Below, in pieces: positions 1 through 42,745 of a stretch of 42,745 nt of DNA. The position numbers were made by a program, and so were the translations under genes. Positions within the stretch are counted from its first letter, which is position 1; each line of letters starts with the position of its first letter. The notes under the pieces were generated by a model, which searched no databases, was not told the DNA's origin, and worked only from the letters and a program-made list of their open reading frames with translations. The DNA comes from Desulfobacterium sp. (GTDB lineage: Bacteria; Desulfobacterota; Desulfobacteria; Desulfobacterales; Desulfobacteraceae), in the NCBI GenBank assembly GCA_030145245.1, contig JAQYWC010000042.1, forward strand, positions 1 to 42,745. Direction: 5' to 3'.

Positions 1-2
1 CG

Positions 3-290
3 GAACCCGGCCCGGCAGAGTCCACAATAGACCCCCAACCTGACGTTGACGAGGGGAAGGATACCACCCCCACACCTTCGGAACCCGGCCCGGCAGAGTC
101 CACAATAGACCCCCAACCTGACGTTGACGAGGGAAAGGATACCACCCCCACGCCTTCGGAACCCGGCCCGGCAGAGTCCACAATAGAACCACAACCTGAC
201 GTTGACGAGGGGAAGGATACCGCCCCCACACCTTCGGAACCCGGCCCGGCAGAGTCCACAATAGAACCCCAACCTGACGTTGATGAGGCA
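3..290 (+). repeat. Tandem 78-bp coding repeat, 3 full copies plus a partial fourth
   Basis: Copies begin at 3, 81, 159 and 237 and encode 26 residues starting EPGPAEST and ending TPTPS. Copies differ by only a few bases, for example GAC/GAA after the ATA codon, so the array looks recently homogenised. It continues past the left edge of the window. Confidence 0.95.
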
Positions 291-2660
291 GACACCCCCT
301 CGGCTTTGCCCGACCAAATCGTTTTTACCATGGACGAAGATGGCACGATCGCTATCACAGAAGAACAGCTTTTATCCCATATATTGGATGCCGACGGGGA
401 TGAATTATCAGTTAAGAATCTGACCGTGGAAAACGGAACCCTGGAGGAAAAGGGTGATTCTACCTACACGTTCATCCCGGACGAAAATTATAACGGTTCA
501 GTTCTATTGAACTATGAAATTTCCGACGGCGCCGGATTGAAGCCAGCAACGGGAACCATTGAAGTAAAACCTGTCAACGATGCCCCTGAAGCCCTCGAAG
601 AAATCAACCTATCCATATCTGAAAAACCGAAACCCAAAATTCGCCTGGAAGAAAATACCGACTATGGTGAAGTTCAAATCCAGGTGGACGGACAATGGCA
701 GACCATGGAAATCGGAAAAGAGTACGAAAAGGACCACGAAATCCGCTTTGTACCCGATGAGCCCCTCATTTCAGAACTGACCCGGGATGTCCAAGTCGGC
801 ACCTTTGATAAGCGGGCTGACCTTTCGGATTGGGGAGAAAAAGTCGATGATAATACATACAGGTACACTGAAAATGACCTGAGTATTACGACACATAGTA
901 CGGATGATCCCATTGCCGTCTATAACAAGAAAGGACACGTGGGTACCGGAATCGGAGACACGGATAAAAGCGGATTGAATCGGGGAGAAAGCCTGATCGT
1001 ATCCGTTGAAGGAGAGGAGATCAACCAGATTGCCTTTGATCTCGACGGCATCGGACCATGGTTTAAGGAATCCAGTCCCGGTAAAGATGATGCATGGACA
1101 AAGGTCCATATAAAGGCTTTCGATGAAGAGGGAAACCTGATCGAAGAGCAGTTTAGTTCCGGGGACCACGATGCCGCAAATCAGGAGACCTATGATTTTA
1201 TAACCGATACGCCTGTGGATCATTTTGAACTGACAACCTCCGGCGGAATGGGGAACTACGTGGTAACGGGGATGACCTTGTCCAAAAGCCTTCAAACAGA
1301 CGTGAACCTTACGGCCATAGATACTAACGGTACCGAAGAAAGTATTCCCATCCACCTGAATATGCAGAATCAATCATCCGGTGAAACCATTGACCTTTCT
1401 TCCCATGTATCCGCCGCACAGGAACCAGAAGCCGCGACCGCAGAGGAATCCGATGGTCTGATATTGTCGAAAGAACAGCTTCTCGAAAAAATAACAGATG
1501 TGGATGGAGACCATCTGAGCATTGAGGATATCCACATTGTACAGGGAGAAGGAACCATTCTTGACAACGAGGATGGCACCTATACAATTACACCGGATCC
1601 CGAATCCCCAGAACAATTGAAACTCGCCTATACCACCAGTGACGGTGATGCCAGTGTTGAGAATTATATTAACATTGAAGATAAAAATCTGGCTTCGAAA
1701 GATAAGGATCAAACCCAAGAGAACAATACAAGCTCTTCCCTGCCCCCTGAAACGGACGAAACCAATGATTCAGAGCAAAAGCCATCCGCCAGTGAAGGTG
1801 CTGACACGGTGGAACAGGCCCCCGGAATTGATGCAGACCATGAATCCGACCCTGCCGACGCCCCGTCTAAAACACCAAATCAAAAACCAGGGCAAGAGTC
1901 AGGTAAGATCCACGATGATAACGGCCACGGCAATGACCCCGACGGAGTGGACGAGAGCAATCCGGCCACACTGAAAAAGGCCGGAGAAGAGGAATCCGAT
2001 GATAACGGCCAGGGGCATCCAGGCAAAGCCCGGGAAACAGCAGGGGCCAAGGGCAAAGACCCACAGAACGAATCCCAAGGTGCTGACACGGTGGAACAGG
2101 CCCCCGGAATTGATGCAGACCATGAATCCGACCATGCCGATGCCCCGTCTAAAACACCAAATCAAAAACCAGGGCAAAAGTCAGGTAAGATCCACGATGA
2201 TAACGGCCACGGCAATGACCCCGACGGAGTGGACGAGAGCAATCCGGCCACACTGAAAAAGGCCGGAGAAGAGAAACCCGATGATAACAGCCATGGGCAT
2301 CAAGGCAAAGCCCAGGAAACAGAACCAGAAATTGAAAGAGCATTGGATGCTCCGAACGATGGGCCAGTGGATCTTGTATCGGGCAATGCCGAACCAGTGT
2401 CTGATATGGAATTATTGAATTTCAGCCAGGAAACATTTAAAAGCCCGGATGCCGACTGGACTCAAAGTGTTGATCCGGAAAATGATGCCGGCTTTGACAA
2501 CGGAGACAATGAGGCCTGGACCCAGACCCTTGAGCGAATGGACACCGATGACGGGCAGGCTCATGAACAAGAAGATCTGGATATGGAATCCAGTGAAGTG
2601 GACGTTTCGGTGGATCCTCTCAATGAAGTTGAATCGAATAACGATACAACCATCCTCTAA
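3..2660 (+). CDS. Large repetitive cadherin-like surface/secreted protein, 3' part (5'-truncated by window edge)
   Basis: The reading frame is open from the first bases, so the N-terminus lies upstream; 885 residues are visible. In order they show a 26-residue tandem repeat (3-290), a cadherin-like/tandem-95 type domain with DADGD and a closing NDAP (about 312-600), a unique region with a beta-sandwich look (about 780-1300), a second cadherin-like domain with DVDGDHL (about 1459-1680), two copies of a 94-residue acidic repeat containing a HGNDPDGVDESNP motif that looks calcium-binding, and a very acidic tail ending DTTIL. These features are typical of large RTX-type, probably type I-secreted, adhesins in Gram-negative bacteria. 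No GGXGXD nonapeptides are visible here. The TTG at 306 is not a credible start because the repeats continue in frame upstream of it. Function (adhesion/biofilm) is inferred. Confidence 0.8.
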   Translation, partial: EPGPAESTIDPQPDVDEGKDTTPTPSEPGPAESTIDPQPDVDEGKDTTPTPSEPGPAESTIEPQPDVDEGKDTAPTPSEPGPAESTIEPQPDVDEADTPSALPDQIVFTMDEDGTIAITEEQLLSHILDADGDELSVKNLTVENGTLEEKGDSTYTFIPDENYNGSVLLNYEISDGAGLKPATGTIEVKPVNDAPEALEEINLSISEKPKPKIRLEENTDYGEVQIQVDGQWQTMEIGKEYEKDHEIRFVPDEPLISELTRDVQVGTFDKRADLSDWGEKVDDNTYRYTENDLSITTHSTDDPIAVYNKKGHVGTGIGDTDKSGLNRGESLIVSVEGEEINQIAFDLDGIGPWFKESSPGKDDAWTKVHIKAFDEEGNLIEEQFSSGDHDAANQETYDFITDTPVDHFELTTSGGMGNYVVTGMTLSKSLQTDVNLTAIDTNGTEESIPIHLNMQNQSSGETIDLSSHVSAAQEPEAATAEESDGLILSKEQLLEKITDVDGDHLSIEDIHIVQGEGTILDNEDGTYTITPDPESPEQLKLAYTTSDGDASVENYINIEDKNLASKDKDQTQENNTSSSLPPETDETNDSEQKPSASEGADTVEQAPGIDADHESDPADAPSKTPNQKPGQESGKIHDDNGHGNDPDGVDESNPATLKKAGEEESDDNGQGHPGKARETAGAKGKDPQNESQGADTVEQAPGIDADHESDHADAPSKTPNQKPGQKSGKIHDDNGHGNDPDGVDESNPATLKKAGEEKPDDNSHGHQGKAQETEPEIERALDAPNDGPVDLVSGNAEPVSDMELLNFSQETFKSPDADWTQSVDPENDAGFDNGDNEAWTQTLERMDTDDGQAHEQEDLDMESSEVDVSVDPLNEVESNNDTTIL
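1797..2325 (+). repeat. Two tandem copies of a 282-bp coding repeat
   Basis: The block starting GGTGCTGACACGG at 1797 recurs at 2079, a 282-bp (94-codon) period, with near-identical DNA through the GNDPDGVDESNP-encoding part; the second copy fades at about 2325. Both copies stay in the frame of the adhesin gene. A recent internal duplication is the simplest reading. Confidence 0.9.
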
Positions 2661-2752
2661 AGAGACGGTTCAACCGAGGCCTTAAGATTCCCCCATGTGC
2701 CGTCTAACAGGACGAGAAATATCAAACCGTTCTCCGACCGATCCTTTTAAGA

Positions 2753-2769
2753 GTATCGGATTCCGATAC
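2753..2769. other. Short perfect palindrome downstream of the adhesin gene
   Basis: GTATCGGA and TCCGATAC are separated by one base, about 95 bp after the adhesin stop. It may form a small hairpin; no function is assigned. Confidence 0.4.
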
Positions 2770-2832
2770 CTCGGTCCTTGATTTTTATGAAAACAGCAGG
2801 ATGATCACCGGATCCATCGAGATCTAATCCCC

Positions 2833-2871
2833 GGTATCCCGGACTTTACTTTCGGTAAAGTCCGGGATACC
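2833..2871. terminator. 17-bp perfect hairpin between convergent genes
   Basis: Arms 2833-2849 and 2855-2871 are perfectly complementary (GGTATCCCGGACTTTAC and its reverse complement) around a 5-nt loop. The hairpin lies between the adhesin gene (plus) and the aminotransferase gene (minus), which converge here, so it probably acts as a bidirectional terminator. No T-tract follows on either strand. Confidence 0.7.
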
Positions 2872-2885
2872 TATGAATTCCTCGA

Positions 2886-4070
2886 CTAATCAACCTCTTT
2901 TATGACATCGGCCAGCTTTTTGATGGTTGCGTCAATGGTATCCACATCACTCATGGTGTAGTTCAGCCGCATGGTTTCAAGACCTTCCATGGGATTGGTG
3001 TAGAAATACCGGCCCGGAACAAAGGCGATGTTTTTTTCCACGGCCCGTTGATAAAGCGCCGTCATATCATACCCTTCAGGCCCCCTCACCCAAAGAAACA
3101 TCCCTCCTTCCGACGGTGAACAGGCGAAATCCTTTGGAAAATATTCCTGGATGGCAGAAAGCATGGCTTCCTGCTTGGGTTTGTAAAGCGCCTTGATCAC
3201 GGGAAGATGGGCTTTCATATATCCCCCGGACAGGTATTCGGCGGACAGGGCCTGATTAAAGGTACTGGTATGAAGATCCACCCCCTGTTTCACAAGCACG
3301 AGCCATTTTCTCATGAGTTCCGGTGCCGCGTAAAAACCGATGCGCAGTCCCGGAGCAAAAATTTTGGACAGGGTGCTGATGTAGACCACATGGTCCGGTG
3401 CCAGGGTCTTTATGGGGGGGATATCGCTGCCGCGATACCTCAGGGCACTGTAGGGATCGTCTTCCACAAGCAGCGCGTTGTGCCGGGTGATGATTTCGGC
3501 AATTTTCTCCCGCCGCCCCAACGAAAGGGTCCGGCCCGTTGGGTTCTGAAACGTGGGCACAAGATAGATAAATTTGATGGCATTGTTCGCAAGCACCTCT
3601 TCCAGGGACTCGGGAATCAAGCCGCCATCATCGGTGTCCATGCGCACATACTCGGGCTGGTAGGGGTTGAAAGCAGAGATGGCACCCAGGTAGGTGGGGG
3701 CTTCCACAGCTATCTTGTCCCCCTTGGAGATCAGGATTTTGGCCACACCGTCCAGAACCCCCTGGGATCCGCTGGTCACGTGGATATCTTCCGGAGCAGC
3801 AAAGATGCCTCTTTCCTCAAGCAGATCCCGGAGCGCTTCCCTCAGGGGCATAAATCCTTCGGTGAGTCCGTACTGGAAGGCATCTGATCCATATTTGTCC
3901 ATCACGTTTTCCGTGAGGGTTTTTATTATCTCCATGGGAAAGCTGTCCGGGGACGGTATGCCCCCTGCAAGGGACACCATTCCCGGCTGGGATACCACTT
4001 TCAAAATTTCACGGATCGCATTGGCGCCCATCATCCCGGTGCGCCCGGCCAATAGATGCTTAAAGTTCAT
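2886..4070 (-). CDS. PLP-dependent fold-type I aminotransferase (2-aminoadipate/aromatic type)
   Basis: A 394-residue class I/II aminotransferase. Visible marks are the SLAGGIPSP entry motif near residue 33, QYGLTEG near 66, GSQGVLD near 101, the PTFQNPTG loop near 172, and the Schiff-base lysine K236 in STLSKIFAPGLRIG. This subgroup (LysN/aromatic aminotransferase-like) transfers amino groups between amino acids and 2-oxoacids in the cytoplasm; the exact substrate cannot be read from sequence. The ATG at 4070 is preferred over one 16 codons upstream because AGGAG lies 6-7 bases before it. The gene is divergent from a MocR-type regulator that shares the aminotransferase fold, which suggests regulation by that protein. 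Confidence 0.85.
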   Translation of the reverse strand: MNFKHLLAGRTGMMGANAIREILKVVSQPGMVSLAGGIPSPDSFPMEIIKTLTENVMDKYGSDAFQYGLTEGFMPLREALRDLLEERGIFAAPEDIHVTSGSQGVLDGVAKILISKGDKIAVEAPTYLGAISAFNPYQPEYVRMDTDDGGLIPESLEEVLANNAIKFIYLVPTFQNPTGRTLSLGRREKIAEIITRHNALLVEDDPYSALRYRGSDIPPIKTLAPDHVVYISTLSKIFAPGLRIGFYAAPELMRKWLVLVKQGVDLHTSTFNQALSAEYLSGGYMKAHLPVIKALYKPKQEAMLSAIQEYFPKDFACSPSEGGMFLWVRGPEGYDMTALYQRAVEKNIAFVPGRYFYTNPMEGLETMRLNYTMSDVDTIDATIKKLADVIKEVD

Positions 4071-4159
4071 GGAATTCTCCTCTGATAACGCTGTTGAATG
4101 TTTACCCTGATGTTGCAAATGGCTTTATATTAAGACCGCATACTGAAGCATTCGGGGTG

Positions 4160-4183
4160 TTAACGTGTTTCCTTTTTCGTTAA
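4160..4183. promoter_or_regulatory. Candidate operator: inverted repeat TTAACG-N12-CGTTAA
   Basis: TTAACG (4160-4165) and CGTTAA (4178-4183) flank a 12-bp T-rich spacer in the 177-bp intergenic region between the divergent aminotransferase and MocR genes. The position suits a shared operator; the assignment is inference. Confidence 0.4.
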
Positions 4184-4211
4184 GAAACTATATGATGCCG
4201 AAAATAAAAAA

Positions 4212-4250
4212 AACAGATGCAGTTGTTTACAAAAAAAACCATAACAGATG
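4212..4250. promoter_or_regulatory. Candidate MocR half-sites: direct repeat AACAGATG, 31 bp apart
   Basis: AACAGATG occurs at 4212-4219 and 4243-4250, a spacing of about three helical turns. Known MocR-family regulators such as GabR and PdxR bind spaced direct repeats. The second copy overlaps the first possible ATG (4248) of the regulator, which fits autoregulation or use of the later ATG at 4260. Confidence 0.35.
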
Positions 4251-5681
4251 GGTTATGTGATGAAAGAGAACCAGGTTCAATTTAAATACAAGTCCCTTGT
4301 ACAGGAATTTACGTCCAAGATCAGAAACGGAAGTTTCCGGCCCGGGGAGAGGCTTCCTTCCATCAGAACCCTGCACAAGGGGCTGCAACTAAGTGTCAGT
4401 ACCGTGTATCAGGCCTATTCCGAACTGGAAAAAGCAGGCCTTGTGGAAGCCAGGCCCAGATCCGGTTATTTTGTCAAACCCATGTCGGTTTTTGAAATTC
4501 CCCAAGCACCCCGCACCGATCCCAGGCCGGTTCATGTGACCCTGTCAAGTATGGTGGCATCCACCCTCACGGACAACCGGGATTGTGAGATGGTTCACCT
4601 GGGCACCTCCACGCCGGCACCGGAACTGCTTCCGGTCAAAGCCCTGTCCCGCATCATGAAAAGCATCAAGACGGATGAGATGACACATCTTCTGGATTAT
4701 TCCCTGGCTGAGGGGGACCCGGAATTGAGGCGGGGGATTTCCCGCCTGAGCCTGGGGGTGATGGACGGTGTGGGGCCTGCTGATATCATCGTAACCCAGG
4801 GCAGCATGGAAGCGCTTACCCTGTCCCTTCGGTGCGTGACCCGGCCCGGGGACGTGGTGGCCATCGATTCCCCCACACACCTGGGGTATCTCCAGCTTCT
4901 CCAGGAGCTGGGGCTGATGGCCCTGGAAATACCTGCAGATCCCCGGTATGGAACAGATGTGGATCATCTGGCACGGGTTCTGGCCCACCGTAAGGTTGCT
5001 GCATACCTGCTGGTATCCAATTTTCAAAACCCCACCGGCGCCCTGATGCCGGAGGAGCAAAAAAAAAGGCTGGTGGAACTGACCCACGCCCATGACATTC
5101 CCGTAATCGAGGACAATCTTTTTGGAGAACTCTACTTCGGCCGTCACAGGCCCCTGTCCCTGAAAAAATATGACCAAAAGGATCTGGTGATCTCCTGCTC
5201 CTCCTTTTCCAAGACAGTCTCCCCCGGACTACGGGTGGGATGGGTGGTTCCCGGCAATCGGTTTTACCATAAGATACTTGCGCTTCGCACCGGAACGACC
5301 ATCGCGGCTTCTACCCTGGATCAGTACCTGGTCATGCGGTTTTTAAAGGAGGGGGAATATGACCGGTATATGCGAAAGCTCCGGGGGGCCATGAAACAGC
5401 AGATGGATGGGATCGCCGGGGCCATCCGTCGCCATTTTCCACCAGCCACACGCCTGGCCGTTCCCGGGGGAGGATCTCTTCTATGGGTGGAACTGGACCG
5501 GAAGGTGGATTCCCTGGCCTTGTTCCATGCGGCCCGGGAAAAAAAGATAGCCATTGCCCCGGGGATCTTTTTTTCCGTCACCAGTCACTTCAACCATTTT
5601 ATTCGAATCGGTTGCGGTTTTCCCTTTACGGACCGTACGGAATCGGGGATTAAAACCCTGGCAGAACTCATGGAACCTTAA
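4248..5681 (+). CDS. MocR/PdxR-type GntR-family regulator with aminotransferase domain
   Basis: The 477-residue protein has an N-terminal GntR winged helix (about 13-78, with RPGERLPSIR and STVYQAYSELEKAGLVEARPRSGYFV) fused to a fold-type I aminotransferase domain. QNPTG lies at about 260 and the PLP lysine is K322 in SSFSKTVSPGLRVGW. Proteins of this architecture are transcription factors that sense PLP or an amino compound. It is divergent from the aminotransferase at 2886-4070, a likely target. Neither ATG 4248 nor ATG 4260 has a clear Shine-Dalgarno sequence; the second removes only four residues. Confidence 0.88.
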   Translation: MGYVMKENQVQFKYKSLVQEFTSKIRNGSFRPGERLPSIRTLHKGLQLSVSTVYQAYSELEKAGLVEARPRSGYFVKPMSVFEIPQAPRTDPRPVHVTLSSMVASTLTDNRDCEMVHLGTSTPAPELLPVKALSRIMKSIKTDEMTHLLDYSLAEGDPELRRGISRLSLGVMDGVGPADIIVTQGSMEALTLSLRCVTRPGDVVAIDSPTHLGYLQLLQELGLMALEIPADPRYGTDVDHLARVLAHRKVAAYLLVSNFQNPTGALMPEEQKKRLVELTHAHDIPVIEDNLFGELYFGRHRPLSLKKYDQKDLVISCSSFSKTVSPGLRVGWVVPGNRFYHKILALRTGTTIAASTLDQYLVMRFLKEGEYDRYMRKLRGAMKQQMDGIAGAIRRHFPPATRLAVPGGGSLLWVELDRKVDSLALFHAAREKKIAIAPGIFFSVTSHFNHFIRIGCGFPFTDRTESGIKTLAELMEP

Positions 5682-5909
5682 AAGAAAAGATAGGAAATTA
5701 ATTCCTATTGACTTTATACAAAAAAACAATTAACCCATACCAAGCTCTCGGGCATCCGCCCCATTGACGCACAGAGGACGAATCCCGGCCCCATACACAA
5801 CATGAACCGTAGATCTTTGCGCTTGAACCGATACCTGTTTTACCTGTTGTAATCAGAAATGGGCCCAGTTCATATGCGGGAAGCTATACTAGCCTTGAGA
5901 GAGAAAAGC

Positions 5910-7130
5910 ATGGACACCAAGCTGAACATCAAGATCATTGCGGCCCTCACCCTGGTTCATTTCACCGGCGACTTCTACACCTCGTTCACAAGCCCCCTGC
6001 TTCCTGTCTATGTGGACAAGCTTGGCCTCTCAATGGCCCAGGTGGGAATCCTCAACGGAGTGATGCGGTTACTGGCCTTTGTGATCCAGCCCTGTGTGGG
6101 CTACCTTTCCGACCGCTACCAGACCCGGTCCTTCATCCTATGGGGCGTATTTTTAACTGTCATCTGCATCCCCTTTTCCGGGATCGTCCCCAATTTCACC
6201 CTGTTGCTCCTGGTGCTGGCCGCAGGCTCGGCAGGATCGGCCATGTTCCACCCCTCCCTGACAGGTATGATCCCCCTGTACGCCGGCGAAAGACAGGGAT
6301 TCTGTATGTCGGTCTTCAACACCGGCGGCACATTTGCCTATGCTGTGGGACCGGTCTTCATCGCCTGGTATGTGGGCCGGTTCGGCCTTGATACCATCCC
6401 CTACACAGTCATTCTGGGATCTATCGTCATCCTCATCAGCCTCAAGACCATTCCCATACCCGTGAGCGAAGGATTCAAAGACGCCGGATTCTGGGGCTCC
6501 CTCAAGGAGACCTTTGGGGATGTGTGGAAACCCATTGCCATGATCTGGGTGGTCATGGTGCTCCGGGCCCTTGCCGGGCAGTCCTTCACCACCTTCATGC
6601 CGGTCCATCTGGCACAGATCGGCCACAACCTTGTCTCCGTGGGATTCCTCATCTCCCTCTTTGTCCTGGCCGGCACCGCCAGCGGCCTCATGTCCGGCTA
6701 TCTGTCGGACGCCATGGGGTTCAAGAAAATATTCTTCGTGATCCATCTTTTAATGACCCCGGCACTGCTGCTCTTCCTCTATCTACCGGGCGCCTGGGTC
6801 TATGGGGGTGCGTTTATCGCAGGTTTTTTTGCCCTGGCCACCCTGCCCCTCGGGGTTCTCATGGCCCAGCAGCTTGCCCCCAAGGGAAGAGCCATGGTCT
6901 CCAGCCTCATGATGGGACTTGCCAACGGCGTAGGCGGTCTTCTCTCCCCCCTGGTGGGAAAGCTTGCCGATATCTACTCCCTGGAGACCGTCCTCTTCTG
7001 GATCGCCTTTGTGCCCCTTATCTCCCTGATCCCCATCGTCAAACTGCCCAGGGTAGGAAAAGACGCCGATCCCCTTGTTTTCAGGGAAGGTCCGGCCCGC
7101 CTCACCATAAAGAGCGAATCCGCAAAATAG
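5910..7130 (+). CDS. MFS transporter, Fsr (fosmidomycin-resistance)-like
   Basis: The protein is about 406 residues with roughly twelve hydrophobic segments. It opens with a VHFTGDFYTSFTSPLLP motif, resembling the HF-x-DFY start of Fsr-type major facilitator transporters, and has a loop-2 motif GYLSDRYQTR and its repeat GYLSDAMGFKK after helix 8. These are inner-membrane drug or metabolite exporters; the substrate here is unknown. I chose the ATG at 5910, which follows a GAGAGAG stretch; an ATG at 5859 would add 17 residues but has no ribosome site. The gene stands alone between the MocR gene and a PhzF-family gene. Confidence 0.82.
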   Translation: MDTKLNIKIIAALTLVHFTGDFYTSFTSPLLPVYVDKLGLSMAQVGILNGVMRLLAFVIQPCVGYLSDRYQTRSFILWGVFLTVICIPFSGIVPNFTLLLLVLAAGSAGSAMFHPSLTGMIPLYAGERQGFCMSVFNTGGTFAYAVGPVFIAWYVGRFGLDTIPYTVILGSIVILISLKTIPIPVSEGFKDAGFWGSLKETFGDVWKPIAMIWVVMVLRALAGQSFTTFMPVHLAQIGHNLVSVGFLISLFVLAGTASGLMSGYLSDAMGFKKIFFVIHLLMTPALLLFLYLPGAWVYGGAFIAGFFALATLPLGVLMAQQLAPKGRAMVSSLMMGLANGVGGLLSPLVGKLADIYSLETVLFWIAFVPLISLIPIVKLPRVGKDADPLVFREGPARLTIKSESAK

Positions 7131-7285
7131 AGGGCCAACGCCCCAGGCGCTTGAAACCAATCTGTACCCATTGTTTTTATCAGCAAGTGCTACTTTTAAT
7201 GCTATTGGCGATGGTGTAATAACACTATCGGAAGCACCCGAATCAAATGATGAGATAAAGAAAAAACGGGGACACAGAAAGGAAA

Positions 7286-8188
7286 ATGATGAGAGAATTT
7301 ACATTTAAAAAAATGGACGCCTTTGCAACGGAAAGATCATCCGGAAATCCGGCCGGATACATCCGGCTTGCTTCCATGGCCGATATCAGTGAGGAAGAGA
7401 TGCTTCAAATAGCCAAAGAACTCAAAGGTTTCGTGAATGAGGTCGGTTATATGTCCAGGATATCGGAGCGTTTTTTCGACCTGAGATATTTTTCATCGGA
7501 AAGGGAAGTTGAGTTCTGCGGTCACGCCACAATCGCCATTATGTATGACCTGATAAAGAACGATGAAAATTTACAAAAGTTCGACGAACTCCGGATAAGA
7601 ACCAACAGCGGGGAATTATCAGTCGAAAACAGGATACAACAGGAAGACGCTGTTTTTATCATGTCTCCTGCGCCTGTTCATAAAGAAATATCATTTGATG
7701 CGCAGACAGTTGCAGAAAAATTAAAGATCAAAACAAAAGAGATAGACACTGCCTATCCGATTTCGGTGATCAATGCCGGATTGTCAACGCTGCTGGTGCC
7801 GGTAAAAACATTAAAATCAATTTTTGCTGTTTTACCTGACCAGGAAGAACTGAAGCAATTCTGCCTGGACTCGGAGATTGATATCATAGAGGTTTTCACC
7901 GGTGATGTCGCTGATGGACATAATCACTTCAGAACAAGGGTATTTGCCCCGACTTTCGGATATCTGGAAGACCCTGCCACAGGATCGGGTAATTCCGCGT
8001 TTGGATATTACGCCCTGAGAAACGGGTTGTGGAACAGCGAGACAATTATGATTGAACAAAACGGGCTGAAAGACAGATATAATTTAGTAAGACTTCAAAA
8101 GAAGCTTGATGGGAAAGGAAATGACAGGGTGTTGTTCGGGGGAGGAGCAATTACAAGGATAGATGGGAAATATTTACTTTATTCATAG
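7286..8188 (+). CDS. PhzF-family epimerase/isomerase-like protein
   Basis: The protein is 300 residues, the usual PhzF length. It has the N-terminal KMDAFATERSSGNPAG motif (9-24), a glutamate in NEVGYM (E52) at the position of the catalytic acid, FCGHAT (78-82), and a C-terminal EDPATGSGN loop. The family has the diaminopimelate-epimerase fold and includes the phenazine isomerase; most members away from phz operons have unknown substrates, and no phenazine genes are present here. Two adjacent ATGs (7286 and 7289) follow AAAGGA; the second has the better spacing. The DNA is more AT-rich than the MFS gene before it. Confidence 0.85.
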   Translation: MMREFTFKKMDAFATERSSGNPAGYIRLASMADISEEEMLQIAKELKGFVNEVGYMSRISERFFDLRYFSSEREVEFCGHATIAIMYDLIKNDENLQKFDELRIRTNSGELSVENRIQQEDAVFIMSPAPVHKEISFDAQTVAEKLKIKTKEIDTAYPISVINAGLSTLLVPVKTLKSIFAVLPDQEELKQFCLDSEIDIIEVFTGDVADGHNHFRTRVFAPTFGYLEDPATGSGNSAFGYYALRNGLWNSETIMIEQNGLKDRYNLVRLQKKLDGKGNDRVLFGGGAITRIDGKYLLYS

Positions 8189-8190
8189 TT

Positions 8191-8334
8191 AAACATCCTG
8201 CCGCCCGATTGCGGCCGAATTTTGCCTCTTCCGGTAGCCTGGCAAAGCAGATGGCGATCGCTTCTTACGACTACATGGGCAGTGCCGAAGCGATCGCCAC
8301 CCTTAGCAAATACGGTTTTGAACCCAACCGTTAA
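8191..8334 (+). pseudogene. Possible C-terminal remnant of an unknown gene
   Basis: After the PhzF stop, one plus frame reads sensibly to a TAA at 8332-8334 and ends with a protein-like stretch, MAIASYDYMGSAEA followed by IATLSKYGFEPNR. There is no ribosome site before the internal ATG at 8251, so this looks like an orphan 3' gene end rather than a functional small gene. The family is not recognised. It contains a 13-bp inverted repeat, listed separately. Confidence 0.3.
8252..8299. repeat. 13-bp perfect inverted repeat with GCGATCGC cores
   Basis: TGGCGATCGCTTC (8252-8264) and its reverse complement (8287-8299) enclose 22 nt between the convergent PhzF and TrpS genes. Each arm holds the self-complementary octamer GCGATCGC. 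It could act as a terminator hairpin for either gene, or be incidental to the coding remnant that spans it. Confidence 0.5.
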
Positions 8335-8421
8335 TTGACCACCTCCTATAAGATCCCCCAATATCATCAGTATATTGATTTGAAATCCGAAAGAAGATGC
8401 ACCCCCAGAGCACCAAAGCCA

Positions 8422-9462
8422 TTAAAACAGATCCAAACCAAAGGCTCTTTTTACGCTGCTTAATACTTGATTTGTTTCATCCTGGGATCTTTCCGTACCC
8501 TCTTTCAAAATATTAACCAGCTGACCTTTATCGGAAATATAATTTTCCCTGCGTTGCCTAACCGGTTTCAGGATCTCCTGTAAACACTCCTCAAGGATCT
8601 TCTTGGTTGTCCCATCACCGACCCCACCAGCCTGATAGTTCTCTTTTAATTCAGCGATATAGGTCGAGTCAGGGTGAAACGCATCCAGGTACGTAAATAC
8701 AACATTACCTTCAACGCGACCCGGGTCTTCAATTTTCAAGTGGTTTGGATCCGTAAACATTGCCTTTACAGCTTTAGAAATATCTTTTTCACCCGAGGAA
8801 AGCATAATGGTATTACCCATTGATTTAGACATTTTATTTTTTCCATCGACACTTGGCAAACGAGGTACACGACTCAGCAGCGGTTTACATTCCACTAAAA
8901 TTTCTTCCTCGGCTATACTATTTAATTTTCTTACGATCTCATTGGTTTGTTCAAGCATGGGTAACTGATCTTCTCCCACAGGAACCATTGTTGCCTTGAA
9001 TGCCGTAATATCAGCTGCTTGACTAATCGGATAGGTTAAAAACCCGGCAGGGATAGACCGCCCGAATGATTTACTTTGAATTTCATTTTTCACCGTTGGA
9101 TTTCTTTCTAACCGTGCAATGGAAACCAGATTAGAATAATACATTGTTAATTCAGCAAGTGCGGGAATAGCGGATTGTAAACAAATCGTTGTTTTCAGTG
9201 GGTCTATGCCGACAGCAAGATAGTCCGCGACAACATTTAAAATATTTGAAGATACTTTATGTGGATTATGACTGTTATCTGTCAATCCCTGCATGTCAGC
9301 AACTAAAATTGTTTGATCATAACAATGTTGTAATTTCACCCGTTGCTGTAGTGAACCGACAAAATGCCCCAGGTGTAATTGACCCGTGGCACGATCACCC
9401 GTGAGGATTTTTTCTTTAACGCTGCCACTTTGATGTGTGTTTGATAATTGAATGTTCTGCAA
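8422..9462 (-). CDS. trpS: Tryptophanyl-tRNA synthetase
   Basis: This 346-residue class Ic aminoacyl-tRNA synthetase charges tRNA-Trp with tryptophan. The HIGH-type motif is HLGH (30-33, in TGQLHLGHFVGS) and the second signature is an intact KMSKS (210-214). Other family marks are TGDRATG, DMQGLTD and PVGEDQLPMLEQT. The start is TTG at 9462, supported by AGGAGG (9470-9475) seven bases upstream; no ATG fits that ribosome site. The AT-rich composition and lack of trp genes nearby suggest it may be an acquired or second TrpS, which only the rest of the genome can show. I saw no T-box in the 200 bases upstream. Confidence 0.92.
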   Translation of the reverse strand: MQNIQLSNTHQSGSVKEKILTGDRATGQLHLGHFVGSLQQRVKLQHCYDQTILVADMQGLTDNSHNPHKVSSNILNVVADYLAVGIDPLKTTICLQSAIPALAELTMYYSNLVSIARLERNPTVKNEIQSKSFGRSIPAGFLTYPISQAADITAFKATMVPVGEDQLPMLEQTNEIVRKLNSIAEEEILVECKPLLSRVPRLPSVDGKNKMSKSMGNTIMLSSGEKDISKAVKAMFTDPNHLKIEDPGRVEGNVVFTYLDAFHPDSTYIAELKENYQAGGVGDGTTKKILEECLQEILKPVRQRRENYISDKGQLVNILKEGTERSQDETNQVLSSVKRAFGLDLF

Positions 9463-9469
9463 AATTATG

Positions 9470-9475
9470 CCTCCT
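9470..9475 (-). promoter_or_regulatory. Strong ribosome binding site fixing a TTG start of trpS
   Basis: The minus strand reads AGGAGG followed by seven bases and TTG. This supports the rare initiator. Confidence 0.8.
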
Positions 9476-9661
9476 GTATACGACCTCCGGAGACATAATT
9501 GATTTTATTCATCAGCTGCCATCCGGCGGCCTTTGAATAAAACAATCCAGCACCGCTCTATAGAAGAGAGTGCCACCAGCAAGTTAAGATGAAGGTAAAG
9601 TCATTAGTTTTTTTCATTTCCGTTTTCATTTTGCGGACAGTACCAGCTTCGATTGTTTAAT

Positions 9662-10741
9662 TCAAGAAAAATCAAACACCCTGTCAAGAAGCCGGAATAA
9701 CGCTGTAAGTGTAAGAAAAACGATCGCCAACATCATTACAAACCGGGAAGAGAATAAAAACGCACTATCAAAGTAAGGGGGTAAATAGATCAAAATCTGT
9801 CCTTTCTGATGCAGGCGCAATGGCAAACCGGGAGCCAGGAATGTTTCGGACATTTTGAGGTCTGCGGTTTTATCTCTTACCTTTGTCATTTCCTGACGCA
9901 CTTCATTAACCCAGCCCATGTCAAACAACTGAAGACCATGGGACCCGAAAAATTTGTATTCACTGCCCGTTCTTGAGATGAATTCATGAATGGCTTCAAC
10001 ATACAGTATAAGGTTGCTTCCCGGCAGAAATGCCACAAGGCCACCCAGGTGTTGATATATAAAATCACCCGTAAATGCATATTTATTATCATGATCAACA
10101 AGGGTCAACGACTCGTCAGCATGTCCTGGTGTATTCAACACCTGAATTTTGCGCCCGCCCAGATCAATATACCCATCCGGTTTAACCCACCCCACAATAT
10201 TAATCCTCCGTGCTTCAGCCACAGTTTCAAAAACAGAGGCATGGTAAACTGTATGGCGACTACCGTTTACAACAATACTTTCAGCACGGGAACGAATAAA
10301 CGGCAGGTCAAGCATAAGAACCCCGTCAAACGCATTAAGATCGCCAGTATGATCAAAATGAAAATGAGACAACATTAATGTTACAGGCTTGTCCGTAAGG
10401 GTTTCCGCCATTTTTTTCATGCTTTGAATATTCTCAGGATGTTCATTGGCACCGGCATCCAAAACGATTGCCCTGTCGTTTCCAATGATCAAAAAAGATG
10501 AGTTATATTGAGACGAGCGCGGCTCGCCAATAATATATGTGTTTTCATCTATTTTTTCTACGGCATACCAATCATCGACATACCTGGCATTATCGTTCCA
10601 GAGATTGCCGACTTTAATATCATTGAATACAGCGTCTGCTGAGTATGGCGCGTTTCCCAGGATGGAGGGGACCACCACTGGTAAAAGAATTGTGACTAGC
10701 GCCAAAACCACAGAGAATATTATTTTTTTTGTTCTTTTCAT
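9662..10741 (-). CDS. Membrane-anchored metallo-beta-lactamase-fold hydrolase
   Basis: The protein is 359 residues. A hydrophobic N-terminal segment (about 6-28) acts as signal peptide or anchor. The MBL core follows, with the metal motif HFHFDH (126-131), a downstream TPGHADES histidine and the TGDF aspartate. A C-terminal hydrophobic helix precedes the last basic residues. This puts the enzyme on the outer face of the inner membrane, substrate unknown. I chose ATG 10741 because the signal segment follows directly; an in-frame ATG at 10777 adds 12 residues. It is the last gene of a minus-strand group with another MBL-fold gene and a membrane protein. Confidence 0.8.
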   Translation of the reverse strand: MKRTKKIIFSVVLALVTILLPVVVPSILGNAPYSADAVFNDIKVGNLWNDNARYVDDWYAVEKIDENTYIIGEPRSSQYNSSFLIIGNDRAIVLDAGANEHPENIQSMKKMAETLTDKPVTLMLSHFHFDHTGDLNAFDGVLMLDLPFIRSRAESIVVNGSRHTVYHASVFETVAEARRINIVGWVKPDGYIDLGGRKIQVLNTPGHADESLTLVDHDNKYAFTGDFIYQHLGGLVAFLPGSNLILYVEAIHEFISRTGSEYKFFGSHGLQLFDMGWVNEVRQEMTKVRDKTADLKMSETFLAPGLPLRLHQKGQILIYLPPYFDSAFLFSSRFVMMLAIVFLTLTALFRLLDRVFDFS

Positions 10742-10840
10742 ATCGGTTCCCGGCAAAACTATATTCTTGAAGGCCAATGATCTGCCCGTAAGACCGCCAG
10801 CTCCACCAAGCCCACCCTACCCCCCCAGAATCATTTAATT

Positions 10841-11281
10841 TTATTCAGCAACAAGGCTTGATGCAAATGCTTTGGCAACAAGTGGCATGGCAGCATCTAC
10901 TTTTACAGGGCCTTCAACCAAAGTTTGAAATCCAGGAACTGGCCTGTCTTTAAATTGCTGTTCAGTATCTTCAATCCAATGTTGTTCAAGTTTATGGGAG
11001 AGGACTGTACAACCCGTCAGTTTATTGATACTTTTGGCAGCTCCAATATGGTCAGGGTGGGAATGGGTAAGGATTAAAGAAGCAACTTCTTTGGGATCGC
11101 GCCCCTGTTCTTTTATATATTCCCAGATTATCTCTTCAGCGCCTGCAACCCCACTATCAATCAAGTGTATTTTGTCTCCAAAAACAAGATACACAAAAGC
11201 AAATCTATCGATTGACATTTCCTGAGAAACAGGGACCTTAAACGGAATCTTTATCGCATGCATTCGTTCTGTAACCTGCAT
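10841..11281 (-). CDS. Truncated metallo-beta-lactamase-fold hydrolase (possible pseudogene)
   Basis: The 146 residues cover only the N-terminal half of an MBL-fold enzyme: LIDSGVAG, then THSHPDH (72-78) and the segment up to GPVKVD. The later metal ligands (GH of the TPGHS loop, the GD aspartate and the last histidine) are missing. The last 17 residues (AAMPLVAKAFASSLVAE) do not look like the family, so the 3' half seems to have been replaced by unrelated sequence. Only about 100 bases separate the stop from the next gene. A GAGG lies nine bases before the ATG at 11281. It is probably inactive as a hydrolase. Confidence 0.6.
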   Translation of the reverse strand: MQVTERMHAIKIPFKVPVSQEMSIDRFAFVYLVFGDKIHLIDSGVAGAEEIIWEYIKEQGRDPKEVASLILTHSHPDHIGAAKSINKLTGCTVLSHKLEQHWIEDTEQQFKDRPVPGFQTLVEGPVKVDAAMPLVAKAFASSLVAE

Positions 11282-11311
11282 TGAGCTTTGCCTCATTAAT
11301 TTTTATTTTTA

Positions 11312-11851
11312 TTAAACCACGTCACCAAGCCTGGCACCGCAGTTTGGGCAGTGCTGTAAATTGGTTGCGACTGAATTGTGAGTTTTATTCGTGGGAAGGT
11401 GATTACATGCGGGACACCGGGCATATCGGTGGTAGCAATAAATCATACCTATCACGCCGATAAAGGCAATTGGCACACCTATAAAAAACATCTGGCCACG
11501 ATTCGTTATAAACAGAAAAAAACAACAAAAGCCTGAAATAATAAAAAATATAGCGATGGGTAAACGCTGGCGCAGCTTTATCATATTGGCTTGATAGATT
11601 GCGCTTTTATCCTGATCCGAGAAGTACAACGTCCGTTCGGGTTCCCCCCGAAGCATTGTAATCAAGGCATGACCGAATATCAGTCCACCTATCGAAAAAG
11701 GCACACCGATAATATAGGCAGCCATATCAGGACGGGATTCGCCCCATAGTAGTTTTTCAAGCGCAAATTGTAAAATAAAACCTGAAGCGAGGATTAACCA
11801 CCCCAGTATGGCACGCTTTTGTATTCTCTGGCGGTCATATGGTTTTTTCAT
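11312..11851 (-). CDS. Small membrane protein with C-terminal zinc ribbon
   Basis: The protein is 179 residues with about four hydrophobic segments: two near 14-34 and 44-66, then a hairpin at about 97-142. The C-terminus has a CPAC...CPNCGARLG zinc-ribbon pattern. No enzyme motif is seen and the family is not recognised. It is the first gene of the minus group that continues into the truncated MBL gene 30 bases downstream, so the two may be co-transcribed. Confidence 0.65.
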   Translation of the reverse strand: MKKPYDRQRIQKRAILGWLILASGFILQFALEKLLWGESRPDMAAYIIGVPFSIGGLIFGHALITMLRGEPERTLYFSDQDKSAIYQANMIKLRQRLPIAIFFIISGFCCFFLFITNRGQMFFIGVPIAFIGVIGMIYCYHRYARCPACNHLPTNKTHNSVATNLQHCPNCGARLGDVV

Positions 11852-11933
11852 TCTTCTTTACCCCAACATTTCCAGTTAAGCCAATTAACGAATTCCATTA
11901 TAAAGACGAATGTGTCCCGTGTGAAAGTAAATG

Positions 11934-12722
11934 TCAGACCTTCGGTTCCTGTTGAGTGGCACCGTCTAATACCGCAACAACCCTTGCAGGAGCAGCCGAA
12001 GCCCCCACAATTTTCAGGGGAAAAACCATGACGGTAAACCCGGTCACAGGAAGGCTGTCCAGGTTCGTCAGCTGCTCCATGTGGCAGTACTCCTTATCCC
12101 GGCCCACCAGATGGGCCTGCCAGAAGAGTTCCGGGTTGTTAGACTCCTTTGCCTTTTTGATCATGTGCCTGAGGGGGAGATCCCATCCCCACTGGTCAAT
12201 TCCCATCACCCTGACCCCCTTATCGATCAAATACTCCGTGGCCCGGGCCCCCATGCCGGTTCCTTTGCTGAAGAATTCCGGGGTTCCCATGTGACGGTCC
12301 CTGCCGGTCTTTATCAGCACGATCATTCCGGGTTCAATGGTAAGCTTATGGGTATGAAGAAAGGCCTTAATGTCCTCCCCGGTAATTTCCTGGTTGTCAG
12401 GCTTGTGTGTCATATCAATGACAATTCCCGGCCCCATGCACCATTCCAGGGGGATCTGGTCCACGGTTCTGGCCTCTTTGTCTCCGCATTTGGGGGCATA
12501 GTGCCAGGGGGCGTCAATATGGGTTGTGGCGTGAACGCCCATGCTGATATGGTCGTCGGCCCATCCTGAAAACCCTTTGGGAAAAAGCCTGAAGGGAAGG
12601 CCGAGCAACCGTATCAGCCACTTTGCCCGTTTGTGGGATTTATGCCGGACCTTGACCCGCATAAAAATGGGATCGCCCGGATTATATTGAATAGGTTTTG
12701 ACAGATCGATTATCTGGCTCAT
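11934..12722 (-). CDS. Cyclase-family metal-dependent hydrolase (kynurenine formamidase-like)
   Basis: The 262-residue protein carries the cyclase-family (PF04199) signature HATTHIDAPWH (64-74) for metal binding, plus VIDMTH and a conserved GIDQWGWD region. Family members hydrolyse formyl-kynurenine, isatin or other cyclic amides and lactones. The start ATG follows GGAG with eight bases between. It is the last gene of an operon with an FAH-family hydrolase (30-base gap) and a GlxA-type AraC regulator. The pair of small-molecule hydrolases suggests degradation of a ring-cleavage product; that is inference. Confidence 0.82.
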   Translation of the reverse strand: MSQIIDLSKPIQYNPGDPIFMRVKVRHKSHKRAKWLIRLLGLPFRLFPKGFSGWADDHISMGVHATTHIDAPWHYAPKCGDKEARTVDQIPLEWCMGPGIVIDMTHKPDNQEITGEDIKAFLHTHKLTIEPGMIVLIKTGRDRHMGTPEFFSKGTGMGARATEYLIDKGVRVMGIDQWGWDLPLRHMIKKAKESNNPELFWQAHLVGRDKEYCHMEQLTNLDSLPVTGFTVMVFPLKIVGASAAPARVVAVLDGATQQEPKV

Positions 12723-12751
12723 GGGTTAACTCCCTGTTAAATTATTTTTTT

Positions 12752-13714
12752 TCAGACCACGCTGTTTTCCAGCACCCCCACCCCTTTGATCTCCAGCCGG
12801 ATTGAATCGCCGCTGGTCAAAAGGGATCCGTTTTCCATGCCTGAGCATCCAGGCACGGTTCCGGAACCGAAAAATTCACCCGGATAGAGCTGCTCCTCCC
12901 AGGACGCATAGGCAATGGCTTCAGCCAGTGAATAGTGCATGCCTGCCGTATTACCCCTGGCAATTTTCGCATTGTTGATAGAGACCGTGACCTGCAAGTC
13001 ATCGATCATTGGCAGCACCTCATCCGCAGACACAACAATATTTGAAATGGCATTTGCAAAGTTCTTTGCCTTCATGGGACCGAAACCGCTGTTCATCTCC
13101 TCCATCTGAACATCCCTGGCAGAAAAGTCATTGAAAACCACAAATCCACCCATGGCTTTTTCCGCTTCACCAGGGGACGCGTTTTTCAGAGGGGCACAAA
13201 TGATCACCCCAAGCTCCAGCTCATAATCGAGCTCTCGGGTATAGGAAGGGATTGTGACCGGATCTCCGTCCGTAACAAAATTCAGGTGGTTGCCGAGATA
13301 ATAGATGGGATGTTTGTACCAGCGTTTTTTGGGCTTAAGCTTTGGAAAAGGCCTGCCGGAAACCCTTTCATAAGCACCGATGACCGGCATCAGCCGGGGC
13401 AGATACTTTTTGACAAAACCCCGTGACGCATCAATGCAATGCTTTTCATAGAGCATGAAATCACGATAGGCTTTCGGCTGGAACGGCATCATCCGGTCGG
13501 CCAGGGAGTTATCAACCAACTCCAGGGAACTTTCCTTCCCGGCGATGGTTTGGGCAAGCTTGCCGGGGTTGTTTTTTTCATATGCCAGGATATCAACTAC
13601 ATCTGCCCGGACAGGTTCCGGCAACAGGTCACAGGCCCGGTACCAGGAATCACCGTTGACTGAAATAACAGGGAACGGCTCGGAATTTCCATTTTTCACC
13701 AATGATATTTTCAC
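12752..13714 (-). CDS. Fumarylacetoacetate hydrolase (FAH)-family protein
   Basis: The 320-residue protein has the FAH metal-binding acidic residues in DYELELGV (E165, E167), the conserved FNDFSARDVQMEE (194-206) with its aspartate, KNFANA, and the late loop GSGTVPGCSGMENG. The length and N-terminal extension match the eukaryote-like FAH branch. These cytoplasmic enzymes cleave C-C bonds of beta-diketo acids or act as hydratases or decarboxylases in aromatic catabolism. It lies 24 bases after the AraC-type regulator gene and before the cyclase-family gene, so the three probably form one transcript. Confidence 0.87.
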   Translation of the reverse strand: MKISLVKNGNSEPFPVISVNGDSWYRACDLLPEPVRADVVDILAYEKNNPGKLAQTIAGKESSLELVDNSLADRMMPFQPKAYRDFMLYEKHCIDASRGFVKKYLPRLMPVIGAYERVSGRPFPKLKPKKRWYKHPIYYLGNHLNFVTDGDPVTIPSYTRELDYELELGVIICAPLKNASPGEAEKAMGGFVVFNDFSARDVQMEEMNSGFGPMKAKNFANAISNIVVSADEVLPMIDDLQVTVSINNAKIARGNTAGMHYSLAEAIAYASWEEQLYPGEFFGSGTVPGCSGMENGSLLTSGDSIRLEIKGVGVLENSVV

Positions 13715-13738
13715 AAATATCTCCTATTTTATTTTCGG

Positions 13739-14716
13739 TTAAACAGCCCATGAAAATCGGTTTCGGTATTCTTTGGGTGACATGCCAGTGTGCTTCCTGA
13801 ACAACTTTCGAAAGGAGTTGATGTCTTCATACCCAACCCCCCAGGTGATTTCAGTCACGGGTTTTTGGGTGGTTTCCAATTCCCGCTTGGCCGTTTCAAT
13901 CCGCAGCAATTGAAGGTAGGTCAATGGATTTTCACCGGTGGCTTTTTTAAACCGGCGTTTAAAATGCCGGGGGCTGAGACCCGCATCCTTTGAAAGCGTG
14001 TCAATGGATATCTTTTCTGCGAAATTTTCCTCCATAACCTGCTGGGACTTCAAAATCGTGTCGTCTGAATGGTTCTTCCCAAAGTCATAGACCATATATG
14101 GGGTTTGATCCGTTCGTTCATGATCCACCAGAAGGGATTTTGAGCATCGCCTGGCAAGCCTGGCTGATCCGTATATTTCGATAAAATGCAGACAGAGGTC
14201 CATGAATGCCGTTGCAGCGCCTGTGCAGTATATGCCTGAATCCTCGGTGAAAATCCGATCGACCCTGAGGTCCACCTCCGGAAACCTTTTTTTGAAAAGG
14301 CCTGCAAACAGCCAGTTGGTTGTGGCAATTTTGCCGTCAAGGAGGCCGGCCCGTGCAAGCAGAAATGTACCCGTGCAGGTGGACGTGAGCTTTGTTCCGT
14401 TTGAATAGTGGTGTCGCAGCCAGTCACAGATCAGATCGGCCCTGGACCCTGTCAGATCATAGGGCATGAAAAAAGCGGGGATGATAATCATATCCGTGGT
14501 TTGGATATCTTCCATGGAATGGTCCGGCGTCAGAACAATCCGGCCGTTGGTGGTGACCGGTTTTCCGTCCGGGGTGACGATCCGGGTCGTAAAAAGAGGC
14601 GTTGGATTTCCCTCCAGGTACTGCCAGAACGTGTTGGCAATGGAAAGGGCATCGATTATGCCGCTGATGCCCGATGAGAGACAGTCGCGTTCAGCAAGGA
14701 ATGTGAAATTAACCAT
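13739..14716 (-). CDS. GlxA-type AraC-family transcriptional regulator
   Basis: The 325-residue protein has an N-terminal DJ-1/PfpI-like (GATase1-like) domain, with the nucleophile-elbow-like SxCTGTFLLARAGLLDG segment near residue 112 (Cys present). A C-terminal AraC double helix-turn-helix (about 220-322) ends in the typical DINSFRKLFRKHTGMSPKEYRNRF. The start has AGGA eight bases upstream. It heads the FAH/cyclase operon and is divergent from the giant activase 111 bases away, so it may control both units from that gap. The effector is unknown. Confidence 0.9.
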   Translation of the reverse strand: MVNFTFLAERDCLSSGISGIIDALSIANTFWQYLEGNPTPLFTTRIVTPDGKPVTTNGRIVLTPDHSMEDIQTTDMIIIPAFFMPYDLTGSRADLICDWLRHHYSNGTKLTSTCTGTFLLARAGLLDGKIATTNWLFAGLFKKRFPEVDLRVDRIFTEDSGIYCTGAATAFMDLCLHFIEIYGSARLARRCSKSLLVDHERTDQTPYMVYDFGKNHSDDTILKSQQVMEENFAEKISIDTLSKDAGLSPRHFKRRFKKATGENPLTYLQLLRIETAKRELETTQKPVTEITWGVGYEDINSFRKLFRKHTGMSPKEYRNRFSWAV

Positions 14717-14731
14717 GGATAATGTCCTATT

Positions 14732-14748
14732 TGACTTGTTTTAAGTCA
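14732..14748. promoter_or_regulatory. Candidate operator TGACTT-N5-AAGTCA
   Basis: A perfect 6-bp inverted repeat with a 5-bp spacer sits 16 bp from the start of the AraC-type gene in the 111-bp divergent region before the activase. It is flanked by an imperfect ATGTCC direct repeat (14722 and 14752). The role is inferred from position. Confidence 0.4.
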
Positions 14749-14827
14749 TTTATGTCCCTTTTCTAAACACCTGTCAAGTTCTATAACGTTAACAGTTCTT
14801 TTTTAATTACCCCCACAGGAGAATGAT

Positions 14828-17800
14828 ATGCAATACAGAATCGGCGCTTGTGACCTTGGGAAAGCAACGGCATCCTTTGCGGTTGCCACCATGACCGAAA
14901 ACGGCAGGATCACCCTGGACGATGTCCGGACCATTGAGCATAACGGACGGGTGCTGGACGTTTTTAAGACCTGGTATAAAGAGCATAAAATTGCGACCTG
15001 CCACAGCCTGGCAGCAACGGGGTTATACGCTGAACGCCTGCAAAATCCTGCGATTATCCTGCCGGAAGATACCTGCCAGGAAGTGCAGCTGGAGGCCCAG
15101 GCCTCTTTGCCGGATACCATGACCCTGGTAAGCGTGGGGGCCAGCGGCTACCGTGTGCTCTCCCGCACACTCTCTAAAGCAAGTGACAACAAAAAGACCT
15201 ATCTGTACCAGTTCCTTGAGAATGACAAATGTTCTTCAGGTACGGGGGAGAATCTTCAAAAACTGGTGAACAGGTTTGGATATACCATTGAACAGGCCGA
15301 TGAAATGGCCGTATCGGCCAAAAACGAAATCTCCATCACGGCCCGGTGCTCGGTTTTCGCAAAGAGCGAGATGACTCACTACGCCAACCAGGGCAAATCC
15401 CGTGCAGAATTGTTCAAGGGATATTTCGGCTCCATTGCAAGGAACGCAAAGGCCTTGTTGAAACGGAACCAGGCCCGGGGACCGGTCTATCTGATCGGGG
15501 GGTGCACCCGGATGGAATCGTTTCTGGAGGCATTTAGAAAGGATGCGGACACGGATGTTTTTGTCGCTGACAACCCAATGGCGTTTGAAGTCTCGGGTGC
15601 TGCAAGGATTGCAGGGGAGCAGCTTTTGGCCGGCAAGGCCGCCCTGTTGCCCGACAATCCGGAAGCGTTAATCTCTGAAGAGACCCTTAACTTTACCATT
15701 CATCCGGCGGCATCAGATTATAAAGGACAGGTCACCCTGATGCCGGCAATTCCACACGCAACCGACTGGCAGAAACGACCCGCCGTCATTGGCCTGGATC
15801 TGGGTTCCACCGGGGCCAAGGCGGTCCTGACCTGTATTAAAACAGGCAACCCCCTGCTGGATGTCTATGACCGGACCAAAGGCAATCCCGTGGATGCCTG
15901 CAGGAGACTGATCCGGGCCATCCTGGATCAAGGGCAGCCGGATATCAGGGGGATCGGGCTGACCGGATCTGGCAGGGAGGCGGTTGCCATTCTTGCGGAC
16001 ACGGTTTTCAGCGATCCGGATCAAACCCAAAACCAGGAAAGTCCCGAAACCCGGAGCCGAAGCAAAATATGTGTCCTCAACGAGATCGTCGCCCATACAA
16101 CCGCGGCCATCCATATGGACCCGGACGCAGGCAAGGATATGTCCATCATTGAAATCGGCGGCCAGGACGCCAAATATGTCCGGGTGAACAAGGGCAAAAT
16201 CATCGAAAGCGATATGAACAAAGCGTGCAGCGCCGGCACCGGGTCCTTTTTAGAGGAGCAGGCCTTGTTTTACGATATCCATGACATTGAAACCTTTATC
16301 GCCATGGCGGAAAACGCAAAAAGGCCGCCTGACCTGGGACAGATGTGCACAGTATATATTGCCGAGGCAGGTTCCAAGGCGCTCAAGGCAGGATTCCAGC
16401 TTGAGGATGTTTTTTCAGGGTTTCAATACTCCGTGATCCAGAATTACCTGAACCGCGTCATGGGCCAGCGCACCCTTGGGGAGAAAATTTTCTTCCAGGG
16501 AAAACCCGCATCAAACCCCTCCCTGGCCTGGACCCTTGCCGCCATCACAGGCCGCCAGATCATTGTGCCGCCCAACCCGGGAGCCATGGGGGCCCTGGGC
16601 ATCGGTCAATGCACCATCCGGGAAAAAGGGAGCCAAGCGTTACTGAACTCCCCATCCATGGACCTGTCACTCCTGCTGGCAGCACAGATCACCGGCCGGT
16701 CCGAGTTTACCTGCCGGGATTCAGGCTGCGGCACCCACTGCCCCATTGAAAAGGTGACCATCTCCTTTAACGGCACAGAAAAAACCGCCATGGCCGGAGG
16801 GGCCTGTCCAAAATATGAGCTGTCCAAAACAGGGACGGACAAACTCCCCAAAGACGCCCCGGATCCATTCAAGCAAAGGGAAGCCCTGGTCCGGTCATTT
16901 GAGAGCATCACCCCCGGAACCACGGTGATGGGGATACCGGTAACCGGTGCCCTGGCAAGCCATATTCCCTGGCTTGCCACCTTCCTGAAAACCCTGGGCT
17001 TTTCAGTGAAGCTGCTACAGTCGGACTCAACCTCCCTTGCCAGGGGCGAACAACTGTGCAACAGCTTTGATTCCTGCGGTCCGGTTAAAGTGGCCCATGC
17101 CATTTGTGACACCGACCTCCCCATTCTTTTTTTCCCAAAGATCATGGATTTCCCCGACCGGGACGGTCTTGGGGGCATGGCCTGTGTCACCGAGCAGGCC
17201 ATGCCGGAGCTTATAGAACAGTCATTAAAAGCCCGGGGCCGCAAGGTGGATCTGATCCGTCCCAGGCTCTACCTCCAGCAGGGACTGGCCAATCCTGGAC
17301 TGGAAAACCAACTGCTCAAAGCCCTGGAACCATACGGGATTGAGCACGACCAGATTAAAACCGCACTGGCCAAAGCCAAACAAAGCCAGCAGGACTATAA
17401 CAACGCATTGTCCGACATGGGCAAACAGGCCCTTGCCTATGCCCATGAAACAAATATCGCACCCATACTGGTCTGCGGCACCCTCCATGTAATCCATGAT
17501 GTGGCAGCCAATTCCAAGATCCCCACCATCATCCGGCAGAACGGCGCCATGGCCATTCCCATGGACTGTTTTCCCGTTCCCACCGGCACCCAGCCCATGG
17601 AACGGATCTACTGGGGGGATGCAAACCGGTATTTGCGGGCGTCCGAAGCCGCAATGAAGATGGGAACCGTCTATCCCCTGATGCTCTCTTCATTCGGGTG
17701 CGGCCCGGCCTCCTTTACCGAGCAGGTTTTCCAGGCCCTGCTCCAGGGGTATCCCCACACCATCCTTGAAAGTGACGGACATGGGGGAACCGCAGGATTT

Positions 17801-19117
17801 GTCACGCGGATTCAATCCTTTCTTCAATCCGTCAACCAGCACAGGCAAGAGACCGCAAATGAGCTGCCTGAAAGAACCTCCAACATCCGGTCCTATATCG
17901 ACAAGGGCAAATACGCCGGCCCCTACATGGACCGGCAGGTAAAGTATGTCTTTTTAAGCAGTATTGAATACCTGGGAGAGTTGTTTGCCTCGGTTTACAG
18001 CTCCTATGGCTATGATGCCGTAGCCGCCCCTCCCACCTCCAAGGAAAATATCGCCCTGGGAAGAACCGATTGTTCCGGCAAAGAGTGTCTCTCCTACCAG
18101 TTTGTCTGGGGGGCATTCAAAGAATACCTCATGAACAATCCCACCACCAAAGAGACAAGGCTGCTGCAAATTTCTGGCAAAATGTGCAGGGGAGGAATGT
18201 TTGGAATAAAGGACAGACTCTCCATCGAACGGATGGGAAACGATGACCGGATATCGGTATCCGCCCTCAGGATTGCCGGTGGACCCGCCATGACGGCCCG
18301 CTTGATTTCAGGCCTCACCGCCCTGGATATTGTCCGCCAGCTCTATCTGTACCATCTGGCCGGAGAAGCAACACCGGGTATCTCTGAAGCCGCATATCGA
18401 AAATACAGCAGCAGAATCCTTAAAATCATCGGGTCCGGCTCCAAACCCGGTTTCAAAGGCGCATGGACCAACTCCCGGCACTGGAAAAAGTTAAAACAGG
18501 TGATGGATGACGCCTCAACCGCTTATTTCAACATCAATGCCCAAAGAGACGCCCAAAAGGACTATAAAACAATCTTTGTCTCAGGAGATATCATGACAAA
18601 AGGCAATGATGTGGCCAATGCCGGTATCTTTAAAAGTTTATCAAAAAAAGGGATACGAATCATTGCCGAGCCCAATTGTGATTTCTTCGACTTTACTGCC
18701 CGGGCACACCCGGAGTTGATTTTTGGGAGCGGCAGTTCAAGAAAACAGGACAAAATGTACATCTTTGGCATGGATTTGATTCGGAACACCCTGTATAAGA
18801 TCACGCACACCCACCACCCATGGCTTCCCATACCGGATATGAAGACCGTGCTGGAAAGATCGGCAGCGGTTATCGATCCGAAAACCGCCGGCGGATCAGG
18901 CTATGCCGTTGGCAGTGTCCTGCATTACTGGGATAAGCTCGATCTTGACGGCGTGATGATGACCTCCTGCTGGGGATGTGATAACAGTTTGATCGAAGAG
19001 AGCCTGCTCAGGCACCACAAGGAGATTCCTTTTTATTTTTTCTACGATGATGGAGATCCCCTGGATGAAAGGCGGTTGAGCAGTTATTCCCACCGGCTGC
19101 ATCGCAGTAACGGGTAA
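14828..19117 (+). CDS. Giant BcrA/BadF/HgdC-type CoA-dehydratase activase, fused multi-domain form
   Basis: The 1429-residue protein contains two ASKHA ATPase modules. The first (1-280) has KCSSGTG (C135) and [10 protein letters not shown] (C174). The second (about 315-590) has [36 protein letters not shown] and [11 protein letters not shown]; paired cysteines of this kind hold the bridging [4Fe-4S] cluster of activases. A DUF2229-like segment follows ([33 protein letters not shown]), then a long HgdB-like C-terminal region. Canonical activases use ATP to inject a low-potential electron into 2-hydroxyacyl-CoA dehydratase or benzoyl-CoA reductase. The role of the large fused forms is unsettled, and no dehydratase gene lies nearby. 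The first module's N-terminal phosphate loop is degenerate. AGGAG precedes the ATG. Confidence 0.88.
18998..19084 (+). repeat. Direct repeat, copy A: 3' end of the activase gene (partner at 23464-23550)
   Basis: These 87 bp inside the activase gene recur at 23464-23550 with five mismatches by eye. The match ends 33 bp before the activase stop. Confidence 0.9.
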
Positions 19118-19123
19118 TCACTG

Positions 19124-19172
19124 CTGCCAGGTTCATGATACGGGTGCACAACATGGATCAGGAACCTGGCAG
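19124..19172 (+). terminator. Hairpin after the activase gene
   Basis: The 16-bp arms 19124-19139 and 19157-19172 (CTGCCAGGTTCATGAT against ATCAGGAACCTGGCAG) pair with one mismatch around a 17-nt loop, starting seven bases after the stop codon. There is no T-tract. Probably a terminator or mRNA-stabilising hairpin. Confidence 0.6.
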
Positions 19173-19394
19173 ACAGAAGAGAACAATTGCTCGACAACGA
19201 ATAGTAAATAGTAATACAATGTCGTTAACTTGCCTATCAGGTTGGCAGACGTAGTAGAACCGTCACCCTGTTAGAATATCGAACATTTGTTAAACACAAG
19301 CCATTGGGCATTTTCCTCCCTGGCGTGGATTCCACGCCCTGAAATGGTCAGTGGCAGCATCAATTCGATGAACAAAAAACAAAAAGAGAGAATC

Positions 19395-21494
19395 ATGTTA
19401 ATCGACAATTCAGACCAGAATAGTGATGTAGACAAGAGCGATGGTGTTACCCGGCGTGATTTCATAAAAGTGTTCACCGGAACAGCCGTATGTGTTTCCC
19501 TAACGCCATTGATGTTTGGTTGCAACGGCGGTGGTGACGGTGTAACACAGGTCCCAGGATACCCCATTGATCCCACGGTTGTTAAAACAACCGAAAGGAT
19601 GATCAAATTTCCGTATATCAAGCCCTCTGCAACGCCCCCTTCAGGAAAGATGCCTGACCCGGCTGACCCGGCGACAAGCCCCAATGGCGGAACCGCTCTG
19701 ACCTGGGCAGAGCTTGACCAGGTTCCGGAATATGACAAGCTGGGCTATGGTCAGTGGGAATATCTGGATCAACCCCTGGCGATCGTTCCACGGATGGATA
19801 TCATGGCCACCGGTTATGATGCCTCATCCGTTGAAAGGAATACAAAACTGCTGAACTTCTTTGCCATGACCGATGTGCATCTCACCGACAAGGAAGCGCC
19901 TAACCAGCTGATTTTCCTTCAGCAATCGAATCCGGGTTTCTCAGGACAAAACACATCCATCTACTCGGGGGTCATGCCCTATACCCCCCATGTTTTTGAT
20001 GCGGCCATTCAGACGGCAAACGCCCTGCATGAAGAAAATCCCTTTGATTTTTTCATCTCTCTGGGGGATGTGTGCAATTCGAGCATGTACAACGAACTAA
20101 GGTGGTACATTGACATCATTGACGGCGAGGTCATTACCCCCAGTTCCGGCGATCACCTCGGCGCAGACACCGTTGATTATCAGAAGAAGTTCAAGGCAGC
20201 GGGCCTCGACAAATCGATCCCGTTCTATCAGACCCTGGGCAACCATGACCATTTCATAATTGGTTCGTTCCCTGCCTCTGATGCCGGCATTGAGGATTCA
20301 TACACCAGTGATACGGTCTGGTCGGTGCCCAACGAATTACTCACGCCGGATTTCACTAAATTCCCGGCCCTGTTCGATAAAAACAATTTAACGAATCCCA
20401 GCTTGCCGCAGTTTTACCAGGGCGTCGTCGATGGTTCAACCCCTGACGGCACCATTATCAACTCAGGACCGACAGGGGATTACACTACCCCGCCCAAAAT
20501 TACCGCTGATCCCGACCGAAAGCCACTGCCCAGGGCGGAATTTATCCAGGAATTCTTCAATACAACCACCCAACCGGTGGGCCACGGTTTCAACCTGGTT
20601 TCATCCAACCCGAATTTTCAATTGGTGCCGGATGACGAGAGAGCCGGCTTTGCCTGTTACAGCTTTGAGCCCAAGTCCCATATGCCGCTCAAGGTGATCG
20701 TTCTGGACGATACCCAGCGGGAAGACGACGGCTCCATCGATATCCACGGCCACGGATTTCTTGATGATACCCGCTGGGCCTGGCTGCAAGCCGAACTCGA
20801 TGATGGCCAGGCAGCCAATCAACTGATGATCATCGCCGCCCATATCCCCATTGCAGTTTCCAATATCGGCACTGAGCTGGAATGGTGGATGGGTGCCGAT
20901 GGCGATTCAACGGCCACGATGACCAACGCTGTAGACCTGACAGGACTTGTCAATAAACTCCAGAATACCCCCAACCTGTTAATGTGGATCTCCGGGCATC
21001 GTCATTTCAATCACGTCAAGGCGTTTGTATCACCAGACCCGGTAAATGAACCTGAAAAGGGTTTCTGGCAGGTTGAGACCTCATCTTTGCGTGATTTCCC
21101 ACAGCAGTTCCGCACCTTCGAGATCTTCCTGAACAGTGACTACACGGTCTCAATTGAGGCGGTGAACGTTGATCCGGCGATTGCAGAGGGAACGCCTGCA
21201 GCCAAATCGAGGAGGAATGCGATTGCCACCCAACAGATCGTCCATTCCAATTTAACCGTGAATTTTGCCAATCATCAGACATTTGCCGGAAATGCCATAC
21301 CGCCCACGGACCCGACAAGGCCCCAAAGTGGTGACCAAGCCACAGGGATCGGCGGGGTTTCCGACCCGTCCATCCAATATCCGGATCTGACATCCCAGGG
21401 GATTCCGTACAATGCATCTTACAATGCCCGGCTGTTCAAGCAATTGAGTCCGGCCATGAAGGCCCATATGCAGACGATGTTTCCATCGGTGTAA
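19395..21494 (+). CDS. Tat-exported metallophosphoesterase lipoprotein
   Basis: The 699-residue protein starts with a twin-arginine signal, TRRDFIKVFTG (R20, R21), running into a lipobox ending at C43. The calcineurin-like metal motifs follow in order: DVH near residue 160, GD near 223, GNHD near 281, AHIP near 481 and GHRHFNH near 533. The overall pattern resembles a large Tat-dependent phosphoesterase family (TIGR03768-like). It should act on phosphate esters in the periplasm as a folded, metal-loaded enzyme. I chose ATG 19395 (AGAGAG upstream); in-frame upstream codons lack ribosome sites. It converges with a histidine-phosphatase-like lipoprotein gene, and both lie in the block bounded by duplicated activase 3' ends. 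Confidence 0.85.
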   Translation: MLIDNSDQNSDVDKSDGVTRRDFIKVFTGTAVCVSLTPLMFGCNGGGDGVTQVPGYPIDPTVVKTTERMIKFPYIKPSATPPSGKMPDPADPATSPNGGTALTWAELDQVPEYDKLGYGQWEYLDQPLAIVPRMDIMATGYDASSVERNTKLLNFFAMTDVHLTDKEAPNQLIFLQQSNPGFSGQNTSIYSGVMPYTPHVFDAAIQTANALHEENPFDFFISLGDVCNSSMYNELRWYIDIIDGEVITPSSGDHLGADTVDYQKKFKAAGLDKSIPFYQTLGNHDHFIIGSFPASDAGIEDSYTSDTVWSVPNELLTPDFTKFPALFDKNNLTNPSLPQFYQGVVDGSTPDGTIINSGPTGDYTTPPKITADPDRKPLPRAEFIQEFFNTTTQPVGHGFNLVSSNPNFQLVPDDERAGFACYSFEPKSHMPLKVIVLDDTQREDDGSIDIHGHGFLDDTRWAWLQAELDDGQAANQLMIIAAHIPIAVSNIGTELEWWMGADGDSTATMTNAVDLTGLVNKLQNTPNLLMWISGHRHFNHVKAFVSPDPVNEPEKGFWQVETSSLRDFPQQFRTFEIFLNSDYTVSIEAVNVDPAIAEGTPAAKSRRNAIATQQIVHSNLTVNFANHQTFAGNAIPPTDPTRPQSGDQATGIGGVSDPSIQYPDLTSQGIPYNASYNARLFKQLSPAMKAHMQTMFPSV

Positions 21495-21512
21495 CCAGAC
21501 CTTCCAGACCAT

Positions 21513-21544
21513 AAGAGCCTGGGGGAAAGTTCCCCCAGGCTCTT
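21513..21544. terminator. Strong bidirectional terminator hairpin
   Basis: AAGAGCCTGGGGGAA and its exact reverse complement are nearly contiguous (21513-21527 and 21530-21544), 19 bp after the phosphoesterase stop and 45 bp before the end of the convergent phosphatase gene. AA and TT flanks are present on both strands. Confidence 0.85.
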
Positions 21545-21588
21545 TGACCAAGCCACTGCATATGGGCAAGCCAGGCGCTATAGATTGA

Positions 21589-23070
21589 TCAGAACTCAGG
21601 AGACATCTCCGGTAGGCTTTCGGAATATATACCCTCGCACAGATCGTTATCCACCGTCACATTGCCCATGCCGTCAATGGTCACGGTCCAGACGGTATCA
21701 TAGTCGGTGCTCGGCCATTTAATCGGAAGATATGAGGACTCGGATCCACCATAACTTTCGAGGAGAGCATTGATCAGGGGCTTGATCCGTGAAGATTCCC
21801 ACGCCAGCAGAATGGTTTGATTGGAGAACGTGCCGCCGGTGAAGAAAAAATCACTTGCGAGCTGGTCCTGGTTCTTATCCCCTATATAAAAATTGGATAC
21901 AAGACGGTAGGGCAGGTTGTTGGCGATAACATAGGGCAGTACCGTTAATGACGGCCTGACGTAGGACACATTGAGATGGCCGGTATAGAGCCACTGTGCG
22001 GGGTCGATGGAATAAACCATATCGGGGCTTATTTTGCCGTCCAGGGCATTCGCAAGATCCAATGCGCGCCATTGCCCTGCACCCACAAAGTTACCGTCTT
22101 CAAAAAGGTTTTTCGGATCAGGATGTGCTTCTGCGTGCCGGACAATATAAATTTTCTCGTTGGTGTTGATGGCCGCCGGAACGACGACGCCATTAACTCC
22201 TCCGGTGCGTGAGGTGCTGAAATTGGGCTGCAGATCGTATGAACATGGAATTCTCTCCACCGGCAAGGGCAGCTCCGGATATGTGGAAGGCGGATCCAGA
22301 TGACTGTCGTAGGTCGCCAGGCTGGCGACTTCCGACGGATTGACGGAGATCGCATAGACCCTGTTCGGCCCCATATAGGTCGTCGGAATATCAAGGTTAT
22401 AGCCCTTCTTCTGGTTGATACTTGCCATCAGGGCATTGACGGTTTCCCAGGGTGCGGAAAAAACATAAAAGCCTGGAACGTTGGCAGTAATGATACCGGT
22501 GGCCAAGTCAACATTGTCGTCTGCCGTGTCGTTGAAAGCAAGCCCCTGGCAATCCGGGCAGAAGTCTTCCGGTGCTACCACTCCATCAGGCAGGGATCCC
22601 GGACCATAGGCTGCATGGATAGGATAGCTGTAGGCCGTATAAGAGGAATCCGTACCATAGAGGGGTAACGTGATCTGGTTGAGAAGGGCAAACGGCTGTA
22701 TGGACCCGATGCCTGCCATGTCAGGGTAATTGTTATCGGTCTGCAAATGGGTCATGGGTGCGAGGGCGTGTATGGCGGTGACGTTTTCCCCTCCCAGCAC
22801 ATCCTCTTTCAGGTATGTGGCCATCATGAGCGAACGCTGCAATCCCTGAGGGGTAAGATTTGCCGTGTCCGGATCGATGTCGCCGGGTTCGTTGTAAGCC
22901 AGATCCGCACTTACAACGAAGATCAGATTGATGTTGTTCTCGCTCAGCGGTGCAGTCACAGAGGAACTGTTGTCATTGAAACAGCCGCCTGTCCATATGG
23001 GCAAGGAGAAAATAAGTATTCCGATTAAAAAGACTGAATAGAACCTTATTTGCTTATTGTCTGTTTTCAT
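21589..23070 (-). CDS. Histidine phosphatase-superfamily-like lipoprotein
   Basis: The 493-residue protein has a signal peptide whose lipobox ends in GGC (C30), so it should be a lipoprotein. A first domain (about 47-290) precedes a second with the histidine-phosphatase signature YIVRHAEAHPDP (R311, H312), where the histidine would form the phospho-intermediate. LAYNEPGD...NLTPQGLQRSLMMATYL in the first domain looks like a degenerate RHG-type start, so the protein may hold two related domains. Convergent placement with the Tat phosphoesterase suggests a shared periplasmic phosphate-ester function; that is inference. Confidence 0.7.
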   Translation of the reverse strand: MKTDNKQIRFYSVFLIGILIFSLPIWTGGCFNDNSSSVTAPLSENNINLIFVVSADLAYNEPGDIDPDTANLTPQGLQRSLMMATYLKEDVLGGENVTAIHALAPMTHLQTDNNYPDMAGIGSIQPFALLNQITLPLYGTDSSYTAYSYPIHAAYGPGSLPDGVVAPEDFCPDCQGLAFNDTADDNVDLATGIITANVPGFYVFSAPWETVNALMASINQKKGYNLDIPTTYMGPNRVYAISVNPSEVASLATYDSHLDPPSTYPELPLPVERIPCSYDLQPNFSTSRTGGVNGVVVPAAINTNEKIYIVRHAEAHPDPKNLFEDGNFVGAGQWRALDLANALDGKISPDMVYSIDPAQWLYTGHLNVSYVRPSLTVLPYVIANNLPYRLVSNFYIGDKNQDQLASDFFFTGGTFSNQTILLAWESSRIKPLINALLESYGGSESSYLPIKWPSTDYDTVWTVTIDGMGNVTVDNDLCEGIYSESLPEMSPEF

Positions 23071-23194
23071 AAAACGCCTTTACATAATTGATGGTTTGTT
23101 AACTCTGTTCTGAGCATTTTTTATCAGATTCCCATGTCACAGAATGTGCTTGTTTTATCACAAAATGCGAACTGCCGATCGAAGGCCGATACCT

Positions 23195-23395
23195 TCATTT
23201 CGAAACTGATGACACCCTGCTGATAGGGGTTTTTATGTTTTGCGTTGCTGTATATCTTGTTTCAGAAAAACACTTATTGCATTCTTTGCAAATAAACAGC
23301 TGCCGCAGACCACTAGGAATAGTGGGATATCCTTTGAATACTGATGTGTTTGATGATCCGCAGTCCGGACATTTTAAAGCGCCTTGTTTTTTCAT
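23195..23395 (-). pseudogene. Truncated IS1-like transposase N-terminal zinc ribbon
   Basis: This 66-residue frame reads KCPDCGSSNTSVFKG...CKECNKCFSETRYTA followed by KTPISRVSSV, the zinc-ribbon start and first helix of IS1/IS1595-type transposases, and then stops; the catalytic domain is absent. No strong ribosome site precedes the ATG. It probably marks an old insertion sequence near the right end of the block bounded by the duplicated activase fragments. Confidence 0.55.
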
Positions 23396-23463
23396 GGCAA
23401 TCTTTAAAGCATAAAATACACGTTTTGAAAAGGGAGATTTCAATTATATGAACCCAGTCCCAC

Positions 23464-23550
23464 GAGAGCCTGCTCAGGCACCACAAGGAGATTCCTTTTT
23501 ACTTCTTCTACGATGATGGCGATCCCCTGGATTAAAGGCGGTTGAACAGT
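23464..23550 (+). pseudogene. Orphan 3' fragment of an activase gene, direct repeat copy B
   Basis: It matches 18998-19084 over 87 bp with five differences. It reads [23 protein letters not shown] in frame, then TAA where the intact gene has GAA. Three of the changes are synonymous, so this is a diverged allele or paralogue rather than free-drifting DNA. It ends three bases before the stop codon of the convergent LysE-type gene. Confidence 0.85.
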
Positions 23551-23553
23551 GAT

Positions 23554-24165
23554 TTACAGTGTCAAAACGCGAAGAGCGATAACCAGCAATACGGTTCCGG
23601 TCATCCGGTCGATGAGGCGGGCATGCTTCCTGAACCAGTCAAGGCACCGTCTTCGAGAAAGAAAAACAGCCACCAGGCAGAACCAGGCGCCATCGATCAG
23701 GAGAGGGGTCAATACCATCACAAGGCTGACGGTCCACCCCATATCAGGAGAGACGAACTGGCTGAACAAGGCGAGAAAGAAGATCATCAGCTTGGGATTC
23801 AGCAGGGAGATCATCAGTCCATCCCTTGCCGCTTCCAGCACACCGGCTTTGTCGGCACTTATGCTCTCCCCCAGGGAAGCCCCGTTGGAACGAAGGGCCT
23901 TGATCCCCAGCCAGGCAAGGTAAGCGCCCCCGCCCCAGGCCACCCCCTTTTGCAGGGAGGGTTCAAGGGCAAGAAGCGCCGCCAGTCCTGAGACGGTAAG
24001 CAATGCATAAAAACCGACCCCCAGACAGTGGGCCATGCCGGTGACCATACCATTACGCCGGGAGCCACGAACGGTGTGCCGCATGACAACGGCAAGGCTC
24101 GGACCGGGACACGCGGCCCCCAGAAAGCAGATACCGGCGATTGAAAGCCATGACATAAAACCCAT
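23554..24165 (-). CDS. LysE/RhtB-family amino-acid exporter
   Basis: The 203-residue inner-membrane protein has about six hydrophobic segments and the LysE/RhtB signature GAACPGPSLAVVMRHTVRGSRRNGMVTGMAHCLG in the first loop, plus LLNPKLMIFFLALF in the middle. Such proteins export amino acids or related metabolites using the proton gradient. The ATG has AGGAG six bases upstream. A LysR-type regulator gene lies upstream on the same strand with a perfect palindrome between them, a common arrangement for regulated exporters. Confidence 0.87.
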   Translation of the reverse strand: MGFMSWLSIAGICFLGAACPGPSLAVVMRHTVRGSRRNGMVTGMAHCLGVGFYALLTVSGLAALLALEPSLQKGVAWGGGAYLAWLGIKALRSNGASLGESISADKAGVLEAARDGLMISLLNPKLMIFFLALFSQFVSPDMGWTVSLVMVLTPLLIDGAWFCLVAVFLSRRRCLDWFRKHARLIDRMTGTVLLVIALRVLTL

Positions 24166-24284
24166 TAACGTCTCCTTTATCGATCATAAAAACGGTCTGT
24201 TGATTCCACCCCCTGGAACCATGACATCCTCAACAAGGATATCCATGTTTAACGTATAAGCAAAATTGATTTTCAAGATGGGTT

Positions 24285-24303
24285 GTATGATTTGAAATCA
24301 TAC
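24285..24303. promoter_or_regulatory. Perfect 19-bp palindrome upstream of the LysE gene
   Basis: GTATGATTT-G-AAATCATAC is fully symmetric and lies about 120 bp before the LysE start and 55 bp after the LysR stop. It contains a T-N11-A type core, so it could be a LysR-type operator; it could also be the lysR terminator stem. Confidence 0.5.
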
Positions 24304-24357
24304 CTCACCGTTTTTTGCAGCAGAAAACCAACGCCACGCCCCCTAAGCGATTGATAT

Positions 24358-25263
24358 TTAAGGCGCGTAGGTGGAGTTCATCAACGGTGGGAGTATTTGA
24401 TCCCGCAGCCAGCGATGGGCTGGATCATTGTGATGAATTCCATGCCACAGGAGATAATACTGTTCCGTGGGAACGGACATGGGAAACTCCCGGTGGGTAA
24501 TGGGGAAGTGTCGCCGGGCATTGACAGCGATATGAAGGGGAATGGTCAGAAGCATCTGACTGCGGGCCAGAATCTGAAACGCCGAAGAAAAAAAAGGGAC
24601 CGTAACCGAGATATTTCGTTTACGCCCATGCTCTGCAAGGTAACGGTCCAGGAAAGAATCTTTGTCCCCTCCTCCTGTGATACAAAGGTGGGGAAAGTCA
24701 GTCAGGCCCTCAAGGGTCAGTTCTTTGCCGGCCAAGGGATGATTTTCAGCCATAACGCAAACGGGATAATCACTTCCCAGATGCCGTCCATAAAGGTTTT
24801 CCGGAGACTCCGGCACCAGGGTGGCAACAAGATCCACAGGAAGGGTCCCCAGCTCTTCAAGCATGGGAGGCTCCATCATGCGGTAATGCAACTGAACCTG
24901 GGGGGCCACCCGGTGTATGGCATCCACGATGCTGGGAAAGATGTACTGGGCAACGTAATCAGATGACGCCATGACAAAAGAACGTCTGCACCCGGCCGGA
25001 TCAAACGGCTGCTCACTGAAAAGCTCTTTAATCTCGAACATGAGGTTGTGCAGCCGGGGCAGAAGCTGTTTTGCCCGGTCTGTCAACAAATAACGGGTGC
25101 CTTCCCTTATCAGTAAAGGATCGCCCAGATGGTCCCTCAGAAGAGAAAGATTTCGACTCATGGCGGACTGGGTAAGGTTCAGCTGGGCGGCCGCATGGGT
25201 TACATTGGCGCAGGTCAGCAACGCATGCAGGGCCCTGAGCAGGTTTAAATTAAGTTGATTCAT
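24358..25263 (-). CDS. LysR-family transcriptional regulator
   Basis: The 301-residue protein has an N-terminal winged helix-turn-helix (NLLRALHALLTCANVTHAAAQLNLTQSAMSRNLSLLRDHLGDPLLIREG) and a two-lobed effector-binding domain. The ATG at 25263 gives the canonical LysR start MNQLNLNLLRAL and has AGGATGG upstream; a GTG 11 codons earlier is less likely. Likely targets are the downstream LysE-type exporter gene and possibly itself. The effector is unknown, probably an amino acid or analogue. Confidence 0.9.
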   Translation of the reverse strand: MNQLNLNLLRALHALLTCANVTHAAAQLNLTQSAMSRNLSLLRDHLGDPLLIREGTRYLLTDRAKQLLPRLHNLMFEIKELFSEQPFDPAGCRRSFVMASSDYVAQYIFPSIVDAIHRVAPQVQLHYRMMEPPMLEELGTLPVDLVATLVPESPENLYGRHLGSDYPVCVMAENHPLAGKELTLEGLTDFPHLCITGGGDKDSFLDRYLAEHGRKRNISVTVPFFSSAFQILARSQMLLTIPLHIAVNARRHFPITHREFPMSVPTEQYYLLWHGIHHNDPAHRWLRDQILPPLMNSTYAP

Positions 25264-25371
25264 CCATCCATCCTGGGTTTCGGTTTCAGTCTGCACCCAT
25301 AATTGCCATGCCGGTTACCCCATGTCAACATTCCGGAGCGTGAACCATCCTTAATTGCCCACGGGGGGCGT

Positions 25372-26610
25372 TCAATCGCTGTTGGTAAATCGATGGAGTT
25401 GATTTCTTGGGATAAGCAAAAACGATCCCAGAATATTCAACTCCTTTTCTTCACATAACAGAGCCCGTTCGCGAACTTTTCCAAAAACCCTGGAGGCAAA
25501 GGTTTCTCCCCAGAACCAATTGGCAAGGGTATCCGGGGCGGAAGTCCCTCCAGGCTGGGCCGAAACCGCTTCGGTGTAATGGGCCTTCAGGTCTTCACAG
25601 GCAAGCTTCATGACAATATCGAGGGATGTGCCGCTGATCGGACTCTCCGGCATATCTCCTTTTACAAAATCCGAAAAGAGGTCAACGATTTCGCCCAGGG
25701 AGAGCTTTGAGGTGCCGGTGGTGGTCCGCCCTCTATTTTTTAACCCTATCTCAAACCAGTTTTGCAGCCCCTCCGCCTCTTCCCGAAAAGCCGCCAGGAG
25801 TTTACCGACATCATCAATTTCCCCGCCTTGCCCGGTTGGAGCACCAAAGCTAACCGGGCATGCAGCAGGCGTGAACTCACGTTCCGACACAGGCGCATCA
25901 TCAGGAAAATCCTTGATGATGGGTCCCTCGGATTCTTCAAGCAACCCCAGTGCAGCCAGCAGGACTTGTTTTTGAAAACCAGGCGCATCCGGTGCTCCCA
26001 ACGGCCTGCCAAGGTCAAAAGGAACCCAGAGGGCCCTTGGCGGATTTATCCGTTCCGTGTGGACACGGACCAGACTGATCTGGGTGGTGGGAATTCCTTC
26101 ACTTTCGATGTAATGACTTAGCCCGCCTACAGCGCGCGTGCAGTTGGGTCAGACAGGCACCAGCAGAACCGCATCCACCCCTTCCGCTCTCATTATCCGG
26201 GCAAGCTCCCTGGCCCGCGTCTCCATGGACGTCGGGTCTGTTGCCCCCATAAAGGAGTAATGGTACAGGGCAACACTGCCGATTTTACCCTCTTTGACAA
26301 GTTCCTTTAACCGCTGGAGCGGAAAAACGACATTGATATCCTGCTGGTAGCCGGTGCGATCGTAATTGGTGGAAATATGGCTCATCACGATCTCTGACGG
26401 GGGGGTGTCTGATGCAATAATCCGATAATCATCCGCTCCCATTCCAAAGGGACGATCATCTCTTCTCTGAAGACCGGCGGTGGAGATAAGAGCCACTTTT
26501 CGGTCTTTCAGCCCAGGACCTTTAACCAAGGCTGTCTCTTCATAATCAGGACAGGGAAGCACCAGCAAATGCTCCCTTTCGTAGGATGGCAAACGATCCA
26601 GTCGCGTCAT
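25372..26610 (-). CDS. Selenoprotein of the PrdB/GrdB (proline/glycine reductase) family, Sec at in-frame UGA
   Basis: Two open segments in the same frame (26610-26152 and 26148-25372) are split by one TGA at 26149-26151. Translation across it gives 412 residues with Sec154 in VPV-U-PNCTRAVGGL, then uninterrupted family-like sequence (HYIESEGIPTTQISLVR). In D-proline reductase PrdB, selenocysteine lies at about this residue with a nearby cysteine, and the U-x-x-C pair fits a redox site. A stem-loop can form just after the UGA, listed separately. The C-terminal half, about 240 residues, is longer than PrdB and of unknown role. The ATG follows GAGGGGG. No other prd/grd genes are present. The alternative is a true nonsense mutation, but the flawless flanking frame argues against that. 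Confidence 0.8.
26116..26151 (-). promoter_or_regulatory. UGA selenocysteine codon and candidate bacterial SECIS stem-loop
   Basis: Counting U of UGA as 1, bases 8-16 (ACUGCACGC) can pair with 26-36 (GCGGGCUAAGU), leaving one A/G mismatch and a two-base bulge. The apical loop is at about 17-25 and G-containing. Distance and size fit bacterial SECIS elements. The fold was made by eye and needs energy calculation. Confidence 0.45.
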
Positions 26611-26788
26611 TCTCTCCCCCTCTTCTATTTTGGTTGAGACGATCTGTTACATCCCATGGGAATAAATTATTTTTTATATTTCCCCAATCCCCTGCAACAT
26701 TACCCGCAAAGCAGGGAACACTTATCAAAAACATCATAAGAAACAAAGAGTGAGTGCATTTTAGAATAAAAAAGATTTGATTTTTCAT
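26546..26788 (-). CDS. Short ORF with signal peptide overlapping the selenoprotein start
   Basis: The 80-residue frame begins with a credible signal peptide (basic start, hydrophobic stretch to about residue 20, then VPCFA and cleavage before GNVAG). Its ATG has GGAGAGGAG eight bases upstream, the best ribosome site in this stretch. The frame runs 65 bp into the selenoprotein gene in another frame, so the tail is probably meaningless. It may be the 5' stub of a secreted-protein gene cut off when the selenoprotein gene arrived, or a leader whose translation affects the next gene. The family is not recognised. Confidence 0.35.
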   Translation of the reverse strand: MKNQIFFILKCTHSLFLMMFLISVPCFAGNVAGDWGNIKNNLFPWDVTDRLNQNRRGGENDATGSFAILRKGAFAGASLS

Positions 26789-26918
26789 TCTATTTTCTCC
26801 TCTCCATTGAAAAGATAACGTCTCCACCCAATACCAGGCAAAACGTGGACATTGAGATAAAACGGTCTACGTCCGCCACGGAATGAACCTGTGGGGTAAA
26901 AAGCCCATGAGAATGAGT

Positions 26919-26975
26919 CCTGTTTGCCCTTGTTACCGTTACCACAGGTATTAGCCGAGAACAAGGGCAAACAGG
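26919..26975. repeat. 16-bp perfect inverted repeat in a 300-bp gene-free stretch
   Basis: CCTGTTTGCCCTTGTT (26919-26934) and its reverse complement (26960-26975) enclose 25 nt. The surrounding stretch 26828-27132 holds no gene I can support, only this repeat, a short AAAAGTG/CACTTTT repeat near 27040 and the hairpins at 27073-27117. It could be a small non-coding mobile element or insertion-sequence debris. Confidence 0.55.
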
Positions 26976-27072
26976 CCCTGGGCTATGTGAGTCCTAAGAA
27001 TTTAAAATTCTGTGGCTTTTCGAAAAAGCTGCTTAACAAAAGTGTCCACTTTTACTTGACCAGGTCAACATG

Positions 27073-27117
27073 GCCTGACCGGCTCAGCCGGTCAGGCTCG
27101 CACCAGCAGAGCTGGTG
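27073..27117 (-). terminator. Two tandem hairpins downstream of the cupin gene
   Basis: An 11-bp stem (GCCTGACCGGC, loop TCA, 27073-27097) and a 7-bp stem (CACCAGC, loop AGA, 27101-27117) lie just past the stop of the minus-strand cupin gene. Tandem GC-rich stems with tiny loops suit transcription termination, though no T-tract is evident. Confidence 0.55.
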
Positions 27118-27132
27118 GTTTCATGCGATTAA

Positions 27133-27696
27133 TTACTTCTTTATATCAATAATATTTTGCAAAAGCATTTTACATTTTCCACAATTATTACCTGCACCTG
27201 TTACTTCTTCAACCTTTTCAACTGTATCGGCTCCCGCTTTTACTGCATTAACTACGTCTTCCATAGAAATATTATTGCACCCACAAGCTACTGATAATAT
27301 TTTTTCGATATCTTGAATACAATTACCGCAACCTGTTCCTGCGCCTGTAATTTCTTGTATTTCCTCTACTGTGCGAGCACCATCAACCATTGCTTTCCTG
27401 ATATCAGCGTAACTCACTTCATTGCAGTGACAAACAATTCTGTTTACAGGTATAAGAAGAGCCGTTAACAGTATCGGTTCATCATTTCTAATTGAATGCA
27501 TTTTTCCAGCAGGTGCAACAAACACATCTCCCACATTTAACTCGATCTCCTCACCTTCCAACACTCCAAACCCAGAACCTTCTACACAGTAAAACACTTC
27601 ATCTTGAGTTGCATGTTCATGTAAAGGCACTTCTACTTCAGGCTGAATATGATATACCTTAGTTTCAATCGCTTCCTTAAAAATATCTAAATCCAT
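27133..27696 (-). CDS. Cupin fused to two BFD-like [2Fe-2S] domains
   Basis: The 187-residue protein has an N-terminal cupin with metal ligands H26, H28, E33 and H67 (PLHEHATQDEVFYCVEG...APAGKMHS). Two tandem BFD-type [2Fe-2S] modules follow: C89/C91...C123/C126 (VCHCNEVS...TGAGTGCGNC) and C138/C140...C172/C175 (ACGCNNIS...TGAGNNCGKC). BFD modules occur in bacterioferritin-associated ferredoxin and nitrite-reductase-like proteins; the fusion to a cupin is unusual. The ATG at 27696 has AGGAG upstream, while the longer frame to 27795 has no ribosome site. A Crp/Fnr-type gene diverges from it. A role in redox or NO/O2 sensing is inference only. Confidence 0.85.
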   Translation of the reverse strand: MDLDIFKEAIETKVYHIQPEVEVPLHEHATQDEVFYCVEGSGFGVLEGEEIELNVGDVFVAPAGKMHSIRNDEPILLTALLIPVNRIVCHCNEVSYADIRKAMVDGARTVEEIQEITGAGTGCGNCIQDIEKILSVACGCNNISMEDVVNAVKAGADTVEKVEEVTGAGNNCGKCKMLLQNIIDIKK

Positions 27697-27761
27697 ATTT
27701 TCACTCCTTACTTTTAATCTTGATTTTGCGGGTACTTTCATACCGTCCCCACCGATACAAA

Positions 27762-27779
27762 TAAGACCTATTGGTCTTA
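27762..27779. promoter_or_regulatory. Inverted repeat TAAGACC-N4-GGTCTTA upstream of the cupin gene
   Basis: Perfect 7-bp arms lie 66-83 bp before the cupin start, in the 403-bp region between it and the divergent Crp/Fnr gene. A dyad of this size is a plausible dimeric-regulator site, though it is not a canonical FNR (TTGAT-N4-ATCAA) box. Apart from this and the short remnant at 27872-27985, that region shows nothing clear. Confidence 0.45.
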
Positions 27780-27871
27780 GAAACCGATCAGCCATAATTT
27801 CAAATTTTTCTTACATTAACCTGCGCAATGAGAATAAAAAACAACATTTGTTATGTTATGGAAAATCTTTT

Positions 27872-27985
27872 ATGCAGGGTTCGTGCAGATTTGCCCAGGA
27901 AAACGGGCGTACACCGGAACAGATCATTGGGATTCAAACCATCTGGAGCTGGTCTATCGAGACTATTGATCTGCGGGAATTGTGA
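27872..27985 (+). pseudogene. Possible orphan C-terminal gene fragment
   Basis: One plus frame of 37 codons reads like the end of a real protein (FAQENGRTPEQIIGIQTIWSW, then SIETIDLREL and TGA). It lacks a ribosome site and has no known family. It sits in the otherwise gene-free region between the cupin and Crp/Fnr genes, so it may be an orphan 3' end. Confidence 0.25.
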
Positions 27986-28099
27986 TATAGTACCCATGGG
28001 GCTGCGAACCCTATACGAATTCCTTTTGTGAATTTATAGGTGTGCAGTTTCCCTATGTGGTAGGATAGTTGTAGCGGATGTCGAAATGAGGAGGGAGTC

Positions 28100-28768
28100 A
28101 TGAATGAAAACTGTTACAATTTTTCTAAAGATCAAAAGGTAAATTTTATTATCGAGGGGATGAACACATGTTGGAAAGATATCATCCACTTGGCGAATTC
28201 GCACTCATTCTCCAAGGGACAAGTCGTTGATCAGGCTGACGATGGCGTGTATCTGATAAAGGAGGGATATATTAGCTATAGTTGTTATTTGCATGGTGGT
28301 GAAAGACGTATTTTATATTTTGTTGGACGAGACTCGATATTTAATGAAGCTGGCTGTATGATCAATCTTAAGGGGCGTGTTTCATTTGAGTTCTTGACTG
28401 ATACCCAAGTATACGCTTTTCCTTCAAACATATTTATGGATGTCAATTTTGTTCGTTCATATCCTGAATTATGCATTAACCTCTCACAGTATATAATTTT
28501 TAAGCGGATATATCTCAGTCATTTCGTAGCGAATCTTTCCAACAACAAACCGATTACACGGGTGTCTGAAATCCTTTTTCAATTGTATGAGAGTCAAAGC
28601 AAGTTCACAATCACTCAGCTAGATATCGGCAATTTTCTAGGTCTCCATCAAATGACAATTTCCAGGGCTCTATCCCAACTTCGTGGCGAGAATATTATCG
28701 GCAAGATAACGAAGAATAACTTTGAGATATTTGCCCCTGAACGACTTTCTGAATACGCGCAGTGGTGA
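28100..28768 (+). CDS. Crp/Fnr-family transcriptional regulator
   Basis: The 222-residue protein has a cyclic-nucleotide-binding-like beta-roll (about 30-130: FSKGQVVDQADDGVYLIKEGYISYS...RRILYFVGRDSIFNEAG) and a C-terminal winged helix with TQLDIGNFLGLHQMTISRALSQLRGENII. The N-terminal Fnr-type cysteine cluster is absent, so it is not a classic [4Fe-4S] Fnr. AGGAGGGAG precedes the ATG. It is divergent from the cupin-BFD-BFD gene, the obvious candidate target. The ligand is unknown. Confidence 0.87.
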   Translation: MNENCYNFSKDQKVNFIIEGMNTCWKDIIHLANSHSFSKGQVVDQADDGVYLIKEGYISYSCYLHGGERRILYFVGRDSIFNEAGCMINLKGRVSFEFLTDTQVYAFPSNIFMDVNFVRSYPELCINLSQYIIFKRIYLSHFVANLSNNKPITRVSEILFQLYESQSKFTITQLDIGNFLGLHQMTISRALSQLRGENIIGKITKNNFEIFAPERLSEYAQW

Positions 28769-28769
28769 A

Positions 28770-28979
28770 AGCCATAGAAGGGAATATTAATCCGGCACCT
28801 TTGGGAATTGGGGCGAAAACCCTCCATGTCAATGTAGACCAGGGAGTCGGAATCCCCTTTCCATTGAGTTCCATAAAGCTGTCGGCAACCGGATCATACA
28901 GAAAGGCCGGATCGTGTCCGGCCATGATCAACCTGAGCTGTTTGGCAGCCAGCATGATTTCCACGTAAAAAAGGGTCAT
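28770..28979 (-). pseudogene. Decayed beta-propeller-like fragment
   Basis: The frame continues that of the WD40-like ORF just upstream after an in-frame TAG at 28995-28997. It contains propeller-like sequence (LRLIMAGHDPAFLYDPVADS) and then runs into the 3' end of the convergent Crp/Fnr gene. There is no ribosome site. Together the two pieces look like the residue of one larger gene. Confidence 0.3.
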
Positions 28980-28994
28980 AAACTGACAGGTGAC

Positions 28995-29273
28995 CTAGGT
29001 ATCCTGGCAAAGCAAGCGGTTGATTTCAGTCACCATCTCAGACAGATCTCCGGGCTGGCCGACACGGCACCGCAAAAAGGCCATGGCCACCTCATTGTAA
29101 TCCACACTCAGCAACCTGTCCTGGCCGTGCATGAATGCAACATGTTTTGCCCCATGGTCAATTATTTGAAGCAGTTCACATGTATCGGCTGACCAGATAC
29201 GGATCTTTTTATCGCCATTTATGGCTGCAATTCTATTACCGGCTGAATCTATTTCACGTATAGCAATACCCAC
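28995..29273 (-). CDS. Short WD40-like ORF (probable gene remnant)
   Basis: The 92-residue frame starts with GTG and has GAGGAG eight bases upstream. Residues 1-60 look like one to two WD40 blades (GNRIAAINGDKKIRIWSADT, CELLQIIDHGAKHVAFMHGQD), far too few for a closed propeller. The frame ends at TAG and resumes open beyond it, so truncation by a nonsense mutation is likely. The function of any intact parent is unknown. Confidence 0.45.
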   Translation of the reverse strand: MGIAIREIDSAGNRIAAINGDKKIRIWSADTCELLQIIDHGAKHVAFMHGQDRLLSVDYNEVAMAFLRCRVGQPGDLSEMVTEINRLLCQDT

Positions 29274-29490
29274 AACATTTACTCCTCTGGCATGTCCTTA
29301 AAAAACAACACCCTGGTCTTTCATGGTACTTATTCTATCGGACAAATCGTACGGTCAGGTTGATGGTCTGTGTCAAAAAGCAGAGGACAATATCAGACTG
29401 TTACAATAATAATAAAAAAATTTTAATTAACTCCCTTGGGTAGGGTCGATTATTCATAGCACAAACACCAATCACTTTAGGAGAGATGAT

Positions 29491-30648
29491 TTGACAAAAA
29501 AGAAGTGTCCAGAATTAAAACTGACCCGGTGCAGACAGATGATCACGGGAATTCCCGGACACCCCCCAATCCATGACGGGGCTGTCATCCATGATGGTGC
29601 TGTCATCCTTGAGACCGGATCCTATACAGAGCTTAAGCACGCTTATTCAGGCCCTGTCACGGACCTGGGAGGGGTGACCATTGTGCCCGGACTGGTCAAT
29701 CCCCATTGCCATCTCAAATTATCAAAGCTCAAGGGGAAAACCCTATCCGGTCAGGGATTTCTCTCCTGGATGTTGAGCATGATGGCCAATGATTACAGAA
29801 CAACGGATTTTGATGCAGTTACAACCGCTGTGGGTGAGGCCAGGGACCTGGGTATCTGCTGTTTTGGCGACATCCTGCCCCCCCGGGGATACGGCCATCT
29901 CCGACATACTCACTAAGATGGGGGTGTATCATACATGTTTTTGCGAAGCCTTTGGCTTTTACCCATGGACCCGGCAACCTGTGCCATTCCCTATAAAAAG
30001 ACCAGAACATCTGCCATTGCAGGGGCGGGCCATGCCCTGTACACCACCGGTGCGGATGTTTTGCAGGCGATTAAAACCCAGGACTTAAGACACGGACTTC
30101 CATTTTCCATCCATATGGCAGAGCATGAAGATAAAACCGGGATGCTCATGGGTGAAAAAACGGGCTTTTATAAACTGCTTGAAGAAAACAATCTGCTGGG
30201 CGCAAGCTACTCCCCGCCCATGAAAACACCGGTTGAATATGGACGGGATCTGGGACTTCTGGACAATACCACCCTTGCCGTGCACTGTGTGCATCTAACC
30301 GATAAAGACCTGGAGATCCTTGCTGCCACCGGGACAAATGTATGTCTCTGCCCCCGGAGCAATGAATTTATCGGTGTGGGACGGGGTCCCTGGGAAAAGA
30401 TACTGGCTGCGGGAATCTGTGTGAGTCTGGGAACAGACAGTCTCGCCTCCAACCATGATCTGAACCTCTGGAATGAACTGTCCTATTTTATCCGGGAAAT
30501 TAACCTGGATCTTTCCATGTCAGACGCCATTCCCCTGGTCACCCATAACCCTGCAAAGGCCCTTTTAATGGATGACAGGCTGGGCACCCTTGAAAAAGGA
30601 AAGCTGTGGAGGTATGCCGTCATGCCTGATAAAATGGCAGACTTGTAG
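29491..30648 (+). pseudogene. Amidohydrolase (MqnX/SAH-deaminase-like) with two compensating frameshifts
   Basis: The gene reads MTKKKCPELKL...VPGLVNPHCHLKLSKLKG (HxH metal motif), then HMAEH, HCVHLTD and GTDSLASNHD, the ordered ligands of metal-dependent amidohydrolases of the SAH/aminodeoxyfutalosine deaminase type. At a seven-C run (about 29879-29885) the frame shifts. Removing one C restores GDILPPGDTAISDILTKM. At about 29960 (TTTACCCATGG) a base is missing; adding one C restores GFYPMDPATC. Both changes lie in C runs, so they may be sequencing errors rather than mutations. The start is TTG 29491 with AGGAG seven bases upstream. The substrate is not certain. Confidence 0.75.
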
Positions 30649-30669
30649 ATTATTAGTTTAATTCTTTAA
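30526..30669 (+). repeat. Direct repeat, copy A: 3' end of the amidohydrolase gene (partner at 33575-33718)
   Basis: About 144 bp covering the last 41 codons and some 3' flank recur at 33575-33718. By eye there are about seven mismatches in the first 125 bp, and the match fades after the A-rich tail. Confidence 0.9.
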
Positions 30670-30700
30670 AAAAGGTGTCAAAACGGATAGGAGGATTTGA

Positions 30701-31435
30701 TCAGTTCAGAAAGTCGGGCAAATGACGTTTATCAAGCCCGAAAGTAAGGAAATTCAACAGGTCCGGGTGGTGCTCGTGCATATGCTTTTCAATGGCGTGC
30801 CATGAAGTGGCATAGGGGGTCCGTTTACCGTGATATTCAACGGATGGGCCTACCTGGGTGAACACAAAGCCGAATTTGCAGAGGGCATGGAACAGTTTGT
30901 CTTCTGTAATTATGTACATATGTGAGATGCCCAGCTCTTTGCATTTCTGGTAAACGGTTTTGTACAGGCCCATAATAATCACAGGCTTTTGCCGTTTTTC
31001 CACACCAGGGTTGTTTTTATTGGGAACATCTGATACGCCCCCTTGGGGTTGAGGAATATAGGACTCCACGCCGTGAATACCGTCTTCAGGTCTGCGACGC
31101 ATGGTTTTGGACACGGCCAGGCGAGATACTTCAGTGATGTGTTTGGGGGCGGGCTTGGCCTTGAAGCCCGTTATTTCGGAGGCATGTTCGACAGGAAATC
31201 CTTTTTCAGAATCAAGGATCATCCTCACAGTGCCGATTACCTCGTCGTATTCATTGATGGACACGAAGTGAACGGAGTGGTCGTCATATTCATCCGTTTC
31301 AAGCTTATTTGGGAAATCGGACGGATTTTCAAATCCAAATTCCAGAGAATAGACTTCATATCTCAACCGAAAAATCTGTCTGCGAAGGTCATCGGAATCT
31401 ACTTCCTTGAAACGGGAATTCCCATATTCAAACAT
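30701..31435 (-). CDS. PEP-CTERM/exosortase system-associated acyltransferase
   Basis: The 244-residue protein has a LuxI-like/GNAT fold pattern: FRLRYEVYSLEFGFENPSDFP near the start, DDHSVHFVSINEYDEVIGTVRMI, and HITEVSRLAVSKTMRRR in the middle. This matches the acyltransferase family that accompanies exosortase systems (TIGR03694-like). Its product is not known; autoinducer-like or lipid-modifying roles have been suggested by fold. GGAGGG lies six bases before the ATG. No exosortase gene is in the window, but a PEP-CTERM remnant lies in the same block at 33193-33560. About 70 AT-rich bases (31440-31510) upstream probably hold its promoter. Confidence 0.85.
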   Translation of the reverse strand: MFEYGNSRFKEVDSDDLRRQIFRLRYEVYSLEFGFENPSDFPNKLETDEYDDHSVHFVSINEYDEVIGTVRMILDSEKGFPVEHASEITGFKAKPAPKHITEVSRLAVSKTMRRRPEDGIHGVESYIPQPQGGVSDVPNKNNPGVEKRQKPVIIMGLYKTVYQKCKELGISHMYIITEDKLFHALCKFGFVFTQVGPSVEYHGKRTPYATSWHAIEKHMHEHHPDLLNFLTFGLDKRHLPDFLN

Positions 31436-31557
31436 TTGAGGCCCTCCGAATTATAAGTTTATATGACAAGAATTTGATTTTTTTGATTTTAACGGATAGA
31501 TATATTTATATATATTTTTAACCCATAGGAAGTCAAGTTGAAATATACAAGATCGTG

Positions 31558-33192
31558 TTATTTTAATTCGTGCCCGGTAAGTTGAAATTCAAAGGGTTGG
31601 TATCGGCCTGGTGAAATAACGCCATTTGGATCAAGAGCTGTTTTTATATCTTTTGTCACATTCCAGAAAACTTGTGAATTGCCGGCAAGTTTCTTCATCG
31701 TATGAATATTCGTTCTGTAAGGCGCATAGCCTTCTTCCATAATTAATTTAAAAAGTTCATCGTAGCATTCTTTTGCTTTAACAATCTCCTCGGGATTTTC
31801 CCTGTCAAACGAGATGGTAATAACACTAACCATAGCGCGCTCTGTGATCAGTGAAACCGTTATCAAAGGCTCAAAATCGAATTTTTTAAAAACAGGGTTT
31901 ACCATGCGGATTAAATTTTGGGCTGTATCCCCTGTCATCGGCATAATAGGCGAAATCCACAACAGGCCTGCATTATGATCCAGCGGATCAATGGAATTTG
32001 TTTTTAACCCGCCTTTAACCCGCCATAATGTACCGAATAAAAAAGCATCTGTGGGCGTTCCTTGAATTAATCCGTATACTTTTTCCAGCGCTTTGAGCTT
32101 GGTATTAAATTCAGGCAATAGATTTGATTTTTCAAGTATGTGCGATATTTTTTTCCCCAAAGCTATGGTTTTATCGCCAATAAACTGAAGCTTCCCAAGC
32201 CCTTTCATTGCTTTTTTCAACTCTTTTTTGTTGTTTTTAACCTGACTCTTTGATCCATAGATCGCCCCGCTTATGTTCCAGGCGCCGAAATTGCCGCGCC
32301 TGCAAAAAAGATTTCGTAAATCATCACTTAACGGTGTTTTATTTTTCGCCATCTCCCAAGGATACCGGTTGAATGACGAAATAACCCTTAGATCATTTCC
32401 AATATGTATTAAACTTTTTATTTGCCCGCTCAATTTAAGGGGGCGGAGGGTTTCAATAACTTTGGAAAGATCGTCGTCTTTCGGAACAGCACAAAAGAAC
32501 ATCTTGCAGCACTCTGGTTCCGGCATGAGCCAGATACCAAGTTTTGTTACAATACCAAAGTTTGATTGGGTAAAAATACCGTCAAGATAGGGGCCTATCC
32601 CATACCTGAAAACATGTGTTGCTTTGGCATTTTTATAGTGGCCGAAACCAGTGCTTATTTTTCGGCCATCTCCGAGAACCACTTCCATTCCGCAAGAATA
32701 CAGAAAATGATCTCCATACGGGGTGTGTCCGAAACCGCGTTCAAGGGTGTTGCCTATAATGCTTGCTTCAGGTCCTGATCCGGTGCAGTCCAGCCAAAGG
32801 GGGAGTTTTTTATCTTTTAGGTAATTATGAAGCAGAATTTGAGTAACACCCGGTTCTATGACGGCATAAGCAAGCTGTTCGTTTACTTCCAAAATCCTAT
32901 TCATTCTTGACAGATCAACTATGACCTGGCCTTCATGGACGGCACAAGCTGATCCGTAGCCCCAGTTTCTCCCTTTGCTTATTGGGTAAAGTTGAACTTG
33001 ATACTGGTTAGCTATGGTTACGATTTTTTCAATTTCAGCACTGTTTTCAGGTTTTATAACAGCTTTCGGCATTACGTTTTTTGACAGTGTCGTTCTGGAA
33101 TAAAGAAGGAGGGTGGCTTGATCCTCCAGAACAAACTCATCGCCGATGGTATCTTTTATTAATTGCAGGGCTTTATTGTTATTGGGCTGCAT
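31558..33192 (-). CDS. VAO/PCMH-type FAD-binding oxidoreductase (4-cresol dehydrogenase-like flavoprotein)
   Basis: The 544-residue protein has an N-terminal FAD-binding PCMH domain: PISKGRNWGYGSACAVHEGQVIVDLSRMNRI, the IEPGVTQ strand, then GSGPEASIIGNTLERGFGHTPYGDH. A C-terminal VAO-type substrate domain ends near ALDPNGVISPGRYQP. Members of the vanillyl-alcohol oxidase family oxidise phenolic or hydroxy substrates, often with covalent FAD and a cytochrome partner; no cytochrome gene is adjacent. GGGAG precedes the ATG. The gene is AT-rich and lies in the block bounded by duplicated amidohydrolase 3' ends. Confidence 0.8.
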   Translation of the reverse strand: MQPNNNKALQLIKDTIGDEFVLEDQATLLLYSRTTLSKNVMPKAVIKPENSAEIEKIVTIANQYQVQLYPISKGRNWGYGSACAVHEGQVIVDLSRMNRILEVNEQLAYAVIEPGVTQILLHNYLKDKKLPLWLDCTGSGPEASIIGNTLERGFGHTPYGDHFLYSCGMEVVLGDGRKISTGFGHYKNAKATHVFRYGIGPYLDGIFTQSNFGIVTKLGIWLMPEPECCKMFFCAVPKDDDLSKVIETLRPLKLSGQIKSLIHIGNDLRVISSFNRYPWEMAKNKTPLSDDLRNLFCRRGNFGAWNISGAIYGSKSQVKNNKKELKKAMKGLGKLQFIGDKTIALGKKISHILEKSNLLPEFNTKLKALEKVYGLIQGTPTDAFLFGTLWRVKGGLKTNSIDPLDHNAGLLWISPIMPMTGDTAQNLIRMVNPVFKKFDFEPLITVSLITERAMVSVITISFDRENPEEIVKAKECYDELFKLIMEEGYAPYRTNIHTMKKLAGNSQVFWNVTKDIKTALDPNGVISPGRYQPFEFQLTGHELK

Positions 33193-33560
33193 GGTAAACG
33201 ACTCCCTTTCAGTATAAACACACCAATGCGGAGCAAGATTAAATGAAAAATGTGAAATATGAAAAGGGCATGATCTATATGCCCTCTGCCCTTTTTATTA
33301 AAAAAACGCAATAGAGTCAAGTTAGTTCTAACTGCGACCCCAAGAAGACCGAACCCAAAAAGAAGCAATGTGGTCGGCTCGGGGACGATGCCAATCCTGA
33401 ACTGCCCATTCGCACTTAAGTAGAAATCGTCAGGCGGAGTATTCGCCGCTCCTCCCGGGTAAAGGGATAGGACGTAACTTTTTGTCAACAAAAGTATAAA
33501 AAAAATCCGCAATCTTCTGGGAATACTGAAAACCCATTGCCGGTGGGAAACAGCCTTCAA
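33193..33560 (-). pseudogene. PEP-CTERM protein remnant (C-terminal sorting signal)
   Basis: A minus frame contains DDFYLSANGQFRIGIVPEPTTLLLFGFGLLGVAVRTN split over 33321-33430: the PEP motif, a hydrophobic helix and a basic residue, the C-terminal signal recognised by exosortase. The frame upstream is not protein-like and is cut by the duplicated fragment at 33575; downstream it runs on without the expected short basic end. So only the 3' end of a PEP-CTERM gene survives. Confidence 0.65.
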
Positions 33561-33574
33561 AACTTTCGTGAGCA

Positions 33575-33718
33575 GCCATTCCCCTGGTCACCCATAACCC
33601 TGCAATGGCCCTTTTAATGGATGACAGGCTGAGCACCCTTGAAAAAGGAAAGCTGTGGAGATATGCCGTCATGCCGGATAAAGTGGCAGACTTATAGAGT
33701 CTTAGTTTAATTTTTTTA
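33575..33718 (+). pseudogene. Orphan 3' fragment of an amidohydrolase gene, direct repeat copy B
   Basis: It matches 30526-30669 at about 94%. It keeps the reading frame to a stop (AIPLVTHNPAMALLMDDRLS, then the KLWRYAVMPDKVADL end), with Lys-to-Met and Gly-to-Ser changes. It overlaps the 3' end of the convergent solute-binding-protein gene, whose stop is at 33702. Confidence 0.9.
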
Positions 33719-34457
33719 AAAAAGTATCTATAATTTTATCAATGGTTCCCTCAGCTACCAACTGCTCCATGGTCTTGTTAAACAGGGGCAGCTCGTCAGC
33801 ATAGGGAGACTTTTTAGATATCGCCATATGCACATTGATTTGACGATCATACTTAAAGACTGCTTTTTCAAATTTCCCATAAAAGCCCTCGGAAAGGATC
33901 AGATAGTCAATGTGTGTCCCCGTGCCTATCAAAGCATCCAGTCTGTTTTTTTCTACCTTCCGTAAATTTTGAAGATCTGTGGCTATTGGGTATTTCAGGA
34001 TCCTTGAATCACTGTCAAAAGGTTCAAAGTACCTGGATCCGATGGTGGTTCCAATGTTTAAGTTAAACAGATCTTCGTATTTCAGAATACGATTTTTTTG
34101 CCCCTTGGGAACATAAAATGCTTTTGTTGAACTTGTTTTATAGGGAGGCTCAACATAAAGCATGTATTCCTCCCTTTCCGGTCGTCTCAACAAACCGGTA
34201 ATGATATCGCCCTTCCCAAGCTCCATCATTTTAAGGCAGCGCCTCCATGGGTAAGGGATATAACGGGGCTTTAAATCCAGCCTGCGGGTGATCTCTTTTA
34301 CAATTTCAATGTTGATGCCATGGATCGGTTGTGGTTTGGTGATTGACCATGGTGGATAATCTTCAACAAGGACTATTATTTCTTTTGCCAGTGAAGGACC
34401 GTGGCAAAAAAGCACGCCCAAAAACAGGCATGAACAAATATATTTTTTTAATTTCAT
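33702..34457 (-). CDS. Periplasmic amino-acid-type solute-binding protein (SBP_bac_3-like)
   Basis: The 251-residue protein has a signal peptide (residues 1-24, ending PSLAKE) and then the family-3 binding fold: VEDYPPWSI, HGINIEIVKEITRRLDLKPRYIPYPWRRCLKMMELGKGDIITG, and a late FNKTMEQLVAEGTIDKIIDTFLK. No ABC permease or ATPase genes are adjacent, so it may be a sensor-type or orphan binding protein. The ATG at 34457 has GGAG seven bases before it and lies four bases after the stop of the GNAT-like gene, so it is the last gene of that operon. Its 3' end overlaps the duplicated amidohydrolase fragment. Confidence 0.82.
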   Translation of the reverse strand: MKLKKYICSCLFLGVLFCHGPSLAKEIIVLVEDYPPWSITKPQPIHGINIEIVKEITRRLDLKPRYIPYPWRRCLKMMELGKGDIITGLLRRPEREEYMLYVEPPYKTSSTKAFYVPKGQKNRILKYEDLFNLNIGTTIGSRYFEPFDSDSRILKYPIATDLQNLRKVEKNRLDALIGTGTHIDYLILSEGFYGKFEKAVFKYDRQINVHMAISKKSPYADELPLFNKTMEQLVAEGTIDKIIDTFLKKLN

Positions 34458-34461
34458 GACA

Positions 34462-35330
34462 CTACTCCACAGGGTACAGCGGATTAACCGGCTGCCCCAG
34501 CCGTTCATGGTCCTGCCGGATATATGCGGCAAGCGCCTTGGCAGCCGGATCATGGAGAGAGACCTCCGCCCAGGCAGGTGGTTGGGGCAGCTTCTGCATG
34601 ATCAATCCGTCCGTACCGAACCAGAGGGGCAACAGGCCGCCGAAAAGATACCCATGTTCACGCAATTGACTGATGGCCCGGGGGGTTGCCCGGTCCCCCA
34701 GGTTCATATACATCTGCACCAATCCGCCCGGGCCTGCATTGGATTCGGCTTTTGCCACCACATCCTGAAAATCCATGCCGGCCGTTTGAACCGTAATCCG
34801 GGCAAAGTTGGCCTGGGGCAATAAAAACGCATTAAAGTCCGTGAGCCCGGTTGGATCATTTCCCTTACCGATCCGCCGGTCCAGCCCAAGCCTGCCGTAA
34901 AGGTCTGAAATAACATCCCCATGGGCTTCAGGCAGATAGACGGCATGGCTCCGGTCATTACGGACATCAAAGGTGAGCAGCAACGAGACATTGCGGCTGC
35001 CGGCTCTCTCCCTGGAATAGGCCGTGGCGGGCATGCACTCAAGCTCCAGGCCGGTTGCCTGATGGCCATGGTCATGGGACAGGCGCTGGAAGACCGTATG
35101 GTTGCACACAGCCTCGGTAAAAATCACCGGCAGCCCAAGGGATTGGGGCAGCACTTCAAGAATATGCCGGGCAATCTCTGATGATATCCGGCCGCTGCGA
35201 TAGGGTTTGAGCAGCATGAGCTGACCGGCCTCGTAGATATCAGGATTGGGGGCATGGCGGGCAGCCCCAGCTTCAACAACACCGACAGCACGCTGCCCTG
35301 CCCCATGTTCATCGTTTTTTCTTTCATCAT
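34462..35330 (-). pseudogene. GNAT-like protein, paralogue of the HATPase/GNAT protein's C-terminal half, with a -1 frameshift
   Basis: The main frame (35217-34462, 251 residues) lacks a start. An ATG at 35330 overlaps the TGA of the preceding aminotransferase as ATGA and opens MMKEKTMNMGQGSV followed by LSVLLKLGLPAMP. At a five-C run (35248-35252) one added C joins this to PNPDIYEAGQLMLLKPYRSG in the main frame, giving about 289 residues. Its tail (ISQLREHGYLFGGLLPLWFGTDGLIM) resembles the tail of the 36444-37739 protein (MGKAIMDNGFVPKLVLPYGGKSDILV). It is a broken gene or a sequencing error in a C run. Function unknown. Confidence 0.65.
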
Positions 35331-36451
35331 CGGCCCTGGATCTCCTCCATCACCGGTCTGAAAACCCGGCAGAACTCCTCCATGACCGGCTGCTGGACCA
35401 GGCTGATGCGAATCCAGTTGGGAAACCGGAAACCGGTCATGGTGCGGACCATTATCCCCTGGGTCATGAGTTTGCGGTACATGAGGGTATCTGAGACAGG
35501 CACCTTGACCATGAGATAATTGCCCTGGCCGCACACATGGGTCAGTCCCAGTTCATCAAACAGGGGGCAAAGCAATGCCTTGGCCTCCCGGACCATTTCC
35601 CGGGTCGCCCGGATAAAGGAGCCGTCATTGGTCAGGGCAGCGGCAGCCGCTCTCTGGGCCAGGGTATTAACCGAATAGACAATGTGGGTCCGCCGTATCA
35701 CCCCCACCATTTCAGCATTGGCACACAGGTACCCGATGCGCAGGGATGCCAGGGCATACATCTTGGAAAACGTCCTGAAGGTCACCACATTGGGATATTG
35801 CTCCACCAGGGCCATGCCGTCCGGGAAATCATCATTTTCCACATATTCGCAATAGGCTTCGTCAATGACCACAACGGCACGGTTGTCCACGGCATCCAAA
35901 AAACCTTTCATGGTCGACCTGTCCCAATAGGTGCCTGTGGGGTTGTTGGGATTGCAGACAAACAATATCTTGGTATGCCGGTCCATGGCATCCAGCATGG
36001 CCTGGGGATCAAACCCGTTGTCCTTAAGGGGAATCAACCGCGCTTCAAACCCGGAGAACTCGGCCACCCACTCATACACGGCAAAGGTCTTGTCCGCCGT
36101 GATGATATTGTCCCCTTTTTCACAAAAGGCCTTGATCACCGAGGCGATGACCTCGCAGGAGCCGTTGCCCACTAAAAACTGCTCCGGATCCTTGTCAAAC
36201 CGTTCAGCCAGGGACTGGCGGAGGTCAAAACAATCCCCGTTGGGGTAGACAGGCACAGCCATGGGCGTAAACCCTTCCACCACCTGGGCCACTTCAGGGG
36301 GCGGCCCCAGGGCATTTTCATTGTTGTTGAGCCGGTGGAGATGATCCACACCATACAGCCGCATGAGTTCCGGGTCTGGCTTACTTGGATAATATGCCTC
36401 AAAGGCCTGGATATAACTGGGAACCAGTTGGGTATAATCAAAATTATGCAT
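35327..36451 (-). CDS. HisC-like PLP-dependent aminotransferase
   Basis: The 374-residue class I/II aminotransferase has RLNNNENALGPPPEV near residue 39, GNGSCEVI near 98, FVCNPNNPTGTY near 166, DEAYCEY near 199 and the PLP lysine in TFSKMYALASLRIGY. It resembles histidinol-phosphate aminotransferases, but no other his genes are nearby, so its substrate may differ. The ATG at 36451 overlaps the end of the upstream gene (ATGCATAA) with no good ribosome site, indicating translational coupling. Its TGA overlaps the next ATG. Longer starts upstream would lie inside the preceding gene. Confidence 0.85.
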   Translation of the reverse strand: MHNFDYTQLVPSYIQAFEAYYPSKPDPELMRLYGVDHLHRLNNNENALGPPPEVAQVVEGFTPMAVPVYPNGDCFDLRQSLAERFDKDPEQFLVGNGSCEVIASVIKAFCEKGDNIITADKTFAVYEWVAEFSGFEARLIPLKDNGFDPQAMLDAMDRHTKILFVCNPNNPTGTYWDRSTMKGFLDAVDNRAVVVIDEAYCEYVENDDFPDGMALVEQYPNVVTFRTFSKMYALASLRIGYLCANAEMVGVIRRTHIVYSVNTLAQRAAAAALTNDGSFIRATREMVREAKALLCPLFDELGLTHVCGQGNYLMVKVPVSDTLMYRKLMTQGIMVRTMTGFRFPNWIRISLVQQPVMEEFCRVFRPVMEEIQGR

Positions 36452-37739
36452 GCTGGAACACCAGAATATCGGATTTACCGCCATAGGGCAGGACCAGCTT
36501 CGGCACAAACCCATTGTCCATGATCGCTTTGCCCATGGCCGCCTGCCATCCATGGGCCAGGTCGATGCGGATAAAGATATTGAAGATCTTCTCCCGGTGC
36601 AGCATCTCAACATACCGGGCAATACATTCGGCAGCGTCCCCACCGGTCACCATGGGAAAAAGGGTTGCTTTCCCTGCATCCGGCCTGAGCTGCACGGAAA
36701 AAACAGAACGTTCAGGCAGGCGTTCCCCCTGCCCTTCAATGATTTTAAGATCCCGCATGAGAATCTGCCGATGGTATGCTGCTTCAAGGAATTCTGCATA
36801 GGCCCTGTGGGCCCAGACAGATGCGCCCATATCCTCCCTCAGATGACGATACCAGACCCCCTGCTCCGATTTTTTGCCATCCCTTTGGATCAGATCCAGG
36901 TGCCCCAGGGATTCAAAATCCTCCGTGGGCAGGCTGGTGGTGGCCGACTCACTGAACAGGCCCATGGCCCTTGTCCGGGCCACTGTATTGATAAGGTGTT
37001 TTGTCAGGAGATCTCCGGCCTGTCCGTCCGTGGTAAATATATATGGCCCGGAAAAGCTGATCCCCTGTTCAGAAGGTGCCTGCCAGCAGATCATCCCGGC
37101 CAGGGCACCGCTCCGGTCTGTTGCCACGGCAATCTCCAGGTCCTTTTGCCCAACCATGTCGACCACCTTACCCGGGGTGAAAAACGCCTGGGGCACGGCA
37201 TCGGAAGGATAGAGCCCCAGGGCCTTGACACAGGCGACTTTAATCAGTTCAGGTTCCGGATCCCGGACAATGGTCAATTCCCCCCTGGTCTCAACCGGCT
37301 GGATCAACCCGGGTGTGACAACCGGATAAGCCCGGTCCTTCCGCAGCCCCAGGTGCAGGGTATCCCCTTCAAACCCCAGGGTAAATCCATCCACAGCCCT
37401 GGAAGCCACAAGCAGTCCCAGGTGATCAATCTCCTCCTGGGTATCTGTTTTTGTCACAAGGTTCATGGCCCATAGATCTGACGCATCGGCCTTAAAAGAA
37501 AATTCAACCCGCACATGCCACCCCCCCGGCTCAAGGCGAAAACGGACCTGGGTTCCAGGGGCCATTCTGGCCAGGTGGACCACGATCTCTTCGGCCGCAA
37601 CGGTCAGCATCATTGTTTTGCTGTCATCCAGTCCGCACACCGGCGCCCATTTTTCAACAACAGACTGAACCAGGGGCACCCAGGCAATATCGGCCGCAAG
37701 TGATACTGAAACCGATTGATCAAAACCCTTCATAAGCAT
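36444..37739 (-). CDS. HATPase-like (RsbW-type) / GNAT two-domain protein
   Basis: The 431-residue protein has an N-terminal anti-sigma-like HATPase module (LTVAAEEIVVHLARMAPGTQVRFRLE near 45, then LGLLVASRAVDGFTLGFEGDTLHLGL). The N-box asparagine is not evident, so nucleotide binding may be lost. A GNAT-like region (about 165-310: EPELIKVACVKALGLYPSDAVPQAFF, LEIAVATDRSGALAGMICW) and a C-terminal domain shared with the gene at 34462 follow. GAGG is five bases before the ATG. It leads a coupled operon with the HisC-like aminotransferase, the GNAT-like paralogue and a solute-binding protein. The target is unknown. Confidence 0.7.
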   Translation of the reverse strand: MLMKGFDQSVSVSLAADIAWVPLVQSVVEKWAPVCGLDDSKTMMLTVAAEEIVVHLARMAPGTQVRFRLEPGGWHVRVEFSFKADASDLWAMNLVTKTDTQEEIDHLGLLVASRAVDGFTLGFEGDTLHLGLRKDRAYPVVTPGLIQPVETRGELTIVRDPEPELIKVACVKALGLYPSDAVPQAFFTPGKVVDMVGQKDLEIAVATDRSGALAGMICWQAPSEQGISFSGPYIFTTDGQAGDLLTKHLINTVARTRAMGLFSESATTSLPTEDFESLGHLDLIQRDGKKSEQGVWYRHLREDMGASVWAHRAYAEFLEAAYHRQILMRDLKIIEGQGERLPERSVFSVQLRPDAGKATLFPMVTGGDAAECIARYVEMLHREKIFNIFIRIDLAHGWQAAMGKAIMDNGFVPKLVLPYGGKSDILVFQHA

Positions 37740-37923
37740 CCTTTCCTCTTATTAAAAAAATAACGAGCCCATGAGGATTACCCGTTCAATGCCCATGTGT
37801 CAAGCCCCTGGGCAATTTCAGGTATCATTACTTTTGTCTTTGAGTATTGTTTTTTGCAATCAACAGTACCACCAGGGACAGTCGGTATATCAGACAAATT
37901 CAGGCAGACACTCACAACCTTTT

Positions 37924-38643
37924 TTACCTTAATTTCTCGACTTTTATTACAACGATTGAAGGGCGGACCCAAAAACAATCATCCTTTTTTTCATTTTCTG
38001 AGTAATCTTTATCTAAAGGATGAGGTTCTTCAATCTTTTTAATTTTAAAGCCGCAAGATATTAGCAAGTTAAGAATCGTAGATAATTTTCTATGGTTTTT
38101 CCTTACACCCTCTACAAACCATTTTTGAGTTCTTTCACCTTCATTGAAATAATTATTCAGACGCCAATATTTGCCATTCTTATCCTCACTGTATCCTTCC
38201 GGATTTGCGGTGCAGACTGGATGTTCCATTGAGAATATCAACTGGCCGCCATCATTCAAATCCCTGAAACATTTTAAAAAAAACAATTCAAGATTTTCAA
38301 CATAGTGTAAAGCCATTGAACTTAAAATTAAGTCAAACCTGTTTTTAAAAGTTTGATCCTCATAATACCCATGCACAAACTCTATACCAATGTCATGATG
38401 ATTTTTTTTTAAATATTCGATCATATTGTCAGAAGGATCTAAAGCAACTACTTCCACAGCATGATTATTTTTTAACCAAACTGCTTGATGCCCGAATCCA
38501 GATCCGATATCTAAAACTCTTAGGCCTGACACATCACCAATTAATTGTCTGATACATGGCTCTTCCATCTTACCATTCAATCCGGTATCATTGAGTCGCA
38601 ATTTCTGATAATTTTCAAAAAACACTTCATCGTCATAAATCAT
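37924..38643 (-). CDS. Class I SAM-dependent methyltransferase
   Basis: The 239-residue protein has the SAM-binding motif I VLDIGSGFGHQAVWL (about 43-57), an acidic residue at the end of strand 2 (ALDPSDNMIEYL), and motif IV-like DLILSSMALHYV. It belongs to the Methyltransf_11/25 group, which methylates small molecules or quinone-like substrates. ATG 38643 follows GGGTG; an upstream ATG adds ten residues without support. Very AT-rich compared with its neighbours, which suggests transfer. The 184-bp gap before the next operon (37740-37923) shows only a short TGCCCA/TGGGCA inverted repeat near 37790-37815. Confidence 0.85.
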   Translation of the reverse strand: MIYDDEVFFENYQKLRLNDTGLNGKMEEPCIRQLIGDVSGLRVLDIGSGFGHQAVWLKNNHAVEVVALDPSDNMIEYLKKNHHDIGIEFVHGYYEDQTFKNRFDLILSSMALHYVENLELFFLKCFRDLNDGGQLIFSMEHPVCTANPEGYSEDKNGKYWRLNNYFNEGERTQKWFVEGVRKNHRKLSTILNLLISCGFKIKKIEEPHPLDKDYSENEKKDDCFWVRPSIVVIKVEKLR

Positions 38644-38733
38644 ATTACACCCTTTGAAATATACCCCTGCCAATAATCGGTTGCTAAAAGTTGCATAACG
38701 AAGCAGCTTTCCGCTGTAGCAACATGCTGTCAG

Positions 38734-39921
38734 TTATTTGTATTGTTCTTCTAAGTGGAGAAAGAATCCCTCTTTGTATGGCTTTTCCCCAATTGCTTTC
38801 TGAAACGCTTTGTCTGCCAGAAGGATCTTGTATTTCCATACCCCCCGTCTGTTGAAATCTTTATTGGTGATTTCAATCTTGTGGTAATGATTGGAAACTG
38901 GGTTGGTAAAAGAGTGATCGTTATACAAATGAACGGCAAAGAAAAAGGAATCGCCTTCAATCATGTAGATGTAGAAATTTGGCCCACCAACAGGAACCTT
39001 CTGCGGATCAAATTTAAGATCTGTTTTTCTTCCCAATCCTTTTTCCAGTTCTTCTCTGAAGGCTTCAACATCAGTGACTTCATGCTTATGAGGCGGTCCG
39101 GCTTTTACATATTTTTGCTGGTGGGGGGCTGCTATATAAACATAATTCTGGTGTGCACTTTTTCCCTGCAATGGGTATTTACCGGTCTTCCGATGGTATT
39201 CCGCGATTAACTCTCCAAAGTACTTCAGGTGGCGGAGTCGAAAAATATCCGCATCGTGCTGATATTTTTCATCCATGTTTTCAAAGAGTGATTTCTTATT
39301 CTTCCATGCTGCGACATCTGCTTCTGTTTTCTCCGGACTGGATACATCAGCCCCGAAAGAAGCTGCTATTGAGTCAAAGTGTTGGTCTGTGTGTTCCCCG
39401 AAAACAACCTCAAAGTATTGAAGCCCATTCTTCCAGAAGATGACGCGCTGATCTTCTTTTCCGTATACTCCGTTTGCGTTATTTGACCTGACTTGAATAT
39501 CCGGGCCAATAAAATGCAGGCCGATGTCGTCTTCATTGATTGTCACTTTAACTTTACGATCCAGAATCTTCCCAAAACTGTCTTCCATCATTTTGACCAA
39601 ACTCCTCTCCCGGGTCATCAGATGGTACTCGCCGGTTATATACCCCCTGTCACGTTTCATGCTTTCTTCCATGGCAGTGAAATGCCTGAACGGGAAACGC
39701 TTCTCACAAAATTTTGCGTCCTCAATGAGTGATTTAATTTTCTCTGTTGAAGTGTCCCTGGTGACAGCGCTGAGACGATATTCTTTTATATGAAGGTACC
39801 CATCACCGGGATAAAGACAAACGTAGATTTCAGCGGCTTCAATATTCAGTTTTTTGCTTAAGCCGTCAGCAAGACAGGGTATTGCTATGATAACTGCCAA
39901 GAAAACGATTATTTTCTTCAT
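38734..39921 (-). CDS. Secreted protein of unknown function
   Basis: The 395-residue protein has a clear signal peptide (MKKIIVFLAVIIAIPCLADG) and AGGGGG just before the ATG. The mature part is rich in charged and aromatic residues, with no membrane helices. It contains YFGELIAEYHRKTGKYPLQG, a motif that resembles the start of domains in other secreted unknowns. I do not recognise the family. It is likely periplasmic or extracellular. It stands alone; the 257-bp stretch 39922-40178 upstream shows nothing I can assign. Confidence 0.7.
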   Translation of the reverse strand: MKKIIVFLAVIIAIPCLADGLSKKLNIEAAEIYVCLYPGDGYLHIKEYRLSAVTRDTSTEKIKSLIEDAKFCEKRFPFRHFTAMEESMKRDRGYITGEYHLMTRERSLVKMMEDSFGKILDRKVKVTINEDDIGLHFIGPDIQVRSNNANGVYGKEDQRVIFWKNGLQYFEVVFGEHTDQHFDSIAASFGADVSSPEKTEADVAAWKNKKSLFENMDEKYQHDADIFRLRHLKYFGELIAEYHRKTGKYPLQGKSAHQNYVYIAAPHQQKYVKAGPPHKHEVTDVEAFREELEKGLGRKTDLKFDPQKVPVGGPNFYIYMIEGDSFFFAVHLYNDHSFTNPVSNHYHKIEITNKDFNRRGVWKYKILLADKAFQKAIGEKPYKEGFFLHLEEQYK

Positions 39922-40178
39922 ACGCCCCCTTATAGATTGCGATAACGGTTAAGCAAACGGGCTGCGAACAGGCTGCAGGCCAGGGTAAAGCAGCTGATCA
40001 CGATCCGTTCAGCGATTGGTTTTATGCGTTTACCATATAATTATCTTCCAACTTCAGTCTCAGTTTTTCCAAGATAACCCCCAAGCTCAATAGCGTAAAA
40101 CGGAAGCAGCCCCCGGCAACCAGGACATAACATCCATATCTGACATTATCATATCAACCATTGAATCTTGATCGGAAA

Positions 40179-40373
40179 TCAATGATACTGCTGTTTACGC
40201 ACTGAATATGATTCTTTCAGTCTTTGCATGAACTCAGAATCATTATCATAATGTGATTTTGGCATCTTCGGCATAACTTCATCAATATAGCAATCATCGC
40301 ACAATATTGTAGATTGGAATTCCCGCCCATCCTCTTCCTTTATAGATAATTTGCATTTTTCACATTTTTTCAT
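40179..40373 (-). CDS. Small Cys-rich (zinc-ribbon-like) protein
   Basis: The 64-residue protein starts MKKCEKCKLSIKEEDG and has CDDCYID, giving two CxxC pairs spaced like a LIM or zinc-ribbon knuckle, followed by a charged tail. GGAGGGGAG precedes the ATG at 40373. It starts 17 bases after the stop of the flavodoxin/ferredoxin gene, so it is co-transcribed with it and with the radical SAM gene. A metal-binding accessory role is likely; being a peptide substrate of the radical SAM enzyme is a weaker possibility. Confidence 0.7.
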   Translation of the reverse strand: MKKCEKCKLSIKEEDGREFQSTILCDDCYIDEVMPKMPKSHYDNDSEFMQRLKESYSVRKQQYH

Positions 40374-40390
40374 TTCACTCCCCTCCACCC

Positions 40391-41191
40391 TTAGAGAAAG
40401 AATACCGGCTCCTTTCGCCCTTTGCACATTTCACTCAGACGCATTGCAATGTCTTTGACTATGCCGGTTTTCATCGTTCTGGCGTTTTCGGGACAACACT
40501 TGATGCAGGCACAGCATAAAATGCATTTTTCATTATCAACCAAAGTACTATTTTCCAAATCAATAGCACCCACAGGACACTCTTCTGCACAAACGCCGCA
40601 TTGGGAACATTTATCACTAACGGCTATAAAATCAACAGAAAGCAATGGCTCAGACTCTCCATTGGGAGCGTTGCCGGGTACAGTTATATCAGGAGTACGA
40701 TTGACGGATGAAACGGAAAGCAATTTTTGATTGATCTTACGCCCAAACCATTCTGCGTGATTTAAGTCGCTTGCATCAGGACGAGCAACGGCAACCGGCG
40801 TTTCGGAGCAGGAAAAGGAGTGTTCCCCAATATATGCCCCACAGGCGACCGGTATACATCCACGGTTTGCCATAATATCCTTAAGCTCAAGCAATGCATC
40901 GTCATATTCACGATTACCATAAACGACAACACATACAACAGGCGTATTACGGGCTTTGATCCCATGCAGCCACTCAAGTAAAAGAGCCGGCACTCTTCCG
41001 ACATAAACGGGCACGGCAACAACAAGTAATTCATTTTCCAATGTCTGTAATTGTTGTTCCCGCGCATTGGGTTGGGTAATATCTATCAGTTCCCCAGTAC
41101 CTATACTAATCCCCCGCGCAATCGCTTGAACAACCGATTTTGTTGTCCCGGTGGGTGAAAAGCAAACCAGTTTCAATGATTCTATTTTCAT
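40391..41191 (-). CDS. EFR1-type flavodoxin/ferredoxin fusion protein
   Basis: The 266-residue protein has an N-terminal flavodoxin-like domain with the FMN phosphate loop FSPTGTTKS (11-19) and PVYVGRVPALLLEWL. A C-terminal 2x[4Fe-4S] ferredoxin domain follows, with CSQCGVCAEECP (C195, C198, C201, C205) and CILCCACIKCCP (C223, C226, C229, C233). Such fusions are low-potential cytoplasmic electron carriers. GGAG is eight bases before the ATG. It sits 25 bases downstream of a radical SAM gene, so it may supply that enzyme's electrons. Confidence 0.88.
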   Translation of the reverse strand: MKIESLKLVCFSPTGTTKSVVQAIARGISIGTGELIDITQPNAREQQLQTLENELLVVAVPVYVGRVPALLLEWLHGIKARNTPVVCVVVYGNREYDDALLELKDIMANRGCIPVACGAYIGEHSFSCSETPVAVARPDASDLNHAEWFGRKINQKLLSVSSVNRTPDITVPGNAPNGESEPLLSVDFIAVSDKCSQCGVCAEECPVGAIDLENSTLVDNEKCILCCACIKCCPENARTMKTGIVKDIAMRLSEMCKGRKEPVFFL

Positions 41192-41216
41192 TAAATATTC
41201 TCCATCCCCTCAATTC

Positions 41217-42125
41217 CTAAGTTTTTAGTTGCAGCCCATAAACTTGCCTTGGAGCAAGATACTCCGGAAACCTGTCGATAATAGCGCGACGAACAAGATA
41301 ACAGAAGTGGCATTCATCAACATACTCACCCCCGGGATCCACATTGTATTGCCTGGCCAGCAGAGCAGGGCCGCCTTTGACCAACGGACCGCATATCGGG
41401 TGGGAGCCGGCCTCGTATTCTTTCATCAGCACTGAAAGCGGACGTTTCCACATGTTGCCCATGCTTATGCCCTGGCACAGGTGGACATGACCATAAGAGT
41501 CCACATGTACCCTTGAGGGGGATTGCAGATCTTCGTGGGGACATTGTATGAGTTCGTTGCCGGGTCTGCGTGGCAAACCTGCTGTCAGCTTTTCGACAGC
41601 CCTTCCCTTGAACATCGCCCCACCCCCGATTACAGGGGTGCCCCTGCCCTGCCCTTGCCCGGGTATCGCTTCAACAAAGGGCTTCTGAATGCAAACGGGG
41701 GCCGTCGGGATGCCAAGCCTGCGTGCGGCTGCCAATCCACGTTTGGCCGGGCTGTCTCCTTCCCCATAATGGAATGAATCATCGCTGATGCTGAGGTATG
41801 CCACCCCGAGATCTGCGAGGGGACGGAACCAGACTTCGGCATCGTCTTCAGAAACGGCACCGTAAGCGTTGGTCACTATCCCAACTTTAAATCCCATATC
41901 CCGGGCAAGTTTGACACCTTCAAGCAGTGATGGATAGAAAAGAAAAGGTTCCCCACCTTCGAAATAGATCCATTCCACGCTGCCGATTTTTCGTGATTCA
42001 TCGAGCACACTGCGAATTTGGGGCAATGTCATGGTGCCTTGCGCCCTGGGACTCGAATAAAGAAAACAATGGTCACACTCAAGGTTGCACTTGTATGTCG
42101 TGAGAATGTGGACACCAGTCAACAT
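41217..42125 (-). CDS. Radical SAM protein
   Basis: The 302-residue protein has the radical SAM cluster motif CNLECDHC (C13, C17, C20), the SAM-binding FEGGEP (55-60), and a TIM-barrel-like pattern. C-terminal cysteines (QCPHED, HLCQGIS, CHFCYLVRR) could bind an auxiliary cluster. AGGAGG precedes ATG 42125; an upstream ATG is unsupported. The operon continues into the EFR1-type electron carrier and a small Cys-rich protein. The substrate is not identifiable; SPASM-like enzymes acting on peptides or proteins are one option. Confidence 0.85.
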   Translation of the reverse strand: MLTGVHILTTYKCNLECDHCFLYSSPRAQGTMTLPQIRSVLDESRKIGSVEWIYFEGGEPFLFYPSLLEGVKLARDMGFKVGIVTNAYGAVSEDDAEVWFRPLADLGVAYLSISDDSFHYGEGDSPAKRGLAAARRLGIPTAPVCIQKPFVEAIPGQGQGRGTPVIGGGAMFKGRAVEKLTAGLPRRPGNELIQCPHEDLQSPSRVHVDSYGHVHLCQGISMGNMWKRPLSVLMKEYEAGSHPICGPLVKGGPALLARQYNVDPGGEYVDECHFCYLVRRAIIDRFPEYLAPRQVYGLQLKT

Positions 42126-42169
42126 ATCTGTTCCCTCCTCTTTTCTAACCAGCCGGACCAGCACTTGTA

Positions 42170-42610
42170 TTAAAGTCTTTTTTCTACCATGCTTAGGAAC
42201 TCATCGCTGCCAAGGGGACGCCCATTCTTCTCGTGGAGATAAAACAGATCCGCCTCCTCCACAGGCCTGGTTTCGGCAAGAAAATCCCTCCACTCCCTTT
42301 CAACTCGTCCAAGCAACGGTTTTGCCTGCACCAAAGGGTCATCTTTCTTCATAATATGGGCCTGTGCGCTGCTCCACTGCCAATCTTCCGGTTGGTCGAC
42401 GTACTCTCTTTTGACCGGATTTATCTCGATATAGCGAGCGCAGGCAATCAGGTATTGCTCATCCAACAGGTGTGATGCGTATCGTCCCTGCCAGAACTGT
42501 CCACTGCTGCCGGTTCGGCGATTTATATACCTTGTATACCGACCATGTGCCGCCCGGAGGCAACTGGATAAAGAGTCCTTTTCTCTGGGGATCGCAATTA
42601 GATGAACATG
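42170..42610 (-). pseudogene. RayT (REP-associated, Y1/HUH) transposase, N-terminally truncated
   Basis: The minus frame is open from 42610 to 42170. It begins HVHLIAIPREKDS, the HUH metal motif of Y1 transposases, followed by RYTRYINRRTGSSGQFWQGRYAS and CARYIEINPVKREYV, all typical of RayT. The codon before the first histidine is TAA, so the N-terminus with its first strand is missing. The catalytic tyrosine helix remains. It is probably dead. A REP-like direct repeat touches the break point. Confidence 0.8.
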
Positions 42611-42638
42611 TTATGTGAAGTCCCCAATTATGTGAAGT
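42611..42638. repeat. REP-like direct repeat TTATGTGAAGT x2 at the RayT break
   Basis: TTATGTGAAGT occurs at 42611-42621 and 42628-42638 with CCCCAA between. RayT transposases are associated with short repeats of this type. The last 107 bases of the window show nothing else. Confidence 0.55.
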
Positions 42639-42745
42639 TGATATAGCATTCTCTCTTACATTCCCGCCATTTAAAACTTGTTACCAGCATTCTCATATTT
42701 AGGACTATACATAATTCGGTTCAATGACAATCTTTAATTTAACAG

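Follow-up and report, generated by a model that had tools for sequence, protein, structure and literature searches.

A duplicated junction of two convergent genes bounds a 2.9-kb block of extra DNA in a Desulfobacterium genome

The window analysed here is a whole stretch of 42,745 nucleotides from Desulfobacterium sp. (contig JAQYWC010000042.1, assembly GCA_030145245.1). Its own genome, G000, is a draft of 83 contigs and 6,418,480 bases. Self-comparison returns a direct repeat on the forward strand, 30526-30679 and 33575-33728, in which 142 of 154 bases are identical (92.2%, E=4e-59), so that the left and right copies differ at 12 positions. A shorter pair, 30526-30669 and 33575-33718, had been picked out earlier from the letters alone; it is real and sits within the longer repeat. 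Searched at E<=0.001, the entire 6.42-Mb genome yielded no third copy. Each copy consists of the last 123 bp of an amidohydrolase gene, a 4-bp spacer and the last 27 bp of a convergent gene for a solute-binding protein (SBP). The sequence-only reading described the orphan as an amidohydrolase 3' end abutting a convergent gene, which holds for the amidohydrolase part; because the last 27 bp of the SBP gene are included, what is repeated is the convergent junction and not the amidohydrolase end alone.

The amidohydrolase gene (29491-30648, plus strand, stop codon at 30646-30648) runs into the left copy, where the SBP remnant occupies 30653-30679. It is disrupted, with open reading frames at 29491-29916 and 29935-30648; comparison with the intact relatives in G024 and G004 puts the stretch near 29880-29970 in a different frame, and the main frame has a stop. 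The event had been thought to leave the gene intact, and in fact the reading frame is broken. The convergent partner, identified by an SBP_bac_3 domain match, lies at 33702-34553 on the minus strand, and the right copy terminates inside it. Rfam gave no match at the gathering threshold in 27800-36000, and the window contains no tRNA.

Between the copies lie 2.9 kb of extra DNA. The genes it encloses are all on the minus strand, as was already apparent from the letters: a PEP-CTERM/exosortase-associated acyltransferase (30701-31435; TIGR03694, 192 bits; PF13444), a GlcD-like FAD-binding flavoprotein (31558-33192; PF01565) and an ORF with a PEP-CTERM sorting-signal remnant (33159-33560). The first two are open, while the PEP-CTERM gene is truncated toward the right copy and reduced to its C-terminal signal. 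Relatives of the flavoprotein at 66-69% identity occur in G009 and G032, each preceded on the same strand by an ORF (311 and 249 aa, respectively) with a signal-peptide-like start. Read by eye, these upstream ORFs offer a lead, namely that they may be PEP-CTERM proteins paired with the flavoprotein. The block's final 77 bp (33498-33574), together with the bases up to 33584, form an internal fragment of an IS91-type (Zn_Tnp_IS91/Y2_Tnp) transposase gene on the minus strand, whose intact relative in G002 carries both domains; no Y2_Tnp match was found in G000 at E<=0.001. The joint between this fragment and the amidohydrolase fragment falls within seven shared bases, GCCATTC, a microhomology. 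A Pfam scan of the two intact cargo proteins found no integrase domain, and the locus itself is ordinary as to function.

Short dispersed repeats aside, the block DNA has no second match in G000 and none in the congener G001. One such repeat, of about 38 bp at 33440-33480, has the palindromic core TTTTTGTCAACAAAA; its 23-base core gives 9 matches with at most 4 mismatches in a 1.52-Mb sample of G000 (window included), and the repeat also occurs in G001, G004 and G034 beside unrelated sequences. A plasmid origin of the cargo was rejected, since plasmid relatives, of which the flavoprotein has 75 records and the acyltransferase one, all stay below 60% identity, as was a viral one, with no viral-contig relative of the acyltransferase confirmed. 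For the flavoprotein, no relative was confirmed in genome contigs by a search that finds close relatives only and may leave out records near the window.

Among 58 genomes searched, seven, including G000 itself, have a match to the locus. Four match over long stretches (G000, G001, G024 and G004), and the other three, G021, G011 and G019, over 57-141 bp only. Other genes adjoin the amidohydrolase in G024 and G004. In G001, a member of the same genus, the amidohydrolase, one junction and the SBP gene follow each other with the block absent, and this is the empty site. Its single junction can be aligned to the left copy as far as 30679 and, beyond that, to the right copy up to 33757. At the left joint, 30679/30680, the similarity with G001 breaks off at the same point as that with the right copy, and by comparison with G001 the resident SBP gene has been cut to 27 bp. 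The G001 locus has decayed in its own way: its amidohydrolase also lacks about 200 bp, and its SBP gene is broken by deletions. A further difference lies to the right, at 35253-35260, where G001 has 2.65 kb more and the window has an 8-bp direct repeat as its joint; the start of gene 34462-35217 lies in the 2.65-kb part absent from the window. To judge from this 8-bp joint, short-homology deletion probably also operates in this genome.

The two copies are not equally distant from the empty site. Over the 154 bp, G001 differs from the left copy at 7 positions and from the right copy at 15. From the pairwise counts, private differences number 10 in the right copy, 2 in the left and 5 in G001 (10 versus 2: two-sided binomial p about 0.04). 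The same step appears on a larger scale. Mismatches between G000 and G001 amount to 30/727 (about 4%) in the stretch before the left copy, to 85/898 (9.5%) over 33575-34950, beginning with the right copy, and to 48/1493 (3%) onward to 36443, the middle tract differing from its left flank at p=2e-5 and from its right flank at p=3e-10. A change-point search covering 29751-30525 plus 33575-36443 placed the best segment at 33602-34959, with a 2dLL of 48.6 against at most 16.7 in 100 shuffles made on a coarser grid. The raised-divergence tract, taken as 33575-34959, thus extends about 1.2 kb past the end of the repeat. The step recurs at third codon positions, with 34/234 mismatches in the tract versus 33/462 to its right (p=0.003) and 13/233 in the amidohydrolase (p=0.002), which makes relaxed selection alone a weak account. 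At its right end the step falls within one gene, where the third-position counts (16/132 versus 4/89) are suggestive only. The background is itself uneven: 36660-37739, outside the change-point test, has 60/1080 mismatches (5.6%; 35/360 at third positions), and 100-base bins at 37753 and 29851 hold 19 and 8, respectively.

A first case of the same kind had been reported from the letters elsewhere in the window, and it exists. Its copies, 18998-19088 and 23464-23554, both on the plus strand, are 93.4% identical over 91 bp; the left is the 3' end of a BcrAD/BadFG-family gene (14828-19117), and the orphan, which ends 29 bp before the stop codon, abuts a convergent LysE gene. The copies differ from each other at 6/91 positions and from G001 at 7 (left) and 9 (right), which does not discriminate between them, and comparison with G001 reveals no clear divergence step. 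At this site G001 has a different 1.4-kb stretch, in which another solute-binding gene is apparent by eye. A probable insertion-sequence remnant with a zinc ribbon (23257-23461; Pfam scores under the curated cut-offs) lies just before the orphan. Window positions 21545-23441, a part of the first-case block that takes in some of this remnant at its right end, occur at another place in G001 (contig C176), where the orphan 3' end has no match. In contig C25 of G001 (L063, about 2500-2830), an IS91-type remnant, recognised by eye, is fused to the zinc-ribbon remnant of window 23336-23419, and the fusion runs through the shared sequence GAATACTGA. The window also carries tandem 78-bp and 282-bp units at 1-288 and 1795-2322, within a long ORF (3-2660) for a repetitive protein.

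The self-comparison was extended to 1,519,633 of the 6,418,480 bases of G000 (24%), a non-random sample in which C4, C10, C49, C80 and part of C68 were chosen from earlier matches and the other contigs by number or length. Repeat pairs 50-600 bp long were counted over 1.12 Mb of G000, paralogues and non-coding repeats included. At spacings of 0.7-12 kb there are 30 direct pairs and 1 inverted, and at 12-100 kb 16 and 4. The corresponding figures are 15 and 0, then 22 and 41, for G002, and 91 and 2, then 35 and 11, for G033, whose local direct pairs belong for the most part to a single array (120957-128170 of the G033 stretch). Because this array dominates, the raw counts are not comparable between genomes, and only counts of orphan gene fragments were therefore used for that comparison. 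The direct bias is local, as predicted by tandem duplication or by insertion-duplication.

Orphan fragments were defined as matches with no ORF of 100 aa on the matching strand that lie close to a parent ORF no shorter than 150 aa. In G000, 16 such matches merged to 13 events, 0.4-12 kb from the parent ORF and all 13 direct; they are not fully independent, parent starts being assigned mechanically and two events on contig C15 being adjacent. Gene-3'-end repeats of the kind that the sequence-only reading proposed to look for thus recur in the sample. Eight of the 13 events come within 50 bp of the parent's stop, against 1.39 expected under uniform placement, and without the two window events the count is 6 of 11 (expected 1.26, P=0.0004). 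At parent 5' ends there are 2 of 13 (expected 1.40), and 5 of 13 do not touch a 3' end. G002 plus G033 (0.8 Mb) yielded 5 events, one at a 3' end and two at 5' ends; the 3' excess is thus shown for G000 only. Survivorship can produce such an excess. For the upstream gene to stay functional, the joint has to lie at its stop codon or beyond it, and between two convergent genes, both of which end there, no promoter is touched, which makes joints just past the stop the least harmful ones. We infer that the 3'-end pattern is mostly survivorship.

For the window locus itself, we put at about even chances that it is the scar of one import from a diverged relative, with a homologous crossover on the right and an illegitimate joint on the left. 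The ancestral order would have been a right-facing amidohydrolase and a left-facing SBP gene with a single common junction, as in G001. A piece of DNA from a relative about 9-10% diverged would have carried the cargo block, the IS91 remnant, a 5'-truncated amidohydrolase end, the junction and the SBP gene. Its right arm would have recombined with the resident chromosome near 34959, and its left end would have been attached, by an illegitimate joint, at a point 27 bp within the resident SBP gene. The left copy would then descend from the resident junction and the right copy from that of the donor. The copy differences and the divergence step fit an import into G000 whose left edge is the block, and the tract to about 34959, seen against one congener, is read as the import's homologous arm and suggests homologous recombination at the right end. 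We infer the donor, the direction of transfer and the illegitimate nature of the left joint; no donor genome was found in the searches made. A ComEC-family gene is present in G000, G001, G002 and G033, which is no proof of competence, and Ku has no match in any of the four. Several observations count against an import. Part of the divergence may be decay in G001, whose SBP gene is broken, or G001 instead of G000 could hold imported DNA; the background divergence is uneven; a diverged old tandem copy would yield the same step; and the GCCATTC microhomology sits at a joint that an import would place in the donor. Known recombination processes nevertheless suffice to explain the locus.

The main alternative, possible although we regard it as rather doubtful, is that the amidohydrolase-SBP pair was instead duplicated in tandem, that the two units suffered complementary losses and that other DNA later entered the redundant middle. 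Both copies carry both gene ends in the same order, and the first unit keeps the amidohydrolase (with 27 bp of SBP) where the second keeps the SBP gene (with 123 bp of amidohydrolase), a colinear and complementary loss. The excess of private differences in the right copy could also come from an old duplication with differential loss, and the uniformly direct orientation of the sampled fragments is what duplication would leave. Elsewhere in G000 there are loci of this type. On contig C17, query positions 3-1236 and 3583 onward are 53 bp apart in G001, and G000 has about 2.35 kb extra, with a 3' remnant of the right gene (which we take to encode a histidine-ammonia-lyase-like protein) on its left side, 46 bp of the left gene's 3' end on its right side and internal left-gene remnants in the middle. 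The intact left and right genes lie outside, all pieces are colinear and G001 has a single unit; by sequence, these remnants look like what a decayed tandem duplication leaves. On C5 (L113, 8966-9144 versus 12017-12674), a two-gene orphan is split into three colinear pieces, with overlaps of 4 and 12 bp between their ends; it is a decaying duplicate eroded by short-homology deletions. C15 (L157, 6532-15747) is a good candidate for duplication and loss, with parent A, a 5.2-kb stretch, a fragment of B, a fragment of A and parent B in succession; the 5.2-kb stretch occurs in G001 as a single piece at another place and in G002 as two main pieces next to each other, and the G001 contig ends inside the parent gene. 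C10 and C80 have 3'-end orphans about 0.7 and 1 kb away; the C10 parent is absent in G001 and G002, and C80 is rearranged in both.

At the window locus, however, the block duplicates nothing found in G000 and has no DNA counterpart in G001, so that an extra insertion is needed, and self-comparison finds no further amidohydrolase or SBP remnant of at least 40 bp in the block. The divergence step would in addition require a duplication predating the G000-G001 split, its long persistence and losses separate in each lineage. Import is preferred over an old tandem duplication because one event suffices. The import-like tract here and the decayed-duplication remnants on C17 give no support to the single common mechanism that had been proposed, no shared boundary motif is apparent in the flanks on an informal look, and a dedicated recombinase finds no counterpart in the cargo proteins. 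The genome-wide idea of recurrent gene-3'-end repeats was partly right.

Two further accounts strike us as improbable. Circularised DNA holding the block and a short junction piece, integrated by a single crossover, would leave an insertion flanked by direct copies, the very geometry seen here, yet a crossover in the 154-bp segment does not predict divergence for about 1.2 kb beyond the repeat. We give equally little credence to convergent 3' ends as true hot spots in this genus, at which breaks or stalled forks would start copying or joining and yield kilobase-sized inserts with direct copies of both ends at a rate well above that elsewhere. Still less likely, and to our minds very improbable, is a degenerate site-specific integrative element aimed at a gene 3' end. 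Blocks bounded by tRNA-3'-end-like copies, recognised by eye, do occur on C4 of G000 (60955-74547 and 143541-148095). The cargo proteins here lack an integrase domain, however, the left copy, which should be the element-borne one, is the one that resembles G001, and the first-case orphan ends short of the stop codon. Of the C4 blocks, those at 61-74.5 kb (L073) are successive, bounded by four tRNA-3'-end-like copies (with the CCA end, by eye) plus a terminator-like sequence (955-1073, 5672-5790, 8347-8456 and within 14148-14547), and are probably tandem tRNA islands; at L077, 3541-3646 and 7990-8095, a partial tRNA-like sequence (by eye) with a terminator-like hairpin is duplicated about 4.4 kb apart at 95% identity. 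Genomic islands in tRNA 3' ends likewise have direct copies of a gene 3' end at their borders; the present locus differs in its integrase-free cargo proteins, its protein-gene end and its reversed copy relationships.

An assembly artefact, conceivable in a draft of so many contigs and with the two block joints seen in no second assembly, is highly improbable, for the copies differ at 12 of 154 positions and lie within a contig, and both outer adjacencies are independently present in G001. Transposon target-site duplications are short (2-14 bp), exact and beside the element ends; 154 bp is too long, and the IS91-type piece is an internal fragment truncated on both sides. Diversity-generating retroelements show differences at template adenines and a reverse transcriptase nearby; here the substitutions are mixed and not adenine-specific, and no reverse transcriptase domain was found in the window proteins scanned.

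Gene order in bacteria is quick to change, and the steps are rarely visible because the scars erode. This genome appears to keep many comparable, datable scars, each with a parent gene, a block and an orphan fragment, and two of them, the window case and C17, have an empty site in a congener. Such scars could help to tell whether gene-order change is due to import or to duplication and loss, and could help to test the SNAP hypothesis on gene order. In the literature searched, nothing was judged closer than three described systems. The first is homology-facilitated illegitimate recombination (HFIR), documented in the laboratory, in which linear DNA is integrated through homology at one of its ends and through an illegitimate joint at the other, mostly with 3-10 bp of microhomology (PMC3240628). 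The locus shares with it the one homologous end, the one non-homologous joint, the gain of foreign DNA, the loss of resident DNA and the kilobase scale; it differs in that the homologous region is partly kept twice and in that the event is old and reconstructed (PMC3240628). In the test described there, most recombinants instead had partial duplications of homologous gene ends, of 109-950 bp in 14 sequenced clones (PMC3240628).

The second is tandem duplication under SNAP, with its direct orphan fragments beside a matching gene copy. Pseudogenes with matching active copies were proposed there as the remains of old duplications, and a search for them as a possible test (PMC7055797). That proposal concerns large duplications under dosage selection, whereas the units here are small and nothing shows selection (PMC7055797). 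Third, displaced 3' ends in Rhs and type VI effector loci, tentatively ascribed to HFIR-like events, resemble the locus in that new DNA arrives at a gene end and the old 3' region is left downstream; the present locus has neither a modular toxin nor a repeated array, and the ends of both genes occur twice (PMC5361080). More generally, illegitimate recombination has been described as the likely source of much small-segment diversity, with 10-18% of the variable segments in the alignments concerned flanked by direct repeats, mostly shorter than 30 bp (PMC2884548). Finally, the 5.6-Mb genome of Desulfobacterium autotrophicum HRM2 has more than 100 transposon-related genes and many rearrangements and duplications (PMC2702500), in line with the litter of remnants in G000.
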